A DNA stretch of 64,000 nt from Paracoccaceae bacterium. Its GTDB lineage: Bacteria; Pseudomonadota; Alphaproteobacteria; Rhodobacterales; Rhodobacteraceae. The notes under the pieces are model-generated. The model made no database searches. It saw nothing but the letters and a program-made list of their open reading frames with translations, and was not told where the DNA came from. Of this stretch, positions 1 to 64,000 are shown in pieces. The DNA lies in NCBI GenBank assembly GCA_021741245.1, contig JAIOYF010000008.1, forward strand, positions 1 to 64,000. Reading direction: 5' to 3'. Position numbers and translations under genes: made by a program. Each line of letters starts with the position of its first letter. The stretch's first letter is position 1.

Positions 1-140
1 AAATTTACGCGCGTTTGGCGGGACAGAGCAAAAAATGCCAGAGATGGGGTGGATCGCAGTTCCGCCCCATCCACCGCAAGACCGCTTTTGAGGCGTAGGA
101 GCCGAACTTGATGTCACGCCGAACGCCCGCAATCCGCCCT

Positions 141-851
141 TTATGTCGATAAGGGCAAGGCATTGAGGTCCGCTCGGACCTGTCGCCACCCCGGCATATT
201 CCTATCCATGATGCCCACGAACACGTCATCGTGGCACGGCGCAAGGAGGTGGGCCAATTCATGCAGGACCACGTAATCCAGGGATTGGAGCGGCTTTTGG
301 GCAAGGTCCAGATTTAACCAAATAAGGCCTTTTTCAGGATTGCAGCTACCCCATTTCGTTCGCATCCGCTTTATCCCCCAACGTGGTGTCGCAACGCCCA
401 GACGTTCGGCCCATTTTGCAACTCGGGGTGATGCTCGCTCTTTCAGTTGCGCTCGGGACCAATCCTTGAACCACAGGGCCTTTTGCTGAGATGTTGCCTC
501 TTCCGGCACCGTCATGATCAGGCGATCCGATCCCTCAGGTTGGATTGAACCCCTTCTCGTGGCAGCGGTTTTGACCATGAGACGAAGGGGGCGGCCGAAG
601 AAAAAATGGGTTTCTCCTGACACGTATTGCCGTTCGGTTTGGCGGGCTTGTCCCTCGAATTCGCGCTGCTTCTTCTTGATCCAGCCAAGCCGTGTCACGA
701 CCGCCACCCGGATCGCGTCCTCACTGATGGCCGGCGGAGCCGCTACCCGAACACGGCCATGGGGCGGATAGACACCGATATGCAGGTTCTTGATCGGTTT
801 GCGGATCAGTTCAACCGAAAGTCCTGCGATTTCAAAGAGTTCAGTACTCAT
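141..851 (-). CDS. YgjP-like zinc metallopeptidase (M48/SprT-like)
   Basis: 236-residue protein of the YgjP/DUF45 family, predicted cytosolic zinc metallopeptidase. The metal site is visible as HELAH in the context YVVLHELAHLL near residue 195, with a further downstream His in the family style (LAPCHDD). The region before it (RMRTKWGSCN) is the conserved YgjP lead-in. Its start lies inside the last codons of hsdR (11-base overlap), so the two are translationally linked. Proteins of this family are often found as a fourth gene in type I restriction-modification operons; the substrate there is unknown to me. No signal peptide or membrane segment is seen. The 140 bases to its left contain nothing I can support. 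Confidence 0.85.
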   Translation of the reverse strand: MSTELFEIAGLSVELIRKPIKNLHIGVYPPHGRVRVAAPPAISEDAIRVAVVTRLGWIKKKQREFEGQARQTERQYVSGETHFFFGRPLRLMVKTAATRRGSIQPEGSDRLIMTVPEEATSQQKALWFKDWSRAQLKERASPRVAKWAERLGVATPRWGIKRMRTKWGSCNPEKGLIWLNLDLAQKPLQSLDYVVLHELAHLLAPCHDDVFVGIMDRNMPGWRQVRADLNALPLST

Positions 852-3800
852 CGTGCGACCGGATGATCTCGATAACGTTGTCGACAGCTTCCTCTGTCCA
901 AAGGATATCGATAAGCTTTCTCCGCAGCATCCGTTCCTTCATCCTGTTCCCGCGCCAGCCGGTTTGGGCCGTGCTTCGGATTGCTTCATCCACTGCCACA
1001 GTCGCAGCCTCATCCTGGCCGAGGTTGTCGTAAAGCGCCTTGCGCCCTGGCGATGTCATGGAAGAGGGGTATTCCCCGCCATGCCCTGCCTTCACCGCCC
1101 TGACCAGCGCAGCGATCTTTTCCAGGTATTCGGCATAGGCAATCGCGTCATCCTTCCGCTTCTTGACGAGGTCGGTCAGAAGTTCGGACATCCGTTCATA
1201 GAACTTCGGGTTCACAGGCGTTTCGTCGATGATCAACCTGCGAACGTTGTTCTCGATTGCCTCGGCCACGTTCTCTCGCTTCGATTTCAGGGCCTCGGGC
1301 AATTCGCCCTCGATTGCCGCTCCCTTGCTCGCGACCAGATCGATCAGGCTGATGTCATCGAGGTGAGAGATCACAGCTGACTCTTCCGCCTTGATGTAGG
1401 TGTCGATCAGGTGCCGCATCGCAGGCTCGAACTGCTTCATGTCGACCGCATCACCGCTGTGAAGGCGCACGGCATCCCGGAGTGAGATCGCGCGTTCGAC
1501 CTCGCCGCGATACTGTGCCAGTTGCAGGTCGTTGACGCCTGACGCGCCAGGATCATCAGCTACGGCTCCGAAGGACCGGGCATAGGCCCCGGCAAGCTTG
1601 TATAACGCTTGACGCCGCCGCGCTTTTTCCTCGGCCTGTGGATCGCTCTCCCATCCTCCGGGGCTGGAGAACCAGGAAAGAACCTCGGCGTCGCCCTTGG
1701 GCTGTTCCACCGGGTCGAGCAGTCCGAACCAAGCGTCGCGCGCGGTCATCAGGTCTTCGCCCGCCTTTTCGGCCCGCGACGAAATCAACCCCTCGACATC
1801 GGCCGCATCAAAGGCATCGAAAGCACCGGAGGTGTAATCCTCAACCGCGGTTTCGATGTTCTTGAACAGGTCTTTGTAATCAACGACGTAGCCGTAGTCC
1901 TTGTCCTCGCCATCCAAGCGGTTCACCCGACAGATCGCCTGAAACAGGCCATGATCCCGCATTTGCTTGTCGATGTAGATATATGTGGCCGTCGGCGCAT
2001 CAAACCCGGTCAGCAGGCGGCTGACGACGATCAGCAGTTTCATCTGTGCCGGTTCCTTGCGGAACTTCCGCAGGGCTTCGGTTTCGTAGGCGTCCTCGTC
2101 CGTGGCCAGTTCGGTCATCAACTGGTCATAGACCTTGTAGACGTATTGCTTTTCCGTCTCGCCCATCCCGGCTTCTTCGCCGGTCAGTTCCGACGCGGTT
2201 CGCTTGTAGGATGTGACGATGGCGCATTTCTTGGCCAGATCGGACCCGGAATTCCGGAATATCTGGAAAAGGCGGCAGGCCTCGGGGATCGAGCCTGCCA
2301 CCAGCATGGCGTTGCCGCGACCGGCCTTCAGGCGCGGCTTCAGCTCCATATCCATGATGATGTCATTGGCGATCTGTTCCAGCCGATCCTTGGAGGACAG
2401 CACCCGTTGCAGCGTGCCCCAGCGCTGTTTCAGGGTGGCCTTGGCCACCGGGGTAAGGCCCTTGGTCTTGGCCTCGAACCATTCGTCGATCTTCTTTGGC
2501 GAAGCCACGCGCTGGTCGATGTCGCGCGCTTCATAGCGCAGGTCCAGGACGACGCCATCCGCGACCGCTTCGTTGAAGCGGTAAGGGGTGCCGATATATG
2601 GCCCGAATATCTCCAGGGATGTCTGCTTGTCTGAACGCAAAAGCGGCGTGCCGGTGAAGCCGTAAAACACGGCATCCGGCAGGATCATCCGCATGGTCCG
2701 CGCAAGCTTGCCTGATTGGGTCCGATGCGCCTCGTCGATGAAGACAAAGAACTCGCCCACCGGCGCACCGATCTGGCCGCGCTGGATGTCGGCGATCATC
2801 GCGCCCAGCTCATCCTCTTCCCGCCGCCCGAATTTATGGACCAGCGACGAAACTACCCGGTCCTTCGGGTCGGCAAGCGCTGCCAGCAGGTCGGCGCCGG
2901 ATTTTGCGCGGCGGACCTTGTCGCCGGTGTTGCCGAACACCGCCTCGATCTGGTCGTCCAGTTCCTTGCGGTCGGTCACCACCAGAATCCGCGCATCGGG
3001 CCGTGCCTCGCGGATCCAGCGGGCCAGCATCACCATGATCAGGCTTTTGCCCGAGCCTTGGGTCTGCCAGATGATCCCGCCCGTTTTCGCCGCCACCGCA
3101 TGTTGCGCGGCCTTCACGGCGAAATACTGGTTCGGGCGGGCGACCTTCTTAATCCCAGCATCAAACAGGATGAAATCGTTGATCAATTCCAGAAACCGCG
3201 CGGGCGTCAGCATCTGCGACACGTCGCGGTCGAGGGGCAGGGCGGTCGCACTTTCCTCCTTCCAGGCCAGCCAATAGGGTTGCGGGGTCTGGATCGCGGC
3301 ATAGCGCAGGCCCTGCATGTCGTTCCCGGCAAGGGTGATCTGAACGGTGGTGAAGAAGTGTCGGATGAATTCAGGGCGCTGGTTGTCCAGCGTCTGGCGA
3401 ATGCCCGCACCAAGATCGACAGTGGATTTCTTCAACTCCACCACGCCCATGGCGATGCCGTTCACATAGATCACCAGATCGGGCCGCTTGTTATAGGCCT
3501 TGGGGGACTTCGCCGTGATAGCCACCTCTTCCGCCACGCCCAGATCATTGGCGGCGGGGTTGTCCCAATCGACAAAGCGCACGGTGACGGGGGCCTCGCC
3601 GGGGCCGGGGGTGACCTGCACGCCATAGCGCAGCATGTCATAGGTGGCGCGGTTCGCCTCATACAGCTTCAGCCCGTCCATGCGGGCGGCGCGTTGCAAC
3701 TCGGTGATGGCGCGGGTTGCCACATCGGGGTCATGGCCGCGCGCGATCAGCCATGGGCGCAACAGGCTGGGTTCGATATTGGCGTTGCCTTCGCGTTTTT

Positions 3801-3912
3801 GCCAATCACCAAGGTAGCGCCAGCCGAGGCCGCTGACTGTGCCAGAGGTATCGCCGCACATCTGCGCGATCATGCGGTTCTGCGTGGCACGTTCCGGATC
3901 GCCGATGGCCAT
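841..3912 (-). CDS. hsdR: Type I restriction enzyme R subunit (HsdR)
   Basis: 1023 residues, full length for HsdR, the ATP-dependent translocase/nuclease of a type I restriction system. The N-terminal PD-(D/E)xK nuclease core is visible as D145 with E159-x-K161 (RPDLVIY then VVELKK). The superfamily 2 helicase follows: Walker A in TQGSGKS around residues 284-290, and the DEAH box at 393-396 in FIDEAHR. A helical C-terminal part for complex assembly follows. The start has a good ribosome site (AAGGGGG). It lies 32 bases after hsdS in an hsdM-hsdS-hsdR order and overlaps the metallopeptidase gene downstream. All key residues look intact, so the enzyme should be active. Confidence 0.95.
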   Translation of the reverse strand: MAIGDPERATQNRMIAQMCGDTSGTVSGLGWRYLGDWQKREGNANIEPSLLRPWLIARGHDPDVATRAITELQRAARMDGLKLYEANRATYDMLRYGVQVTPGPGEAPVTVRFVDWDNPAANDLGVAEEVAITAKSPKAYNKRPDLVIYVNGIAMGVVELKKSTVDLGAGIRQTLDNQRPEFIRHFFTTVQITLAGNDMQGLRYAAIQTPQPYWLAWKEESATALPLDRDVSQMLTPARFLELINDFILFDAGIKKVARPNQYFAVKAAQHAVAAKTGGIIWQTQGSGKSLIMVMLARWIREARPDARILVVTDRKELDDQIEAVFGNTGDKVRRAKSGADLLAALADPKDRVVSSLVHKFGRREEDELGAMIADIQRGQIGAPVGEFFVFIDEAHRTQSGKLARTMRMILPDAVFYGFTGTPLLRSDKQTSLEIFGPYIGTPYRFNEAVADGVVLDLRYEARDIDQRVASPKKIDEWFEAKTKGLTPVAKATLKQRWGTLQRVLSSKDRLEQIANDIIMDMELKPRLKAGRGNAMLVAGSIPEACRLFQIFRNSGSDLAKKCAIVTSYKRTASELTGEEAGMGETEKQYVYKVYDQLMTELATDEDAYETEALRKFRKEPAQMKLLIVVSRLLTGFDAPTATYIYIDKQMRDHGLFQAICRVNRLDGEDKDYGYVVDYKDLFKNIETAVEDYTSGAFDAFDAADVEGLISSRAEKAGEDLMTARDAWFGLLDPVEQPKGDAEVLSWFSSPGGWESDPQAEEKARRRQALYKLAGAYARSFGAVADDPGASGVNDLQLAQYRGEVERAISLRDAVRLHSGDAVDMKQFEPAMRHLIDTYIKAEESAVISHLDDISLIDLVASKGAAIEGELPEALKSKRENVAEAIENNVRRLIIDETPVNPKFYERMSELLTDLVKKRKDDAIAYAEYLEKIAALVRAVKAGHGGEYPSSMTSPGRKALYDNLGQDEAATVAVDEAIRSTAQTGWRGNRMKERMLRRKLIDILWTEEAVDNVIEIIRSHDEY

Positions 3913-3944
3913 GAAAATACCCCCTTAAAATACTGTCACCTGAG

Positions 3945-5108
3945 TCAGACCAGCCTGACCCGCCCTGTCAAAAGATTCTGCATCATCCCCTCCTTCACCG
4001 CCCGCGCCTTGCCGAGGCGGGACTCGAGGGTCTGGATTTCGGCGTCTATGTCGGAGAGGACTGCGGCGATGGCCTTCTGCTCTAGCCCATCCAAGGGAAC
4101 GTCAATCTCGATTTTCTTAATCTTCTCAACAGACAGGCCGGGCTGAGCGGACGATTCAGACACTTTGTTGAGGTCCGCATACTCCAGCCTATGCGAAATG
4201 AACTGCTGACAATTGGGCGCGGTCGCTTTGCAAACAATCGCATGTTCTGATGCGAAGATTTTTCCAACTGTATGGGTGACGACACCGCAAAGCGCTCCCT
4301 GGCGGCCAACCAAGGTGCATTCGCCATCACGGTTGAAGCTGTTTGTAAACCCACGCAAGCCGTTTCCACCAAAAACCGGATAATCTCCCTCTTCGTGGAT
4401 GAATGCAGAGGTAATCGCGTCTCCGCTTTTCATGGACATAAGGTCGCCCAGCCGCTTCACCTCCCACTCCCCCGAGAACCCCGGGAGGCGGCGGCGGGCG
4501 GTGAGGAGATCTTGCATCGCGCCCTGCTTGATCAGGCGCTTCTTGGCGATCACCCGCTCCAACCCCGCCACCACCGCATCCGCATCCGACAACGCAGCGG
4601 CGATGGCCTGTTGTTCGCGGAGAGGGGGGAGGGGTAGCGGAACTGTAACGAACTTGTCCTTTGGCAGGTGGGCGATACTTGTTTGCGTGGCAAAGTTGGT
4701 CAAGAAGCCGGTTTTCGCGTAATACTCCAGCAGATACCGCATCAGGACCGGTAAGTAGCTTCCTCTTGGCCTCAACCGGTGAAGCGCCTTCTGGAAATAG
4801 CAGTCATCCAGCTGATCTTGCCAAATGGCGGCGCGTCCAATGTCGCCGCCCTCGCAGACCAACAAATCGCCAGTCTGGAGGCGATACTTTCGCATGTCGC
4901 CTTCAGTTAATTTGATCTGATCAAGATCGGACAAGTCAACGCGCCCCCATTGAACCGAACGGTTTCCGAGGTAGGGCTTTGGCGTGCCGATGTTCTTTTC
5001 AGCATCAAGCATTTTTCCGAGAATGACATGAAACTGCGCGCCCACCGTTGAGATCGTCCAGTCAGCCGGGAATTTCGCTGGCAGTAGAGCATTGTCCGGC
5101 TCACTCAT
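3945..5108 (-). CDS. hsdS: Type I restriction system specificity subunit (HsdS)
   Basis: 387-residue DNA-recognition subunit that directs both methylation and cleavage. It has the usual two-fold layout: target recognition domain 1, a conserved helical spacer containing LPPLREQQAIAAALSD near residue 180, target recognition domain 2, and a second spacer with QKAIAAVLSDIDAEI near the C-terminus. The two spacers are visibly similar to each other, as expected for the half-subunit repeat. The start codon overlaps the hsdM stop as ATGA, so translation is coupled. The recognition domains cannot be assigned a DNA target from sequence alone. The second half has lower GC in places, consistent with recombination of the recognition domain, which is common in hsdS. 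Confidence 0.93.
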   Translation of the reverse strand: MSEPDNALLPAKFPADWTISTVGAQFHVILGKMLDAEKNIGTPKPYLGNRSVQWGRVDLSDLDQIKLTEGDMRKYRLQTGDLLVCEGGDIGRAAIWQDQLDDCYFQKALHRLRPRGSYLPVLMRYLLEYYAKTGFLTNFATQTSIAHLPKDKFVTVPLPLPPLREQQAIAAALSDADAVVAGLERVIAKKRLIKQGAMQDLLTARRRLPGFSGEWEVKRLGDLMSMKSGDAITSAFIHEEGDYPVFGGNGLRGFTNSFNRDGECTLVGRQGALCGVVTHTVGKIFASEHAIVCKATAPNCQQFISHRLEYADLNKVSESSAQPGLSVEKIKKIEIDVPLDGLEQKAIAAVLSDIDAEIQTLESRLGKARAVKEGMMQNLLTGRVRLV

Positions 5109-7543
5109 CCCGCCACCCCCATAGCCGCCAGATGCCCGGCCACCCGCGCCTCCAGCCCGGCCAGATCCTCCATGATCTGCGGCAGGGTCTGGCCATAGCG
5201 TTCGGTCAGCACCCGCACGCGGGCGGTCAGGGATTCCGTGCGCGCCTCAACCTCGGCCCCGATGGCCGCCGTGATGTCGGCCAGCCATTTGTCCTGCCCC
5301 ACAAGCGTCTGGATCTCGCCCATGGTCAGGGCGGGGTATTTCTTCAGCACGGCCTCGGTCAGCTTGGCCTCGGCCTCTTTCGCCGCCCGCTTCGTCTCGG
5401 CCTCCCCTTCAAACAGCGCGGCCACCTGTTTCAGTAGGGCCTTTTCGTCTGGCTCTAGGCCCCTGTCCTTCAGGCGCGCTTTCACGCCGCCCGCCGTCAG
5501 CTTGCCGGTGTCGGCCATCAGTTCCTCGAACAGCCCGCCCTCGACCCCATGTTCCTCGGCCAGTTCCTCGATCTCGCGCCCCAGTTCCTCGGCCCTGGCG
5601 GTGGCCTGATCCAGCGCCGCCTTTATGTCTGCGAAAAAGCGCGCGATGATCAGGCGCGGGGGGATCACATCGGCCACAAGGCGCACCTTGTTCACTGTCA
5701 GGTCGCCCTCTTCCAGCCATTTCACCTTGCCGTCGTCGGTGGTTTCCTTGCGCGCCTCACGCAATTCGCGCGCGGCCAGCCAGCCGCCGCCCGCGATGAT
5801 GAACACATCATCCTGCAGGGTGGCGGCCCAATAGGCCATCAGGCGCTGATAGGCCTCATATTTGTCAACCAGCGGGGCGGGGTCGAAACGGGTCAGCATA
5901 TCCTCGGCAATGGCGTGGATCAGGTTGCGCGGGTGGTCCCCCTGTTTGATGCCCATCAGCAGGGGAGTGTTGGCCGCGATCCAGCCGTTCAGGATGGCGG
6001 TGACCTGTGCGCGGAAGGCCGCGAAATCCGGGTGGTTGCGGATGGTGGCTCGGACCTGATCGGGGGCAACCAGCGGATCAGCATAGCCTTTGCGAGGGTT
6101 CGGCCCGAACAGCGTAGCGCGCAGGGTGGGCATGACGGCCCAGAAATCATCCAGCGCATCGATGTCCCGCTCTGGCACGCCGCCATGCAGGTGGGCGGTG
6201 ATGTCCTGCAAATCCTCGGGGTCGGAACCGTCGATGTAGCGGGGGATGTTCAGGTTAAAGTCGTTGCGGGTGATCTCGTCGAAGGGGACGAGGCGGGAAT
6301 ATCCATGGATGGTCTGCTGGCGGGTGAAGGCGTCAATGATCTTGTGGATGTCCCGCTCGCGCAGGCGGTTCTTGTTGCCGTCCTTGAGGAAGCCCTTTGA
6401 GGCGTCGATCATGAAGACGGGGCGGTTGGCTTGGGCTTGCGCCTTGTCCAGAACGATGATCGAGGCAGGGATGCCGGTGCCATAGAACAGGTTGGCAGGC
6501 AGGCCGATGACGCCCTTGATAAGCCCTCGTTTCAGGATCTTCTCGCGCAGCTTGGCCTCGGCATTGCCACGGAACAGAACGCCATGCGGCAGGATGGCTG
6601 CGCCCGATCCGGTGGCCTTCATCGAGGCGAGGATGTGCAAGAGGAACGCGAAGTCGCCGTTCTTGGCCGGTGGGTCACCATCGATGAAGCGACCATATTT
6701 CGTTTCTTCGGTCAGGCCCGAGGCCCAAGCCTTGGCCGAGAAGGGCGGGTTGGCGACAACGAAGTCAAAGGTCTCAAGGCTGTGGGCATCCGCAAGAAAA
6801 TGCGGTTCGGCGATGACATCGCCTTGCGCGACCTCGGCGGTGGCGCGGTTGTGCATGATCATGTTCATGCGGGCGAGGCCACGGGTGGCGATGTCCATTT
6901 CCTGCCCGAAGATGGTGATCGGCACGCGGGCCGTCTCGGCGGCTTTCAGCAGAAGCGAGCCCGAGCCGCAGGTCGGATCATAGACTGTCTGCTTTGGGCT
7001 GGTCGCCCGACTGACCCCCGCCACGGCGGCCACGACGCGCGACACCTCGGCCGGCGTATAGAACTGGCCTTTGGACTTGCCGGCTTCGGTCGCGAAGTTC
7101 CGCATCAGGTATTCGTAGGCGTCGCCAAGAATGTCGTCACCATCGGCGCGGTTTTTCGAAAAGTTCAGTTCTTCCCGGCTGAAGATGTTGATCAACGTGG
7201 TCAGGGTGTTGATCATCTTCGGGCCACGCCCGAATTTTTCCGGGTCGTTGAAAAAGGCCCGGTCGATCACCCCACTGAGGTCGTTCTCCTCGGCGATGCG
7301 GGCAATGATGGTGTCCATTCCCTCGCCGATGTTCTTGGACCCGCGCAGGGCTTTCATGTCGGAAAAAGAAGCGCCAGCCGGTACTTCGATCAACGCATCG
7401 GGCTGGCCGGCGCGGTCAGAGACATATTTCACGAAAAGCAGGGTGAGGATGTAATCCTTGTAAAGCGAGGCATCCATGCCGCCCCGGAGCTGGTCGCAGC
7501 TTTCCCAGAGGGACCGGTAAATGTCGCTCTTCTTGATGGCCAT
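5105..7543 (-). CDS. hsdM: Type I DNA methyltransferase subunit (HsdM)
   Basis: N6-adenine DNA methyltransferase and core of the type I complex. From the chosen start it has 812 residues. The order is an N-terminal helical domain (starting MAIKKSDIYRSLWESC), the QFYTP motif at 160-164, the S-adenosylmethionine motif DPTCGSG at 189-195 and the catalytic NPPF at 265-268. A long charged C-terminal part of about 350 residues follows, rich in Glu, Lys and Ala and probably coiled coil. The open frame extends 134 codons further upstream, but I chose the ATG at 7543 because it has an AAGGGG ribosome site and matches the family N-terminus, while the upstream extension looks non-coding. At about 810 residues it is longer than classical EcoKI-type HsdM (about 530). 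Confidence 0.93.
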   Translation of the reverse strand: MAIKKSDIYRSLWESCDQLRGGMDASLYKDYILTLLFVKYVSDRAGQPDALIEVPAGASFSDMKALRGSKNIGEGMDTIIARIAEENDLSGVIDRAFFNDPEKFGRGPKMINTLTTLINIFSREELNFSKNRADGDDILGDAYEYLMRNFATEAGKSKGQFYTPAEVSRVVAAVAGVSRATSPKQTVYDPTCGSGSLLLKAAETARVPITIFGQEMDIATRGLARMNMIMHNRATAEVAQGDVIAEPHFLADAHSLETFDFVVANPPFSAKAWASGLTEETKYGRFIDGDPPAKNGDFAFLLHILASMKATGSGAAILPHGVLFRGNAEAKLREKILKRGLIKGVIGLPANLFYGTGIPASIIVLDKAQAQANRPVFMIDASKGFLKDGNKNRLRERDIHKIIDAFTRQQTIHGYSRLVPFDEITRNDFNLNIPRYIDGSDPEDLQDITAHLHGGVPERDIDALDDFWAVMPTLRATLFGPNPRKGYADPLVAPDQVRATIRNHPDFAAFRAQVTAILNGWIAANTPLLMGIKQGDHPRNLIHAIAEDMLTRFDPAPLVDKYEAYQRLMAYWAATLQDDVFIIAGGGWLAARELREARKETTDDGKVKWLEEGDLTVNKVRLVADVIPPRLIIARFFADIKAALDQATARAEELGREIEELAEEHGVEGGLFEELMADTGKLTAGGVKARLKDRGLEPDEKALLKQVAALFEGEAETKRAAKEAEAKLTEAVLKKYPALTMGEIQTLVGQDKWLADITAAIGAEVEARTESLTARVRVLTERYGQTLPQIMEDLAGLEARVAGHLAAMGVAG

Positions 7544-8108
7544 GGACCGCCCCTTCTCGAAATCTCTCCGGTTTTCAGTTTGATAGGGCCTATTTGTCCA
7601 GAATGACAGCCTGCGGTGCGCCGAAGGCACTGCTTTGTTGGCTTGAACCTCTTGGGGAAGAAAGCGTGGGGGGATGCATTGGTCTGCGGCTTCGACACGC
7701 TTGCTTATCTCTGGGTCCCCGCGGTGGAGCAGGCAGGACGAAACTGGCACAAAGTTTGTTTTTCCCACCGTGCCAGCGGGGCGGTCAAGGGGGCCCTTTG
7801 GTGCCTGTGGCTCGCGATCCCAGCCAGATATCAACGAGTGATTTGCACACAGATGCAAGGTTTCTTGAAACTGGGTTCGACGGAGGCTGACCACCAGCCC
7901 GGATCGACGGTTTGCGAATTTCTGAAACTTCGCTTTTTCCTCCACGGACAGGGCGTCATTTTCACTTTTTCGCAGATAAATCAGTGTGTTGACTCGTTTT
8001 AGTAATTCTGGTGCTTGGCGCCATCAGAAGAATCACCGCCGCCGGTGCTGGCTGTTCCAACCCAGCGGACGAAGGTGACTTTACCTAGGTCAACGAAGGA
8101 CAAAGACC
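7544..8108. other. Divergent intergenic region between hsdM and the AAA+ ATPase leader
   Basis: About 560 bases with no convincing gene; the open frames crossing it lack family resemblance and ribosome sites. It must hold the promoter of the leftward hsd operon and probably that of the rightward accessory genes. The part around 7840-8030 is clearly richer in A and T than the flanks. It has two similar short motifs, TTTCTTGAAACT near 7860 and TTTCTGAAACT near 7920. One boundary of the inserted block may lie here, but I found no clear terminal repeat. Confidence 0.5.
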
Positions 8109-8159
8109 ATGAAACATCACGACTGGTCTATCGACAGACCTTGGCTGTTTGAGGCCTGA
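8109..8159 (+). CDS. Possible 16-residue leader peptide before the AAA+ ATPase
   Basis: Mini-ORF encoding MKHHDWSIDRPWLFEA. An SD-like GAAGGA stands about 9 bases before its ATG. It ends in a short AGGCC/GGCCT stem (8152-8166), and about 100 bases separate it from the ATPase gene. A strong hairpin (8199-8229) lies in between, so it could act as a leader or attenuator-type ORF. It is too short for family recognition and may be chance. Confidence 0.3.
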   Translation: MKHHDWSIDRPWLFEA

Positions 8160-8198
8160 GCGGCCTTAGGCATTCGTTTTTCCCAGAACTCAAAAACC

Positions 8199-8229
8199 AA
8201 GCTGCCGGGCGCATTTCGCCCGCCGGCTT
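8199..8229 (+). promoter_or_regulatory. GC-rich hairpin in the leader of the AAA+ ATPase gene
   Basis: Arms 8199-8211 and 8217-8229 pair at 11 of 13 positions around a 5-base loop (CATTT), about 30 bases before the ATPase start. No U-run follows directly, so it is not a simple terminator. It may control read-through or translation of the ATPase gene. Confidence 0.5.
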
Positions 8230-8261
8230 CCCCATGCCGTCATCATAAGAAGGAAACCATC

Positions 8262-9356
8262 ATGGCTCGCATACCGTTCATCCTCGGGCACTTACCCGAT
8301 CCGAAGTTCACCAAATCCGGGATCGAGCGACGCTTGAAGCAGCATTTTCGACGCCTGAAAGCGCAAAAAGCCATGCTCGATCTGGCTGAAGAGGCTGTCG
8401 AAGATGTTGAAATTTACGGCGACAAAGACGCCAAAGAGATCCCTTGGAGTGCGAAGAGCAAGATCATCCGTCGTGCCGACCTGATGCACGCCTGTGTTCT
8501 CAAAAAATCTGTTTTCGCGCAACTGAAGCCCGAGGATCGCAAGCGCCTTGACGGAGTTGCGACAGGGATTTCGATTGTCGGTATTCCCTCGGGTCACCGT
8601 GCTGACGAGATTGCCGCAGCACTTCATGCTGATTTTCCATGGTTGGGGCCAGCAACAGAAGTCGTCTGGCATGGGTTGCGACGCTCGGTAGAACACGGCG
8701 ATCCTGGTGTGCGGATTTCGCCGCTTCTGCTCGATGGCCCGGCAGGTATTGGCAAAAGCCACCTTGCCCGAAAGCTGGCGAAACTGCTGGGCGTGCCTTC
8801 CATGGTCGTCGAAGCGACGAACGAGAATGCGAGCTTCGGCGTTGTTGGTTCCCAGAGAAGCTGGGGAAACTCAGCGCCGGGGCGCCTGATCAACTTCATC
8901 TTAAGCGAGGGGGTGGCGAACCCGATCGTAATCCTCGACGAGTTGGAAAAGGCCGGTGACGTTCGCGCAACCAAGGGCCAAAGCTATTCCCTGACGGAGG
9001 CACTGCTGCCGATGCTCGAACCTTTGTCGGCTGCACGCTGGACCTGTCCCTATTTCGAGGTGCCATTCGACATGCGCTGGGTCGGCTGGGTCATGACCAC
9101 GAACAATTTTCGCCTTTTGCCTGACCCACTGCTCAGTCGGTGCCCCCCGATCCGCCTTTCGGCCCCAACCATCGAGCAGCTGAAGGCATTTGCACGACGG
9201 CAGGGCGCCGACCGCAACCTGAGCGAGCTGTCGGTCGAGGCGATCTGCGAGGTCTTGGACCGTGCGGGCGCACGCGGATACCTGCCCGATCTTCGCGCTG
9301 TGATCAGGATGTTGGACCGTGCGGAATGGCTGGAGCGGAGGCCGCGGCTTCAGTGA
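8262..9356 (+). CDS. Lon-type AAA+ ATPase lacking a protease domain
   Basis: 364-residue AAA+ ATPase. Residues 1-130 are a charged helical region unlike the Lon substrate-binding domain. The ATPase core has Walker A GPAGIGKS at 159-166, Walker B VILDELEK at 223-230 (D226, E227), sensor-1 TTNN at 279-282 and a likely arginine finger in LLSRC (R293). The stretch with WGNSAPGRLI near 201-210 resembles the pore/substrate-loop region of the Lon ATPase, hence the Lon-type assignment. The chain stops after the small helical lid, with no Ser-Lys protease domain. A good ribosome site (AAGGAAA) precedes the ATG. It is on the same strand as the Tn7-like operon but 520 bases upstream of tnsA. It could be cargo, a defence ATPase or a transposition accessory protein; the sequence does not decide. 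Confidence 0.75.
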   Translation: MARIPFILGHLPDPKFTKSGIERRLKQHFRRLKAQKAMLDLAEEAVEDVEIYGDKDAKEIPWSAKSKIIRRADLMHACVLKKSVFAQLKPEDRKRLDGVATGISIVGIPSGHRADEIAAALHADFPWLGPATEVVWHGLRRSVEHGDPGVRISPLLLDGPAGIGKSHLARKLAKLLGVPSMVVEATNENASFGVVGSQRSWGNSAPGRLINFILSEGVANPIVILDELEKAGDVRATKGQSYSLTEALLPMLEPLSAARWTCPYFEVPFDMRWVGWVMTTNNFRLLPDPLLSRCPPIRLSAPTIEQLKAFARRQGADRNLSELSVEAICEVLDRAGARGYLPDLRAVIRMLDRAEWLERRPRLQ

Positions 9357-9810
9357 TGGGCAAAAAATCCTGGGATCAAGCTGCGCACTTGTCGAATCTA
9401 GACAGCGTCACATTCCCGCAAGGATTCGGATAAGTCACAGAACTTAATACGAAAAATTCCGGAATGATCCTGGCTCGGTCGGCGTTCCTACCGTGTTTTT
9501 CACGGCAAAGAATCAAGCCTGTGGACAACCAATTGTTTTGACTCGGAATTTTCTCTGCACCCCGCAACAATGCGTAAACAACATTTACGACGGAGACTGG
9601 CCAGAGAGAAAAGGACCTGAAAAGAAAAGCCCGATCCAGATGGATCGGGCAATAAGGCGGCCGGGTGAACCCGACTATACTCAAGGATCCAACCTACGCA
9701 GTTCCAGCGCGAACGCAAGCGGTGATCCCGGCCAAACGTTGAAATCTCAGTGGCGATGCAAGCCGCTGCCACATTCAACCTGGACCCAACAGTCCGGGAC
9801 CGGAGACCGC
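9357..9810. other. Non-coding gap between the AAA+ ATPase and the transposition operon
   Basis: About 450 bases without a supported gene. It holds a small CCGTG/CACGG stem at 9491-9505 and a perfect 9-bp hairpin at 9629-9650, which reads as an intrinsic terminator on the minus strand. It should also contain the promoter of the transposition operon. A short leftward RNA ending near 9620 is possible. Confidence 0.5.
9620..9650 (-). terminator. Intrinsic terminator-like hairpin, minus strand
   Basis: Arms 9629-9637 and 9642-9650 (GCCCGATCC/GGATCGGGC) form a perfect 9-bp stem with a 4-base loop. On the minus strand it is followed by TTTTCTTTT (9628-9620), the classic layout of a Rho-independent terminator. 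No leftward gene is known just upstream of it on that strand, so it would end an unrecognised transcript. Confidence 0.6.
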
Positions 9811-9882
9811 ATGTCAAAAAGCAACGACTATTCTCGACACTTCGCTCAGACCGCCGATAAGTTCGCGAGGTTCCTGCCATGA
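9811..9882 (+). CDS. Possible 23-residue ORF coupled to tnsA
   Basis: Short ORF (MSKSNDYSRHFAQTADKFARF and two more residues) with GGAG about 6 bases before its ATG. Its stop overlaps the tnsA start as ATGA, the same junction style used by the following genes of the operon. No family is recognised. It may be a coupling leader for tnsA translation or a small protein; the charge pattern (Lys/Arg plus aromatic residues) would suit a short helix. Confidence 0.4.
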   Translation: MSKSNDYSRHFAQTADKFARFLP

Positions 9883-10565
9883 GTTCGACCTATTTCTGGG
9901 ACGATCCACGCCCTTCACGGGCAGTGAAACCTGTTCCCAAGTCCGGTCACGGCCATTTCGTGGTCCAGATGGTGATTCACGATACCGATGAGCAACCGGG
10001 GCAGATTTCGATGTGCGGGAGCCTCGGCGAATACCGGACACGTTTGATCGCCCTCGCGGAACCGGACACGATCGACGTGATCGAACAGGTCGGACCATTT
10101 CCATGGACTGACGAAAAGGGCGAACGGCACCACCATTACATCGACCAGATTGTGGTCAAGAATGATGGCCGCCGGTTGGGGCTCACCGATAAGCCCTATC
10201 GCAGGGTGACCCCAGCTTTTCAGGCCGAAATCGCTCAGGTCGATGCAGAGGCTCGGAAGAGGGGCGCCATCAATCGGTTGTATCTTGTCACGGAATACGC
10301 TCGCGATCCGATCAAGCTTTACAATGCGGACCTCTTTCGGGGCTGCAGGGATGCAGATCCTGAAGCGGATGCGTTGGCATTGGCCGTCGTGACCGACCTT
10401 TCTGGTGACGTCCCGCTTCAAAGTCTGGTGGCCGAAATCAACCGCGGACCCCGAGGGTTCCGGGCTCTTGTTCGACTGATCCAGCAAGGGATTTTGCGGC
10501 TTGCCCACGAAGAAAAGATCAAACCCACGACCCTGGTCATCCGCGGGGAGGTGTCCCATGTCTGA
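9879..10565 (+). CDS. tnsA: TnsA-like transposon endonuclease
   Basis: 228-residue protein with the restriction-endonuclease-like fold of TnsA, which cuts the 5' strands at transposon ends and so permits cut-and-paste movement. The family signature is seen as SLGE (E51), YID (D89) and DKP (K105), with the Q-x-G-P stretch at 70-73 between the first two. These match in order and spacing the E, D and K of the Tn7 TnsA active site. The residue two before the Lys is Thr (T103), where Tn7 TnsA has Gln. The C-terminal half is helical and ends in a basic segment, in the place of the TnsC-binding domain. Its start overlaps the 23-codon ORF and its end overlaps tnsB by 8 bases. Confidence 0.75.
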   Translation: MSSTYFWDDPRPSRAVKPVPKSGHGHFVVQMVIHDTDEQPGQISMCGSLGEYRTRLIALAEPDTIDVIEQVGPFPWTDEKGERHHHYIDQIVVKNDGRRLGLTDKPYRRVTPAFQAEIAQVDAEARKRGAINRLYLVTEYARDPIKLYNADLFRGCRDADPEADALALAVVTDLSGDVPLQSLVAEINRGPRGFRALVRLIQQGILRLAHEEKIKPTTLVIRGEVSHV

Positions 10566-12861
10566 TCAGGGATTCAGCGGCCCTATTTTTCGGTTCGAAG
10601 TTGGCTCGACCGGCCGATTGGGCAAGCGTAACATTACCTTCTTGCGTGCGGCCTTGTCGGGCTATCTGGTCGAGTTCTTGCCACACCCCGACGCCGAGCA
10701 GATCCCTGAGGTGATGCGCGGCACACGGCCGGATATCGAATTTGTCGGCAGACGCGTGATCCCACACGCTGAACTGACTGCCGCATTGCTGGACGGTACG
10801 CTCGACATCGATGAGGGCGACCATGTCTTTATCGACCACACTCAAACCTTCAAGCCCGAGTTTGTGGCATCGTTGACCGACCGGCCTGCGAACGATTTGA
10901 TCCTGCGCTACGCAACGGTCATCCTGATGCGGGAGATAGCTCAGGAAAAGAAACTTGGGCGTCCGACACGGCGCCAAGTTCAAATGCTTGAATCCGAAAT
11001 TCTCAAGCGCCTTCCGGCCAGGATCGATCTTCTGAATGGCAAGGTCGACCACCTGCGCCGCTATCCTTTCCGTCGGCGAAAAAATCCTGTCAACGTGGCG
11101 ACGGCGCAGACAATCCTTGACTGGGATGAGCGGCTGACGAACCGAGGCTTCTGCTGCCTTGTCGACAGGCTGCATATTTCGGGTAACGGAACTGGGAAAC
11201 TCGCTCCGGAAGTCGAGGCAATTCTCGACGAGGAACTCAAAGAACGGGATACCCTTGAGGCGGTGCCCAACATCGCGATCCATGAAGTGGTTGAACGGCG
11301 TGTCTTCAATTTGCGTGCCGAGCGGGATGCGGAACTTCTGCGACGCGAGACAGCCGGTGAGGTGATTGACGCTGCTGACCGTGATGCAGTTGAAAGGATC
11401 AAGCCTCCCTCTCTTAAAACCGTCGGAATCCGCATCAAAAGCCGCAGCATCTTGGAGAGGGCGCTGCGCGGCAAGGGGCCAGACTGGCTCCTGCGCAACC
11501 AACTCGTGACCGGCCGGGGACTGCAAGTCGAACGCGCCGGGCACATTGTCATGATCGACGAATACGACGCCGATCTGATGTCGATCATTCCCTTCGACTA
11601 TTTGATCCACTGGCTCGGTGTGGCAAAGGTGGCGGCTCTCGGGATTTCTGGAGAGGCGCCATTCCGGATCATCATTTCAGTGATGATTGACGCTTTCACA
11701 GGCTGCATTCTTGGCTTGCAGTTGGGGCTTACTGCCGATCAAGACCTCGCCCGTCGCACCTTCATGCTGGCCATGATGGACAAGTCGAAGATCTCTGCCG
11801 CCTGCGGCGCCGAAAGTGCTTGGGACCAATTCCTCCGGCCAGAGAAGGTCCTACATGACTCTGGCAACGCCTACATCGCCAGCGAAACCGAGCGGATGTG
11901 TGGCCTGTTGCGGATGGATAAGATTTCAGCGCCCAAGGCAGCGCCATTCCTTCGCGGTCTGATGGAGCGCATCTTCCGCACGGTCCATGAACGACTGTTG
12001 GCGCGAATTCCCGGCAAGACGTTCGCGAATCCGGTGAGACGCGGCGAATATGACTCCGAGGCCGAGGCGATCCTGACCCTCGATGACCTGATCCAGGTGC
12101 TGATCGTTTGGATCGTGGATATCTATCACAATTCCCCAAATCTTGGGCGCGACGGGCTGACGCCAGCCGATCTCTGGCGGCACGAGATGGCGGTTGGGAT
12201 AGGCTGCCGGCCAGTTCCGGGGTTGCGGTCGATGACCCATGTCTTCGGTACGACGCTCACGCGCCGGGCTCATGGGACGGGCATTCGCATCATGCATGCC
12301 AACTATTTCTCGGAAGATTTCGCCCGGGTATTGCTGAGATCCCCGACACGCGCCTTCCGGGTGCGCTGGTGGGAAGAGAATATGAGTGAGGCTCAAGTTG
12401 AGGTTGAACCACGGGTCTGGATGCCCCTCGAGGTCATGGAAGCTCGTGCCCGCGGCCTGTCAGTTGATGAATGGATGCTGCTGCTCAAGCGCGATGACGT
12501 GGCGCGCAACCCCGAGGCCGCCGCGATCCGACGGCGTGCGGGCGAGTTGATCGACGAATTGGTTGAAGATCGGATAGCGACCCGGCGAAAACTGCGACGC
12601 AAAATCTTGACAGAAGAGCGCCTCAAGCAAGCCGAAGATCGTGCGCTGCGCCACTTCTCGACACCCACAACCGAAATCACCAGTGCCGAAACGCATGGGC
12701 TTTATGGGGTGCCGGTTGGCGCCGATCACGACGAGGACGGCGTTGTACGTGAGGTGCCCGCCGCAGAACCTGCCGCTGAACAAAAGCGAAAGGTGACCGC
12801 AAACACCGCCCAGCGGGACAGGCGCCGGAATACCCGATGGATCCCAGGAACGATGGAATGA
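10558..12861 (+). CDS. tnsB: TnsB/TniA-like DDE transposase
   Basis: 767-residue Mu/TnsB/TniA-type transposase that binds the transposon ends and does 3'-strand cutting and strand transfer. The RNase-H catalytic triad is D334 in VMIDEYD, D434 in VLHDSGN and E470 in GLMERIF; all three are present with proper spacing. Residues 1-300 hold the end-binding helical domains. The C-terminal 150 residues are charged and become basic at the tail, where partner ATPase contact is expected. The open frame starts 57 bases earlier, but the ATG at 10558 follows GGGGAGG and sits at the tnsA stop, so I chose it. It overlaps tnsC by ATGA. Confidence 0.92.
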   Translation: MSDQGFSGPIFRFEVGSTGRLGKRNITFLRAALSGYLVEFLPHPDAEQIPEVMRGTRPDIEFVGRRVIPHAELTAALLDGTLDIDEGDHVFIDHTQTFKPEFVASLTDRPANDLILRYATVILMREIAQEKKLGRPTRRQVQMLESEILKRLPARIDLLNGKVDHLRRYPFRRRKNPVNVATAQTILDWDERLTNRGFCCLVDRLHISGNGTGKLAPEVEAILDEELKERDTLEAVPNIAIHEVVERRVFNLRAERDAELLRRETAGEVIDAADRDAVERIKPPSLKTVGIRIKSRSILERALRGKGPDWLLRNQLVTGRGLQVERAGHIVMIDEYDADLMSIIPFDYLIHWLGVAKVAALGISGEAPFRIIISVMIDAFTGCILGLQLGLTADQDLARRTFMLAMMDKSKISAACGAESAWDQFLRPEKVLHDSGNAYIASETERMCGLLRMDKISAPKAAPFLRGLMERIFRTVHERLLARIPGKTFANPVRRGEYDSEAEAILTLDDLIQVLIVWIVDIYHNSPNLGRDGLTPADLWRHEMAVGIGCRPVPGLRSMTHVFGTTLTRRAHGTGIRIMHANYFSEDFARVLLRSPTRAFRVRWWEENMSEAQVEVEPRVWMPLEVMEARARGLSVDEWMLLLKRDDVARNPEAAAIRRRAGELIDELVEDRIATRRKLRRKILTEERLKQAEDRALRHFSTPTTEITSAETHGLYGVPVGADHDEDGVVREVPAAEPAAEQKRKVTANTAQRDRRRNTRWIPGTME

Positions 12862-13970
12862 CCGCCATGACACTTTCCACCAATTCACTCCCCCTCGATG
12901 CCGCCACCACAGCAGCTACGCGCGCGGAACCTGACTTCGGCAATCAATCCTCTGACGACGAGCTGTCCGCCCTCTGCGATCGGATCCGGAACCGTTACGT
13001 GTCAAGCGACTGGGATAACGAATTTATCACCCGCCTTGAGTTGGTCTTGTGCCGCACGGGCGATGGTCGGCTGCTTCCTAACCCAAAGATTTTCCATGGC
13101 GAGACCGGAGGTATCGCAGTCACTGGACCGAGCCGGGATGGCAAGTCCACCTTGGTTCGGCGGGTGATCGAACGAATTTTCGCAGAACGGCTCGACGATG
13201 ACAGACCCGGTAAGCATGTCATCTACCATCGTGTTCGCACCGCCGCGACCCTGAAAAGCGTCTACACCGACCTCTGCAAGGCGACCGGATTTTCAAGCTT
13301 TCCGGCGCGGATGACGGTGCCGGAAGCCCATGACCTCGCCATCCATCGGCTGCGTTTGGCCGGAATTCGTATTGTGATCCTGGACGAGGTTCACAACCTG
13401 CTCGGCTATGACAACAAGGCGGTTAACCTCTTCCTCAAAACCTTTGTGCAGGACGGTGGCGGGTTCTGTCTCATCGTCATCGGCACCCCTGTCCTGCGCA
13501 AATTCATCTTTGAGCAGGTAGAAAATGTAGAACTGGCCGGGCGGTTGCTCGACATGCCGCTGGAGCAATTTCCCGAGGCCAAATCGCTCGGTCTCATCAG
13601 TGGCGCTCTGGAGGGGCTTTGTTCTGATGCGGGGTTGCGCCTTGCGCCCAGCATCCACCGGGATCCGTATTTTGCACATCGCATCCTGGAGGGCTGTCGC
13701 GGCAGCTATGGCAGATCGATGCGATTGATCTCCACCTCGATTGTGCTTGCCTTGGAGGAAGGAGCATCTGCGGTCGACATCGAAGATTTCCGGCGGGTTT
13801 TTGACCTTAATCTGCTCTACTTCAACCCCGAGAATCCATTCCGCTTGAGCGATTGGGCCAGCCGATCTACGGCAAGTTTCGGCCAGCCCGGGCAGGTCAG
13901 CGACACGGATTTCGGCGCGGCCAACAAGAAGCCGCAAAGCCGGACGGGACGGAAGAGGTCCAAGAAGTGA
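12858..13970 (+). CDS. tnsC: TnsC/TniB-like AAA+ transposition regulator
   Basis: 370-residue ATPase that links target selection by TniQ to the transposase. Walker A is GPSRDGKST at 90-98 and Walker B is VILDE at 173-177, followed by HNLLG, the TniB/TnsC signature. The C-terminal part carries an alpha-helical lid and a basic tail (RTGRKRSKK). An in-frame ATG 21 bases earlier is possible; I chose the ATG that overlaps the tnsB stop because every junction in the operon has this form. The 3' end overlaps the GTG start of tniQ. Confidence 0.9.
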   Translation: MTAMTLSTNSLPLDAATTAATRAEPDFGNQSSDDELSALCDRIRNRYVSSDWDNEFITRLELVLCRTGDGRLLPNPKIFHGETGGIAVTGPSRDGKSTLVRRVIERIFAERLDDDRPGKHVIYHRVRTAATLKSVYTDLCKATGFSSFPARMTVPEAHDLAIHRLRLAGIRIVILDEVHNLLGYDNKAVNLFLKTFVQDGGGFCLIVIGTPVLRKFIFEQVENVELAGRLLDMPLEQFPEAKSLGLISGALEGLCSDAGLRLAPSIHRDPYFAHRILEGCRGSYGRSMRLISTSIVLALEEGASAVDIEDFRRVFDLNLLYFNPENPFRLSDWASRSTASFGQPGQVSDTDFGAANKKPQSRTGRKRSKK

Positions 13971-15955
13971 CCGCCGAAATTCTGCTCCCCGCGCTGCCAT
14001 TCCATGAAGATGAGGTGACGCAAGGCTACTTCGCCCGGATCGGTCATTTCCATGCGGGCGTGGATGTGGGTAGATTCTGCCGCTACACGGCCTTGCCGTT
14101 GACCGACTTTCGCGATGGGACCGACGAATTTGTGGCGAATGTTGCCGCGCTGTCTGGAAACGATCTGGACTGGCTTCGGCGGAACACGCTGCGTCGGCTA
14201 CCTGATGATCAATTCCTTTTCCGCGAAGAAACCCTGTCCGTTGCGGTACTGCGCCGGACTACTGTGCATTTCTGCCCGCAGTGTCTGGCCGAGGATCAAG
14301 CCCGCAATCCAGAACTGGGACAAGGGGCATGCCGCCTGCGGTGGTCGTGGCTTTTGCGGCCAGTGGTAAGCTGCCCGGTCCACGGCACGGAGCTTGTGGA
14401 ATGTCCCGAACCTGACGCAGTGAAAGCCTTTGACCTGACCCTGCTCCGCGCCCGAAATGAGCCGCTCCTGCGAGCCAAGCCCCCTGTAGGGAAACACCAA
14501 CCCGGGTGCCTCCAGCGCTATGTGGTTTCACGGCTGGAAGGCCATCGCAATGCTGCGGCCTGGTTGGATGAGCAAGCCCTCGCGCAGGCAGTCAAAGCGT
14601 GTGAAATGCTCGGGGCGCTGCTGGCAAATGGTCCTACGGCCGAAATCGGCGACTACACCGATATCGATTGGGCAAATGCCGGTGATGTCGGCTTTGGCAT
14701 TTGCAGCAGGGGGGCCGAAGCCATTACCCATTCCCTTTTGGCTATCCGACAGACGTCTGGGCGCCGCAGCGGGAGGACCGGGCCTCAAGCGGTGTTCGGC
14801 CTCCTCTATCGCTGGCTGGAATACACCGCCAGGCCCGAGGAGGCAGGGCCGATCCGCAACCTTTTGCGCGAAGTGATCCTCTCATCATTCGCGATCGGCC
14901 CCGGCGAGATTGTCTTGGGTCAGAAGGTCGAACGCCGCATTGTCCATAGCGTAAACTCGCTGAAGGCAGCCACCGGCCTGAACCCCAAGCGCCTCTATCG
15001 GTTGATGCTGAAGGCGGGCATGATCCCTGCAAACACCAATGACGAAGCGCTTAACCAGTGGGTCTTCCCGGCAGAAGCAGGTGAAGATCTCATCGCGCGA
15101 ATTTTGAATTCGGTTCCGCAGAACCAGCTGAAGGGCTTGCTGGGATGCAGCAAGACCCAGGCGGAGCAGCTTGCCGCCGCTAAACTCGTCACGTCCGTCG
15201 TGCCGGTTGAGGAGGGGGACGTCGGTCTGTCTGTCGGTGCGTATAACCGCGACGAAATCACAAGCTTTCTTGCCCTGGTTTGTTCGCATGCCGAGTCCGG
15301 TGCTGAAGAGTCCGAAGGTTTTCTTGACCTGACGCGGGTCTCCAAGGGCAGGTCCTCCACGGTCGAAGTCATTCGCTGGCAGATCGAGGGACAACTGAAA
15401 CATACCCGGCTCATCGGGGCAGGTCACCGGATCGACCGACTCCGGTTTTCCTTGGCCGAGGTTCGGGTACTCGCTCGGGCAAGAGCTGGGACGGACTTGC
15501 ACCGATTGACTGTGGTTGCGGACCGCCTTGGCCTGACACTGTTGGCGGTTAAACAACTGACCGCTTCTGAAAGCGGAGAGCCGCTCCTCCCCCTCGTTCC
15601 GAAAGAGGATTGTGTCGGTCGCCAAGGGGCGGCCTATGTGTCCACCGCAGCCATCGAGAAATTTCTGGCGTCCTATGCATCCTTGAGCCAGGTCGCGAAG
15701 TTGATGGGTGTGCACCCCAAGACTGCGTCCATTGTGCTGGAGGGAAGGTTGTCGCCGGTATCGCATCCGAGCGCCGCCGGGATCCGGCTTTATCATCGTC
15801 AGGACATTGAGACATTTCTGAGCAGGATCGACGCGGCGGGCGGCGCTGGAATTGGACGGCCCCAAAAGGGTCAAACCCATGAAGAAAAGGGCCTCAACTG
15901 TTCAGAAAGCGCTGAAATCGGCAGTTTTGGTGAGATCGATGCTTCCATCCGGTGA
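13967..15955 (+). CDS. tniQ: TniQ/TnsD-like target-selection protein
   Basis: 662 residues. The N-terminal TniQ domain begins LPALPFHEDE and contains the zinc-binding set C103-x2-C106 and C136-x2-H139 (FCPQCLAE and SCPVHGT). The long C-terminal part has several helix-turn-helix-like segments; the clearest is QVAKLMGVHPKTASIVLEG near residue 570, which looks like DNA-binding. The length is nearer to TnsD (about 500) than to short TniQ (about 400), suggesting a site-specific targeting protein. I chose the GTG that overlaps the tnsC stop (GTGA); upstream in-frame codons lie inside tnsC. As the last gene of the operon it faces the zwf promoter region. Confidence 0.85.
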   Translation: MTAEILLPALPFHEDEVTQGYFARIGHFHAGVDVGRFCRYTALPLTDFRDGTDEFVANVAALSGNDLDWLRRNTLRRLPDDQFLFREETLSVAVLRRTTVHFCPQCLAEDQARNPELGQGACRLRWSWLLRPVVSCPVHGTELVECPEPDAVKAFDLTLLRARNEPLLRAKPPVGKHQPGCLQRYVVSRLEGHRNAAAWLDEQALAQAVKACEMLGALLANGPTAEIGDYTDIDWANAGDVGFGICSRGAEAITHSLLAIRQTSGRRSGRTGPQAVFGLLYRWLEYTARPEEAGPIRNLLREVILSSFAIGPGEIVLGQKVERRIVHSVNSLKAATGLNPKRLYRLMLKAGMIPANTNDEALNQWVFPAEAGEDLIARILNSVPQNQLKGLLGCSKTQAEQLAAAKLVTSVVPVEEGDVGLSVGAYNRDEITSFLALVCSHAESGAEESEGFLDLTRVSKGRSSTVEVIRWQIEGQLKHTRLIGAGHRIDRLRFSLAEVRVLARARAGTDLHRLTVVADRLGLTLLAVKQLTASESGEPLLPLVPKEDCVGRQGAAYVSTAAIEKFLASYASLSQVAKLMGVHPKTASIVLEGRLSPVSHPSAAGIRLYHRQDIETFLSRIDAAGGAGIGRPQKGQTHEEKGLNCSESAEIGSFGEIDASIR

Positions 15956-16178
15956 AATGGATGCTTCCCTGACTGATATGGGCGGAAGAGCGCTCTATGT
16001 TTATCAATGGTTTAACAGGTGCAAATGTGCTAACTATGGTTCCGTTCACACAAGGGCAAGCTTAGGCGCGTGCTGTGCACGTCTAGGGTGGCGGTAGGTT
16101 GCCGTATATACGCAATTTGGTTCTAACACCGTTCGGTCGATGCTAGACAGGGCGACGATTGCGAAGTAAACGGCCTTA

Positions 16179-16190
16179 GTTAGCGCTAAC
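16179..16190. promoter_or_regulatory. LacI-family-type operator upstream of zwf
   Basis: Perfect 12-base palindrome GTTAGCGCTAAC, 27 bases before the zwf start. This form is typical of LacI-family sugar regulators in alphaproteobacteria (established for the family, not tested here). It probably represses zwf-pgl-pgi when sugar is absent. No cognate regulator is in the window. Confidence 0.65.
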
Positions 16191-16217
16191 ACGTCCCAAA
16201 ACGACAAAGAGGTAGCC

Positions 16218-17669
16218 ATGGTTTCGCGTGTCATTCCGGTCGATGTGTTCGACCTTGTGATTTTTGGCGGCACTGGCGACCTTGCCCGGCGCAAGATCCT
16301 GCCCGGGCTTTATCGCAGGTTCCTGTCGGGGCAAATGACCTCTGACAGTCGCATCATCGGCGCTGCCCGTGGTGAGCTGACCGATGCCGATTTTCGCAAG
16401 ATGGTGTCGGATTCAATTGACGAGTTTGTGCCCAAAGGCCGCCGCGACCCCGCAATCATTGAGGCTTTTCTGAGCCGCCTGCACTATGTCGCCATCGACG
16501 CCAAGGGTGAGGGCGGTTGGGACAATCTGAAATCCCTGATGCGCCCCAATGTGGTGCGGGCCTTTTACTTCTCGGTTGCGCCCAGCCTGTTTGGGGACAT
16601 TGCGGCCCGGTTGAACACCCATGGTGTCGCTGACGCGCAAAGCCGAATCGTGGTGGAAAAGCCCTTTGGTCGCGATCTTGCCTCGGCGCGGGCGCTGAAT
16701 GCGATCTTGGCCGAGCAATTCGCCGAAAGTCAGATCTATCGCATCGACCATTATCTGGGCAAGGAAACCGTCCAGAACCTGATGGCGGTTCGCTTTGCCA
16801 ATATCTTGTTCGAGCCGCTGTGGAAGTCGGAATACATTGATCACGTGCAGATCACGGTTGCTGAAACCGTCAGTGTGGAAGGGCGGGGTGCTTATTACGA
16901 TAAGTCCGGCGCGATGCGTGACATGGTTCAAAATCACATGATGCAGCTTTTGTGCCTGATCGCGATGGAACCGCCCTATCACTTTGATCCCGATGCCGTG
17001 CGCGACGAAAAGCTAAAGGTCATCCGGGCACTCGATCCTGTGCGCTCCGAAGATATCGTGCGCGGGCAATATCTGGCGGGTGGCGGGCAGGGGGGCTATG
17101 TCGCGCATTCCGAGAACGTGACCTCCAAGACCGAAAGCTATATCGCGCTGAAGGTCAACGTCTCGAACTGGCGCTGGAAGGGCACGCCCTTTTACCTGCG
17201 CACCGGCAAACGTCTGCGGGCACGGACATCCGAGATCGCGATCACCTTCAAAGAACCGCCGCATTCGATCTTTGACGATGCCGAGGGTTGGCGCGAAAAT
17301 GTTCTGGTGATCCGGTTGCAACCCGATGAGGGGATGAACCTGATGGTGATGATCAAGGAACCCGGCCCGGGCGGTATGCGCCTGATGCAGGTGCCCTTGG
17401 ACATGTCCTTTGCCGAGGCTTTGGGTGACGAGGCCGAGGATATTCCAGATGCCTATGAACGGCTGATCATGGATGTGATCCGGGGCAACCAGACCTTGTT
17501 CATGCGCGGAGATGAGGTCGAGGCCGCCTGGGCCTGGACCGATCCGATCATCAACGCCTGGGAGGCCAAGGGCGACAAGCCGCAAGGCTATGATCCCGGC
17601 ACATCGGGCCCCGAGGATGCGCTGATGCTGATGCACCGTGACGCACGGCGCTGGCGGGAAATCCGCTGA
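16218..17669 (+). CDS. zwf: Glucose-6-phosphate 1-dehydrogenase
   Basis: 483 residues, full length. It oxidises glucose-6-phosphate to 6-phosphogluconolactone with NAD(P)+, feeding the Entner-Doudoroff and pentose phosphate routes. The N-terminal Rossmann segment is seen in VIFGGTGDLARRKI near residue 14, and the active-site signature RIDHYLGKE at 175-183 contains the catalytic His region and substrate Lys. The ribosome site AGAGG precedes the ATG. It is the first gene of a three-gene operon and overlaps pgl by one base (TGATG). Confidence 0.97.
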   Translation: MVSRVIPVDVFDLVIFGGTGDLARRKILPGLYRRFLSGQMTSDSRIIGAARGELTDADFRKMVSDSIDEFVPKGRRDPAIIEAFLSRLHYVAIDAKGEGGWDNLKSLMRPNVVRAFYFSVAPSLFGDIAARLNTHGVADAQSRIVVEKPFGRDLASARALNAILAEQFAESQIYRIDHYLGKETVQNLMAVRFANILFEPLWKSEYIDHVQITVAETVSVEGRGAYYDKSGAMRDMVQNHMMQLLCLIAMEPPYHFDPDAVRDEKLKVIRALDPVRSEDIVRGQYLAGGGQGGYVAHSENVTSKTESYIALKVNVSNWRWKGTPFYLRTGKRLRARTSEIAITFKEPPHSIFDDAEGWRENVLVIRLQPDEGMNLMVMIKEPGPGGMRLMQVPLDMSFAEALGDEAEDIPDAYERLIMDVIRGNQTLFMRGDEVEAAWAWTDPIINAWEAKGDKPQGYDPGTSGPEDALMLMHRDARRWREIR

Positions 17670-18340
17670 TGGAATTCGTTGAATATCCCGATAGCGATTT
17701 CATGTTCCTGCGGGTCGCGGACAAGATCGCCAGTGAGTTGGGTGAATTTCTGCGCCGCGATGGCCATGCCTCTTTATGCGTGCCGGGTGGCACAACGCCC
17801 GGTCCGGTGTTTGATACCCTCTCGGGCGTGGATCTTGATTGGGCCAATGTCGCAGTTTTTCTGAATGATGAGCGTTGGGTCGGCGAAGACAGCCCGCGCT
17901 CCAACACGCGGCTTTTGCGGGAGCGATTGTTTCGTGGCCCTGCGGCGGCGGCGAACCTGATCCCGCTTTATGCGCCCGCCCCAAACCCCGAGGACCGGTT
18001 GGAGGAATTGGCGCAAGGTTTGCTGCCGCATCTGCCGATATCGGTGCTGTTGTTGGGCATGGGGGCCGACATGCATACGGCCAGCCTGTTTCCCGGCGCG
18101 GACCGTCTGGCCGAGGCGCTGTCCGCGGACGCGCCACCCCTGATGGCATTGCGAGCCGATGCGGCAGGCGAGCCCCGGATCACCCTGACCGCCCCGGTTC
18201 TGAAAGCCGCCTTCCGCACCCATATCTTGTTGCGGGGGCAAGAGAAACGCGCGGCGCTGGAACGTGCCATGACCCTTTCCCCCAGCGAGGCGCCGGTGCG
18301 CGTGGTGCTGGACACTGCAACTGTACATTGGGCCGAATGA
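17669..18340 (+). CDS. pgl: 6-phosphogluconolactonase
   Basis: 223-residue DevB-type lactonase that hydrolyses 6-phosphogluconolactone made by Zwf. Family features are [14 protein letters not shown] near residue 35 (phosphate loop), NDERWV near 70 and the [16 protein letters not shown] block near 130, where the family His (in HTASLFPG) is present. Length is normal. It lies between zwf and pgi with overlaps on both sides, so the three enzymes are made together. Confidence 0.95.
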
Positions 18341-19944
18341 TGATGAACCAGATTTGGAATGCCCTGCGGGATCACCATGCGGCGGTTGAGGGGCGCGCGA
18401 TCCTTGAGTTGTTCGAGGACGAAGATCGGGCAGCTGTGTTTTCTGCCTGTGCCGACGGCATGCTGTTTGACTATTCCAAGACCAATATTGATGCGCGTGG
18501 GCTGTCGCTGTTGCTGGACCTCGCCGATAATGCTGGTGTGGCCGCCAAGCGTGAGGCGATGTTCACAGGCGTCAAGATCAACGAGACCGAGGGCCGCGCC
18601 GTTTTGCACACTGCGCTCCGTAACCTTGATGTGCCAGTGATCGTGGATGGCCGGGACGTCATGCCGGATGTCCGCGCCACCCATGCCCGGATGCAGGCCT
18701 TTGCGCGCGACGTCCGGCAGGGGCGTTTCACGGGGCAGGGCGGGGCGATCACCGATGTGGTCAATATCGGCATCGGCGGGTCTGACCTTGGGCCAGCCAT
18801 GGCTGTGCTGGCGCTCGCGCCGTTCCATGACGGGCCGCGTTGTCACTTTGTCTCCAACGTCGATGGCGCGCATGTTCATGATGTGCTGGCGGGGCTGGAC
18901 CCTACGACCACTTTGGTGATCGTGGCGTCAAAAACCTTTACCACGATTGAAACGATGACCAATGCCGAAACCGCCCGCCGGTGGATGGCGGCAAAGGTGG
19001 CCAATCCGGCAGCGCAATTCGCTGCTGTCTCCACGGCTGCGGAAAAGACCGCCGCCTTTGGCATTGATGCGGCCCGCGTCTTTGGCTTTGAGGATTGGGT
19101 CGGTGGGCGCTATTCGATGTGGGGGCCGATTGGCCTGTCGATCATGTTGGCCGTGGGGCCAGAGGGGTTTGACCAGTTTCTTGCCGGAGGGGCCGTTATG
19201 GATGCGCATTTCCGCGCAGCCCCGTTTGCTGATAACCTGCCCGTCTTGCTGGCCTTGGTCGGGGTTTGGCACAACCAGATCTGCGGTTACGCCACCCGCG
19301 CGGTTCTGCCCTATGATCAACGTCTTAGTCGCCTTCCCGCCTATCTTCAGCAGTTGGAGATGGAATCGAACGGCAAGCGTGTCGGGATGGATGGCGCGGA
19401 TCTGACCATGAATTCCGGTCCCGTCGTCTGGGGAGAGCCGGGCACAAATGGGCAGCACGCGTTTTATCAACTGATTCATCAGGGGACGCGGGTGGTGCCT
19501 TGTGAGTTTTTGATTGCCCGGATTGGGCATGAAGCTGACTTGCGGCATCAGCATCTTTTGCTGGTGTCCAACTGCCTTGCACAATCGGAGGCGTTGTTGC
19601 GGGGGCGCAGTTTGGATGAGGCCCGCGCTATCATGGCCAAAAAAGGCCTGACCGGGGATGAGTTGGACCGTCAGGCCCGCCACCGGGTGTTTCCGGGCAA
19701 CCGCCCTTCGACCACGCTTGCCTATGAGCAACTGACGCCCTTTACCTTTGGCCAGATCATATCCCTTTATGAACACAGGGTTTTTGTCGAAGGGGTGATC
19801 CTTGGCATCAATTCCTACGATCAATGGGGGGTGGAGTTGGGCAAGGAACTTGCCCTTGCCTTGCAGCCTGTGCTGGAGGGCAAGGCCGGAACGGAAGGCA
19901 AGGATGGCTCGACCCGCCAGCTTGCCCAATGGTTCAAAGGCTAG
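18337..19944 (+). CDS. pgi: Glucose-6-phosphate isomerase
   Basis: 535 residues interconverting glucose-6-phosphate and fructose-6-phosphate. Visible signatures include [12 protein letters not shown] near residue 148, [10 protein letters not shown] near 200, the catalytic region [11 protein letters not shown] near 345, and the C-terminal [11 protein letters not shown]. The frame is open far upstream in pgl, but the ATG triplet at 18337-18345 overlaps the pgl stop and begins the family N-terminus (MNQIWNAL). Together with zwf and pgl it lets fructose-6-phosphate be cycled into the oxidative routes. Confidence 0.96.
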
Positions 19945-20321
19945 CGGTCGCAAGACCCACTTTACGGCGCGACATCGGGTGCGGGGCGGGGTGATCCGCC
20001 CTGTCGCCGTGCGTGCACCCTGCGTACACCCCCCGTGCAGACCATTTGGCGCATCACATTAGCGGCGTTTTGACGGGGCTTTGACAAAGCTGCCCGCTGT
20101 CTGCCTTTCCTGACGGATCAAACCCGCCCCCTTTTGGACCGGCTTTGGTCGCGCCAGAATTCAAAACCTCCCCCCCCCAACGAATCCCTGTGATTTCCCC
20201 CCAAATCCATTGGTTTTCAATCCGTTGACGAAGCGCTGACGGTGAGTGTGACAGCATTAACCTTGTTCGGCACTGCTGATCAAATCTTGGGATTTTCATT
20301 TAGACACAGAGGGGATTCACC
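19945..20321. other. Intergenic region between pgi and the surface lipoprotein gene
   Basis: About 377 bases with no supported gene. A small GGTC-GCAA-GACC hairpin follows the pgi stop, but no clear U-run terminator. The promoter of the lipoprotein gene should be in the second half; I could not fix its -35/-10 boxes. No iron-box-like palindrome was seen. Confidence 0.5.
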
Positions 20322-21293
20322 ATGAGAACTCGTGGGCATTTTATCGCAATTCTTGCAGGCACGTCGCTGCTTTCGGCCTGTGGCGGCGGCGGAACAACGG
20401 TCAGCCGGGCGGGCAATGCCGCTGCAGATCAGGTTCTGGCCAAGACCACGCCCGTTGCCGCGCAGGCACTTGCGGATGGCACAACGCTTCGGGCGTCCGA
20501 GCGCGCCTCTTCGGGCGTTGCGCGCAACTTTGACGACGCCACCGCCGCTGCCGCGCAAGATACGACCGCGCGGGTGACGCGCAATGGCAGCGGCGCGCTG
20601 ACGTTGCAGGTGGGGGGCGAGACGATTGCCTTTGCGCCCGGAGATCTGACGGGCGACGGATATGGGTATGAAACCGGAGACGCTGGGATCTGGGCATGGA
20701 ACGAAGATTCCATGGCGGAGGCGCTTGATCCGGCCAATGGTCGCAACAGCCTTGTGTTTGACTATTATGCCGACCTTCCGGGCAACAAGGGGCAAAGCGG
20801 GTTCGTCGTTGTTGGCTCGGAAACCGATGCGGCAGATCTGGCGGCTTTGCCAAGTGCTACCTACAGTGGCGGAACGCGGGTGCGCGTTGCCCCAACCGCA
20901 GGGTTTGAAAACTATGACGACGCGGTGTCCGAAGCGCGGGGCGATCTGACCATGGCCGCCAATTTTGGCGCAGGCACGATTTCAGGGTCTGTCACCAATA
21001 TGGAAGGCCGTGCGCCGCGCAACGTGGACCCGACGCGCACGTGGTCGGCCCTCGACGGGACTTTGGCGCTGAATTCGACAGGCATCACCGGGAATGGGTT
21101 TGCCGGGACGGTTTCCGCCGACAGCGCCTTTACCACCGAGGTGGGGACTGTGGGCGCAGGCTCCAGCTATGCGGGAACCTTCTTTGGCACTGCGGCAAAT
21201 GAGGTCGCGGGCGGGGTCAGCCTGACGGGAACCTCGGCAGAGGATGGCACGCCCTATGTCGGTTGGGGGTTCATCCAAGGCTACAAGGACTAA
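20322..21293 (+). CDS. Surface lipoprotein with transferrin-binding-protein-like barrel (probable Slam substrate)
   Basis: 323-residue predicted lipoprotein. The signal peptide ends in a lipobox LSAC with the lipidated Cys at residue 20, followed by a Gly-rich tether. The C-terminal half has alternating Gly/Ser/Thr-rich strands (FGAGTISGSVTN, GNGFAGTVS, SYAGTFFGTAANEVAG) and ends GWGFIQGYKD, the pattern of the TbpB-type eight-stranded barrel found in Slam-dependent surface lipoproteins. The gene for a Slam-type outer-membrane protein follows 146 bases downstream. It is therefore probably carried to the cell surface by Slam. The ligand (metal, haem or a protein) is unknown; no typical ligand motif is visible. 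Confidence 0.75.
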   Translation: MRTRGHFIAILAGTSLLSACGGGGTTVSRAGNAAADQVLAKTTPVAAQALADGTTLRASERASSGVARNFDDATAAAAQDTTARVTRNGSGALTLQVGGETIAFAPGDLTGDGYGYETGDAGIWAWNEDSMAEALDPANGRNSLVFDYYADLPGNKGQSGFVVVGSETDAADLAALPSATYSGGTRVRVAPTAGFENYDDAVSEARGDLTMAANFGAGTISGSVTNMEGRAPRNVDPTRTWSALDGTLALNSTGITGNGFAGTVSADSAFTTEVGTVGAGSSYAGTFFGTAANEVAGGVSLTGTSAEDGTPYVGWGFIQGYKD

Positions 21294-21439
21294 CACGGGG
21301 ACAGGGTTTGCCAATCCTTAGGGATGTGCGCAGGAATGGCCTTGGTTCGGCGATCCGTCGCCGCGCCAAGGTCAGGTGCGGGCACTTCCCCAAGTGGTGC
21401 CCGCGCCACTGAACAAGAAAATCTTGGGACATTTTTGAC

Positions 21440-22723
21440 ATGAAACAGTTTGCAAGCGCCTTGATCGGCGGCATGGCCGCAGTTTTGCTTTTCACCGGGT
21501 CTGTCCAAGCCGAGACTGTTGGGCAGGCCCTGCGGCGCGGGGATGCAGAGGCCGCCCGCGCCGCCCTGAGTGCCGAGGTCGCGGGCCGCAAGGACGCGGG
21601 GTTGCACCGCGCGCAGTTGGAGGGATTGATTGCCCTGCGGCAGGGGGAACCCGCCAAGGCGATGCAGATTTTCCGCGCCATTCTGGAGGTCGCACCGGGG
21701 TTTGAGCCGGCGCGTCTTGGACTGGTCAAGGCGCTTGAAGCCGCGGGCCAGCGGGGGACGGCGATTGTGCAGGCGCGCAGGCTGGCCCTGCAGACCGAGG
21801 ATCAGGGCCTGCGGGATCAGTTGCTGTCCGAAGTTGCGCTGGCCGAGGGGCCAAAGCGCGGGGGCGTGGCGCTGCGTTTTGGCCTGCTGCCGTCCAGCAA
21901 TATCACGGGGGGGGCGGACGCCGACACGGTTTTGGTCGGGGGGGTTCCCTTTACGCTTGATCTGGCCTCACGCAAGGCGGGCGGTGTTGGGGCGACGGTT
22001 GGGGCAACGGCGTGGCATCGGTGGTCGCTGGGCAAAGAGTGGACGGCGACTGCCTCGGCCTCGGTCGATCTGCGGCTGTTCAATACGGCGCTGAAAGCCG
22101 ATGAGACGGATGTGGGCCTGCGGCTTGATCTGTCGCGTCAGGGCCCAAGGGGGAGCGTTTCCTTTGGGCCGCGCTTTGCGATGCTGTTTCAGGATGGCGA
22201 CAGGGCGCGGCGCCAAGCGGGGGTTGGACTGAACGCCACCTATTTTGCGTCTCCGCGCCTGCGGTTTTTCCTGTCGGCCGAGGTTTTGCGGCAGGATTTT
22301 CCACAAAGCAGCTTTCGCGATGGCACCCGCAGCAGTGCGACTGTGGGGCTGCAATGGGCCCTGTCGCGGGAAACGTTTCTGACAGTAGAGGTGCCGATGC
22401 TGCGCGAAACCGCCGTCGCCGCCCATCTGGCGCATAAGGATCTGGGTCTGGGGATTGGCCTTGCCACGCAGTTGCGCGGCGGGTTGAACCTTGGCGTCAG
22501 CGTGTTTGGCGGGCGCAATGCCTATGATGGGGTCTATCCCGGTTTTACCGTGGCGCGCCGGGATGATGTGAAAAGCCTGCGGCTGCGCCTGAGCCATGAC
22601 AAGGTGAAAATCCGGGGTTTGGTGCCGGAACTGAGTGTGACCCGCAAATGGCAGGCCAGCACGATCCCCCTGCATGACGTCACCACGACCGACGTTGCGC
22701 TTTCGCTGTCGCGGCGGTTTTAA
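21440..22723 (+). CDS. Surface lipoprotein assembly modifier (Slam, DUF560-like)
   Basis: 427 residues. A signal peptide is cleaved about residue 24 (SVQA-ET). Residues 25-140 form a TPR-like helical domain (repeated Ala/Leu-rich helices such as LEGLIALRQGEPAKAMQIF). From about 150 a beta-barrel of alternating hydrophobic strands follows, closing with the DUF560 ending in which VPELSVTRKW and a final VALSLSRRF appear; the terminal Phe is the usual outer-membrane barrel signal. Slam proteins move surface lipoproteins across the outer membrane. Pairing with the upstream lipoprotein supports this role. The ribosome site is weak. Confidence 0.8.
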   Translation: MKQFASALIGGMAAVLLFTGSVQAETVGQALRRGDAEAARAALSAEVAGRKDAGLHRAQLEGLIALRQGEPAKAMQIFRAILEVAPGFEPARLGLVKALEAAGQRGTAIVQARRLALQTEDQGLRDQLLSEVALAEGPKRGGVALRFGLLPSSNITGGADADTVLVGGVPFTLDLASRKAGGVGATVGATAWHRWSLGKEWTATASASVDLRLFNTALKADETDVGLRLDLSRQGPRGSVSFGPRFAMLFQDGDRARRQAGVGLNATYFASPRLRFFLSAEVLRQDFPQSSFRDGTRSSATVGLQWALSRETFLTVEVPMLRETAVAAHLAHKDLGLGIGLATQLRGGLNLGVSVFGGRNAYDGVYPGFTVARRDDVKSLRLRLSHDKVKIRGLVPELSVTRKWQASTIPLHDVTTTDVALSLSRRF

Positions 22724-22861
22724 GTCATGCGCAGCACATCCCAAGCCGTCGCGGGTGGGCGGTTGGCCCGCCCTGTGCCCGGAACTGACAGGGCCAAAAC
22801 CATTTTGGATCTGCCCGATCCCGTGTTAAATTTTCGCCTTGAAGCAAAGTCCTTCAGGAAA

Positions 22862-24541
22862 ATGCATCCATTGGGTGAGGCGCAGAAAACAGCATTTCGC
22901 CCCTCGGAGGGCACGCATGGCGCGCAAACCGCGACGGCCATGATGCAGGGGCCGTTTCGGGTGATCACGCAAGAGGGCGTGGATATCACGCCCGGCAGCA
23001 CGTTGCGCCAAGCCATCCTTGCGGTGCTGATCTGCGCCCCGCGTCAGATCAAGTCGCGCAAAAGCCTGCAAGACCTGTTTTGGGGGGATGCGGCGGCAGA
23101 GCGGGCCTCGGCCAATCTGCGGACCGCACTTTATCAGTTGCGGCTGGACCTTGCGCTTTTGGGACCTGATTTGTGGACCGCCGATCGACAGACCATCGGC
23201 CTTGCGCCGGGGCGGATCGTTTGCGGCGATGCCGATGTGGGGGGGGCGTCGTTTCTGGAGGGGCTGGACCTGCCCCTTGATGGCTGTGCCGGCTTTGAGG
23301 ATTTTTTGCGCGACATGCGCCTCTCAGGGGCTGATCCGGATCAGGCGGCGGAGCCTGCGCCCTTGGCCGCGCCAAGCCGCCTGTCGCTTGAACGGCCGCA
23401 TCTGGCCTTGGGTCTTTTGCCGCCCATTCATATCGGGCTTTCTGAGGGGGATCTGCACAAGGCCAATCTGTTCGTCGACACGGTGGTGCAGTCGCTTTGG
23501 CATGTCAGCACCATGGATGTGCATGATCTGCGCACGCTGGACAACCAGATCGTGCCGCTGCCGCTTTCGTCGGGAAAGGGGGCAACGCATTGGTTGCAGG
23601 CCGTTGTGCAACAAGAGGGCAAGCAGATCGGATTGCGCCTTCGGCTGTTCGAGGGGGGCACGCGCCGGTTGGTATGGCTTTCCGATCCGGTCAGCGATAC
23701 CGCCGCCCAAGACGATGGCCATGCCCATGCCATGGGTGAGCTGTTGGTGGACCGGTTGACGGGTTTGAAAGACACCTCCGACGCGCCCGACCTGTTCCCG
23801 ATTTCGGCGCTGGCTGCGATGTTTTCCCTTGACCCGGCGACGATCCTGAAGACCGAGGCGCAACTGGACAGCATGCTGGAGCGGGAGCGGTCAAGCGTGC
23901 TGGAATGCCTGCATGCCTTTGTGCAGGTTTTCAAGGTGCACGAAGGCATCGGGCCTGCTGCGGATATGGATGCCACCTATCTGTGCGAACGGGTATCGGG
24001 GATGCGCACGTCAGACCCGCTGTTGCCCCTGTGCCAAAGCCTTCTGGGCTATGCGTTGCATATGGTGAGGGATGACAGGGAAACCGCCCTTCTGTTGATC
24101 GAAGCGGCCAATGAACGGGCCCCGCATCTTGCGATCAATCTGGATCATCTTGCGGTTCTGCGCCTGATCCGGGGGGATGTGACAGGGGCCTCGGCGGCCG
24201 TGCGGCACTGCTTGCAGGCGGGGGCCTTTAGCCCATGGCGCTATACCTATGAGGTGACGGGGGCGATGGTCTGCATGGCAAGCGGCGATTTCCGCCAGTC
24301 GCTTTATCATTCCAATCAAGCCCTGTTTCGCCAGCCAAAATACCTTGGCGCGCTGCGCTATTCGATGGCGGGGCTGGCCATCAGCGGCCAGACCGCCGAT
24401 GCGCGGCGCATGCTGGCGCGCATTCAAAGCCTTCGTCCCGGCTATGACCTGTCATCCTGGGCCGAAGGTCTGCTGCGCCGGGCCCCGACACATTTGAGCC
24501 AAAGCCTTGTTCGGGGGATGCAACAAAGCGAAATCTTGTAA
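22862..24541 (+). CDS. SARP/BTAD-like transcriptional regulator
   Basis: Large predicted regulator of 559 residues from the chosen start. An OmpR-type winged helix spans about residues 28-120 (PFRVITQEGVDITPGSTLRQ, then RASANLRTALYQLR), in the arrangement of SARP activators. A middle region resembles the periplasmic-nucleotide/adenylate-cyclase-associated domain, and the C-terminal 200 residues look like TPR-type helices. The frame is open from 22727, but the ATG at 22862 has AGGA just before it and the upstream part looks non-coding. A later ATG pair near 22940 is also possible. It lies between slam and the downstream pair of genes, so it may control this locus. Confidence 0.65.
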   Translation: MHPLGEAQKTAFRPSEGTHGAQTATAMMQGPFRVITQEGVDITPGSTLRQAILAVLICAPRQIKSRKSLQDLFWGDAAAERASANLRTALYQLRLDLALLGPDLWTADRQTIGLAPGRIVCGDADVGGASFLEGLDLPLDGCAGFEDFLRDMRLSGADPDQAAEPAPLAAPSRLSLERPHLALGLLPPIHIGLSEGDLHKANLFVDTVVQSLWHVSTMDVHDLRTLDNQIVPLPLSSGKGATHWLQAVVQQEGKQIGLRLRLFEGGTRRLVWLSDPVSDTAAQDDGHAHAMGELLVDRLTGLKDTSDAPDLFPISALAAMFSLDPATILKTEAQLDSMLERERSSVLECLHAFVQVFKVHEGIGPAADMDATYLCERVSGMRTSDPLLPLCQSLLGYALHMVRDDRETALLLIEAANERAPHLAINLDHLAVLRLIRGDVTGASAAVRHCLQAGAFSPWRYTYEVTGAMVCMASGDFRQSLYHSNQALFRQPKYLGALRYSMAGLAISGQTADARRMLARIQSLRPGYDLSSWAEGLLRRAPTHLSQSLVRGMQQSEIL

Positions 24542-24559
24542 CTTTTTGCGGAGGGAAAG

Positions 24560-25570
24560 ATGAGTTTGACCGATTACAAAAGCCTTTTGCGCGAGGCCAA
24601 GCTGGTCGTCTGGGGCGACAAGATCCGGGTTGATGAATTGACCCCGGAGATCGCAAATGAAGTCCTTCTTTTGATCAAGGAAGAAATCAGCAGAGACGAC
24701 AGCACACCCGAAGGCAACGCCCGTCTGGCGTCAATCCTGCGAAACAATCTGGCGGAACGGGTGGGCGTTTCCTATAGTTTCGCCAGTGGCGGCAGCTTGC
24801 ACAAAGGACTGCACAAGGGCCTTCACAAGGGGTTGCACAAAGGCCTGCACAAAGGGTTGCACAAGGGCGCGCCGACTGGTGCGGTGGGCGGCGGGGCCTC
24901 GACCGGATTCAGTTGGCCCGAGATCGACATCCCATGGCGGGAGATCGGGTTGCTGTGCCAATATCGCGAAACGTTCAAATGGGATGAATTGGACGTGCTG
25001 CCGCCGCCACCCACACAGCAGCGCATGTCGGAGGTTAAGGATCTGATGGCGTTGCAAGACTTGCTTTGGACCCAACAGCAGACCAAGCGGCGCCTGCAGA
25101 TCGAAGTGGAGGCGGGCAATGACATCACCGCCTATATGCAACCGCTTGCCGCGACGGTGGCGGCCCCCGGATCGGCAACGGCGATCCTGTTTCAGACCTT
25201 GATCGCGCTTGGTGGCTTTATCGGCCAGCACTACAAGGCCCGGTTCAATGCGCTGCGGCCAAGCGAGCTTGACCCCAACCTTAAACCCTATCTGCCGGTT
25301 CCGGCGCATTCGTCCTATCCGTCAAACCATTCCTTCCAATCGTTTTTGATTGCCGAAACCTTTGGGCGCGCGGTGCCCGAACACCCCGGCCTGCCTGCGC
25401 TTTACCGCGCGGCATGGGAGGTGGCGACCAACCGCGAATGGGCCGGATTGCATGTGCGGTCGGACACCTATGCCGGGCGCAGGCTGGCGCGGCTTTGCAT
25501 GCCGGTGATCGAGCGGGTGCTCGAAGATCAAATGGCGCTGGTGCGTGATGACTATTACGGGAGGGCGTAG
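24560..25570 (+). CDS. PAP2/vanadium-haloperoxidase-fold protein with LHKG repeats
   Basis: 336 residues. The C-terminal domain has all three phosphatase/haloperoxidase motifs: KARFNALRP at 226-234 (K-x6-RP), PSNHS at 254-258 (H257) and R292 to H298 to D302 (REWAGLHVRSD). Residues 1-79 are a charged helical region. Residues 80-103 are six exact copies of LHKG, then a Gly-rich linker. There is no signal peptide and only one modestly hydrophobic segment near 205-222, so it seems soluble or peripheral. It could be an acid phosphatase or a vanadium-dependent haloperoxidase; the motifs do not separate these. The ribosome site GGAGGG is strong. It sits 2 bases before the subtilisin-like gene. Confidence 0.7.
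   Translation: MSLTDYKSLLREAKLVVWGDKIRVDELTPEIANEVLLLIKEEISRDDSTPEGNARLASILRNNLAERVGVSYSFASGGSLHKGLHKGLHKGLHKGLHKGLHKGAPTGAVGGGASTGFSWPEIDIPWREIGLLCQYRETFKWDELDVLPPPPTQQRMSEVKDLMALQDLLWTQQQTKRRLQIEVEAGNDITAYMQPLAATVAAPGSATAILFQTLIALGGFIGQHYKARFNALRPSELDPNLKPYLPVPAHSSYPSNHSFQSFLIAETFGRAVPEHPGLPALYRAAWEVATNREWAGLHVRSDTYAGRRLARLCMPVIERVLEDQMALVRDDYYGRA
24797..24868 (+). repeat. Tandem 12-base repeat, six copies, in the PAP2-like gene
   Basis: Six in-frame units of about TTGCACAAAGGG encode LHKG each. Synonymous third-position changes differ between units (aaa/aag, ggc/ggg/gga, ctg/ctt/ttg), so the peptide repeat looks kept by selection and is not a fresh slippage product. The His and Lys content could suit metal, phosphate or nucleic-acid binding. 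Confidence 0.95.
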
Positions 25571-25572
25571 CG

Positions 25573-26808
25573 ATGGCATCTGCGGAAAAAACCAAACCCA
25601 ATCATAAAACCGGGGTCGGCTTTTACCCGGAGTTTCCTGCGCTGTGGCACCTGCAGGCCTTGGGTGTGGTCGACGATCTGGTGAATTTTTACAGCAAAGA
25701 CTGGGAGGCCGCAGAAAAGAGCGCGCTTGAGAACGGACCGATCCGCATTGTCGTGATGGACACCACGGTTGACTGGGAGCATCCGAACCTGCGGGGCGTG
25801 ATCAACATCCAAAAGATGCGCGACTTCTCCTCACTCAACGGAGGAGAGGTTTTGGTGGGTATATCGAAAGGGGGCGCAACCATCCCAAGACCAACCGGGG
25901 CGACGGTCTATGGCGCGCATGGAACCGCCGTTGCCGGATTGATCGGGGCCCGACCGACCAAGGTCATGCTGCAACCGCCTGATCAGGAGTCGTTGCAGAA
26001 GGACAAGCTAAGGGAGGTCATTCTGCCCTATGTCGGGATCAACCCGTTTTGCGAGATCATCCCGGTCTCGCTGACCGCAGCGCCGGACCCGGATATGGTT
26101 CATGGGGCCTTGGCCTATGCGGCAAGTTTGCAGCCGCAGATCATCGTGGTTGCAGCCGCGTGGGACGATACCGACCGCGCCATCAAAGACGCGCAGAGCT
26201 TTGGCAAGCATGAGGGGAAATGGTCACATGTGAATGCGCTGTTGAGCGACGTGTGCAAGAACAGCCTCGTGCTGTGTGCTGCGGGCAATTCTGGCCCTGG
26301 GCAGATGGCCTATCCGGCGTGTCTGACGGGGCAGATCCCCGGACTGATCGCCGTGACCGCCTGTGACATCAAAGGAGAAGCCCTGACCTATGCCTTTGAC
26401 CCCAAGGGGAAACCGGGTGTCATCCGCACCTTGAGCAACCAAGGCCCCAGCTATGACCGGTCGAAGGTTCTGCTGGACCCTTGGGCGGCGGTCGATCCCT
26501 ATCTGAAACGCCCAGCGGGCAACGCGGATTTCCCGGTGCAGCGGATCATCTCGCTCGATCCGCGGGGGCCGGGCGGCTACAACCCCTCACCCTATCGCTA
26601 TACTCCGCCAAGTGATGGTCCCTATCTGGAAATCGGATCACTTTATGCCGAATTCTCGGGCACCTCGGCCGCAACGGCCATCGCGGCGGGTCTGATCAGT
26701 CTGGCCATGCAGGCCAAGAATGCGACGGATATGAAAAAGATGAAGGGGGAAGAAATGCCCAGCACGGCCACGGTTTTTGACCTGCAAGCCGCCTTGCGCC
26801 TGTTCTAG
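25573..26808 (+). CDS. Subtilisin-like (S8) serine protease
   Basis: 411 residues. The catalytic triad of the S8 family is visible: D63 in VVMDTTVD, H116 in GAHGTAVAG and S365 in FSGTSAATA. The oxyanion Asn is likely in CAAGNSGPG near residue 240. No signal peptide or clear propeptide is present, so it appears to act in the cytosol or to leave by an unusual route. It starts 2 bases after the PAP2-like gene with GGGAGGG upstream and must be co-transcribed with it. The proximity to a Slam locus invites a role in maturing or removing a partner protein, but this is inference. Confidence 0.85.
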   Translation: MASAEKTKPNHKTGVGFYPEFPALWHLQALGVVDDLVNFYSKDWEAAEKSALENGPIRIVVMDTTVDWEHPNLRGVINIQKMRDFSSLNGGEVLVGISKGGATIPRPTGATVYGAHGTAVAGLIGARPTKVMLQPPDQESLQKDKLREVILPYVGINPFCEIIPVSLTAAPDPDMVHGALAYAASLQPQIIVVAAAWDDTDRAIKDAQSFGKHEGKWSHVNALLSDVCKNSLVLCAAGNSGPGQMAYPACLTGQIPGLIAVTACDIKGEALTYAFDPKGKPGVIRTLSNQGPSYDRSKVLLDPWAAVDPYLKRPAGNADFPVQRIISLDPRGPGGYNPSPYRYTPPSDGPYLEIGSLYAEFSGTSAATAIAAGLISLAMQAKNATDMKKMKGEEMPSTATVFDLQAALRLF

Positions 26809-26927
26809 CGCCGGGCCGCGCGCGGACGGCATCTGTCCGCCAGATTACGGCGATTGCGCGGTTGACCCTGTGGCAGACATGCGGTCAGACTGACGCCAAA
26901 GCCGATGCGTGCTTTGGGGGGAATCTT

Positions 26928-27989
26928 ATGGAATACAGAACACTTGGCCGCTCTGGACTGAAGGTTTCCGCCATTGCCATGGGCACCTTTACCTTTGGCG
27001 GGGTGGGGCCGTTTGGCCGGGTCGGCAATCAGGGTGTGCCCGAGGCGCGGGCCTTGGTGGATCTGTGTATCGACCACGGCGTCAACCTGTTTGACACCTC
27101 CAACATGTACTCGGGCGGGCTGGCCGAAGAAATTCTGGGCGAGGTGCTGGAGGGGCGGCGGCAAGATGTCCTTGTCACCTCCAAGGCCCGGATGAAGATC
27201 GGACCCGGCCCCAATGACGAGGGCACCAGCCGCTTTCACCTGATCCGGGAATGTGAGCGCAGCCTGAAGCGGTTGCGCACGGATTACATCGATATCTATT
27301 ACATGCACGAATGGGATGGCACGACCCCGGTCGAAGAGAAGATGGCGGCGCTCGATACCCTCGTGCAGCAGGGCAAGATTCGCTATGTGGGCTGCTCGAA
27401 CTATTCCGGCTGGCATGTGATGAAATCGCTGATGGCCTCGGAGCGTGAGCGCCGGGTGCGCTTTGTCACCCAGCAAATCCACTATACGGTGGAGGCGCGC
27501 GAGGCCGAATATGAGCTTTTGCCGATCAGCCTTGATCAGGGCCTTGGCGTTCTGGTCTGGTCACCGCTTGCAGCGGGGTTGCTGACGGGCAAGCATCGGC
27601 GCGGGCAGGCGACACCTGAGACCAGCCGCCAGTTTGCAGGCTGGACGGAACCCCCGATCCGCGATGAAAATCGGTTGTGGGATATCATCGATGTGCTGGT
27701 GGATGTGGGGGCGGCCCATGGGGTTTCGGCGGCGCAAGTGGCGCTGGCATGGCTTTTGACGCGGCCTGCGGTCTCATCGCTGGTGGTGGGGGGGCGCAAC
27801 GCGGCCCAGTTTTCCGACAATATCGCGGCGGTGTCCTTGCGCCTGCGCGACGAGGATCTGGCGCGGCTGGATGCGGTCAGCAAGCCACCCCTGATCTATC
27901 CCTATTGGCATCAGGGCCAGTTTGCGCGGGATCGGTTCTCAGCCGCGGATTGGGCGCTTCATCAGGGCAATGAGCCTGCGGCCTGGTAG
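26928..27989 (+). CDS. Aldo/keto reductase
   Basis: 353-residue NADP-type aldo/keto reductase. It begins MEYRTLGRSGLKVSAIAMG, the usual family opening. The catalytic tetrad is seen as Asp and Tyr in FDTSNMYSGG, Lys in VTSKAR and His in YYMHEWD. The C-terminal cofactor region has SSLVVGGRNAAQ. The open frame reaches upstream, but the chosen ATG has GGGGGAA before it. It converges on the dhaL end, with strong hairpins between them. The substrate is unknown; it belongs to the oxidoreductase group that also includes sugar and ketone reductases. Confidence 0.9.
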   Translation: MEYRTLGRSGLKVSAIAMGTFTFGGVGPFGRVGNQGVPEARALVDLCIDHGVNLFDTSNMYSGGLAEEILGEVLEGRRQDVLVTSKARMKIGPGPNDEGTSRFHLIRECERSLKRLRTDYIDIYYMHEWDGTTPVEEKMAALDTLVQQGKIRYVGCSNYSGWHVMKSLMASERERRVRFVTQQIHYTVEAREAEYELLPISLDQGLGVLVWSPLAAGLLTGKHRRGQATPETSRQFAGWTEPPIRDENRLWDIIDVLVDVGAAHGVSAAQVALAWLLTRPAVSSLVVGGRNAAQFSDNIAAVSLRLRDEDLARLDAVSKPPLIYPYWHQGQFARDRFSAADWALHQGNEPAAW

Positions 27990-27997
27990 GGGGATGG

Positions 27998-28064
27998 GAC
28001 CGCCCCAAGGGGGCGGTCTGCAAAATCCTTTGAAGGATTTTCGAAATTTATTGGAATAAATTTC
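27998..28064. terminator. Three stacked hairpins between convergent genes
   Basis: Hairpin 1: GACCGCCCC 27998-28006 with GGGGCGGTC 28010-28018. Hairpin 2: AAAATCC 28022-28028 with GGATTTT 28035-28041. Hairpin 3: AAATTTATT 28045-28053 with AATAAATTT 28056-28064. The first is GC-rich and the others AT-rich. The placement suggests bidirectional termination for the reductase and dhaL transcripts. Confidence 0.75.
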
Positions 28065-28067
28065 CGC

Positions 28068-28679
28068 CTAGCCGCGATCTGCGATCGCGGCGGCGATGCT
28101 GGTCATGGCAAGCATGCCCGGATCATCCATGCCAATGGTCTTTTCGCCAAAGATGCGGGCCCGGCCAATGGTGGCGGGTTTGTCGCGCAGGGCCAGTTGT
28201 GCGGCCGCTGCGGCCTCAGCTACTGCCGTGGCGATGGCCTCGCGCGATGTCAGGTCAGCGGTTGCCTTTGCCATCGCGTCCAGACTGTCAAGCACGGTCT
28301 TGCCGCCCAGATCGGCCTTGCCACGGGTCTGCATCGCATCCCTTGCCCCACCGATCAGCGCCGAGATCTGTGCCGGGTCCACGGATGTGTGGCCGCGCAG
28401 GGTTTTGGCCATCGACATCAGCCCCGTGGCCATCAGCGTGCCATAGGACGAGCCCGAGGTTTTGGTAAAGGCCTGTGCGCAGGCCAAGAGCGCCTGCCCG
28501 AGGTCATCGGGCAAGTCAGGTGCAAGGTCGGCCATGGCCGAGGCGCCGCGTTTCATCGTGACCCCCAGATCGCCATCGCCAAGCGCCCCGTCGGCGGCAT
28601 TCAGGGCATCAAACTCGCGTTCCATCGCCGTGGCCAGCCGCGCGATGGCGGCGCGCAGATCGGTAACGGTCAGCGTCAT
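28068..28679 (-). CDS. dhaL: Dihydroxyacetone kinase L subunit (DhaL-like)
   Basis: 203 residues. This is the nucleotide-binding subunit of the DhaKL kinase family. The ADP-Mg site appears as DGALGDGDLGVTMKRGA near residue 30, with GSSYGTLMATGLM near 77 and KTVLDSLDAM near 105. It overlaps dhaK by 4 bases. No DhaM phosphotransfer subunit is encoded nearby, so ATP may be used directly or DhaM may be elsewhere. Related DhaKL pairs in sugar clusters phosphorylate ketotetroses as well as dihydroxyacetone. Confidence 0.88.
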   Translation of the reverse strand: MTLTVTDLRAAIARLATAMEREFDALNAADGALGDGDLGVTMKRGASAMADLAPDLPDDLGQALLACAQAFTKTSGSSYGTLMATGLMSMAKTLRGHTSVDPAQISALIGGARDAMQTRGKADLGGKTVLDSLDAMAKATADLTSREAIATAVAEAAAAAQLALRDKPATIGRARIFGEKTIGMDDPGMLAMTSIAAAIADRG

Positions 28680-29683
28680 TTGACGCTCCAGAACGCGCAG
28701 TCGCAGGGCGCCTTGAGGTAGGTTTCCAGCTCGGCATCCAGCTTGATCAGGGTAAAGGACACGCCTGCCATTTCCATGCTGGTGGCATAGCGCCCGACCA
28801 GTGGCATCACCACCTCGGCCCCGGCGGCATCAAGCCGGGTCTTGACGATGCGGTAAAGAATATAGAGTTCTTCCGGCGGGGTGGCGCCAAGGCTGTTGAC
28901 AAGGATCGAGACGCGATCCCCCGCCGCAAGCGGCATGTCGGCCAAAAGCCTGTCCATCATTTCGGAGGCGATGGCATCGGCGGGGCGCAGCTTGTCGCGC
29001 CAGACGCCCGGCTCGCCATGGATGCCCATGCCCATCTCCATCTCATCCTCGGCGATGTCAAAGGTGGGCTTGCCTGCCTGTGGAACGATGCAAGATGACA
29101 GCGCCGCGCCCACCGAGCGGCTGGCATCGGCCGCCTTTTGCGCAACGCGGGTCACACCATCCAGATCGAGCCCCGCCTCGGCTGCGGCGCCTGCGATCTT
29201 GAAGGCATAGACCATGCCGGCAACACCGCGCCGTTTAGCGGCCTCGGCCGGGGGGGCGGAGGCGATGTCATCGGCCAAGATCACGGTGGTGCAGGTGATG
29301 TCTTCAAACTCCACCAGCTCCCCCGCCATGTCGAAGTTCATGATATCGCCGCCGTAATTGCCGTAAAGCCGCAGCACGCCTGCGCCGCTGTCGGCGGCCC
29401 GCAGGGCATCGGCCATCTGCTCGGCCGAAGGGCTGGCAAAGACATCGCCAATTGCGCAGGCATCCAAGAGGCCCGGCCCGACATAGCCGGTAAACACCGG
29501 CAAATGGCCCGAGCCGCCGCCGGTGACGATGCCCACCTTGCCGGGTTTGCCCGGCATTGCGCGGGCCACAACACGGCCTGTGTCGCCCGCAAGGCGATAG
29601 AATTCGGGATGCGCCGCCGTCAGGCCTGCCAGCATCTCATCGACGTAATCAACCGGGTTGTTGAGGATCTTTTTCATTGTCAT
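28676..29683 (-). CDS. dhaK: Dihydroxyacetone kinase K subunit (DhaK-like)
   Basis: 335 residues. This subunit binds dihydroxyacetone or a related ketose by a covalent hemiaminal to a His, expected in GMGIHGEPG near residue 215. The N-terminal signature GGGSGHLPVFTGYVGPGLLD near residue 57 is the family substrate loop. A second in-frame ATG six bases later is possible. It is the penultimate gene of the leftward ABC transporter operon, so a short-chain ketose phosphate should be one product of the pathway. Confidence 0.92.
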   Translation of the reverse strand: MTMKKILNNPVDYVDEMLAGLTAAHPEFYRLAGDTGRVVARAMPGKPGKVGIVTGGGSGHLPVFTGYVGPGLLDACAIGDVFASPSAEQMADALRAADSGAGVLRLYGNYGGDIMNFDMAGELVEFEDITCTTVILADDIASAPPAEAAKRRGVAGMVYAFKIAGAAAEAGLDLDGVTRVAQKAADASRSVGAALSSCIVPQAGKPTFDIAEDEMEMGMGIHGEPGVWRDKLRPADAIASEMMDRLLADMPLAAGDRVSILVNSLGATPPEELYILYRIVKTRLDAAGAEVVMPLVGRYATSMEMAGVSFTLIKLDAELETYLKAPCDCAFWSVK

Positions 29684-29692
29684 CGTCCTTTT

Positions 29693-30673
29693 TCAGCTTC
29701 GGCTGCCCTTGGCGCGCCATGTGTTCACGATCATCACAAAAATCAAAAGGCTTCCCCAGATCAATTCGCGCGCGAAATTCGACACGCCGACCATGTTCAG
29801 CCCCGAAGACAGGAATTGCATCGACAGCACCGCAAGGATCACCCCGATCACCCGGCCATAACCGCCATAAGGGTTCACCCCGCCCAGAACCGCGATCAGC
29901 ACCGCCAGAAGCAGGTAGCTGGAGCCATAGTCGGCCTTGGCGGAGTTGGCGCGGCTCATCACCACCATGCCCGCGATGGCGGCAAGGGCGCCCGACAGCA
30001 TATAGACCTTGATCAACATGGCGTCGATGTTGATGGCGGCAAAGCGCGCAGCCAAGGGGTTTGCGCCATACATGCGCAGTTTCACGCCAAATCCGGTGCG
30101 TGTCAGCAGATAGGAGATGCCCGCCGCAAGCACGACAAAGACGATCAGCGGCGTGGGGATGCCCAGCAGGGTTGTGTTGCCGATCCATGCGGTGGCGGGC
30201 GGAAAACCCATCATGGCCGATCCCCCGGTCAGGGCAATGGCGATGCCGGTAAAGATCAGACCAGAGCCCAAGGTTGCCAGAATGGGTGGCAGGCCCAAGA
30301 GGGCCACGAGGATGCCGTTGCACAGCCCCGCCAGCAGCCCGACACACATCGCGGCGGCATAGGCCATCATCAAGACCCCGGCACCATCGCCGGATCCGGT
30401 GACCTGCGTCAGGATCATGGCGGCAATGATGGCCGAGAGGTTGGCAATGCCCACCACGGAGAGATCGATCCCCCCCGTCAGCATCGTGATGGTCATGGCC
30501 AGCGCCAGAATGGCGAATTCAGGGAATTGGAACGCCATCGAGGTCATGTTTTGCGCGCTGAGGAACTTGTCCGGCGACAAGAGCGACATGAAGACAAAGA
30601 CGGCCACGGCGATGACGGCAAGGCGCCCCTCGGTCGAGGCCAGAAGGCGGCTGATGGCGGGTGAGTTTGACAT
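29693..30673 (-). CDS. Sugar ABC transporter permease (RbsC-like), second
   Basis: 326 residues with about nine hydrophobic membrane segments in the style of the RbsC/BPD_transp_2 family, for example AILALAMTITMLTGGIDLSV, the conserved loop motif. The frame is open 34 codons further upstream, but the ATG at 30673 has AAGGGGG before it. It forms a heterodimer with the preceding permease and works with the two-domain ATPase and binding protein encoded ahead in the operon. Confidence 0.9.
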   Translation of the reverse strand: MSNSPAISRLLASTEGRLAVIAVAVFVFMSLLSPDKFLSAQNMTSMAFQFPEFAILALAMTITMLTGGIDLSVVGIANLSAIIAAMILTQVTGSGDGAGVLMMAYAAAMCVGLLAGLCNGILVALLGLPPILATLGSGLIFTGIAIALTGGSAMMGFPPATAWIGNTTLLGIPTPLIVFVVLAAGISYLLTRTGFGVKLRMYGANPLAARFAAINIDAMLIKVYMLSGALAAIAGMVVMSRANSAKADYGSSYLLLAVLIAVLGGVNPYGGYGRVIGVILAVLSMQFLSSGLNMVGVSNFARELIWGSLLIFVMIVNTWRAKGSRS

Positions 30674-30684
30674 GTCTGGCCCCC

Positions 30685-31671
30685 TTATGCCGAACGTGCG
30701 GCGGCGCGCTTGGCCTGCCATGCGGGAAGACCGGTGCCGATCAGGATCAAAAGGCCAATCGCGACCGATTGCCATGTGGACGGGATGCCCAGCACGATCA
30801 GGCTGTTGCGGACCAGAACGATCAGCGCGACGCCCAGAATGGTGCCGGTCAGCGTGCCATGCCCCCCGGCCAGCCGGGCCCCGCCCAGAACCACGGCGGC
30901 GATCACCGACAGCTCCAGCCCGACAAGGTCAAACGGGTTGGCCACGCGCGCCATGCTGGCATGGATCACCCCGGCCAGACCGGCAAGGATGCCGACATAG
31001 ACATAGACGAAAAACTGCACCCGACGCACATTGATCCCGATGCGCCGCGCGCTTTCCACCGAGCCGCCGATGGCAAAGATCTGCCGCCCCAGCATGGTGC
31101 GTTGCAAGATGAACCATGTCAGCACGATCACGATCACGGTCACCGCAAAGGCGCCGTGCAGCGAATAGAACGAACCATCCGCATTTTCGCCGCGCAACAG
31201 CATCATGCGGCCAAATTCGCGCATGCCGGGGGGCAGGGTGGTGATCTGCTTTTGCCCGATGAAGGTCAGCATGAAGCCGCGAAAGATCGACAGCGTTCCA
31301 AGGGTGACGATCAGCGTGGGCAGGCCCATGATCGCGATCAGCACCCCGTTGATCGCGCCCAAAAGCGCCCCCACGCACATGCCAAAGCCCAAGGCCCCCC
31401 ACCATGGCATTCCCGGCAGGGCGGCATTGAGGGCCATGGCGGTCACATACATGGTAAAGGCCGCAACGGCGGTAAAGCTGACGTCAATGCCGCCCGAGAT
31501 CAGCACGATCATCGCGGCCACGGCAAAGATGCCCAGCACGATGCCGCCGCGCAACAGGTCGGTCAGCGTGGCCACCGACAAGAACCCCGGGTCCGAGGCC
31601 GCTGCCGCCGCACAAAAGGCCAAAATGACAAGGGCCACGAGGGTTTCATTGCGTGTCCAGTCGATCTTCAT
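30685..31671 (-). CDS. Sugar ABC transporter permease (RbsC-like), first
   Basis: 328-residue inner-membrane permease with multiple hydrophobic helices and the family motif MIVLISGGIDVSFTAVAAF near residue 57. It starts inside the ATPase stop (ATGA overlap). With the second permease it makes the channel of a CUT2-class carrier, the class that usually moves pentoses, tetritols and related sugars. Confidence 0.92.
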   Translation of the reverse strand: MKIDWTRNETLVALVILAFCAAAAASDPGFLSVATLTDLLRGGIVLGIFAVAAMIVLISGGIDVSFTAVAAFTMYVTAMALNAALPGMPWWGALGFGMCVGALLGAINGVLIAIMGLPTLIVTLGTLSIFRGFMLTFIGQKQITTLPPGMREFGRMMLLRGENADGSFYSLHGAFAVTVIVIVLTWFILQRTMLGRQIFAIGGSVESARRIGINVRRVQFFVYVYVGILAGLAGVIHASMARVANPFDLVGLELSVIAAVVLGGARLAGGHGTLTGTILGVALIVLVRNSLIVLGIPSTWQSVAIGLLILIGTGLPAWQAKRAAARSA

Positions 31672-33155
31672 GATGCCAGCCTATGTGCAAGCTCGGTTTC
31701 CGAAACCTGACCCGAGGCAAAGCCCTGAACCAATCGTCCGTCCTTCATCACCAAGATGCGATGCGCGGTGGACAGAACCTCGGGCAAATCATCCGAGATC
31801 ACGATCACCCCAAGACCACTTGCGGCCAGATCGGCAATGATGCCGTGAATTTCGGCCTTTGATCCCACATCCACCCCGACACTCGGGCCGTTGAGGATCA
31901 AGACCTTGGGCGAGCGCGCCATCCAGCGGGCCAGAACCACACGCTGCTGATTGCCGCCCGAAAGCGAGCGGACGGGGGCGGTGGGATCGGGGGCCTTGAC
32001 CGACAGGCGGCGTAGCCAGTCGCCTGCCTCGCCCAGCAGGGCGCGCCAGTCCAAGACGCCCGCCGCATTGCCATGCGCATCAAGCCGCCCGATGGCGATG
32101 TTTTGCACGATGCTTTGGGTCAAAAACAGCCCCTCGGTCAGGCGATCTTCGGGGACATAGCCAATTCCAGCCTCGGCCGCCGCCACGGGATTGCCCAGCG
32201 GCACGCCCCTGTCGTTCAGGCGGATGCTGCCGCCATCGGGGGCCACAAGGCCAAACAGCGCCTTGGCCAAGGCCGTGCGGCCCGAGCCAAGCAAGCCAGA
32301 GACGGCCAGGACCTCGCCCGCGTGCAGATCAAAGGAGACATCGGCAAAGATACCGGTCTTGTTCAACCCCTCGACCCGCAACAAAACCGGGGCATTTTCG
32401 GCCAAGGGGGCAGGGGGTTGGGCGGCCACATCGCGGCCCGTCATATGGCGCGTCAGGCTGGCTGCATCAAACTCTGTCGCCGGGCCCTCGGCCACCTTTT
32501 GGCCATTGCGCAGCACCACGACATGCTCACACACCTCCAGCACCTCGGCCAGCTTGTGGCTGACAAAGAGCACGGCCACACCATCGGCCTTGAGCCGCCG
32601 GATGATGTCCAAAAGCACCCGCACCTCACGTTCGGTCAGCGCGGTGGTTGGTTCATCCATGATGATGAGCCGCGCCTTGGTGGCCAGCGCCCGGCAGATC
32701 GCGACCAGTTGCTTATGCGCAACCGACAGTGTTTCGACCGCCACATCGAGCGGGATATCGACGCCGATCCGGCTTAGCGTTTGTGCGGCCAATGCGCGGG
32801 CGCGGCCCCTGCGCACAAGGCGGGAGCCATGGCTGATTTCGGCGGAAAAGGCGATGTTTTCGGCAACGCTCAGGTTCGGGAACAGGCTGAAATCCTGAAA
32901 AATGACCTTGATCCCCGCATCGGCGGAAAGTCGGGGGTTCAATGGCCCTTGGGTCTTGCCCGCAAAGACGATCTTGCCCCGGTCAGGGCGTTCTACCCCG
33001 GCGAGGATCTTGATCAGCGTGGATTTGCCAGAGCCGTTTTCGCCAGCAAGGCAGACCGCTTCGCCCGCCGCAATGGAAAACCCCACGCCGTCCAAGGCGG
33101 TGATCCCGGAATAGGTTTTTGTCACACCGTCAAGCGTGACCAATGCATCTGTCAT
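31668..33155 (-). CDS. Sugar ABC transporter ATPase with two nucleotide-binding domains (RbsA/MglA-like)
   Basis: 495 residues with two ABC domains. The first has Walker A GENGSGKST near residue 39 and Walker B with LIIMDEPTTAL; its signature motif is replaced by TLSVAHKQ, which is usual in this class. The second has GLLGSGRTA as a degenerate Walker A and a canonical LSGGNQQR signature near 400. The ATG at 33155 has AAGGAA before it. It energises the two permeases downstream. Confidence 0.94.
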   Translation of the reverse strand: MTDALVTLDGVTKTYSGITALDGVGFSIAAGEAVCLAGENGSGKSTLIKILAGVERPDRGKIVFAGKTQGPLNPRLSADAGIKVIFQDFSLFPNLSVAENIAFSAEISHGSRLVRRGRARALAAQTLSRIGVDIPLDVAVETLSVAHKQLVAICRALATKARLIIMDEPTTALTEREVRVLLDIIRRLKADGVAVLFVSHKLAEVLEVCEHVVVLRNGQKVAEGPATEFDAASLTRHMTGRDVAAQPPAPLAENAPVLLRVEGLNKTGIFADVSFDLHAGEVLAVSGLLGSGRTALAKALFGLVAPDGGSIRLNDRGVPLGNPVAAAEAGIGYVPEDRLTEGLFLTQSIVQNIAIGRLDAHGNAAGVLDWRALLGEAGDWLRRLSVKAPDPTAPVRSLSGGNQQRVVLARWMARSPKVLILNGPSVGVDVGSKAEIHGIIADLAASGLGVIVISDDLPEVLSTAHRILVMKDGRLVQGFASGQVSETELAHRLAS

Positions 33156-33176
33156 GTCCGTTCCTTGGTCGGTGTC

Positions 33177-33223
33177 GCGAAAGCGGTGGGGCAGCGACGG
33201 CCACCCCACCCCCAGCTTTTCGC
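33177..33223 (-). promoter_or_regulatory. Intercistronic hairpin after the sugar-binding protein gene
   Basis: GCGAAAGC at 33177-33184 pairs with GCTTTTCGC at 33215-33223, extended by a GGTGGGG/CCCCACC inner part. Such stems between a binding-protein gene and its transporter genes usually stabilise the upstream message or reduce read-through, which fits the need for more binding protein than ATPase. Confidence 0.6.
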
Positions 33224-33228
33224 GAGGA

Positions 33229-34206
33229 TCAGAACGGATAGTCGGCCATGTTGTCCTTGTTCACGTTGACCCAAGCCTGACCGTAGATCACCTTGCCGTC
33301 CAGCTTGATGGCGTTATAGCCCGACAGCCCAAGGTCCATGCCATCGGTGACGGTTTCACCCGCCATGACCATCGTCGCCAGCTTGTTCATCGCATAGCCC
33401 GCGACCGATGGATCCCAGAAGCCGATGCCATCAACCGCGCCCGTATCCAGATACTGGCCCGCGATGGAGGGAAGCGAGGTGCCAAAGACGCAGGTCTTGT
33501 CGGCAATGCCACGCTCTTCAATCGCCAGACCGATGCCCGCCACGTCGGTGGAGGCAGAGCCTTGCAGACCCTTTACATTCGGGAAGGCGCGCAGAACTTC
33601 TTGTGCCTTTTCATAGGCTTTTTGCTGGTCGTCAAAGGTTTCGTTCTTGTCGCCGACCATCACCATGTTCGGGTATTTCTCTTTTTGGTAGGCAATCGCG
33701 CCATCCACCCACTGGTTGTGGGTCTGGCTGGTCAGGGAGCCGACGAACACGGCATATTCGCCTTCGCCGCCCATGCAGGTGGCCATCTGTTCCATCAGGT
33801 TGGCGCCGAAGTCTTCGTTCTTGAAGGCCTCAAGGTCATAGCTGGTGTTTTGCTGGCTTGCGGCCTCATGCGTGATGACGGTGATGCCGGCATCCATGGC
33901 GCGCTTGAGAACGGGTTCCAGCGCCTCTGGCGACATTGGCACGACGGCAAGGGCGTTGACGCCTTGGGCGATCATATCCTCGATCAGGGCGGCTTGCTGC
34001 TGCGGGTCTGCCTGTGCCGGGCCTACCTGAAACGCATCATTGCCGGTGTCGGCGGCATATTGCTTGACGCCTTCTTCCATGCGGTTGAACCACTGGATGC
34101 CTGCGATTTTCACGACCGTGGCGATTTTGCTGGATTCGGCAAGGGCCGGCATTGCGAGCATTGAGGCCGAAGCAGCAAGCAGGACAAGTGTCTTGGTGGT
34201 CTTCAT
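33229..34206 (-). CDS. Periplasmic sugar-binding protein (RbsB-like)
   Basis: 325 residues. The signal peptide ends near residue 23 (MPALA-ES). The rest is a type I periplasmic binding fold with [19 protein letters not shown] near 90 and a C-terminal [15 protein letters not shown]. It feeds the CUT2 transporter encoded just downstream. It has relatives among LsrB/RbsB and tetritol-binding proteins; the ligand is not fixed by sequence. The 236 bases between it and acoC contain an A/T-rich part that probably holds its own promoter. Confidence 0.92.
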
Positions 34207-34442
34207 GTCTTCCTCCCTAGGGTGACCCTGCGTCAGGGCCGTTCATTGTGATCATCACCTTAGGCAATCTTGCCCAAGTTTCTAGTGATTTTACCGGTTG
34301 ATCCGATAATTTTTCTATACATTACAGTGTCTTAGATTCATTAACATGCGTCAGGGGACCCCTTTCGCGGATCGCGAAACAGGCGCGTCAGGTCCCGCCG
34401 TTTGGTCCGTTTCGGGGCGTGGCGGGCCGCCCCGGCGGGTCG

Positions 34443-35693
34443 CTACCCAAGCCCGCGCAGGGGCGGTGCCGGGATCTCTTGGTCAAACAGCGCCGCGATC
34501 AGGTCGGGGGCTGCGGCATGGGGCAGATGCCCCGCGCCTTTGATCAGATGAATGGCGGCGGTTGGCGGAAGCTGGGCCACATCGTGCCAGTCAAGGATGC
34601 GGTCCATGGTGCCAAACACAACCCTGATCGGGCATGTCAGGCGCGCAAGATCAGCCGTGATGTCGATCTGCTGAAAGCCTGCCTGCGCGACCGCATTGGC
34701 AAGCGCCGCCTGACCGGGCCGAAGGATGTGAAGGCGCGCCAACTCTTGTGTCAGGGCCATCGCGGACAGGGGGCCTGCGTCCAGCAAGGACAGTGCCCGC
34801 GACAGGGCGGCGGGGGTTTGCGCGGCAAGCATCCCATCGGTGAACGCGGCGTTGATCCGGGCGCCAAGCCCTGCCGGGGCCAGCAAGACGAGCGAGGCCG
34901 CGCGTGCGCCCAAGTGCGTGGCAAGCCGGGTGGCGATCGCGCCGCCCAGCGAATGGCCGATCAGGTGCAGCGGGCCTTGCGGAAGGGATTTGGCGATCAG
35001 ATCCACCGCTGCCTCAAGGCTATGGGCGATGGCGGTGCTTTGGCCATGCCCTGGCAGATCGACGGCCAGCACCCTGTGGCCAAGGGCGGCCAAGCGGCGC
35101 GGCAGGTCGCGCCAGCCGCGATGATCGTCAAACAAGCCATGCAGCAGAACAATGGGCGTACCTGTGCCGCCAAGGTCATGCACCGCGATGTCGCCCGCGG
35201 CACCTGCGGAGATATCCGCGGCCATGATCCGCCCGCGCCGCCCGGTGCCTTGCACCAGTGACAGATCAACCCCGGCCTTGCGCGCCGCGGCCCGTGCGGC
35301 GGGGCTTGCTGCCGGGCGGGGGCCCGTGGTGGCATCGGCGGGTCTGTACGCCGACGTCACCGCCAACTCCGCCTCACGGAGGGGAGGTGAGGCGCTTGGA
35401 GCCTTAGTGGTTTGTTGCGTGGCAGGAGCGAGGGCGGGGGTATCGCCTGCACCCTCTACCTCCACCTCGGCAATGGGGTGTTCCAGTGCCACGGTTTCGC
35501 CCGCCACCACCAGTTGGGCGCGCAAGATGCCATCGGTCAGGGCGGGCACCTCTACCACCGTCTTGTCGGTTTCCACCTCCAGCAGCACATCGCCACGGCG
35601 GAAGGCCGCACCGACGGCCACCAGCCAGTCGACGACCTTGGCCTCTTCCATGGTTTCGCCCAAGCGGGGCAGGTTGATCGTTACGCGGCCCAT
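34443..35693 (-). CDS. acoC: Acetoin-dehydrogenase E2-like protein with alpha/beta hydrolase domain (AcoC)
   Basis: 416 residues in three parts. An N-terminal lipoyl domain carries the lipoate Lys K44 in ETDKTVV. A short subunit-binding domain at about 128-160 (SPAARAAARKAG) follows. Then comes an alpha/beta hydrolase domain with nucleophile S248 in GHSLGG, a probable Asp in FGTMDRI and His in GAGHLPH. This lipoyl-plus-hydrolase architecture is that of AcoC of acetoin dehydrogenase complexes and not of pyruvate E2. It overlaps acoB by 13 bases. It should accept the acyl group released by AcoA/AcoB and pass it to CoA. Confidence 0.9.
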   Translation of the reverse strand: MGRVTINLPRLGETMEEAKVVDWLVAVGAAFRRGDVLLEVETDKTVVEVPALTDGILRAQLVVAGETVALEHPIAEVEVEGAGDTPALAPATQQTTKAPSASPPLREAELAVTSAYRPADATTGPRPAASPAARAAARKAGVDLSLVQGTGRRGRIMAADISAGAAGDIAVHDLGGTGTPIVLLHGLFDDHRGWRDLPRRLAALGHRVLAVDLPGHGQSTAIAHSLEAAVDLIAKSLPQGPLHLIGHSLGGAIATRLATHLGARAASLVLLAPAGLGARINAAFTDGMLAAQTPAALSRALSLLDAGPLSAMALTQELARLHILRPGQAALANAVAQAGFQQIDITADLARLTCPIRVVFGTMDRILDWHDVAQLPPTAAIHLIKGAGHLPHAAAPDLIAALFDQEIPAPPLRGLG

Positions 35694-36679
35694 TCGGGGG
35701 CCTCACGCGTGACAAGCCAGCGGGCGGTGTCATGGATCAGTTGCGCCGACGGGATGGACCCCCGCTCCAGCGCGGGCGAGACGGGGATGGGAATATCCTC
35801 GCCGCCCAGCCGCAAGATCGGCTCTTCCAGCCAGTCAAAGCAGGTCTCAGACAGCCGCGCGGCCACCTCAGACGCGACAGAGCCCGTCACCACGGCCTCG
35901 GTCACCACCATGGCGCGGCCTGTGCGTTTCACGGCCTCGATCAGCGGGGCCATGTCCAGTGGGTTGAGGCAGCGCAGGTCGATCACCTCGGCCTCCACCC
36001 CCGAAGCCGCAAGGCGGTCGGCGGCGGCAAGGCTTTCGTGCAGCATCCGGCTGTAGGACAAGATCACCAGATCACGCCCCGCACGGCGCGTGACGGGCGC
36101 GCCCCATGCGCCATCGGGGGTGTCCACGTCCAGCGCGCCCTTCATCGTGTAAAGCCCCTTGTGTTCGATGAACACCACCGGGTCTGCTTGCGTGAGGGAC
36201 TGGCGCAGCAGGTGATAGGCATCGTTCACCGTGGCGGGCATCACCAGCCGCAGGCCGGGGGTATGCATCACCCAAGCCTCAAGGCTTTGACTGTGCTGGG
36301 CAGCGGCGGAGCGGCCCGTGCCGCCTTGGGTGCGCAGCACCATTGGAACACCGATCTGACCGCCGAACATATAGCGGCTTTTGGCGGCCTGATTGGCAAG
36401 CTGATCCATCGTCATACCGATGAAATCCACATACATCAGTTCGGCCACCGGGCGCATGCCGGTCATCGCAGCCCCCACCGCCGCGCCCACGATGGCGGGT
36501 TCAGAGATCGGCGCATCAATCACGCGCTCGGGGCCATAAAGGTCGATCAATCCCTTGGTCACGCCGTAAGCGCCGCCGTAGAGGCCCACTTCCTCGCCGA
36601 TCAGAATGATCGAGGGATCAACCGCCATGGCATCCAAGAGCGCCTGTCTGATCGCATCGCGATAGGTGCTTTCGATCAT
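35681..36679 (-). CDS. acoB: TPP-dependent dehydrogenase E1 beta subunit (AcoB-like)
   Basis: 332 residues of the transketolase-fold E1 beta family. Features: IGEEVGLYGGAYGVTKGL near residue 27, DAPISEPAIVGAAVGAAMTG near 58 and AAQHSQSLEAW near 125. With AcoA it cleaves an alpha-hydroxyketone using thiamine diphosphate. Its start overlaps the acoA stop by 4 bases. Being next to AcoC and a sugar kinase rather than a classic acetoin operon suggests the substrate may be a sugar-derived hydroxyketone. Confidence 0.92.
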   Translation of the reverse strand: MIESTYRDAIRQALLDAMAVDPSIILIGEEVGLYGGAYGVTKGLIDLYGPERVIDAPISEPAIVGAAVGAAMTGMRPVAELMYVDFIGMTMDQLANQAAKSRYMFGGQIGVPMVLRTQGGTGRSAAAQHSQSLEAWVMHTPGLRLVMPATVNDAYHLLRQSLTQADPVVFIEHKGLYTMKGALDVDTPDGAWGAPVTRRAGRDLVILSYSRMLHESLAAADRLAASGVEAEVIDLRCLNPLDMAPLIEAVKRTGRAMVVTEAVVTGSVASEVAARLSETCFDWLEEPILRLGGEDIPIPVSPALERGSIPSAQLIHDTARWLVTREAPEWAA

Positions 36680-37713
36680 GCCCGTGCTCCTTCGCCCAAA
36701 ACGTGCATCAGGCGCGCGGCATGCGGGCGCGGGGCCGGGGTGCCGGGGGCATAGACATCTTGGAACATCGTGGCCAAGGCCGGGGGTGTTGCTGCGATGG
36801 CATGGGCAAGGGCGTGGTCCATCTCGGTCCCGGCCTCTGTGTCGATGGCGTCAAGTTCGGCGGTATTTGCCAAGCCTTCGGCGGCCATGCGGGCGCGGGC
36901 ATTGGCGACAGGGTCGCGGGCGCGGCCGGTCGCCTCTTCCTCGGGCGTGCGATAGGGGGATTTGTCCATGCGGGCGTGGCCGTAAAAGCGGTAGGCGTCG
37001 ATCTCCAGAAAGCCGGGGCGGCCTTCCCGCGCGGACCCTGCCAAAAAGCGCGCTGCGTCATGCACGGCCTCCACATCCGCGCCATCGGCGCGCATGGCGT
37101 TCAGACCGAACGCCTCGGCCCGGCCCGGAAAATCGCGGTGCCCGGCAGAACGGTCAACCCGCGTGCCCATGCCGTATTGGTTGTTGATGCAGCAAAAGAT
37201 CACCGGCAGATGCCAAAGCGCCGCCATATTCATCGATTCATACAAGATGCCCTGGCTCATCGCGCCATCGCCAAAGAAGGCGACCGAAATCTGGCCCGAA
37301 CGGGTGTTGCGATAGGTCAGCCCCGCCCCAACGATATGCGGAATGCCCCCGCCGACGATGGCATTGGCCCCCAGATGGCCAAGGGCGCGGTCGGCGATAT
37401 GCATCGAGCCGCCCTTGCCCCGGCAATAGCCATCCTCCTTGCCCGCAATCTCGGCCATCATCCGCGCGGGATCGCCGCCGCGCCCGATGAACACGCCATG
37501 GCCCCGGTGATGGGTGGTGAAGGTGTCACCCGCCTGCATTGCGGCGGTCATGCCCACCACCGCCTCTTCGCCGATGGACAGGTGCAGCATGGAACCCGCA
37601 CTTTCGCCCTTCAGGAACAATTCCCCCACCCGCTCTTCAAACGACCGGATGCGGCGCATCATGCGGTAGCGGTCAAGGGCCGCTGTGTTGGCGGGTTTGG
37701 TCACGGCGTTCAT
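36676..37713 (-). CDS. acoA: TPP-dependent dehydrogenase E1 alpha subunit (AcoA-like)
   Basis: 345 residues of the E1 alpha family. The thiamine diphosphate and Mg binding motif is FFGDGAMSQGILYESMNMA near residue 163, ending in NNQYGMGT. It begins with the usual RMMRRIRSFEERVGELF segment. It forms the active site with AcoB. The start overlaps the FGGY kinase stop by 4 bases, giving the order kinase-acoA-acoB-acoC on one transcript. Confidence 0.93.
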   Translation of the reverse strand: MNAVTKPANTAALDRYRMMRRIRSFEERVGELFLKGESAGSMLHLSIGEEAVVGMTAAMQAGDTFTTHHRGHGVFIGRGGDPARMMAEIAGKEDGYCRGKGGSMHIADRALGHLGANAIVGGGIPHIVGAGLTYRNTRSGQISVAFFGDGAMSQGILYESMNMAALWHLPVIFCCINNQYGMGTRVDRSAGHRDFPGRAEAFGLNAMRADGADVEAVHDAARFLAGSAREGRPGFLEIDAYRFYGHARMDKSPYRTPEEEATGRARDPVANARARMAAEGLANTAELDAIDTEAGTEMDHALAHAIAATPPALATMFQDVYAPGTPAPRPHAARLMHVLGEGARA

Positions 37714-39203
37714 TCTGTATCCCTTAGGGGTTTCAATGCGCCATAGGCGTCAAGGTAGCGGGCGTAGATCGGCGCATAGGCGGCGTGGGCGTCCATGTCG
37801 GGTTCAATCCGCCGCGCGGTGCGCACCATGGCGTCACAGGCGGCATCGATGCTGGGAAAATGCCCAGCACCATGGGCGGCAAGGATGGCAGAGCCAAGGG
37901 CGCAGGCCTCGGTCTCTTCGGTCAGTTCAAGGGCGATGCCCAGCGTGTCGGCATGCACCTGCAACCAAAAGGGTGAGCGTGTGGCCCCGCCTGCGACCAC
38001 AATCCGCCGGGCCGAAAACGCCTCGCCAAAGGCATCGACAATCGCGCGGGTGCCAAAGCAGACGGATTCCACCAAGGCCCGGTACACATGCGCAGGCGTA
38101 TGTTTCAGCGTCAGGCCCGTGATCGCGCCGCGCGCAAGGGCATCGGTATGGGGGGTGCGATTGCCCTGAAAGTGATCAACGGCCAACAAGCCCTCGGCCC
38201 CCGGAGGCAGCGCCGCGGCTTGGGCATTGAGGGTATCAAACTCGATATGTTCGGCAAAGTTGCGCTTGAACCATGCGATCACTGACCCGGTGGAGGTTTG
38301 GCCACCCTCGATGATGGGCCGCCCCGGATAGACGCAATCCATATAGGTGCCCCAGACCCCCGGCGCATGCACGGTGCGTGCCGCGACCCCGAGTTGCAGA
38401 TGGCTTGATCCGGTGATCAGAGCAAGGTCACCGGGTTGGGTGACGCCAAGGCCGATCATGCCGATAAAGGCATCGGCCCCACCCTGAACAACAGGGGTTC
38501 CGGCCAAAAGGCCCAGATGCGCCGCCGCTTGCGCGGTCAAGGGCCCGATCTGTTGGCCGGGGGCCACGATCTTGGAGGGCCAGCGGTCTTGTAGATCGGC
38601 CAGATCCAACCGCGCCAGCATCGAGCTGGGCCAACCGCCATGTTCGGTCTGATAATGCCAGCGCATGGTGACATTGTTCAGGCTGGCCACCCAATGGCCG
38701 GTCAGGCGCAGAGTCAGGAAATCTTGATACTCGCCCACCATCGCGGCGCGGGCCCAAAGCTCTGGCTGATGCCGTTTGATCCACAGCGCCTTTGGGATCA
38801 TCCATTCCGGGCTGACAGGGCCCGCCCCATTGCCATTCAAACGCAGGCCGGGGTCACCACAACCCGCCACGTCCGCCGCCTCACGGTGGGCGCGCACATC
38901 CATCCACAACAGGCAGGGGCGCAGCGGTCTGCCCTGATCATCCAAGGCGACGACGGTGCAAGATGTGGTGTCGCAGGCAATGGCCGTGATCTGATCGGGA
39001 TCGACCTCTGCCGCCACCAGCGCCTCACGCACGGCGACGCCTGCGGCATGCCACCAGTCATCAGGGTTCTGCTCGGCCCGACCGGGTTCGGGGAATTGCG
39101 TCGTATAGGCGCATTTTCCGACCCCCCGCGCGCGACCGGACAGGTCAAAGACATGGGCCCGCAGGCTTTCTGTCCCACCATCAATGCCGATCACATAGGC
39201 CAT
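37710..39203 (-). CDS. FGGY-family carbohydrate kinase
   Basis: 497-residue sugar kinase of the ribulokinase/xylulokinase superfamily. The first phosphate loop is GIDGGTESLRAHVFD at residues 5-19, the catalytic Asp is expected in GGADAFIG near 245, and the second phosphate loop appears in VVAGGATRSPFWLQ near 405. It is the first gene of the leftward operon and is divergent from the SorC regulator, sharing a promoter region with a strong palindrome. It probably phosphorylates a ketose made in this pathway; the exact sugar is not visible from sequence. Confidence 0.9.
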   Translation of the reverse strand: MAYVIGIDGGTESLRAHVFDLSGRARGVGKCAYTTQFPEPGRAEQNPDDWWHAAGVAVREALVAAEVDPDQITAIACDTTSCTVVALDDQGRPLRPCLLWMDVRAHREAADVAGCGDPGLRLNGNGAGPVSPEWMIPKALWIKRHQPELWARAAMVGEYQDFLTLRLTGHWVASLNNVTMRWHYQTEHGGWPSSMLARLDLADLQDRWPSKIVAPGQQIGPLTAQAAAHLGLLAGTPVVQGGADAFIGMIGLGVTQPGDLALITGSSHLQLGVAARTVHAPGVWGTYMDCVYPGRPIIEGGQTSTGSVIAWFKRNFAEHIEFDTLNAQAAALPPGAEGLLAVDHFQGNRTPHTDALARGAITGLTLKHTPAHVYRALVESVCFGTRAIVDAFGEAFSARRIVVAGGATRSPFWLQVHADTLGIALELTEETEACALGSAILAAHGAGHFPSIDAACDAMVRTARRIEPDMDAHAAYAPIYARYLDAYGALKPLRDTE

Positions 39204-39232
39204 CCGAGTTCAGCCCCATTTTCTGCGCCCGC

Positions 39233-39252
39233 AATGCTGCACGTGCAACATT
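39233..39252. promoter_or_regulatory. Palindromic operator between divergent sugar operons
   Basis: A 20-base palindrome, AATGCTGCACGTGCAACATT, mismatched at only one symmetric pair, lies 30 bases before the FGGY kinase start and 87 before the SorC regulator start. Partial half sites (GTGCAG, TTGCAC) follow on the right. It is a good candidate for the SorC-type regulator encoded next to it. Confidence 0.6.
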
Positions 39253-39338
39253 GTGCAGGCTTTGCACATTTGTTGATATGCGTTGACGGCGGCTCTGGTC
39301 AAGTGTCTAATTGTTGGAGAATGGCAAGGTAGTCCCGC

Positions 39339-40295
39339 ATGAGTCAGGCAAAAGAAACCGATGATCTGTTGCAGGCGGCCTGGCTTTATCACATTGGCCG
39401 GATGAGCCAGGAAGAGGTCAGCCAGCGCCTTGGCATTTCACGGTTCAAGGTGCTGCGCCTTTTGGCCGAGGCGCGGGATCTGGGCCTTGTGCGGGTCTCG
39501 ATCGCGCATGAAACAACGCCGACCCTTGCCCTTGCCGACCAACTTGCCGCGCGCTTTGGCCTGACCGAGGTGCGGGTGGCGCCGATGCCGGGTGGCAGCG
39601 ACGATGAACCGACGGCACGTCGGGCGGTTGGCATCCTTGCCGCAGGGTTCTTGGCCCGCATCGGGCAAGATGGCCCTTTGTCGATTGGCGTGGGCTGGGG
39701 CCGGACCATGGCGGCCATGGCGCAGGCGCTGACGGGCCTGCGCAACCCCGACCTGTGCTTTGTCTCGCTGATGGGGTCGATGGCGCGCACGTCCGAGACC
39801 AGCCCCTTTGACGTCTGCACGCGGCTTGCGTCGCTGACAGGCGGGTCGGCGATGTTTCTGCCGGCCCCCTTTGTGACCGACAGTGAAGAGGATTGCCGCG
39901 TGGTGATGCGCCAAAGACTGGTGCGTGAAACGCTGGAGGCCGCGCGGGCGGCGCCTTGGTCGATCATCTCGCTTGGGGATTGCTCGCCGCAGGCGCTGTT
40001 GTCGACCAGCGGGATCCTGACGGCCGAGGAATCGGCGCATCTGGTGGAACTGGGCGCGGTGGCTGACAGTACGGGCAAGTTCTTTTGCGCCGACGGGTCC
40101 TTGGCGCAGACCGATCTGAACCGCCGCGCGCCCTCGATCGGGATCGAGGATTTGCGGGCGACGGATGTGATGTTGCTGGCCGCCGGGGCGACCAAGGCGG
40201 TGGCAACCTTGGCCTTGATGCGATCGGGCATCGTGAACCGCTTGATTGCCGATGAAACGCTGGCGCGGGCGCTGCTCGCCTTGGGAGAGGGTTAG
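39339..40295 (+). CDS. SorC/DeoR-family sugar-responsive regulator
   Basis: 318 residues. The N-terminal helix-turn-helix is MSQEEVSQRLGISRFKVLRL near residues 22-41. The rest is the SorC sugar-phosphate-binding domain with GVGWGRTMAAMAQ near 112 and GDCSPQALLSTSGILTAEE near 215. It is the first gene of the rightward operon and lies opposite the FGGY kinase operon. It likely senses a phosphorylated sugar intermediate and controls both directions. Confidence 0.9.
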   Translation: MSQAKETDDLLQAAWLYHIGRMSQEEVSQRLGISRFKVLRLLAEARDLGLVRVSIAHETTPTLALADQLAARFGLTEVRVAPMPGGSDDEPTARRAVGILAAGFLARIGQDGPLSIGVGWGRTMAAMAQALTGLRNPDLCFVSLMGSMARTSETSPFDVCTRLASLTGGSAMFLPAPFVTDSEEDCRVVMRQRLVRETLEAARAAPWSIISLGDCSPQALLSTSGILTAEESAHLVELGAVADSTGKFFCADGSLAQTDLNRRAPSIGIEDLRATDVMLLAAGATKAVATLALMRSGIVNRLIADETLARALLALGEG

Positions 40296-40298
40296 GGG

Positions 40299-41147
40299 AT
40301 GAAGGGTTTTGGCGTTCACACATCGATGTGGACCATGGCATGGGACCCTGCGGGGGCCGAACGCGCGGTTGCAGCGGCCACCGAGCATAAGATGGATTTC
40401 ATCGAAATTGCGCTTTTGTCGCCCGACAAGGTCGACACCGCCCATTCGCGCAAACTGCTGGAGGCAAAGGGGATGCCTGCGGTCTGTTCGCTTGGCTTGC
40501 CTGAAGGCAAACGCGCCTCCACCGAACCCGAGGCGGCGATGGCGTTCTTGCGCTTTGCGCTGGATCAGACGGCGGCCATCGGGGCCACGGCACTGACCGG
40601 GGTCACCTATGGCGGGATTGGCGAGCGGACTGGTCTGCCGCCCACTATGGCAGAGCACGACAATGTCGCGCGGGTGCTGGCGGATGCCGCGGCCTATGCG
40701 GGGCGGCTGGGGCTGGCCTTTGGGATTGAGCCGGTGAACCGCTATGAGAACCATATTCTTAACACCGGCTGGCAAGCGGTTGAGATGATAGAGAAAGTGG
40801 GGCATGAGAATATCTTTGTCCATCTTGACACTTATCACATGAACATCGAGGAGCGCGGCCTTGCGCTTGGCATTCTGGATGCCCGCGAGCACCTGCGCTA
40901 TATCCACCTGTCGGAAAGTGACCGGGGCACGCCGGGGGCCGGAAATGTGCGGTGGGACGAGATTTACGCCGCCCTGAAAGCCATTGATTTCAAAGGCGGA
41001 CTTGCGATGGAGAGTTTCATTGACATGCCGCCCGAGGTGGCCTACGGCCTTGCCGTTTGGCGGCCTGTGGCGGCCAGTCGCGATGTGGTGATGGGCGAAG
41101 GCTTGCCGTTCTTGCGCAACAAAGCACGCCAATACGGTCTGATTTGA
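40299..41147 (+). CDS. Ketose 3-epimerase (D-tagatose 3-epimerase family)
   Basis: 282-residue TIM-barrel isomerase of the D-psicose/D-tagatose 3-epimerase group. Metal and catalytic residues are in GIEPVNRYE (Glu) near residue 145, HLDTYHMNIEE (Asp) near 178, IHLSESDRG (His) near 205, and AMESF (Glu) near 236. It should invert C3 of a ketopentose, ketohexose or ketotetrose. It begins 3 bases after the regulator and is followed by the methylthioribose kinase gene. Confidence 0.88.
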   Translation: MKGFGVHTSMWTMAWDPAGAERAVAAATEHKMDFIEIALLSPDKVDTAHSRKLLEAKGMPAVCSLGLPEGKRASTEPEAAMAFLRFALDQTAAIGATALTGVTYGGIGERTGLPPTMAEHDNVARVLADAAAYAGRLGLAFGIEPVNRYENHILNTGWQAVEMIEKVGHENIFVHLDTYHMNIEERGLALGILDAREHLRYIHLSESDRGTPGAGNVRWDEIYAALKAIDFKGGLAMESFIDMPPEVAYGLAVWRPVAASRDVVMGEGLPFLRNKARQYGLI

Positions 41148-41157
41148 CGGGGGACGC

Positions 41158-42411
41158 ATGACTTACGCCGCACTGACCCCCGAAACCCTGCCGCGCCGCC
41201 TTGGCGATCTGCCCGCCTTGACCGAAAGGATCGGCCCGCCTGAGGGGTGGAAAGTGGCCGAGGTGGGGGATGGAAACCTGAACCTTGTGTTCATCGTGAC
41301 GGGTGAGCGGGGGCAGATCATCGTCAAGCAGGCGCTGCCCTATATCCGGCTGGTGGGCGATAGCTGGCCCTTGCCGCTTAACCGAGCCTTCTTTGAATAT
41401 CATGCGCTTATGCGGCAATCCTCACGTGATCCGGGGCGGGTGCCGCAGGTGTTTCATTTCGATGAAGCACAGGCGCTGATCGTGATGCACTATCTGTCGC
41501 CGCATGTGATCTTGCGCAAATCCATCGTGCGCGGGGTGCAGCATCCGCATCTGGCCACGCATATGGGCCGGTTTTTGGCGCGCAATCTGTTTCGCGGATC
41601 GGCGCTGTCGCTGTCGGGGCGGGTTTTGCGTGAGGACATGGCACTGTTTGCCGCCAATCATGCCTTGGCCGATATCAGCGAAAACCTTGTGTTTTCAGAC
41701 CCTTATTTTGACGCAAAGCTGAACCGTCACACACCGGGGCTGGAGCCGTTCATCGCGCCCTTGCGGGCTGACCGCGCACTCAGAATTGCGGCGCAAGAGG
41801 CAAAGCATGCCTTTGTGTCCAAAACGGAAACGATGCTGCATGGGGATCTACATTCCGGCAGTCTGATGGTGACGCCCGATGATACGCAGGTCATCGACCC
41901 GGAATTTGCCATCTATGGCCCCTTTGGCTTTGACGTGGGGATGTTCATGGCCAACCTGTTGCTGGCCTATCATGCGCAATCGGGGCATGAGGCATCGCCC
42001 GGCGCGCGCGACGACTATCGCGAGTGGCTGCTGGTGCAACTGACCGAGGTGTGGCGCGTCTTTGCCGCAGAGTTCCGCCATCTGTGGCAGACCGAACGCA
42101 GCGGCATCTTGTATGAGCGCAGGGTGTTTGAGGATGTCGGTGACAGCCTTGGTGCGCAGGCCGCTTTGATACATGTTCTCAAGGAGATATGGCGCGATGC
42201 TTTGGCCTTTTGTGGGGTGGAGATGCACCGCCGCATCCTTGGCCTTGCACATGTGGAGGATCTGGAGTCCATCCCCGATCCGGCAACCCGTGTGCTGGCC
42301 GAGGCGCGCGCGCTGGAAACCGGACGGATTATTGCAACATCTCGCCATGCCCTGACCTTGGGTGATCTGCCCCTTCTGGCGCGGGATATCGAAAGGACGG
42401 TCGCAAGATGA
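41158..42411 (+). CDS. mtnK: S-methyl-5-thioribose kinase
   Basis: 417 residues. It phosphorylates the anomeric carbon of 5-methylthioribose or related 5-deoxyribose. The kinase-fold motifs are [12 protein letters not shown] near residue 224 (catalytic loop with Asp) and [19 protein letters not shown] (metal-binding DPE) near 243, both typical of MtnK. The N-terminus has [12 protein letters not shown], the glycine-rich loop. It overlaps mtnA by 4 bases. Confidence 0.93.
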
Positions 42412-43496
42412 AAGTGGGCCAAGAGCATTATCGCTCCATCTGGCAAGAGGGCGATGCGGTCAGGATCATCGATCAAACCCGCCTGCCGCATGAGTTTATT
42501 GTTGTCACCTTGGAAACATTGGAGCAGTCGGCGACGGCGATCCGCGACATGTGGGTGCGCGGCGCGCCGCTGATCGGGGCGACGGCGGCCTATGGCATGG
42601 CGATTGCGATGCGGGCCGACAGCAGCGATGCGGGCCTGCGCCATGCGCATGACACCTTGATGGCGACGCGCCCGACGGCGGTCAATCTGCGGTGGGCGCT
42701 GGAGCATATGTTGGCCCTGCTGGCCCCGGTTTCCCCGGCAGAACGGGCCGCGGTCGCGCTGGCGCGGGCGGCCGCGATTGCGGATGAGGATGTGGCGATC
42801 AATTCGGCCATCGGGGACCATGGCCTGACGATCATTCAAGAGATCGCCGCAAGAAAGGCAGGCCCGGTGAGTATCTTGACCCATTGCAATGCGGGGTGGC
42901 TGGCCACGGTCGATTGGGGGACCGCGACGGCACCGATCTACAAGGCGCATCAGGCGGGGATCGCGGTGCATGTCTGGGTCGATGAGACGCGGCCCCGCAA
43001 TCAGGGCGCGCATCTGACCGCGTGGGAAATGGCAAGTCATTGCATCCCGCACAAACTGATCGTCGACAATGCGGGCGGGCATCTGATGCAGCATGGCGAG
43101 GTGGATATGGTGATTGTGGGCACCGACCGCACGACCGCAGGCGGCGATGTGTGCAACAAGATAGGAACCTACCTCAAGGCATTGGCCGCAAAGGATAATG
43201 GTGTGCCGTTCTATGTTGCCTTGCCGTCGCCCACCATTGATTGGCGGGTTCTGGATGGGGTGGCCGACATCCCGATCGAGGAACGCAGCGGCGATGAGGT
43301 GTCTTTCGTGCAGGGCAAACTGGCCGATGGCACGGTGACCCGCCTGCGCATCAGCCCTGAGGAAACTCCCGCCGCCAATCCGGCCTTTGATGTGACGCCC
43401 GCGCGCCTTGTGACCGGGTTGATCACCGAACGCGGGGTCTGTGCGGCCAATGTCCAAGCCATGGCCGCGATGTTCCCTGACCGTGTTGCAAGCTGA
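42408..43496 (+). CDS. mtnA: S-methyl-5-thioribose-1-phosphate isomerase
   Basis: 362 residues, converting the aldose 1-phosphate from MtnK to the ketose 1-phosphate. Signatures are the opening [21 protein letters not shown] near 50, the catalytic Cys in ILTHCNAG near 160 and Asp in [18 protein letters not shown] near 242. It is full length and in line with MtnK and the aldolase. Confidence 0.95.
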
Positions 43497-43529
43497 CCGC
43501 GTGGCAATCACCCAAGGACGGAGGCGTTG

Positions 43530-44192
43530 ATGATGCCCCTTGAACAAACGCTGCGCGAAGAGATCTTGGCCCGCGCCCGCGACATGGATGCCTCTGGTCT
43601 GAACCGGGGGTCATCTGGCAATATCTCGGCCCGTTGTGGTGGGTCGATGCTGGTCACGCCCTCAGGCGTGCCGCCGGCGCGGTTGGAGCCTGCGATGATC
43701 GCGAAAATGTCGCTTGAGGGGGAGCATGGCAGGTGGGAGGGGCCGCTCAAACCCTCGACCGAGTGGCGCTTTCATCTGGATCTGATGCGCGCGCGGCCCG
43801 ATCTGAACGCCCTTGTTCACACCCATGCGCCGTTTTCCACCATCCTTGCCATTGCCCGAAAGCCCATTCCTGCGGTGCATTACATGATGGCGGCCTTTGG
43901 CGGGCCGGACATCAGGTGTTCGGGCTATGCCTGCTATGGCACCGCAGAACTGTCGGAGGAGGTTGTGCGCGCGATGGCGGGGCGCAAAGGCTGTCTGATG
44001 GCCAATCACGGCATGATCGTGGGGGGCGAAAACCTGACCCGCGCCACATGGCTTGCGCATGAGTTGGAGGCGCTGGCGCATCAGTATTTCCATGTGCTGC
44101 AAATCGGAGGCGGCCATATCCTGAGCGAGGCAGAGCTTGCCGAAACCGCCAAGGGGTTCGCGAGCTATGGCGTGCAAGACCCAAAGGCGTGA
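43530..44192 (+). CDS. Class II aldolase (fuculose-1-phosphate aldolase-like)
   Basis: 220-residue zinc aldolase. Motifs of the family: GNISAR at 30-35, catalytic E78 in STEWRFH, zinc ligands H97 and H99 in HTHAP, and NHGM near 165. It is likely to split the ketose 1-phosphate made by MtnA into dihydroxyacetone phosphate and a two-carbon aldehyde, as in the DHAP shunt for methylthioribose or 5-deoxyribose. It could instead be the MtnB dehydratase, but no later methionine-salvage genes (mtnC, mtnD) are nearby. A TTG three bases earlier is in frame; the ATG at 43530 fits GGAGG better. Confidence 0.8.
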   Translation: MMPLEQTLREEILARARDMDASGLNRGSSGNISARCGGSMLVTPSGVPPARLEPAMIAKMSLEGEHGRWEGPLKPSTEWRFHLDLMRARPDLNALVHTHAPFSTILAIARKPIPAVHYMMAAFGGPDIRCSGYACYGTAELSEEVVRAMAGRKGCLMANHGMIVGGENLTRATWLAHELEALAHQYFHVLQIGGGHILSEAELAETAKGFASYGVQDPKA

Positions 44193-44265
44193 GCGAAAGC
44201 TGGTCCTGCCGCGCAATCGCTGTGGATTGCTCGGGTTTTGGGGGGCGCCGCTTTGTGATCCCGGC

Positions 44266-46053
44266 CTAGCCTGTGACCGATGCGCGATAGGCGCGCCAGC
44301 TGCCATAAGATGTGACCTCAATCGCGCCCGACAAAGCATGGGATTCGCATAAGAATCCGCTGATCTGGCGACCATCCTCCAAGGTCAGTTTTCCAACGCC
44401 CAAGGGTGCGGGAATGCGGGCCACAAAGGCCCCAAAGGCGGCGGCGGGCAGGGCCCAGACCTCTACCTTTATCCCCTCACCGACAAAGGCGGGGTCATGG
44501 ATCAGGCCCGGTTTGGGCGGCACCGTGCCCGGTAGTGCGTAAAGGCGATAGCCCGCGCCCGTGCGGGTGGATTGTAAAAGCACACCCCCCGGTCCGGTCA
44601 GTTCCGCGTTCAGAGGCATTCCAGACAGATGCGCGCCCACCACCACGATGGGCAACCATCCGTCCGGGCAGGTGGGCAGGGTTGCGGGCGGCACCTCGGC
44701 CCCCTGGTCGATTCCCATGCCGCAATCGGCGGCGGCATGCATGGCCCCGGCAAAGGGCACCAGCGCCTGATCGGAAAACGCAGGTCCAATCAGCGTCACA
44801 CCCCCCGGCAGGCCGGAGGTGCCAAAGCCTGCGGGCACTGCAATCGCGGCCAGACCCATCAGGTTGACGAAATTGGTATAGCGCCCGAACTGGCTGTTGC
44901 GCCCGATCGGATCGGCCAGCATATCCGCCACGGTGCAGGTGGTGGGCGAGGTGGGCAGCATCAGCAGATCCACCGCCTGCCACACCGGGGCGGTTTGCTG
45001 GCGGATTTCATTCAGGCGGTAAAGGGCGTTGAACGCCTGCACCGCCGTGCGGCCCTTGGCCCCTTCGATGATGCGGCGCACGGTGGGGTCGAAATCGTCG
45101 GCGTTGGTGGCAAGAAAGCCCTCGACCGCCGCCAGACGTTCCGCCACCCACGGGCCATCGTAAAGCAGGGCTGCGGCCTCACGGAAGGGGGCGTAGTCAA
45201 AGGGCACAATCGTGGCCCCAAGGCTTTCGGCGCGGGCAATGGCGGCATCATACAGCGCCTCAACCTCGGCATTGCCGTAAAACTCCCGTTCCGCCCCGGT
45301 CAGCACGCCGATGCGGGGGCGGGGTGGCAGGGCGGCGGGCGTGGCGTGGCGCGAGAACGGGTCGGCCGCGTCATACCCCTCCATCACGGCGCGCACTTCG
45401 GCGCCATCGGCCACGCATCCGGCAAAGACGGTGACCACATCGACCGACCGACACGCCGGGACCACGCCCGTATTGGGCACCAGACCGGGGGTGGGTTTGA
45501 TCCCCACAAGGTTGTTGAACGCGGCAGGCACCCGGCCCGACCCGGCGGTATCAGTGCCAAGCGCAAAGCTGCACAGGCCAGAGGCCACCGCCACCGCCGA
45601 ACCCGAGGAGGACCCGCCCGAGACATAATCCGCATCAAACACCGAGCGCGGCGCGCCATGGGGCGAGCGCGTGCCGTTCAGGCCCGTGGCAAACTGGTCA
45701 AGGTTGGTCTTGCCGATGACAATCGCCCCCGCCGCGCGCAGGCGGGCAATTAGCGTGGCATCCTCCGCCGGATCATAGGCAAAGGCGGGGCAGGCGGCGG
45801 TGGTGGGCAGACCCGCCACATCGATATTATCCTTGACAGCAAAGGGGATGCCCCACAGTGGCAGATCGCGCGGGCCTGCCATGACGGCCTGTGCGGCGGC
45901 GCGCAGAGCGTCATCGGGGGTTTTGGTGATGAACACGGCCGGATCGGCAAGGGCCGCGCGGCGGGCAATCACCTCTTCCATCAGATCCGCGGGGCTGTGT
46001 CCGCGTTCGTAATAGGCCTGCACGGCAGCGAGGGTGAGCATTTTTGGCAACAT
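44266..46053 (-). CDS. atzF: Allophanate hydrolase
   Basis: 595 residues hydrolysing allophanate to ammonia and carbon dioxide. The amidase-signature domain shows K74 (VKDN), GGSSSGSA at 146-153 and nucleophile S172 in DTAGSGR. The C-terminal 150 residues are the extra AtzF/DUR1-type domain. It is the last gene of the riboswitch-led operon, and its start shares one base with the carboxylase stop. Here it should release two ammonia from allophanate made from carboxyguanidine. Confidence 0.94.
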   Translation of the reverse strand: MLPKMLTLAAVQAYYERGHSPADLMEEVIARRAALADPAVFITKTPDDALRAAAQAVMAGPRDLPLWGIPFAVKDNIDVAGLPTTAACPAFAYDPAEDATLIARLRAAGAIVIGKTNLDQFATGLNGTRSPHGAPRSVFDADYVSGGSSSGSAVAVASGLCSFALGTDTAGSGRVPAAFNNLVGIKPTPGLVPNTGVVPACRSVDVVTVFAGCVADGAEVRAVMEGYDAADPFSRHATPAALPPRPRIGVLTGAEREFYGNAEVEALYDAAIARAESLGATIVPFDYAPFREAAALLYDGPWVAERLAAVEGFLATNADDFDPTVRRIIEGAKGRTAVQAFNALYRLNEIRQQTAPVWQAVDLLMLPTSPTTCTVADMLADPIGRNSQFGRYTNFVNLMGLAAIAVPAGFGTSGLPGGVTLIGPAFSDQALVPFAGAMHAAADCGMGIDQGAEVPPATLPTCPDGWLPIVVVGAHLSGMPLNAELTGPGGVLLQSTRTGAGYRLYALPGTVPPKPGLIHDPAFVGEGIKVEVWALPAAAFGAFVARIPAPLGVGKLTLEDGRQISGFLCESHALSGAIEVTSYGSWRAYRASVTG

Positions 46054-49000
46054 CAGTCAATCTCCACTACGGCAAGGATATCGCCCGCCCGCACAACGCG
46101 GCCCGGTGCGGCGCGGCATTCACGCAAGCTGCCCGCGGCGGGGCTTATGACGGGAATCTCCATCTTCATCGATTCAAGGATGGCAATTTGTTCGCCTGCG
46201 GCAACCCGCTTGCCGGGCGTCACAAGGTATTTCCACAGGCTTCCCGGCACCGGGCTTTCCACGCCAATGCAGCCCTGTGGCAGATCGGTGGCGGCGATGG
46301 CCGCGCCCTCATCCGGGGCAAAGGTGTCAAGTCCCGCCGCGCGCCAGCGGGCGCGCTCGGCCTCGAATGCGGATTGCTGGGTGGATTTGAAGGCGGTGAT
46401 CTGCGGGGCCTGCTGTGCAAGGGCCGCCGATTCCGCTGCCCAATCAAAGGTGCCTTCCTCAATCCGCAGGGGGTATTCGCCATGGGGAAAGGCCTCGCGC
46501 GCCTCGGCCAGGTCTTGCGGGGTGACGGGGAAGAAGCGGATCTGGTCAAAGAAATCCAGCAGCCACGGGCGGTCGTGAAAGGCGGGCGTGCGCGCCCAAG
46601 TGTTCCAGACCTGAATGGTGCGGCCAAAGAGTTGATAGCCGCCCGGCCCCTCCATCCCGTAGATGCACATATAGGCCCCGCCGATGCCGACGGCGTTTTC
46701 CGGTGTCCACGTGCGGGCGGGGTTGTATTTGGTGGTCACAAGGCGGTGGCGCGGATCGACCGGGGTTGCGACCGGCGCGCCAAGGTAGACATCGCCCAGC
46801 CCCAGCACCAGATAGCGCGCATCATGGATCGTTTTGCGCACGGCAGCTTCATCCTCCAGCCCGTTGATCCGGCGGATGAATTCGATGTTCGACGGGCACC
46901 ATGGCGCATTGGGGCGGACAAGGTCTTGATACTTGCGCATCGCCAGTTCCGCCTGCGGGTCGTTCCATGACAGCGGCAAATAGACCGTGCGCGTCGGCAC
47001 CTTGACGCGGGCCGCGTCTGGCAGCGCAGCCTCGATCCTTTGCAACTCGGCGATCAGATCGGGGCGGCTGATGCGGGCCGGGTCGTAGTGCAGTTGCAAG
47101 GACCGGATACCGGGGGTCAGGTCCAACGTGGGCAAGCCCGCCGCCTGCACCGCCTGCATCAGGGTGTGCACCCGCAGGCGCAAGCCGATATCCAGCGTCA
47201 TCGGCCCGTATTCAACCAGCAGGTTTGCATCCCCCTGACGGCGATAGGCCACAGGCAGATCACCCGCGCCCTGATGCACAAGGGGCGAGCCTGCACGCAG
47301 ATAGGCGGGCCCTGCCACCGGATCGGCGGGGCGTGTGGCAGCGCGAAAGCGCACGCGGTCGCCGGGGCGCAACTGGCCCAGCTTCCACAGATCGGCATCG
47401 GCCACCACGGCGGGGCAGACAAAGCCGCCAAGGCTTGGCCCGTCGGGGCCAAGCAAGATCGGCATGTCGCCAGTAAAGTCGATGGCGCCGATGGCATAGG
47501 CATTGTCATGCAGGTTCGATGGGTGCAGCCCGGCCTCGCCACCATCCTCCCGCGCCCATTTTGGTGCCGGGCCGATCAGGCGTACGCCTGTGCGGGCCGA
47601 GTTGAAATGCACCTCATAGGCGGTGGAGAACAGGGTGGCGATATCGTCCTCGCGGAAGAAATCGGGGGCCCCGTGGGGGCCATAGACGACCTCCACCTCC
47701 CAGTCATGGGTCAGGGGCGCGGGTTCCGGCGGAGTGGGTGTGCCAAAGGCGGCGCGGGCCATGTGCAGCGTATCGCCAGTTTTGACCACCCCCGTGGCAT
47801 GGCCGCCAAACTGCCCAAGGCCAAAGCAGGCACGAGAGCCAAGGATTTCGGGCGCATCAAAGCCGCCCGCGATGGCCAGAGAGGCACGCTGCCCCGGCCC
47901 GGTGATGGCACCTATGGCGAGCACGCCGCCCGCCGGGACATCGACAACCGGGCCTGTCACGGCGGCGCCATTCAGACTAAGCGCCATATCCGCCCCCGCC
48001 AATGCCACCCGTGCGGGGGAGGCAAAGCGTAAGGTCGGGCCAGTGACCGTCAGTTCCAGCGCCGCCGTATCGGGCGGATTGCCGACAAGGCGGTTTGCGT
48101 TGCGGTGGCTGCGCGCATCCATCGGGCCCGAGGGCGGCACGCCCACATGCCACAGGCCCACGCGACCCGGCAGTTCTTGCAAGCTGGTTTGTGCACCCGG
48201 CGACAGCACCTCGATCACATCGGGGGCAAAGGCAAAGCGGGCCAGCGCGGTTGTTGCGACTTGGCCGGACGACAACAGGTCGGACCCCGCAATGGCCCGC
48301 AGATAGGCAAGGTTAGTCTCGATTCCCGCCACTTGGGTTTGCGCAAGGGCATCTTGCAGCGCGGCAATGGCTGCGGGTCGGTCGGGACCATGCACGATGA
48401 TCTTGGCCAGCATGGGGTCATAGAACGGGGCGACCTCGGTTCCCGTCGCAATCCAGCTATCCACGCGGATACCCTTGGGAAAGCTGACCTGCGTCAGGCG
48501 TCCGGCGGCGGGGCGGAAATTGGCATGCGGCATTTCGGCGTAAAGCCGCGCCTCGATGGCATGGCCCTTGGGCGCGGGTAGGGTGGCGGGGATCGGGTCC
48601 TCGCCCGCCGCTTGGCGCACCATCCATTCGACCAGATCAATGCCCAGAACAGCTTCGGTCACCGGGTGTTCGACTTGCAGGCGGGTGTTGACCTCCAGAA
48701 AATAGAATTCGGCCCGTGCGGGATCATAGATGAACTCCACCGTTCCGGCGGAGGCATAGCTGACCGTTTCGCCCAAGCGCACGGCGGCGGCATGCAGGCC
48801 ATCGCGCACCGCATCGGGCAAGAGGGGCGCGGGGGTTTCTTCGATCACCTTTTGATTGCGCCTTTGCAACGAACAGTCGCGTTCGCCCAGCGCCACCACG
48901 CGGCCCGCGCCATTGCCGAAAATCTGCACCTCGACATGGCGGGCGTCGGGCACAAAGCGTTCCAGAAACACCCGTGCATCGCCAAAGCTGGCCTTGGCGG

Positions 49001-49556
49001 TGCGTTCCACACTGTCAAAGGCCGCACGCAGGGCGGCGTCATCTGCGCACAGGCTCATCCCGATGCCGCCACCGCCAGCGGTGCTTTTGAGCATGACGGG
49101 ATAGCCGATGTTCTGGGCCGCCGCGACGGCATCTTCGACCCCGCCCAGCAAGCCGCTGCCCGGCAGCAGGGGCACGCCTGCCGCCGCCGCCAGATCGCGC
49201 GCTGTGTGTTTCAGGCCAAAGGCCCGGATATGATCGGGCGAGGGGCCGATAAAGGCGATGCCTGACGCGGCCAGACGCTCGGCAAAGCCGATGTTTTCGG
49301 ACAAAAAGCCATAGCCGGGATGCACAGCCTCGGCCCCCGTATCGTGGCAGGCGCGCAAGACGGCCTCGACATCCAGATAGCTCTCGGTTGCGGGGGCCGG
49401 GCCAAGGCGGACCGCCTGATCGGCCAGCCGCACATGTGGGGCAAAGCGGTCGGCGTCGGAATAGACGGCCACAGGCGAGATGCCCATGGCGCGCAAACTG
49501 CGCATGATGCGCACCGCGATTTCACCGCGGTTCGCCACAAGAACGGTTTTGAACAT
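46053..49556 (-). CDS. Biotin-dependent guanidine/urea carboxylase
   Basis: 1167 residues. The order is biotin carboxylase (NRGEIAVRIMR at the N-terminus, ATP-grasp with KSTAGGGGIGM near 158), a KipA/carboxyltransferase-like region from about 460 (the LWHVGVPPSGPMDARSHR start), a KipI-like region, and a C-terminal biotinyl domain with biotin Lys K1131 in LESMKME. This is the urea amidolyase carboxylase layout without the hydrolase part, which is a separate gene here. Because the operon carries a guanidine riboswitch and two DUF1989 genes, guanidine is the likelier substrate. The single residue reported to separate the two substrates was not assigned. Confidence 0.9.
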   Translation of the reverse strand: MFKTVLVANRGEIAVRIMRSLRAMGISPVAVYSDADRFAPHVRLADQAVRLGPAPATESYLDVEAVLRACHDTGAEAVHPGYGFLSENIGFAERLAASGIAFIGPSPDHIRAFGLKHTARDLAAAAGVPLLPGSGLLGGVEDAVAAAQNIGYPVMLKSTAGGGGIGMSLCADDAALRAAFDSVERTAKASFGDARVFLERFVPDARHVEVQIFGNGAGRVVALGERDCSLQRRNQKVIEETPAPLLPDAVRDGLHAAAVRLGETVSYASAGTVEFIYDPARAEFYFLEVNTRLQVEHPVTEAVLGIDLVEWMVRQAAGEDPIPATLPAPKGHAIEARLYAEMPHANFRPAAGRLTQVSFPKGIRVDSWIATGTEVAPFYDPMLAKIIVHGPDRPAAIAALQDALAQTQVAGIETNLAYLRAIAGSDLLSSGQVATTALARFAFAPDVIEVLSPGAQTSLQELPGRVGLWHVGVPPSGPMDARSHRNANRLVGNPPDTAALELTVTGPTLRFASPARVALAGADMALSLNGAAVTGPVVDVPAGGVLAIGAITGPGQRASLAIAGGFDAPEILGSRACFGLGQFGGHATGVVKTGDTLHMARAAFGTPTPPEPAPLTHDWEVEVVYGPHGAPDFFREDDIATLFSTAYEVHFNSARTGVRLIGPAPKWAREDGGEAGLHPSNLHDNAYAIGAIDFTGDMPILLGPDGPSLGGFVCPAVVADADLWKLGQLRPGDRVRFRAATRPADPVAGPAYLRAGSPLVHQGAGDLPVAYRRQGDANLLVEYGPMTLDIGLRLRVHTLMQAVQAAGLPTLDLTPGIRSLQLHYDPARISRPDLIAELQRIEAALPDAARVKVPTRTVYLPLSWNDPQAELAMRKYQDLVRPNAPWCPSNIEFIRRINGLEDEAAVRKTIHDARYLVLGLGDVYLGAPVATPVDPRHRLVTTKYNPARTWTPENAVGIGGAYMCIYGMEGPGGYQLFGRTIQVWNTWARTPAFHDRPWLLDFFDQIRFFPVTPQDLAEAREAFPHGEYPLRIEEGTFDWAAESAALAQQAPQITAFKSTQQSAFEAERARWRAAGLDTFAPDEGAAIAATDLPQGCIGVESPVPGSLWKYLVTPGKRVAAGEQIAILESMKMEIPVISPAAGSLRECRAAPGRVVRAGDILAVVEID

Positions 49557-49560
49557 GGCC

Positions 49561-50157
49561 TTACCCCGTAATCACGACGCGAATGGGCGTCGGATCAAAG
49601 CCGTTGCAGGGGTTGTTGATCTGCGGGCAGTTCGAGATGACGCACAGCACATCCATCTCGGCCAGCATCTCGACATGATCGCCGGGGGCAGAGATGCCGT
49701 CATCAATGGTCATGGAGCCATTGGGGCTGATCGGCACGTTCATGAAGAAATTGATATTGGGCACGATATCGCGCTTGGTCATGCCGTGGCGCGACAGTTC
49801 GAGAATGAAATTCTCGCGGCAGGCATGCAGATAGCGGGTGTCATGGCCAAAGCGCACGGTGTTGGATTCGCATGAACAGCAACCCGCGCTGGTGTCATGG
49901 CGGCCCGAGGTATCTGCGGTGACGGTCAGCATCACCCGCCCTTCGGAGGACATGATCTGCGTGCCCTTGGTGATATAGGCCGCCCCTTGGGCGCGCATGG
50001 TATCCTGACTGGAATAGCGTTCGCCAAAATCATTAGCGTTGTAAAAGATCGTGTCGATGGCTTGCTGGCCGTAAGCGTCGATGATGCGGATGGTCTGGCC
50101 CTTTTTCACAAGGCCGGACCATGGCTTTTGCGCGGGGATGTCGTGGATTTGGTCCAT
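49561..50157 (-). CDS. cgdB: DUF1989 protein, carboxyguanidine deiminase subunit-like (second)
   Basis: 198 residues of the DUF1989 family, once called urea carboxylase-associated protein and later shown to form carboxyguanidine deiminase. Family features: VKKGQTIRIIDAYGQQAIDT near 17, the Cys cluster AGCCSCES near 92, and NFFMNVPI near 138. The ATG at 50157 lies 4 bases after the preceding gene with AGGGGC in its end; an upstream in-frame ATG is less likely. It probably works as a heteromer with the neighbour. Confidence 0.87.
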   Translation of the reverse strand: MDQIHDIPAQKPWSGLVKKGQTIRIIDAYGQQAIDTIFYNANDFGERYSSQDTMRAQGAAYITKGTQIMSSEGRVMLTVTADTSGRHDTSAGCCSCESNTVRFGHDTRYLHACRENFILELSRHGMTKRDIVPNINFFMNVPISPNGSMTIDDGISAPGDHVEMLAEMDVLCVISNCPQINNPCNGFDPTPIRVVITG

Positions 50158-50161
50158 TGTG

Positions 50162-50974
50162 TCAGCCCCTTGCATTGTTTTCAAAGCCCCGGATCGCCTC
50201 GGCGGTTGCGGTGCGGCACAGATCGTCGGGGGCTATGGGTCGGGCCGCCATGCGGGTCAGGGTGACATGGGGCACGTCGACCGTGACGGGGTCCAGCAGA
50301 TGGCGGCAGTTCGACAGGGCCAGCATCAGCGGCATCTCGACGCGCAGGTCCACCCAATCTGTGCCCGACAAAAGGCTGGCGTTCCAGAAAAACCGCCCCG
50401 CCGCATCAACCCGCACAGGGGCGAAAAAGGTCATCAGCGCAGGAATATCGCGCCGATCAAGGCCCAGCTTGGCCGCCGCCAGCACCATGTTTTCCCGCGT
50501 GTTGCGCTGCATCGGCGTGCCTGCGCCCGTGGCCCCCGATCCCCCGGTCAGCGCATCATGCGCGCCCGAGCTATCCTCGGTGATCGACAGCATCACCCGG
50601 CCCATATCAGAAAACATGACCCGGCCCTTGGACAGTTCGGTTGTCCATTGCACCTTGACCGTGTCGGGCAGGTTCAACCGCTCGGACGTGTCCGTGGCCG
50701 ACCACGCGGCCAAGGAAAGGCTTGACCCCAAGGCATGGGTCTGAAGGCGCAAGACCTCGCCCGCGCCAAGGGTCAGGACCGTATACCAGCCGCCGGGCAG
50801 GGTTTCGGTTGCCAAGACGCCATGAGGGGCGGGTGCGGGCAGCGGGCTTGGCTGCGGCGGGGTCTTGGGCGCAAAGGTCAGCCCTTTGCGCTGGTGGTCC
50901 TCATAACGGGCGCGGTCGGCGGCAATCGCCTCAGCCGTGCGGGGGGTATGTGGCATCATCGGGGATGTCTCCAT
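50162..50974 (-). CDS. cgdA: DUF1989 protein, carboxyguanidine deiminase subunit-like (first)
   Basis: 270 residues, the larger DUF1989 partner. Features: LPGGWYTVLTLGAGEVLRL near residue 58, FSDMGRVMLSITEDSSGAHD near 120 and a C-terminal SNCRHLLDPVT in which the NC pair is typical of the family. Residues 1-50 are Pro/Ala-rich and probably flexible. Its start lies 44 bases inside the ATPase gene; the second and third ATG (50959, 50956) are also possible. With the smaller partner it should convert carboxyguanidine to allophanate and ammonia. Confidence 0.85.
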   Translation of the reverse strand: METSPMMPHTPRTAEAIAADRARYEDHQRKGLTFAPKTPPQPSPLPAPAPHGVLATETLPGGWYTVLTLGAGEVLRLQTHALGSSLSLAAWSATDTSERLNLPDTVKVQWTTELSKGRVMFSDMGRVMLSITEDSSGAHDALTGGSGATGAGTPMQRNTRENMVLAAAKLGLDRRDIPALMTFFAPVRVDAAGRFFWNASLLSGTDWVDLRVEMPLMLALSNCRHLLDPVTVDVPHVTLTRMAARPIAPDDLCRTATAEAIRGFENNARG

Positions 50975-51794
50975 CAGGCAACCGGGTCGTCCCGGAGGTC
51001 AGCCCAAAGGCGGTCAGGTCGTCCTGACTGGGCGGAATATCGGCGTCATAAAGCGTTTGCGCCCCGGCCCGGCGGGGGGGCCAGATGGCGATATCTTTGG
51101 TGATCGTGGCCCCATAGCGCAGACGCTCTTCGGGGCGGTTGCGGGTGCGGTCAAAGGCGATGATGCGGGTGGCCAGCGTAAAGGCCTCGCGCAGATCATG
51201 GGTGACCATCACCACCGTCATCGGCAATTCGTTCCAGAGCCGCCGCATGAGGGTGTGAATCTCGGCCCGGATGCCGGGATCAAGCGCGCCAAAGGGTTCG
51301 TCCAGCAAAAGGATACGGGGCCGCATCATCAGGGCTTGGGCCAGCGCAAGGCGCTGCTGCATGCCACCCGAAAGCTGGGCGGGATACTTGGCCTCTGCGC
51401 CCGAGAGGCCAACTTCGGTCAGCATGGCGCGGGCCTCATCCGCCAGTTTGCGGCGCGCGGGGCCAAACACCCGGCCCACAAGCGGGGCTTGCCGCATTTC
51501 GGGGCCCATCATTACGTTTTGCAGCACCGTTAGATGCGGAAACACCGAATAGCGCTGATAGACCACGCCACGCTCTGGCCCCGGTTCGGGGGGAAGGGCG
51601 GTGCCATCCCAGTCGATGCGGCCACGGGTCGGCACCTCTTGCCCCAACAACATGCGCAAAAAGGTGGTCTTGCCACAGCCCGAGGGGCCGACCAGCGCCA
51701 CAAAGGATCGCGGCGCGATGCTGAGCGAGATATTCTCCAGCACGACCTGATCGCCATATTCTTTCCAGACATTCTGGATGGTCAGCCCACTCAT
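50931..51794 (-). CDS. ABC transporter ATPase (guanidine uptake)
   Basis: 287 residues. Walker A is GPSGCGKTT near residue 38, the signature [15 protein letters not shown] near 135, and Walker [14 protein letters not shown] near 158. It belongs to the nitrate/taurine importer class. The chosen ATG overlaps the permease stop (ATGA); the frame extends 8 codons further. A C-terminal tail of about 60 residues beyond the ABC core overlaps the next gene. Confidence 0.92.
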
Positions 51795-52609
51795 CGCGCG
51801 CCCTCCAGTTCCGTCCACGGATACAGACGCCGCCGCAAGACGCGCAGGCCGAGGTCCATCACCACGGCCAAAAGGGTGATCCAGATCACATAGGGAAAGA
51901 TCACATCCATCGACAGATAGCGCCGCACCAGAAAGATCCGGTAGCCAAGGCCTGAGTCAGATGAGATCGCCTCGGCCGCGATCAGGAACAGGAAGGCCGG
52001 CCCCAGTTGCAGGCGCAGGCTGTCGATCAGGCGCGGCATGATTTGTGGCAAGACCACGCGAATGGCGATCAACCACGTGGAGGCCGACAGGGTTTCGGCC
52101 TTGACGATCTGTTCGCGGGGCAGGGCAAGGGCTGCCAGCGACAAATCGCGGGCAAGGATGGGGGCCACGCCAATCACGATCAGCGCGATCTTTGACACCT
52201 CGCCCAGACCAAGCACGATGAACAGGATCGGCAAAAGCGCCAAGGGCGGCACCATCGAGACAAAGGCCACAAAGGGTGACAGCACTGCACGCGCCACCGG
52301 CAGCACGCCGATCACGAGCCCCAACAGCAGCGCCAGCGCCGTAGCGATCCCCAAACCCGCCCAAAGTCTGCCAAGGCTGGCATAGGTGTCGCTCCACAGC
52401 AGGTAATCCCCCGTGCGCTTGTCCGGGGTCAGGGCCATGACCTCGATCATCCGGCCCATCGACTGCAGCGAGGGCAGCAGCTTATCCGCCGGGTTATCGG
52501 CCAGTCTGACGGCAGAGCCGATCAGATAGGCCAATCCCAGCAAGACAAAGGGCAGGCAGGCCAAGACGACCTGCGCCCCTTTTGAGGGCCGTTGATTGAT
52601 CCAGCGCAT
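51791..52609 (-). CDS. ABC transporter permease (guanidine uptake)
   Basis: 272-residue inner-membrane permease of the SsuC/TauC class, with about six hydrophobic helices. The conserved cytosolic loop resembles SASTWLIAIRVVLPQIMPRL near residue 175. It lies between the binding protein and the ATPase in the riboswitch-led operon. Confidence 0.92.
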   Translation of the reverse strand: MRWINQRPSKGAQVVLACLPFVLLGLAYLIGSAVRLADNPADKLLPSLQSMGRMIEVMALTPDKRTGDYLLWSDTYASLGRLWAGLGIATALALLLGLVIGVLPVARAVLSPFVAFVSMVPPLALLPILFIVLGLGEVSKIALIVIGVAPILARDLSLAALALPREQIVKAETLSASTWLIAIRVVLPQIMPRLIDSLRLQLGPAFLFLIAAEAISSDSGLGYRIFLVRRYLSMDVIFPYVIWITLLAVVMDLGLRVLRRRLYPWTELEGAR

Positions 52610-52621
52610 GGGGGATCCGGC

Positions 52622-53695
52622 TTAAAGTGCGCCGTCGGCGGCCAGTTTCATGAAGGTCTCGTCAAAACGGAACTTCACGTTGTTTGCATCGCCAAGGATG
52701 GTGCCGCCGGGCAGGGCGATCCCCACCGCATCCGCCGACATCGCCCCCGCGCCCAACAGGCCCTTGTCAAACAAGAACAGGCGGACAAGGTCCATCGTCT
52801 TGGCCAAATCGGGCGAGGTGGTAAAGGCCACCGCATCACCGGGTTTGTCGAACAGCTCGGTCGCGGCCATCTGCGCCTCAAACCCGGCCTGATCGGTGCC
52901 AGAGGCCGCCCCCATTGCCGCGCGGGCGGCTGCCCCTTCGGGCGTATCGGACACCATCAGCGTGGCCGTTTCATACCAGATTCCGGCCAGCGCCTTGCCA
53001 AAATCGGGGTTGTCGGCCAGCACTTGCGTATTGGCGACCATCAGATCGATGATCTCACCGGGGATCTGGGCGCTGTCAAAAACCTTTGTCGCACCGGGCA
53101 GGGCTGCAATCTCGGACACCATCGGGTTCCATGTGACCATCGCTGTCACATCCGCCGTCTGGAACGCGCCCACCATATCGGGGTCGGCGGTGTTGATCAC
53201 CTTGACGTCAGCCTCACTCAGCCCGACGCTGTCAAGCGCGCGGGCGAGGAGGTAGTGCGAGACGGAGAACTCCACCAGATTGACGTCACGTCCCTTGATG
53301 TCGGCAAGGCTGCTGCCGTCCTTGACAAACACTGCGTCATTGCCCGCCGAAAAGTCGCCCACGATGACGGCCGTTGTGTCCACGCCGCCCGCGGATGGGA
53401 TCGACAGCGCGTCCATATTGGTCACCGTCACGGCGTCATAGGCGCCTGCGGTATATTGGTTGATCGATTCCACATAGTCGTTGAACTGCGTCACCTCGAT
53501 CGTCAGGCCGTATTTATCGGCCCATTTTTGCACGATGCCCGCATCCGAGGCATAGCCCCATGGCATCCAGCCGACATAGATCGACCATGCGACCTTGAAA
53601 TCTGTCCTTGCCTGCGCGGCAGCCGGGCTTGCGTTCAGTGACAGGGTCCCCAGCATGGCCAGGGCGGCAATCAACGAGGTGCGACGTGTGGGCAT
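52622..53695 (-). CDS. ABC transporter substrate-binding protein (guanidine uptake)
   Basis: 357 residues. The signal peptide is cleaved around ASPAAAQA near residue 27. The mature part starts DFKVAWSIYVGWMPWGY, typical of NMT1/SsuA-like binding proteins that are often found under guanidine-I riboswitches. The ATG at 53695 has AAAGGAAA before it; the longer frame upstream runs into the riboswitch and is not real. First gene of the guanidine operon. Confidence 0.92.
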   Translation of the reverse strand: MPTRRTSLIAALAMLGTLSLNASPAAAQARTDFKVAWSIYVGWMPWGYASDAGIVQKWADKYGLTIEVTQFNDYVESINQYTAGAYDAVTVTNMDALSIPSAGGVDTTAVIVGDFSAGNDAVFVKDGSSLADIKGRDVNLVEFSVSHYLLARALDSVGLSEADVKVINTADPDMVGAFQTADVTAMVTWNPMVSEIAALPGATKVFDSAQIPGEIIDLMVANTQVLADNPDFGKALAGIWYETATLMVSDTPEGAAARAAMGAASGTDQAGFEAQMAATELFDKPGDAVAFTTSPDLAKTMDLVRLFLFDKGLLGAGAMSADAVGIALPGGTILGDANNVKFRFDETFMKLAADGAL

Positions 53696-53698
53696 GGT

Positions 53699-53724
53699 CT
53701 TTCCTTTCATGTTCAAAGGGAAAG
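53699..53724 (-). promoter_or_regulatory. Hairpin covering the ribosome site of the first guanidine gene
   Basis: On the minus strand CTTTCCCTTT (53724-53715) can pair with AAAGGAAAG (53707-53699), which includes the ribosome-binding sequence, with one bulged base and a loop of seven. It lies between the aptamer and the start codon, so it could be the expression platform that hides the ribosome site. Confidence 0.5.
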
Positions 53725-53756
53725 CACGAACCATCGCTCGGCCAATCCCTTGGCTT

Positions 53757-53860
53757 GACGAGGTCTCCCGGGTTTTTGTCCCGCCGTGCGCCACGCGGGG
53801 ATGTCTCCCCCACGGGTGACAGCTCTCGGACCAGACACGTTGCAAACGCCGGAACCCTAG
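53757..53860 (-). ncRNA. Guanidine-I (ykkC) riboswitch
   Basis: The minus strand shows the conserved landmarks of the ykkC/guanidine-I aptamer in order: CTAGGGTTCCG at 53860-53850, CTGGTCCGAGAG at 53834-53823, then GGGACAAAAACCCGGGAGA at 53782-53764, with paired segments between. It lies 60 bases before the binding-protein gene. It senses guanidine and turns on the downstream transport and degradation genes; the match is strong and the fit with gene content is excellent. Confidence 0.9.
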
Positions 53861-54019
53861 CCGTCAACTCTGACCTTAAACATGTCAGGGGCATTTGGGC
53901 GGCGGCAATGCTGCAGGGGGGGCTGGGGGGCGTCTTTGTGCGGTTGCGCGAATCTTGGGCGGGTATTTCGACGATTGCCCATAAAACACGCGTATGCAGA
54001 GGGATTCAGGGCCAGAGGC

Positions 54020-54505
54020 CTATCCCGCCTTGATCAGTGCGGCATGCGATTGGCGCAGCAGGGCCAGTTTTGGGTCGATATGGGTTTGGCAAAACGGTCG
54101 CGTGGGATCAGTTGCATAGTAGTTGTGATAGCGCGGGGCCGAGGCGGCAAAGCGCCCGAAGTCCAGCACCCGCGTGATAAAGTTGGCTCCGCTCTGGCGG
54201 GCATGGGTGGCAAGGGCGGACTGCGCCCTTTGGCCTTGGGCCGTGTCAAAGGCATAGATCGCGCTGCGATAGCGGCTGCGCAGGACATGGGCAGATGTGC
54301 TGGAATGGGTGGCCAGATGCACCCCGATCAGATCGGCAAGCGTGATTGCGGCAGGGTCAAAGCTGACAATCACCGCCTCGGACAGGCTGTCATCCGGGGG
54401 TGGGGCTGCGATGAAGCCCTGTTCGACGTGGATCACCCCGATCAGGGATTGAAACACGGCCTCGGTGCACCAATGACAGCCGCCGCCAAAGCCGATCCGG
54501 TCCAT
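54020..54505 (-). CDS. Divergent MsrA-like protein
   Basis: 161-residue protein of the peptide methionine sulfoxide reductase A fold. The usual GCFWG active site is GCHWC here (MDRIGFGGGCHWCTEAVF), keeping the catalytic Cys and adding a second Cys three positions later. The GYTGG segment is replaced by GFIAAPPPDD, while RYRSAIY and the C-terminal YHNYYA block remain. The start at 54505 is just after a terminator, so it may have its own promoter. It may be a specialised reductase for free or unusual sulfoxides, or have another role. Confidence 0.7.
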   Translation of the reverse strand: MDRIGFGGGCHWCTEAVFQSLIGVIHVEQGFIAAPPPDDSLSEAVIVSFDPAAITLADLIGVHLATHSSTSAHVLRSRYRSAIYAFDTAQGQRAQSALATHARQSGANFITRVLDFGRFAASAPRYHNYYATDPTRPFCQTHIDPKLALLRQSHAALIKAG

Positions 54506-54520
54506 CCGTGCCCCCTTTCC

Positions 54521-54549
54521 ATAGCAAAAGGGCGGCACGGATGCCGCCC
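54521..54549 (-). terminator. Terminator after msrA
   Basis: GGGCGGCA 54530-54537 pairs with TGCCGCCC 54542-54549 (8-bp perfect stem, 4-base loop). On the minus strand it is followed by TTTTGCT. It lies 25 bases after the msrA stop. Confidence 0.65.
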
Positions 54550-54574
54550 CCTGATTATCGCATCAACCCCGCCC

Positions 54575-55081
54575 TTACTGGGCGGCGGCGCGTTTGGGCA
54601 AGGACCAGCCGGGGCGGATGAAATGGCAGGTATAGCCATGCGGAATCCGCTCCAGATAATCTTGATGCTCGGGCTCGGCCTCCCAGAAATCACCGGCGGC
54701 TTTGACTTCGGTCATCACCTTGCCCGGCCACAGGCCCGAGGCATCGACATCGGCAATCGTCTCCAGCGCCATCTGGCGTTGGTCTTCCGACAGGTAATAG
54801 ATGCCCGAGCGGTAGCTGAGCCCACGATCATTGCCCTGACGGTTCAGGGTGCTGGGATCATGGATCTGGAAGAAGAATTCCAGAAGCTGGCGATAGCTGA
54901 TCTGGGCGGGGTCAAAGACCACCTCGATCCCTTCGGCATGGGTGCCGTGGTTTCGGTAGGTGGCGTTTGGCACATCGCCCCCAGTATAGCCGACGCGGGT
55001 GGATTTCACCCCCGGCATCTTACGGATCAGGTCTTGCATGCCCCAGAAACATCCGCCAGCAAGAATGGCACGTTCGGTCAT
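54575..55081 (-). CDS. msrA: Peptide methionine-S-sulfoxide reductase
   Basis: 168 residues with the active-site GCFWGMQ (Cys near residue 11), [13 protein letters not shown] near 30, the HAEGIEV Glu near 50, and SYRSGIYYL near 90. It reduces the S form of methionine sulfoxide in proteins. It starts directly after msrB (no gap), so the pair is co-expressed. Confidence 0.95.
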
Positions 55082-55525
55082 TCAGATATCCTCCACTTGG
55101 GTGAGATAGGCGCCATAGCCTTCGGCCTCCATGTCATCGCGATGCACAAAGCGCAGGCTGGCGGAGTTGATGCAATAGCGCAACCCGCCGCGATCCTTTG
55201 GCCCATCGGGAAACACATGGCCCAGATGGCTGTCGCCATGCGCGCTGCGCACCTCTATCCGGGTCATGCCGTGGCTGGTGTCGCGCAGGTTGGTGACGTT
55301 CGCCAATTCGATCGGCTTGGTAAAGCTGGGCCAGCCACAGCCGGACTCGAACTTGTCGGATGAGGCAAAGAGCGGCTCACCCGAGACGATGTCGACATAG
55401 ATGCCCGGCTTTTTGTTGTCATTGTATTCCCCGGTAAAGGCCCGTTCGGTGCCGTTTTGCTGGGTGACGCGAAATTGCTCGGGCGTCAGGCGGGCCAGGG
55501 CGTCTTCGGTCTTTTGGTAGGTCAT
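55082..55525 (-). CDS. msrB: Peptide methionine-R-sulfoxide reductase
   Basis: 147 residues. Catalytic Cys is in [11 protein letters not shown] near residue 122, with [10 protein letters not shown] near 60 and [12 protein letters not shown] near 105. The usual zinc-binding CxxC pairs are not seen (SGEPLF stands where CxxCG normally is), so it is of the zinc-free type. The ATG at 55525 has GGAGA before it; the long upstream frame is not coding. Confidence 0.94.
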
Positions 55526-55694
55526 CAGTATCTCCTTGCCAGAGTCGTGTGCGATGCAATGTCGTATGCTCTGCAATGTGGGGCGCGCGCGCGAAATTGC
55601 AAAAGGGAGCGGCGGGATTGTTACAGCGCCTCGCGCGGTGTTTGACAAGCGAAACAGTGAGAGGGTCGAGCCAAGTCGTGCGGGACGCGGGGCC

Positions 55695-56348
55695 TTAGGC
55701 CTTGCCCTCCAACCCATCCTCGGCCTGACCGGTGGCGTGGGGGATGCGCATCTCAAACGTTTCGGTGATGCGGGCGTAATCATAATAGCCCATCCGGGCG
55801 AGGGGTTGGATCGCGGGGATATCCAGTTTGCCCGAGGGCAGGATCACCTTGTCATCGACATGGATATGCATGACCTGACCATAGACCACCTCCACCCAAC
55901 CCGCCGCACTGTTGCCGGGCAGGCGGTGGGTGGAGAGGTATTTGCATTCAAAATGTGCAGGGCTTTCGGCCACCCGCGCGCCGGGGGCAGACAGGCAAGG
56001 GGCCTTGGTCACCCCTGCATGCACGAATTCATCTTCTTCGGCCGGGAGCGCCATGGCCGACAGGTTGACCGCCTCGCGCAGCGCGTAGGTCGCCATGTTC
56101 CACACAAACCAGCCGGTTTCCTCGGCATTGACCACGGTATCCTTGCGCCGCCCGTCGGGATATTGATTGGCGGCAAACATCACCATCGGCGGATCGAAGG
56201 TCAGGTTTTGCCATTGGCTATAGGGGGCAAGGTTGTGGATGCCGTCCTTGCTGATGGTGGACAGCCAGCCGATGGGGCGCGGCACGGTGCAGGATTTGAA
56301 GGGCGAAAAAGGCAGCGGGCAGGGATCGGTTCCGGGCGCATAATGCAT
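55695..56348 (-). CDS. Flavin-reductase-like FMN-binding protein
   Basis: 217 residues of the flavin reductase domain family (split-barrel FMN binding). Features: [23 protein letters not shown] near residue 22 and [14 protein letters not shown] near 58, then [12 protein letters not shown] near 74. No fused oxidase is nearby. It could be a flavin:NADH reductase or a small flavoprotein oxidoreductase. A large inverted repeat lies about 50 bases upstream, so it may be controlled by a dedicated regulator not in the window. Confidence 0.82.
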
Positions 56349-56396
56349 TGCGTGGTCCTTGTGGAGCGGTCAGGATCGGGGGTTTCACACCCGCCA

Positions 56397-56435
56397 GTCT
56401 ATTGGTTTCTTGAACCAATGGCGAAACCAATAGAC
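56397..56435. promoter_or_regulatory. Long inverted repeat upstream of the flavin-reductase-like gene
   Basis: GTCTATTGGTTTC at 56397-56409 and GAAACCAATAGAC at 56423-56435 are perfect inverted copies (13 bases) around a 13-base spacer. An inner TTGGTT/AACCAA pair is nested in it (56403-56419). It sits between the hutU stop and the reductase start; likely an operator, or a strong stem in the RNA. Confidence 0.65.
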
Positions 56436-56479
56436 TACCCCGTGGGATATTTATGAACAGATGAAGGCAGCTTGGGGGG

Positions 56480-58177
56480 TCAATTTCCCAGTATGGTGGG
56501 CAGGCGCAGGCCTTGGTCGCGGGCGCAGTCGATGGCTGTTTCATAGCCTGCATCGGCATGGCGCCAGACGCCGGAGGCGGGATCGTTCCACAAGACCCGG
56601 TCGATGCGCCGGGCTGCCTCGGGCGTGCCATCGGCCACGATCACGACGCCTGCATGTTGTGAAAAGCCCATGCCGACCCCACCGCCGTGGTGCAGGCTGA
56701 CCCAAGTGGCGCCAGAGGCGGTGTTGACGAGGGCATTGAGCAAGGGCCAATCCGACACCGCGTCAGAGCCATCCTTCATGCTTTCCGTTTCGCGGTTGGG
56801 AGAGGCGACGGAGCCTGCGTCGAGGTGATCGCGCCCGATCACGATGGGGGCCTTGAGCTCGCCGCTGGCGACCATCTCGTTGAACATCAGCCCCGCCCGA
56901 TGCCGATCACCAAGCCCGATCCAGCAGATCCGCGCGGGCAGGCCCTGAAAGGCGATGCGGTCAGCGGCCATATCGAGCCAGCGGTGCAGGTGGGTGTTTT
57001 CGGGGAAGAGTTTCTTCATCGCCGCATCGGTCTTGGCGATATCCTCGGGGTCGCCGGACAGCGCCACCCAGCGGAAGGGGCCGATCCCTTTGCAAAACAG
57101 GGGCCGGATGTAAGCGGGCACGAAACCGGGGAAGGCAAAGGCATTCTCCAACCCCTCATCCAGCGCCACTTGGCGGATGTTATTGCCATAATCGAGCGTG
57201 GGCACACCTGCGTTCCAGAAATCCACCATGGCCGCGACATGGGTGCGCATGCTGGCGCGGGCGGCGCGTTCGACGGATTTGGGATCGCTTTCCCGCGCGG
57301 CCTTGGCTTCGGCCACGCTCCAGCCCTGAGGCAGATAGCCGTTCAGCGGATCATGCGCGCTGGTCTGGTCGGTGACGATATCGGGGCGGCCATTTGGCAC
57401 AGCGGGGTCGCCAGCCTGCATCCGGCGGACAAGTTCGGGGAAGACATCGGCGGCATTGCCGACAAGGCCCACGGATTTCGCCTCACCCTGTGCGGTCCAC
57501 TCCGCGATCATGGCCAGCGCCTCATCCAGAGTCTGAGCTTTGGCGTCGACATAGCGGGTACGAATACGAAAATCGATCCGGGTCTCATCGCATTCCACGG
57601 CCAGACAGCAGGCCCCGGCCATGACGGCGGCAAGGGGTTGTGCGCCGCCCATGCCGCCCAAGCCCCCGGTCAGGATCCATTTGCCGGTCAGATCGCCGCC
57701 ATAATGCTGGCGCCCGGCCTCGGCAAAGGTTTCATAGGTGCCCTGCACGATGCCTTGGGTGCCAATGTAGATCCACGACCCCGCCGTCATCTGGCCATAC
57801 ATCATCAGGCCCTTGCGATCGAGGTCGTTGAAGTGATCCCACGTGGCCCAATGCGGCACGAGGTTGGAGTTGGCGATGAGGACGCGGGGGGAATCGCGGT
57901 GGGTGCGTACCACGGCCACCGGGCGGCCCGATTGCACCACGAGGGTTTCGTCATCCTCAAGGTCTTTGAGTGTGGCCACGATCCGGTCGAAATCGCCCCA
58001 TGTGCGTGCGGCCCGACCGATGCCGCCATAGACCACAAGCTCATGCGGGTTTTCGGCGACATCAGGGTGCAGGTTGTTCATCAGCATCCGCATCGCGGCC
58101 TCGGTCTGCCAGCTTTTCGCGCTGCGCTCGGGGCCGGTTGGGGGGTAGATGTCACGGCTATTCTTGCGGTCCAGCAT
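56480..58177 (-). CDS. hutU: Urocanate hydratase
   Basis: 565 residues, full length. It hydrates urocanate to imidazolonepropionate with tightly bound NAD+. Family blocks include [11 protein letters not shown] near residue 49, [12 protein letters not shown] near 168 (NAD binding) and the C-terminal [17 protein letters not shown]. It follows hutH by 9 bases in the hutI-hutH-hutU order. Confidence 0.97.
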
Positions 58178-58186
58178 GGCGTGTCC

Positions 58187-59731
58187 TCACGATTGGGGAG
58201 AAAGGGGCGGAAGCGGCAGGGCGGCGGCACGCGTCAGCGCACCTGAGGCGATAAGGGCGGATGCGGCCTCGATATCCGGGGCGAGGTAGCGATCCTCGAC
58301 CAAGGGGGGAACCTGCGCGCGCAGGGCGGCGATCACGGCGGCAAGCGCAGGGCTGGTGGGCAGCGGCGCGCGAAATTCGATGCCTTGGGCGGCACAGATC
58401 GCCTCGATCCCGAGGATGACGTTCAGGTTCGCCACCATTTGCCCCAAGCGGCGCGCACCATGGGCCGCCATGGAGACGTGATCCTCTTGATTGGCGGAGG
58501 TGGGGGTGCTGTCGGTCACACATGGCATGGCGATGTGCTTGTTTTCGCTCATCAAGGCGGCGGTCGTCACCTCGGCGATCATCAGGCCGGAATTCAGGCC
58601 CGGCTTTGGGGTCAGAAAGGCGGGCAGGTCAAAGCTGAGCACCGGATCGACCATCAGCGCCACGCGGCGCTGCGCGATGGCCCCGATTTCCGACAGGGCC
58701 AGCGCGATCATGTCGGCGGCAAAACCCACGGGTTCGGCATGGAAATTCCCGCCAGAGACGATCAGCCCGGCCTCGGTCAGCACGAGCGGGTTGTCGGTGG
58801 CGGCATTGGCCTCGATCTCCAGCGTGCGGGCGGCTTGGCGCAAGACATCCATCGCGGCGCCCGTCACCTGCGGCTGGCAGCGGATGCAATAGGGGTCTTG
58901 CACACGCGCGTCGCCGATCCGGTGGCTTTCGCGGATCACGGAACCGTCCAACAGGGCACGCAGAAACGCCGCCGCCTCGATTTGCCCCGCATGGCCGCGC
59001 AGGGCGTGGATTTCGGGGTGGAGGGGGGCGGTGGAGCCCATGATGGCATCGGTGGACAGGGCCGAAGTCACCAGCGCCGATTGCGCCGCGTTCCAGCCAT
59101 CAAACAGGCCCGCCAGCGCGTAGGCCGTGGAAAACTGGGTGCCGTTGATGAAGGCAAGCCCCTCTTTCGGGCCAAGGGTGGCGGGCGACAGGCCCACTTT
59201 GGCCAAAGCCTCGGCGCCGGGCAGAACGGCGCCGTCGACCTCGGCTATGCCATGGCCAATCAGAACGGCCGTCATATGCGCCAAGGGGGCCAGATCGCCC
59301 GAGGCCCCGACCGATCCTTGGGCCGGAACCACGGGGGTGACGCCCTTGGCCAGCATCGCCTGCAACAGCTCAATGAGCGCCCAGCGCACGCCCGAGGCCC
59401 CGCGCCCAAGGCTGAGCATCTTGAGCACCATCATCAGGCGGGTCAGGTTGCGCGGCATGGGATCGCCCACGCCACAGCAATGCGACAAGATCAGATTGCG
59501 TTGCAGCGTGGCGGTATCGCCGGGGGCGATGCGGATATGGGCCAGCTTTCCAAAGCCCGTGTTCACACCATAGACGGGCACATCTCCTTCGGCGGCAGCC
59601 CGGATCGCCGCGGCGGCAGCCTCCACCGCTGGGCGGGCGTCTGGGGTCAGGGTCACGGCACATCCGGTGCGGTAGACTTGGTCGAGTTGGTCAAGGGTTG
59701 TCTCGCCGGGTGTCAGAGTAAGTGCGATCAC
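58187..59731 (-). CDS. hutH: Histidine ammonia-lyase
   Basis: 514 residues. It removes ammonia from histidine to give urocanate. The Ala-Ser-Gly triad that forms the MIO cofactor is in [13 protein letters not shown] near residue 143; the N-terminal [10 protein letters not shown] near 53 and [11 protein letters not shown] near 195 are typical. Overlaps hutI by 4 bases. Confidence 0.97.
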
Positions 59732-60942
59732 AGCTCGCCTCCGATGATGCGCTGATGCAGGGGGTTAAAGCCGATGCGATAGGACAGTTCCGCCGGGTGC
59801 TGGCAGGTCCAGACCGCCAGATCGGCCCGCAGTCCGGCCGCGATCACGCCCCGGTCAAACAGCCCCAAGGCCCGCGCCGCGTTGCGGGTGACGCCTGCCA
59901 GTGCCTCGGCCGGGGTCAGGCGAAACAGGGTGCAGGCCATGTTCATGGCAAGCAAGATCGAGGCCATGGGCGATGAGCCGGGGTTCATGTCGGAGGCCAC
60001 TGCCATTCGCACGCCGTGGGCGCGCAACAAAGCAATGGGCGGGGCCTGCGTTTCGCGCAAAGTGTAAAAGGCACCGGGCAAGATCACGGCCACGGTCCCC
60101 GCCGCCGCCATGGCCTGAACCCCCGCCGCATCCAGATATTCAAGATGATCCGCCGACAGCGCGCCAAAACCCGCCGCAAGCGCCGCGCCACCAAGGTTGG
60201 AGAGTTGCTCGGCATGCAGTTTGACCGGCAGGCCGCAGAGGCGTGCGGCCTCAAAGACGCGTGCAATCTGGTCAGGGGAAAAGGCGATGCCTTCGCAAAA
60301 CCCGTCGACCGCATCGACCAGACCCTCGGCATGGGCCGAGTGCAGGGTGGGGATGCAAACCTCGTCGATATAGGCATCGGCGCGACTGGCATAGTCGGGT
60401 GGAATGGCATGGGCGCCCAGAAAGCTGGTGCGCACCGCAATCGGGCGCAGCGCCGCAATCTGCCGCGCGGCCCGCAGCATCCGCAGTTCGGTGTCACGGT
60501 CCAGCCCATAGCCCGACTTAATCTCGATCGTGGCGACCCCTTCGGCAATCAGGGCATCGACAAAGGGCAGGGCGGTGGCCACCAAACCCTCTGGGCTGGC
60601 GGCGCGTGTGGCGCGCACGGTGGACAGGATACCCCCACCTGCACGTGCGACCTCTTCATAGCTGGCACCTTGCAAGCGCATCTCGAATTCCGTGGCGCGG
60701 TTGCCGGCATGCACCAGATGGGTGTGGCAGTCGATCAGGGCAGGGGTGACGAGACGCCCACCCAGATCGTGCCGGGGCATGGCGGCGTAATCGGATGGCA
60801 GGTCTGCGCGGGGGCCGACCCATGCGATCCGGCCCTGATCCAGCACGAGCGCCGCATCGCGGATCAACCCATAGCCGCTATCCCCAGCAGCCAATGTGGC
60901 CGCATCACAGGCGATCAGAACCTCTGGCATGGCATTTCCCAT
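59728..60942 (-). CDS. hutI: Imidazolonepropionase
   Basis: 404 residues of the amidohydrolase family. The metal site is in [10 protein letters not shown] near residue 70, with later [10 protein letters not shown] near 240 and the Asp in ASDMNPGS near 320. It opens the imidazolone ring to formiminoglutamate. The start at 60942 has AAGGGGCC before it; the frame extends about 50 codons more but not convincingly. It is divergent from hutF across a HutC-type operator. Confidence 0.95.
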
Positions 60943-61007
60943 AGTGGCCCCTTGGTGCGGATGAAAAAAGACAGTTGCCGAAACCGCGTCTCGGCCCCTA
61001 TAGCTAA

Positions 61008-61021
61008 TATGTCTACACATA
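61008..61021. promoter_or_regulatory. HutC-type operator between hutI and hutF
   Basis: TATGTCTACACATA, a near palindrome. The reverse strand reads TATGTGTAGACATA and shares GTGTAGACATA with the site before hutD/hutC. It lies in the divergent promoter region and just ahead of the hutF ribosome site. Confidence 0.7.
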
Positions 61022-61033
61022 AGGAGTCGAGAC

Positions 61034-62392
61034 GTGATTTTCGCCGAACGCGCTTTTTTGGGGGACGGGTGGGCCGAGAGGGTCCGGATCACGCTTGTAG
61101 ATGGCGTGATTGACAGTGTGACGCCTGATGCGCAGGCGCAGCCCGGCGATACGCGGGTGCAGGCGCTTTTGCCCGCGCTGTCGAACCTGCACAGCCATAC
61201 GTTTCAACGCGCCATGGCGGGGATGACCGAGTATCGCGCGGCGGGGCGCGACAGCTTTTGGACATGGCGCGATCTGATGTATCGCTTTGCCGCCCGCATG
61301 ACGCCCGACCAGATCGAGGCGATTGCCGCCCTTGCCTTTATGGAAATGCAAGAGGCGGGCTTTGCCGCCGTGGGCGAATTTCATTATGTGCATCATCAGC
61401 CTGATGGCACTCCCTATGCCGATAAGGCGGAACTGTCGGTGCGGATCTTTGCAGGGGCGGCGCAAACCGGGATTGGTCTGACGCATCTGCCCGTGCTCTA
61501 CAGCTATGGCGGGGCAGGGGCGCAGCCCTTGGCGGCAGGTCAAGCCCGCTTTGGCAACAGCGCCGACGCCTTTGCCCAATTGCTGGAGGCCGCACGTGCG
61601 GCGGCAAAGGCCCTGCCCGCCGATTGCCGCGTGGGCCTTGCGCCACATTCGTTGCGCGCAACCACGCCCGAGGATCTGGCGCGCATCTTGCCCTTGGCGG
61701 CGGGGCAGCCCCTGCACATCCATGTGGCCGAACAGCCCAAGGAAGTTGCCGATGTTCAGGCATGGCTGGGCGCGCGCCCGGTGGAATGGCTGCTGGCCAA
61801 CACCTCGATCAACGGGGATTGGTGCGCCATTCATGCAACCCATATGACGCCTGCCGAAACCCTTGGCCTTGCGCGTGCGGGCGCCGTGGCGGGCCTGTGC
61901 CCGGTGACAGAGGCAAATCTGGGCGACGGCCCCTTTGACGGCCCCGGTTGGCTGGCGGCGGGGGGGGCGCTTGGCGTGGGCACCGACAGCAATGTGCGGA
62001 TTTCCATGGTCGAAGAGCTGCGCACATTGGAATACAGCCAACGCCTGCGCGACATTGCCCGCAACATCATGGTGGTGGGCGAAGGCTCGGTCGGGCAGTC
62101 GCTGTACCGGGCGGCGGCCATCGGGGGCGCGCAGGCGCTTGGCCGCAAGGCGGGGGAGATTGCCGTGGGGCGGTTGGGTGATCTGGTGGCGATTGATCTG
62201 GACCACCCGGCCTTATGTGCCTTGCGGCCCGCGCAAATCCTTGACGGTCTGGTGTTCGCAAGCCCCGATACGGTTGTCACCGATCTGTGGAGCGCCGGGC
62301 GTCATCAGGTGCAGGGCGGCAGGCATGTGGCGCGGGGCGCGATTGTTGCGGCATGGCGCAAGGCGCTGGCGGAGTTGGCGGCCAGTCTGTGA
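61034..62392 (+). CDS. hutF: Formimidoylglutamate deiminase
   Basis: 452 residues. It deaminates formiminoglutamate to formylglutamate, the five-step variant of histidine breakdown. Metal site [11 protein letters not shown] near residue 52, [10 protein letters not shown] near 152 and [15 protein letters not shown] near 316. It uses a GTG start with AAGGAG before it. A HutG deformylase for the next step is not in the window. Confidence 0.95.
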
Positions 62393-62395
62393 CAC

Positions 62396-62938
62396 TCAGC
62401 CGAGTTGGCGCAGCGACACACGCAGCGCCTTTGCGCCCTTGGTCACGCGGATCACGCCGCTTGTGCCAAGTGCAAAGCTGCCGGGAAACAGGGCCATGCC
62501 GTCAACATCCACCCCCGGCGTCAAGGCCAAAAGGCCGATCAGATCGCTGCCCATAACCTCTTCATGGTGGGGTGCGTCTACGACTGTCACCTGCCCGGAG
62601 ATCAGGCGCGGATCGAAGATCAGGTTCAGGTCGCGAATGGGGCCGTTGATCAAGCGCCCATCAATTGGCGTCTCTCCGTCAAAGGGGACTGGGTGCAGGG
62701 GCAGGGCGGACAGCACCTGATCGGGGCCATGCAAGGCGATCCCGGCCCCCTCGATCACCGTCAGGATGCGGGCATAGCCGTCAAAGCGTGAAAAGGGGCC
62801 GTCGGTGGCGACCTCGGCGATGCTCAGCCGCCAGAGCCAGCCCCTTGCCCCCTCGGCCCGCGCGATTTCATGGGTGAGGCCACCGCCGTTTTTCCATGGG
62901 GTGGTGATGAAATCCTCGGGGCGATGGATGTGGAACAC
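62396..62938 (-). CDS. hutD: HutD-family protein
   Basis: 180 residues of the HutD family, a cupin-like protein linked to histidine utilisation whose role is thought to limit or fine-tune hut expression. Markers are TPWKNGGGLTHEIAR near residue 15 and WRLSIAEVATDGPFSRFDGY near 37. Two starts are possible. The ATG at 62953 has no ribosome site and touches the operator. The GTG at 62938 has AAGGAAA before it and is chosen. Convergent with hutF. Confidence 0.9.
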   Translation of the reverse strand: MFHIHRPEDFITTPWKNGGGLTHEIARAEGARGWLWRLSIAEVATDGPFSRFDGYARILTVIEGAGIALHGPDQVLSALPLHPVPFDGETPIDGRLINGPIRDLNLIFDPRLISGQVTVVDAPHHEEVMGSDLIGLLALTPGVDVDGMALFPGSFALGTSGVIRVTKGAKALRVSLRQLG

Positions 62939-62953
62939 GGGCTTTCCTTGCAT

Positions 62954-62969
62954 TAGGTGTAGACATAAC
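62954..62969. promoter_or_regulatory. HutC-type operator between hutD and hutC
   Basis: TAGGTGTAGACATAAC shares GTGTAGACATA with the reverse strand of the hutI/hutF site. It lies between the divergent hutD and hutC genes and would let HutC control its own gene and hutD. Confidence 0.7.
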
Positions 62970-63008
62970 CCTATCAACACCGACAGACCCCGCCAAGAGG
63001 CCCGCCTG

Positions 63009-63719
63009 ATGCCCGCCAGCCCACCCGCAGAAAAGACCACGTTTCGCGATGTGAAGGCCGAAATTTTGCACCGCATCACCGAGGGGCCGTGGGGCCCCGG
63101 GAGCCTGTTGCCCGGTGAGGTGGAGTTGGCGGAGGAATTTGGCTGCTCACGCACCACCGTGAACCGCGCGATGCGCGAGTTGAGCGAGCTTGGCCTGATC
63201 GACCGCCGCCGCAAGGCGGGCACACGGGTGCGCAAGGCCCCGCTGCGGCAGGCACGGTTCGGCATTCCCTTGGTGCGCGAGGAAATCGAGGCGACGGGGG
63301 AAAGCTATCGCTACACGCTGATCGCGCGCCGTTTGATTGAGGCCCCGGATTGGGTGGCTGAGCGGATGAAACTGGGGCCAAGCGGGCTTGTGCTGCATGT
63401 TCTATGCCTGCACAGCGCGAATGGCAGGCCCTATCAACTGGAAGATCGCTGGATCAACGCCAACGCCCTGCCACAGGTGCAAGATGAGGGCTTTGAGGCG
63501 ATTGGCCCCAACGAATGGCTGGTGACCACGGTGCCGTTTTCTGACGTTGAGATCAGCTTTCAGGCCGTGGCGGCTGAGGGCGCGGTGGTGCAGCATCTGG
63601 ACCACAGGCCCGGCGAGCCCGTGTTTTGCGTAGAGCGCACGACGTGGTGGCAGGGGGCGGCGATGACCTTTGTGGCGCTGAGCTTCCGGCCGGGGCATCG
63701 GATGACGACGCGGTATTGA
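63009..63719 (+). CDS. hutC: GntR-family histidine-utilisation repressor
   Basis: 236 residues. The N-terminal winged helix-turn-helix shows PGEVELAEEFGCSRTTVNRA near residues 35-54. The effector domain (UTRA) follows with LEDRWINANALP near 140 and FCVERTTWW near 205. It is expected to bind urocanate and leave the two GTGTAGACATA sites, switching on hut genes. AAGAGG precedes the ATG. Confidence 0.95.
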   Translation: MPASPPAEKTTFRDVKAEILHRITEGPWGPGSLLPGEVELAEEFGCSRTTVNRAMRELSELGLIDRRRKAGTRVRKAPLRQARFGIPLVREEIEATGESYRYTLIARRLIEAPDWVAERMKLGPSGLVLHVLCLHSANGRPYQLEDRWINANALPQVQDEGFEAIGPNEWLVTTVPFSDVEISFQAVAAEGAVVQHLDHRPGEPVFCVERTTWWQGAAMTFVALSFRPGHRMTTRY

Positions 63720-63841
63720 CCGGGCCAAGGGGCCGTTGCGGCGCAAAACCATGCCTTTGCGGGCTTGATGATCGCCCCTCCCTTGAGTTTACCCGCACCT
63801 TTGCCTAAACCTTGGCACAAAGCAGCCTCAAGGAACGCCCC

Positions 63842-64000
63842 ATGCGTATTCATACCGATCTTGCCGATACCATTGGCAACACCCCGCTTCTGAAACTTCA
63901 GAAAGCCTCGGAGATGACGGGGTGTACCATTTTGGGCAAATGCGAGTTTCTGAACCCCGGTCAATCGGTCAAGGATCGCGCGGCGCTGTACATCATCAAG
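63842..64000 (+). CDS. cysK: Cysteine synthase, 5' part (runs off the window)
   Basis: The first 53 codons of an O-acetylserine sulfhydrylase-family enzyme. It shows IGNTPLLKL near residue 11 and NPGQSVKDRAA near 38, whose Lys carries the pyridoxal phosphate. AAGGAA stands before the ATG. The rest lies beyond the window. It makes cysteine from O-acetylserine and sulfide; a related cystathionine-type synthase cannot be excluded. Confidence 0.9.
   Translation, partial: MRIHTDLADTIGNTPLLKLQKASEMTGCTILGKCEFLNPGQSVKDRAALYIIK

Follow-up and report, generated by a model that had tools for sequence, protein, structure and literature searches.

A Tn7-like transposon with cargo upstream of tnsA behind an HNH-endonuclease gene in a Paracoccaceae bacterium

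The transposition operon in a 64,000-nucleotide stretch of a Paracoccaceae bacterium genome (the window; genome G000) very probably belongs to a Tn7-like transposon that moves by cut-and-paste, measures at least 21.2 kb and takes the 3' end of a conserved HNH-endonuclease gene as its homing site. The element runs from its right end through cargo, a Lon-like AAA+ ATPase gene, tnsA, tnsB, tnsC and tniQ to its left end, and a stretch inside the cargo is unsequenced.

Element ends and the HNH attachment gene

The left, tniQ-side end has its terminus at 16050, where an identity of 98.2% over 3951 bp to locus L036 of genome G465 breaks off exactly and the two genomes each continue into their own flank; the terminal ACA occupies 16048..16050 (+ strand). 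Searching the same genome with the left-end site motif located the right end on another contig, at C25:166595, 21 nt past the stop codon of the HNH gene, with two sites (166602 and 166645) oriented opposite to those of the left end. C25 stops 5.1 kb inside the element and C22 starts inside it, so the two ends lie on different contigs and 21.2 kb is a minimum length. Both ends are flanked by the 5-bp target-site duplication CAAGG, at 16051..16055 and, outside the window just before the right end, at G000:C25:166590-166594. The termini are TGT/ACA, and arrays of similar sites at the two ends are mutually inverted. An end-pair scan (TG..CA with equal 5-bp flanks), covering 3000 bases around one end and 600 around the other, gave this pair 18/26 and the runner-up among 8 pairs 11; the same duplication-based pairing in five other Tn7-like loci produced no convincing pair, the best reaching 14-16/26 among 77-97 pairs each.

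Five genomes were found to carry this transposase clade, and each has a right end behind this HNH gene; the TniQ proteins of the five form one clade with support of 100/100. The distance from the HNH stop codon to the right end is 21 nt in G000 and, counted by hand on the sequence, 20 in G015, 20 in G434, 19 in G392 and 82 in G465, the one exception to a spacing of about 20. Three of the four elements with both ends carry 5-bp duplications, each different: CAAGG (G000), TCGGG (G465) and GTGAA (G015). The fourth, in G434, is a decayed copy with a tnsB-tnsC deletion and a left terminus of TCA; its terminus was set by site spacing, and its flanks (GCGGG and GCAAC) do not match. For G392, no left end was found on its contig. 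G000 and G465 have 99.6% of their sequence in common over 1650 bp inside the right end, yet their insertion points and duplications differ, a combination that indicates recent movement.

Empty sites agree with this placement. The HNH gene neighbours zwf in 13/13 sampled same-genus genomes that have zwf and lack the element, and, with G000 and G015 left out of the count, 20 of 28 zwf loci have it ahead of zwf at a distance of 109-1253 bp; in loci L082 and L084, from other genera, it did not turn up in the 19 kb preceding zwf. Both the ends and the duplication, which the earlier note had proposed to locate by comparing relatives with and without the block, have been located. The same note had set tniQ against the zwf promoter, and the gap from the end of tniQ to the zwf start codon is indeed 262 bp, but the element extends past the tniQ stop to a boundary at 16050, and the landmark is the HNH gene, which faces the far (right) end. 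We rejected zwf (16218..17669, + strand; a native flanking gene outside the element) as the attachment site: in G465 (mgtC) and G434 the left end is separated from zwf by other genes, and all five right ends are behind HNH, so zwf is a bystander. The glmS attachment site of Tn7 proper is not used here either, HNH taking its place. This genome contains a single tnsB of the clade (a second match is 28% identical), and plasmid records hold only TnsB relatives below 60% identity (25 records).

Transposition proteins, cargo and the Lon-like ATPase

The four transposition genes lie on the + strand. tnsB (10558..12861, in an ORF open from TTG 10501) encodes a DDE transposase that matches a TnsB model of PADLOC (E 2e-15) and, in the PDB, solved chains of I-F3 TnsB (E 1.5e-17). 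tnsC (12837..13970) encodes an AAA+ ATPase matching TniB (PF05621, E 5e-11) and AAA_22 (E 2e-11), and tniQ (13853..15955, start codon uncertain) a TnsD-like target selector of ~660-700 aa with PF06527 (E 3e-19), a long C-terminal part and an HTH_17 match below cut-off at residues 611-657. Neither TnsC nor TniQ gave a match in PDB sequence searches, and the TniQ structure predicted by AlphaFold (mean pLDDT 48) is too poor for a fold search. The endonuclease TnsA (9879..10565) has no Pfam match and PDB sequence matches at chance level only; we call it from homologous ORFs at the same position upstream of tnsB, 79% identical in G434 and 74% in G392. In alignments that count the window protein twice and include some overlapping stretches of one locus as separate rows, TnsA E51 and D89 are invariant in 21/21 rows, position 105 has K in 16 rows and R in the other 5, the TnsB triad D353/D453/E489 holds in 18/18, and the TniQ zinc residues C141, C144, C174 and H177 in 12/12. 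ORFs, profile matches and alignments therefore bear out the complete TnsA/TnsB/TnsC/TniQ set with a Lon-like ATPase, and the conserved catalytic and zinc residues, that had been read from the sequence; K105 stands in part, and the TnsB triad stands under another numbering, being D334/D434/E470 when counted from the ATG at 10558. TnsB and TnsC accompanied by TnsA and/or TniQ is the working definition of a Tn7-like transposon in PMC11406308, and the operon has all four.

The cargo, type I restriction-modification and more, sits between the right end and tnsA. In the window it consists, on the - strand, of a YgjP-like metallopeptidase gene (141..851; PF01863, E 5e-53), hsdR for the restriction subunit (841..3912; PADLOC REase_I, 1197 bits; Pfam SWI2_SNF2/HSDR_N), hsdS for the specificity subunit (3945..5108; PF01420, E 1e-30) and hsdM for the methyltransferase (5105..7945; PADLOC MTase_I, 1183 bits, residues 135-944), whose true start is probably near 7543 since the family match begins at residue 135. 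With both ends located, the proposal of a Tn7-like element with its cargo upstream of tnsA and the restriction system inside is supported. Cargo differs between near-identical cores: where G000 has type I restriction-modification, G465 has another system, probably BREX. A methyltransferase, a cytochrome b561 and a TetR gene near the C25 end have 93% identical copies in G465 on C45, a contig not known to belong to that genome's element. Just inside the right end comes a gene that is integrase-like by reading (no Pfam match) and is interrupted by a stop in G000; among the five it is common to G000 and G465 only, and the 0.7-2.9 kb of sequence available within the right ends of G015, G434 and G392 showed no sign of it. 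Considered as a TnsF-type selector, it was rejected as a core part on account of the stop and of its not appearing in those three stretches. No cas effector gene was found among the genes family-searched, the middle of the element being unsequenced, and the long TniQ argues against a CRISPR-associated transposon.

Is the Lon-like ATPase a passenger? The protein (8262..9356, + strand) matches PF00004 (E 7e-11) and the ATPase part of Lon only, its best NCBIfam match, 'lon', falling far under that model's cut-off. It could be plain cargo, or belong to a defence module together with, for instance, the restriction system, a reading that is compatible with the transposon and to which we give a real chance, though short of an even one. 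Pointing that way, no such gene was found in the 821 bases upstream of tnsA in L035 (G392 does have four AAA homologs, all on further contigs and two close to a contig start) or on G465 contig C16, and 8 of 16 AAA neighbourhoods have no tns gene within ~10 kb, as far as the contig extends. Against it, 23 of 43 genomes with the AAA gene also have a TnsB match where 5.6 are expected; the 10 AAA/TnsB pairs within 40 kb on one contig are all on the same strand, with AAA upstream in 9; and AAA directly adjoins tnsA upstream in four operons (G000, G434, G009 and G166:C1), TnsB being only 31% identical in G009 and found by profile only in G166:C1. Given this recurrence beside Tn7-like operons, the ATPase may be a companion gene rather than mere cargo; its earlier assignment as cargo holds insofar as it lies inside the element.

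Putative TnsB sites and a proposed mechanism

Three putative TnsB-binding sites mark the left end, all on the + strand: site 3 within tniQ (15930..15946; weight-matrix score 24.9), site 2 (15952..15968; 24.7), which holds the tniQ stop codon, and the terminal site (16027..16043; 20.6), 7 bp from the terminus. These three, which are seeds of the matrix, score 20.6-24.9 among 10 matches on the 64 kb at threshold 9, the other seven scoring 9.3-11.8. Putative left-end sites lie at 7, 82 and 104 bp from the terminus in G000 and G465 and at 82 and 104 bp in G015; putative right-end sites lie at 7 and 50 bp in four of the five genomes, only the 50-bp one scoring in G015. The site-motif search of L035 gave no match. 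The stop codon of tniQ falls inside a putative left-end site in 3/4 copies, and is 95 bp from the terminus in G000, G465 and G015 and 51 in G434. A compact right end and a spaced left end, as in Tn7, fit these spacings weakly (43 bp versus 75 and 22).

How might such an element insert and be organized? From its position, TniQ, TnsD-like with its long C-terminal part, would read the 3' coding end of the HNH gene, and TnsC would bridge this target to TnsA and TnsB bound on the end arrays. Joining would occur ~20 bp beyond the HNH stop codon, the right end, upstream of tnsA, being placed next to HNH. A tniQ stop codon within a putative TnsB site would tie the operon to the left end, and we propose that this leaves the cargo slot between tnsA and the right end.

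The argument presumes that the two ends belong together. That they stem from separate elements, or that the locus is a fixed island of the chromosome, we think very improbable; in that view the C25 right end would belong to another (decayed) transposon and the window operon would be a domesticated resident beside zwf. The ends do lie on separate contigs with nothing joining them, the gene first inside the right end is the interrupted integrase-like one, and G015 retains beside zwf another sequence that resembles a left end (a single site, matrix score 14.8, terminus by eye), so that stacked insertions at this site seem to happen. However, CAAGG matches exactly at the two ends, HNH and zwf adjoin in every one of the sampled element-free same-genus genomes, there is one tnsB of this clade to account for, and G465 and G015 have the same end pair with duplications of their own. 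That a minimal tnsABC-tniQ element has its right end just upstream of tnsA, next to unrelated restriction genes, is scarcely credible: no supporting point was found, the standard end just left of tnsA that the earlier note had named as contrary evidence was sought with the matrix and gave no match at threshold 9 between 7500 and 9900, and the DNA just upstream of AAA (from ~7960) looks related to G434 by eye.

Relation to known Tn7-like elements

In Tn7 the cargo lies beyond the last tns gene, whereas in the single transposon we favour it lies between the right end and tnsA. Tn7, as described in PMC11406308, otherwise resembles it in having TnsA, TnsB, TnsC and a TnsD/TniQ selector, a 5-bp duplication and TGT/ACA termini, and in inserting shortly beyond the 3' end of a conserved gene that stands outside the end upstream of tnsA. 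Unlike Tn7, the element uses HNH rather than glmS, has the tniQ stop codon in a putative left-end TnsB site and includes the AAA gene. The polarity is that of Tn7, with the attachment gene outside the end upstream of tnsA and the tns genes co-directional with it, so that of the non-standard layout suggested previously only the displaced cargo slot remains.

The Tn5053 family has TnsB-, TnsC- and TniQ-type proteins related to those described here, and our TnsC matches Pfam TniB. Unlike that family, which according to PMC11406308 lacks TnsA, resolves by a site-specific recombinase and targets plasmid resolution sites, this element has a TnsA with conserved E51/D89 and sits behind a chromosomal gene. 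Tn6022 and AbaR-type elements with TnsF likewise have TnsA, TnsB, TnsC and TniQ, and the best PDB matches of our TnsB are TnsB of I-F3 CRISPR-associated transposons, whose TnsA is related to Tn6022 (PMC11406308); the TniQ of the Tn6022 and AbaR-type elements is short (369 aa, with TnsF; PMC10293859), in contrast to ~660-700 aa here, and these elements sit in comM, not behind HNH.

A parallel in layout comes from the Rhodobacteraceae genomes G195 and G379, whose Tn7-like elements adjoin a ribonucleotide reductase gene and sit behind it; there the order is attachment gene, end, AAA, cargo (restriction-type by reading), tnsA-B-C-tniQ, end. Both ends have inverted repeats, 16 and 17 of 18 (12-13 in eight shuffles, run for G195 only), and no target duplication was recognised. 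Their TnsB is 28-30% identical, and the neighbour gene and end sequences are different. The displaced layout is therefore not confined to the HNH-associated family, which calls for a correction to the distinct family suggested earlier. A broader and rather doubtful reading would be an alphaproteobacterial Tn7-like group in which the tniQ gene extends into the TnsB array of the left end, cargo is accommodated between tnsA and the end on the attachment side, and a protease-less Lon-type AAA+ ATPase is a working part across unlike lineages with different attachment genes. If true, the ATPase would have a role, for example in transpososome remodelling or cargo exchange, and not be a passenger.

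What emerges is a delimited Tn7-like element with an attachment gene, HNH, that did not turn up in the literature searched, and with an overlap between its target-selector gene and a transposon end. The five insertions and 13 same-genus empty sites form a matched set for working out how TniQ recognises the 3' part of a coding gene, and the Lon-like ATPase, through its recurrence, is a candidate accessory factor. That cores so nearly identical carry different defence systems as cargo (restriction-modification and probably BREX) bears on how Tn7-like elements swap cargo, for which PMC11406308 considers undiscovered mechanisms likely.

Insertion behind the HNH-endonuclease gene beside zwf

What does the Tn7-like element in front of zwf occupy? 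A conserved HNH-endonuclease gene, our proposed attachment gene, is the neighbor of zwf in most of the loci compared. zwf was found in 65 of 101 genomes, the source genome (G000) included, and among the 30 loci listed, leaving out that genome and the occupied locus of relative G015, the HNH gene lies 109-1253 bp upstream of zwf in 20 of 28, a gap too small for the element; the remaining eight have no HNH gene within the approximately 1.5 kb of upstream sequence examined. At the genus level, all 13 loci have the HNH gene upstream of zwf and an empty site. Among 17 longer stretches, each of at most 20 kb and not restricted to the genus, the order argS, nagZ, scpB, HNH precedes zwf in 10; in two of them, from other genera (L082 and L084), the HNH gene was not found within 19 kb before zwf.

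The earlier note had proposed comparing genomes with and without the block to locate the ends and the target duplication, and both were located. Following the convention of PMC11406308, in which the right end is the one lying upstream of the tns genes, we call the HNH side right and the tniQ side left. The left end, at 16050 and ahead of the native zwf (16218-17669), is where the 98.2% identity between window 12100-16050 and a locus of relative G465 (L036) stops; the window reads ...GGTTCCGTTCACA, then CAAGG, and G465 has the same terminal sequence, then TCGGG and an mgtC gene. A motif repeated ahead of the left end, at 15930, 15952 and 16027, was run over the whole source genome with up to two mismatches, and two of its 15 matches, 43 bases apart on contig C25, are oriented as expected for the opposite end. 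The right end starts TGTGGAGGGAAGG at C25:166595, with CAAGG directly before it and the HNH stop codon 21 nt upstream. A scan of the stretches around both ends for end pairs with equal 5-bp flanks placed this pair first, with 18 of 26 bases; the next of the eight pairs had 11. Because C25 stops 5.1 kb inside the right end and the window's contig, C22, begins within the element, the element is at least 21.2 kb long with an unsequenced middle. Window positions 49-142 are identical to the final 94 bases of a G465 contig (C31), so the left contig edge may be repeated or mobile sequence.

Searches of 147 genomes, one collection scan and 394 genomes that overlap the 147 found the same transposase clade (TnsB identity of 60% or more over the available part) in five genomes: the source genome, G465, G015 (L037), G434 and G392 (L035). 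These five form one clade in a tree of 16 TniQ sequences, with 100/100 support. In every one, the right end follows the same HNH gene, with 21, 82, 20, 20 and 19 nt, respectively, separating it from the stop codon. Target duplications are exact in the first three; the left terminus of G015 was placed by ACA and site spacing, and its duplication agrees with that placement. In G434, where tnsB-tnsC is partly deleted and the terminus was placed by spacing, the flanks (GCGGG and GCAAC) give no matching duplication, and in G392 the left end is absent from its contig. From the right end inward, the source genome and G465 are 99.6% identical over 1650 bp, yet insertion points, duplications and flanks all differ, so that the two copies go back to separate insertions of a nearly identical element. 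Before zwf in G015, a second left-end-like sequence (L037:7980-8084) follows ORFs that look to us, without a family search, like genes for HlyD and an ABC transporter, as though this site had already been occupied by an earlier element. The G392 contig starts with tandem copies of a unit of about 17 bases (L035:1-150), upstream of tnsA and of a small intervening ORF, in our reading an HTH protein.

Core genes and the displaced cargo slot

The AAA (Lon-like ATPase), tnsA, tnsB, tnsC and tniQ genes reported in the earlier note were all found in place at 8262-15955 on a single strand, and TniQ, TnsC and the AAA protein pass curated Pfam cut-offs. The catalytic and zinc-site residues read from the window are conserved: TnsA E51/D89 in 21 of 21 alignment rows, with K or R at position 105 in all 21, the TnsB DDE residues in 18 of 18 and the TniQ zinc ligands in 12 of 12, the window protein being present twice in each alignment and a few rows being overlapping fetches of a single locus. 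TnsA had no match in a Pfam search and chance-level matches only in a PDB search; its putative identity rests on homologs at the same operon position.

The distance from the tniQ stop codon to the left terminus is 51 bp in G434 and 95 bp in the source genome, G465 and G015; in these last three, the codon, TGA, occupies bases 2-4 of the second putative TnsB site, and the third site lies inside tniQ. The site matrix, built from ten of these end sites, scores the three left-end sites at 20.6-24.9, which it matches by construction since they are among its seeds, and gives seven matches elsewhere in the 64 kb at 9.3-11.8. Cargo entering between tniQ and the left terminus would break the putative TnsB array, and the cargo position is thus between the right end and tnsA. 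This agrees with the placement of cargo upstream of tnsA in the earlier note: the right end is on the far side, with YgjP and hsdR-S-M between it and tnsA.

On C25, the cargo comprises an interrupted gene without a Pfam match, integrase-like in our reading, and genes for a methyltransferase, cytochrome b561 and TetR; these last three have 93% identical copies on a G465 contig (C45) not known to belong to the G465 element. Another G465 contig, the 30-kb C16, carries the BREX set BrxB, BrxC, PglX, PglZ and BrxL; it begins inside that integrase-like gene (93.5% identity across 556 bp), and its last 45 bp match the DNA upstream of tnsA at 84%. C16 is probably cargo of the G465 copy, although no overlap joins the neighboring contigs and it is less similar than the core. 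The almost identical source-genome copy carries type I restriction-modification, whereas the probable G465 cargo contig carries BREX. Unrelated cargo on related elements is already reported (PMC8649781).

The Lon-like AAA gene

The match between the AAA protein and Lon is confined to the ATPase part (residues 152-339). Among 394 family genomes, AAA occurs in 43 (65 loci) and a TnsB match in 51 (62 loci); the two occur together in 23 genomes against 5.6 expected (hypergeometric 4e-12, which ignores shared ancestry and takes the genomes of both searches as the same set). All ten AAA-TnsB pairs within 40 kb are on the same strand, with AAA upstream in nine. Of sixteen AAA neighborhoods, partly picked for a nearby TnsB match, seven contain tnsABC, one contains tniQ alone, and eight have neither within roughly 10 kb, as far as the contig extends. 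AAA was not found in the 821 bases available upstream of tnsA in L035, nor on C16 of G465. In our reading AAA is a frequent companion of tns operons, with odds about even or a little in favor.

Proposed target recognition and a second lineage

Alongside the observed positions, duplications and polarity, protein contacts can be proposed by analogy with Tn7 (PMC11406308). TniQ would read the 3' coding end of the HNH gene, TnsC would set the side and distance of insertion, TnsB would pair the ends, and TnsA and TnsB would cut and join. A TniQ structure model (mean pLDDT 48) bears on nothing in this scheme. A literature search returned no title on a Tn7-like element with an HNH-endonuclease attachment site, although supplementary tables of surveys may list some; the available part of PMC10293859 mentions neither 'HNH' nor 'zwf', and that of PMC8649781 lacks 'HNH'. 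No title from searches on Tn7-like elements in Rhodobacteraceae, or on tnsA with Rhodobacter, described one, and a search for a ribonucleotide reductase attachment site came back empty, all of these in a collection without most subscription journals.

The source genome has further Tn7-like operons or tniQ genes at C9:84483-85778 (TnsB 28% identical; an AAA homolog lies 15 kb upstream of it), C21:135 and C21:57542 (tniQ near both ends of that contig) and C26:14634. A second Tn7-like operon of G392 (L142, on C49, 2549-10294) has its AAA homolog directly downstream of tniQ, not upstream of tnsA.

In two more relatives, G195 and G379, whose TnsB is 30% and 28% identical to that of the window, a ribonucleotide reductase gene is followed by an end, AAA, restriction-type genes (our reading of the ORFs), tnsA-B-C-tniQ and the other end. 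The two sides carry inverted repeats that agree at 16 and 17 of 18 bases, against maxima of 12-13 in eight shuffles of G195 only, and no target duplication was recognized at these ends. The earlier note had suggested that the window's element may represent a distinct Tn7-like family; since G195 and G379 show the displaced cargo slot too, this layout extends beyond a single family.
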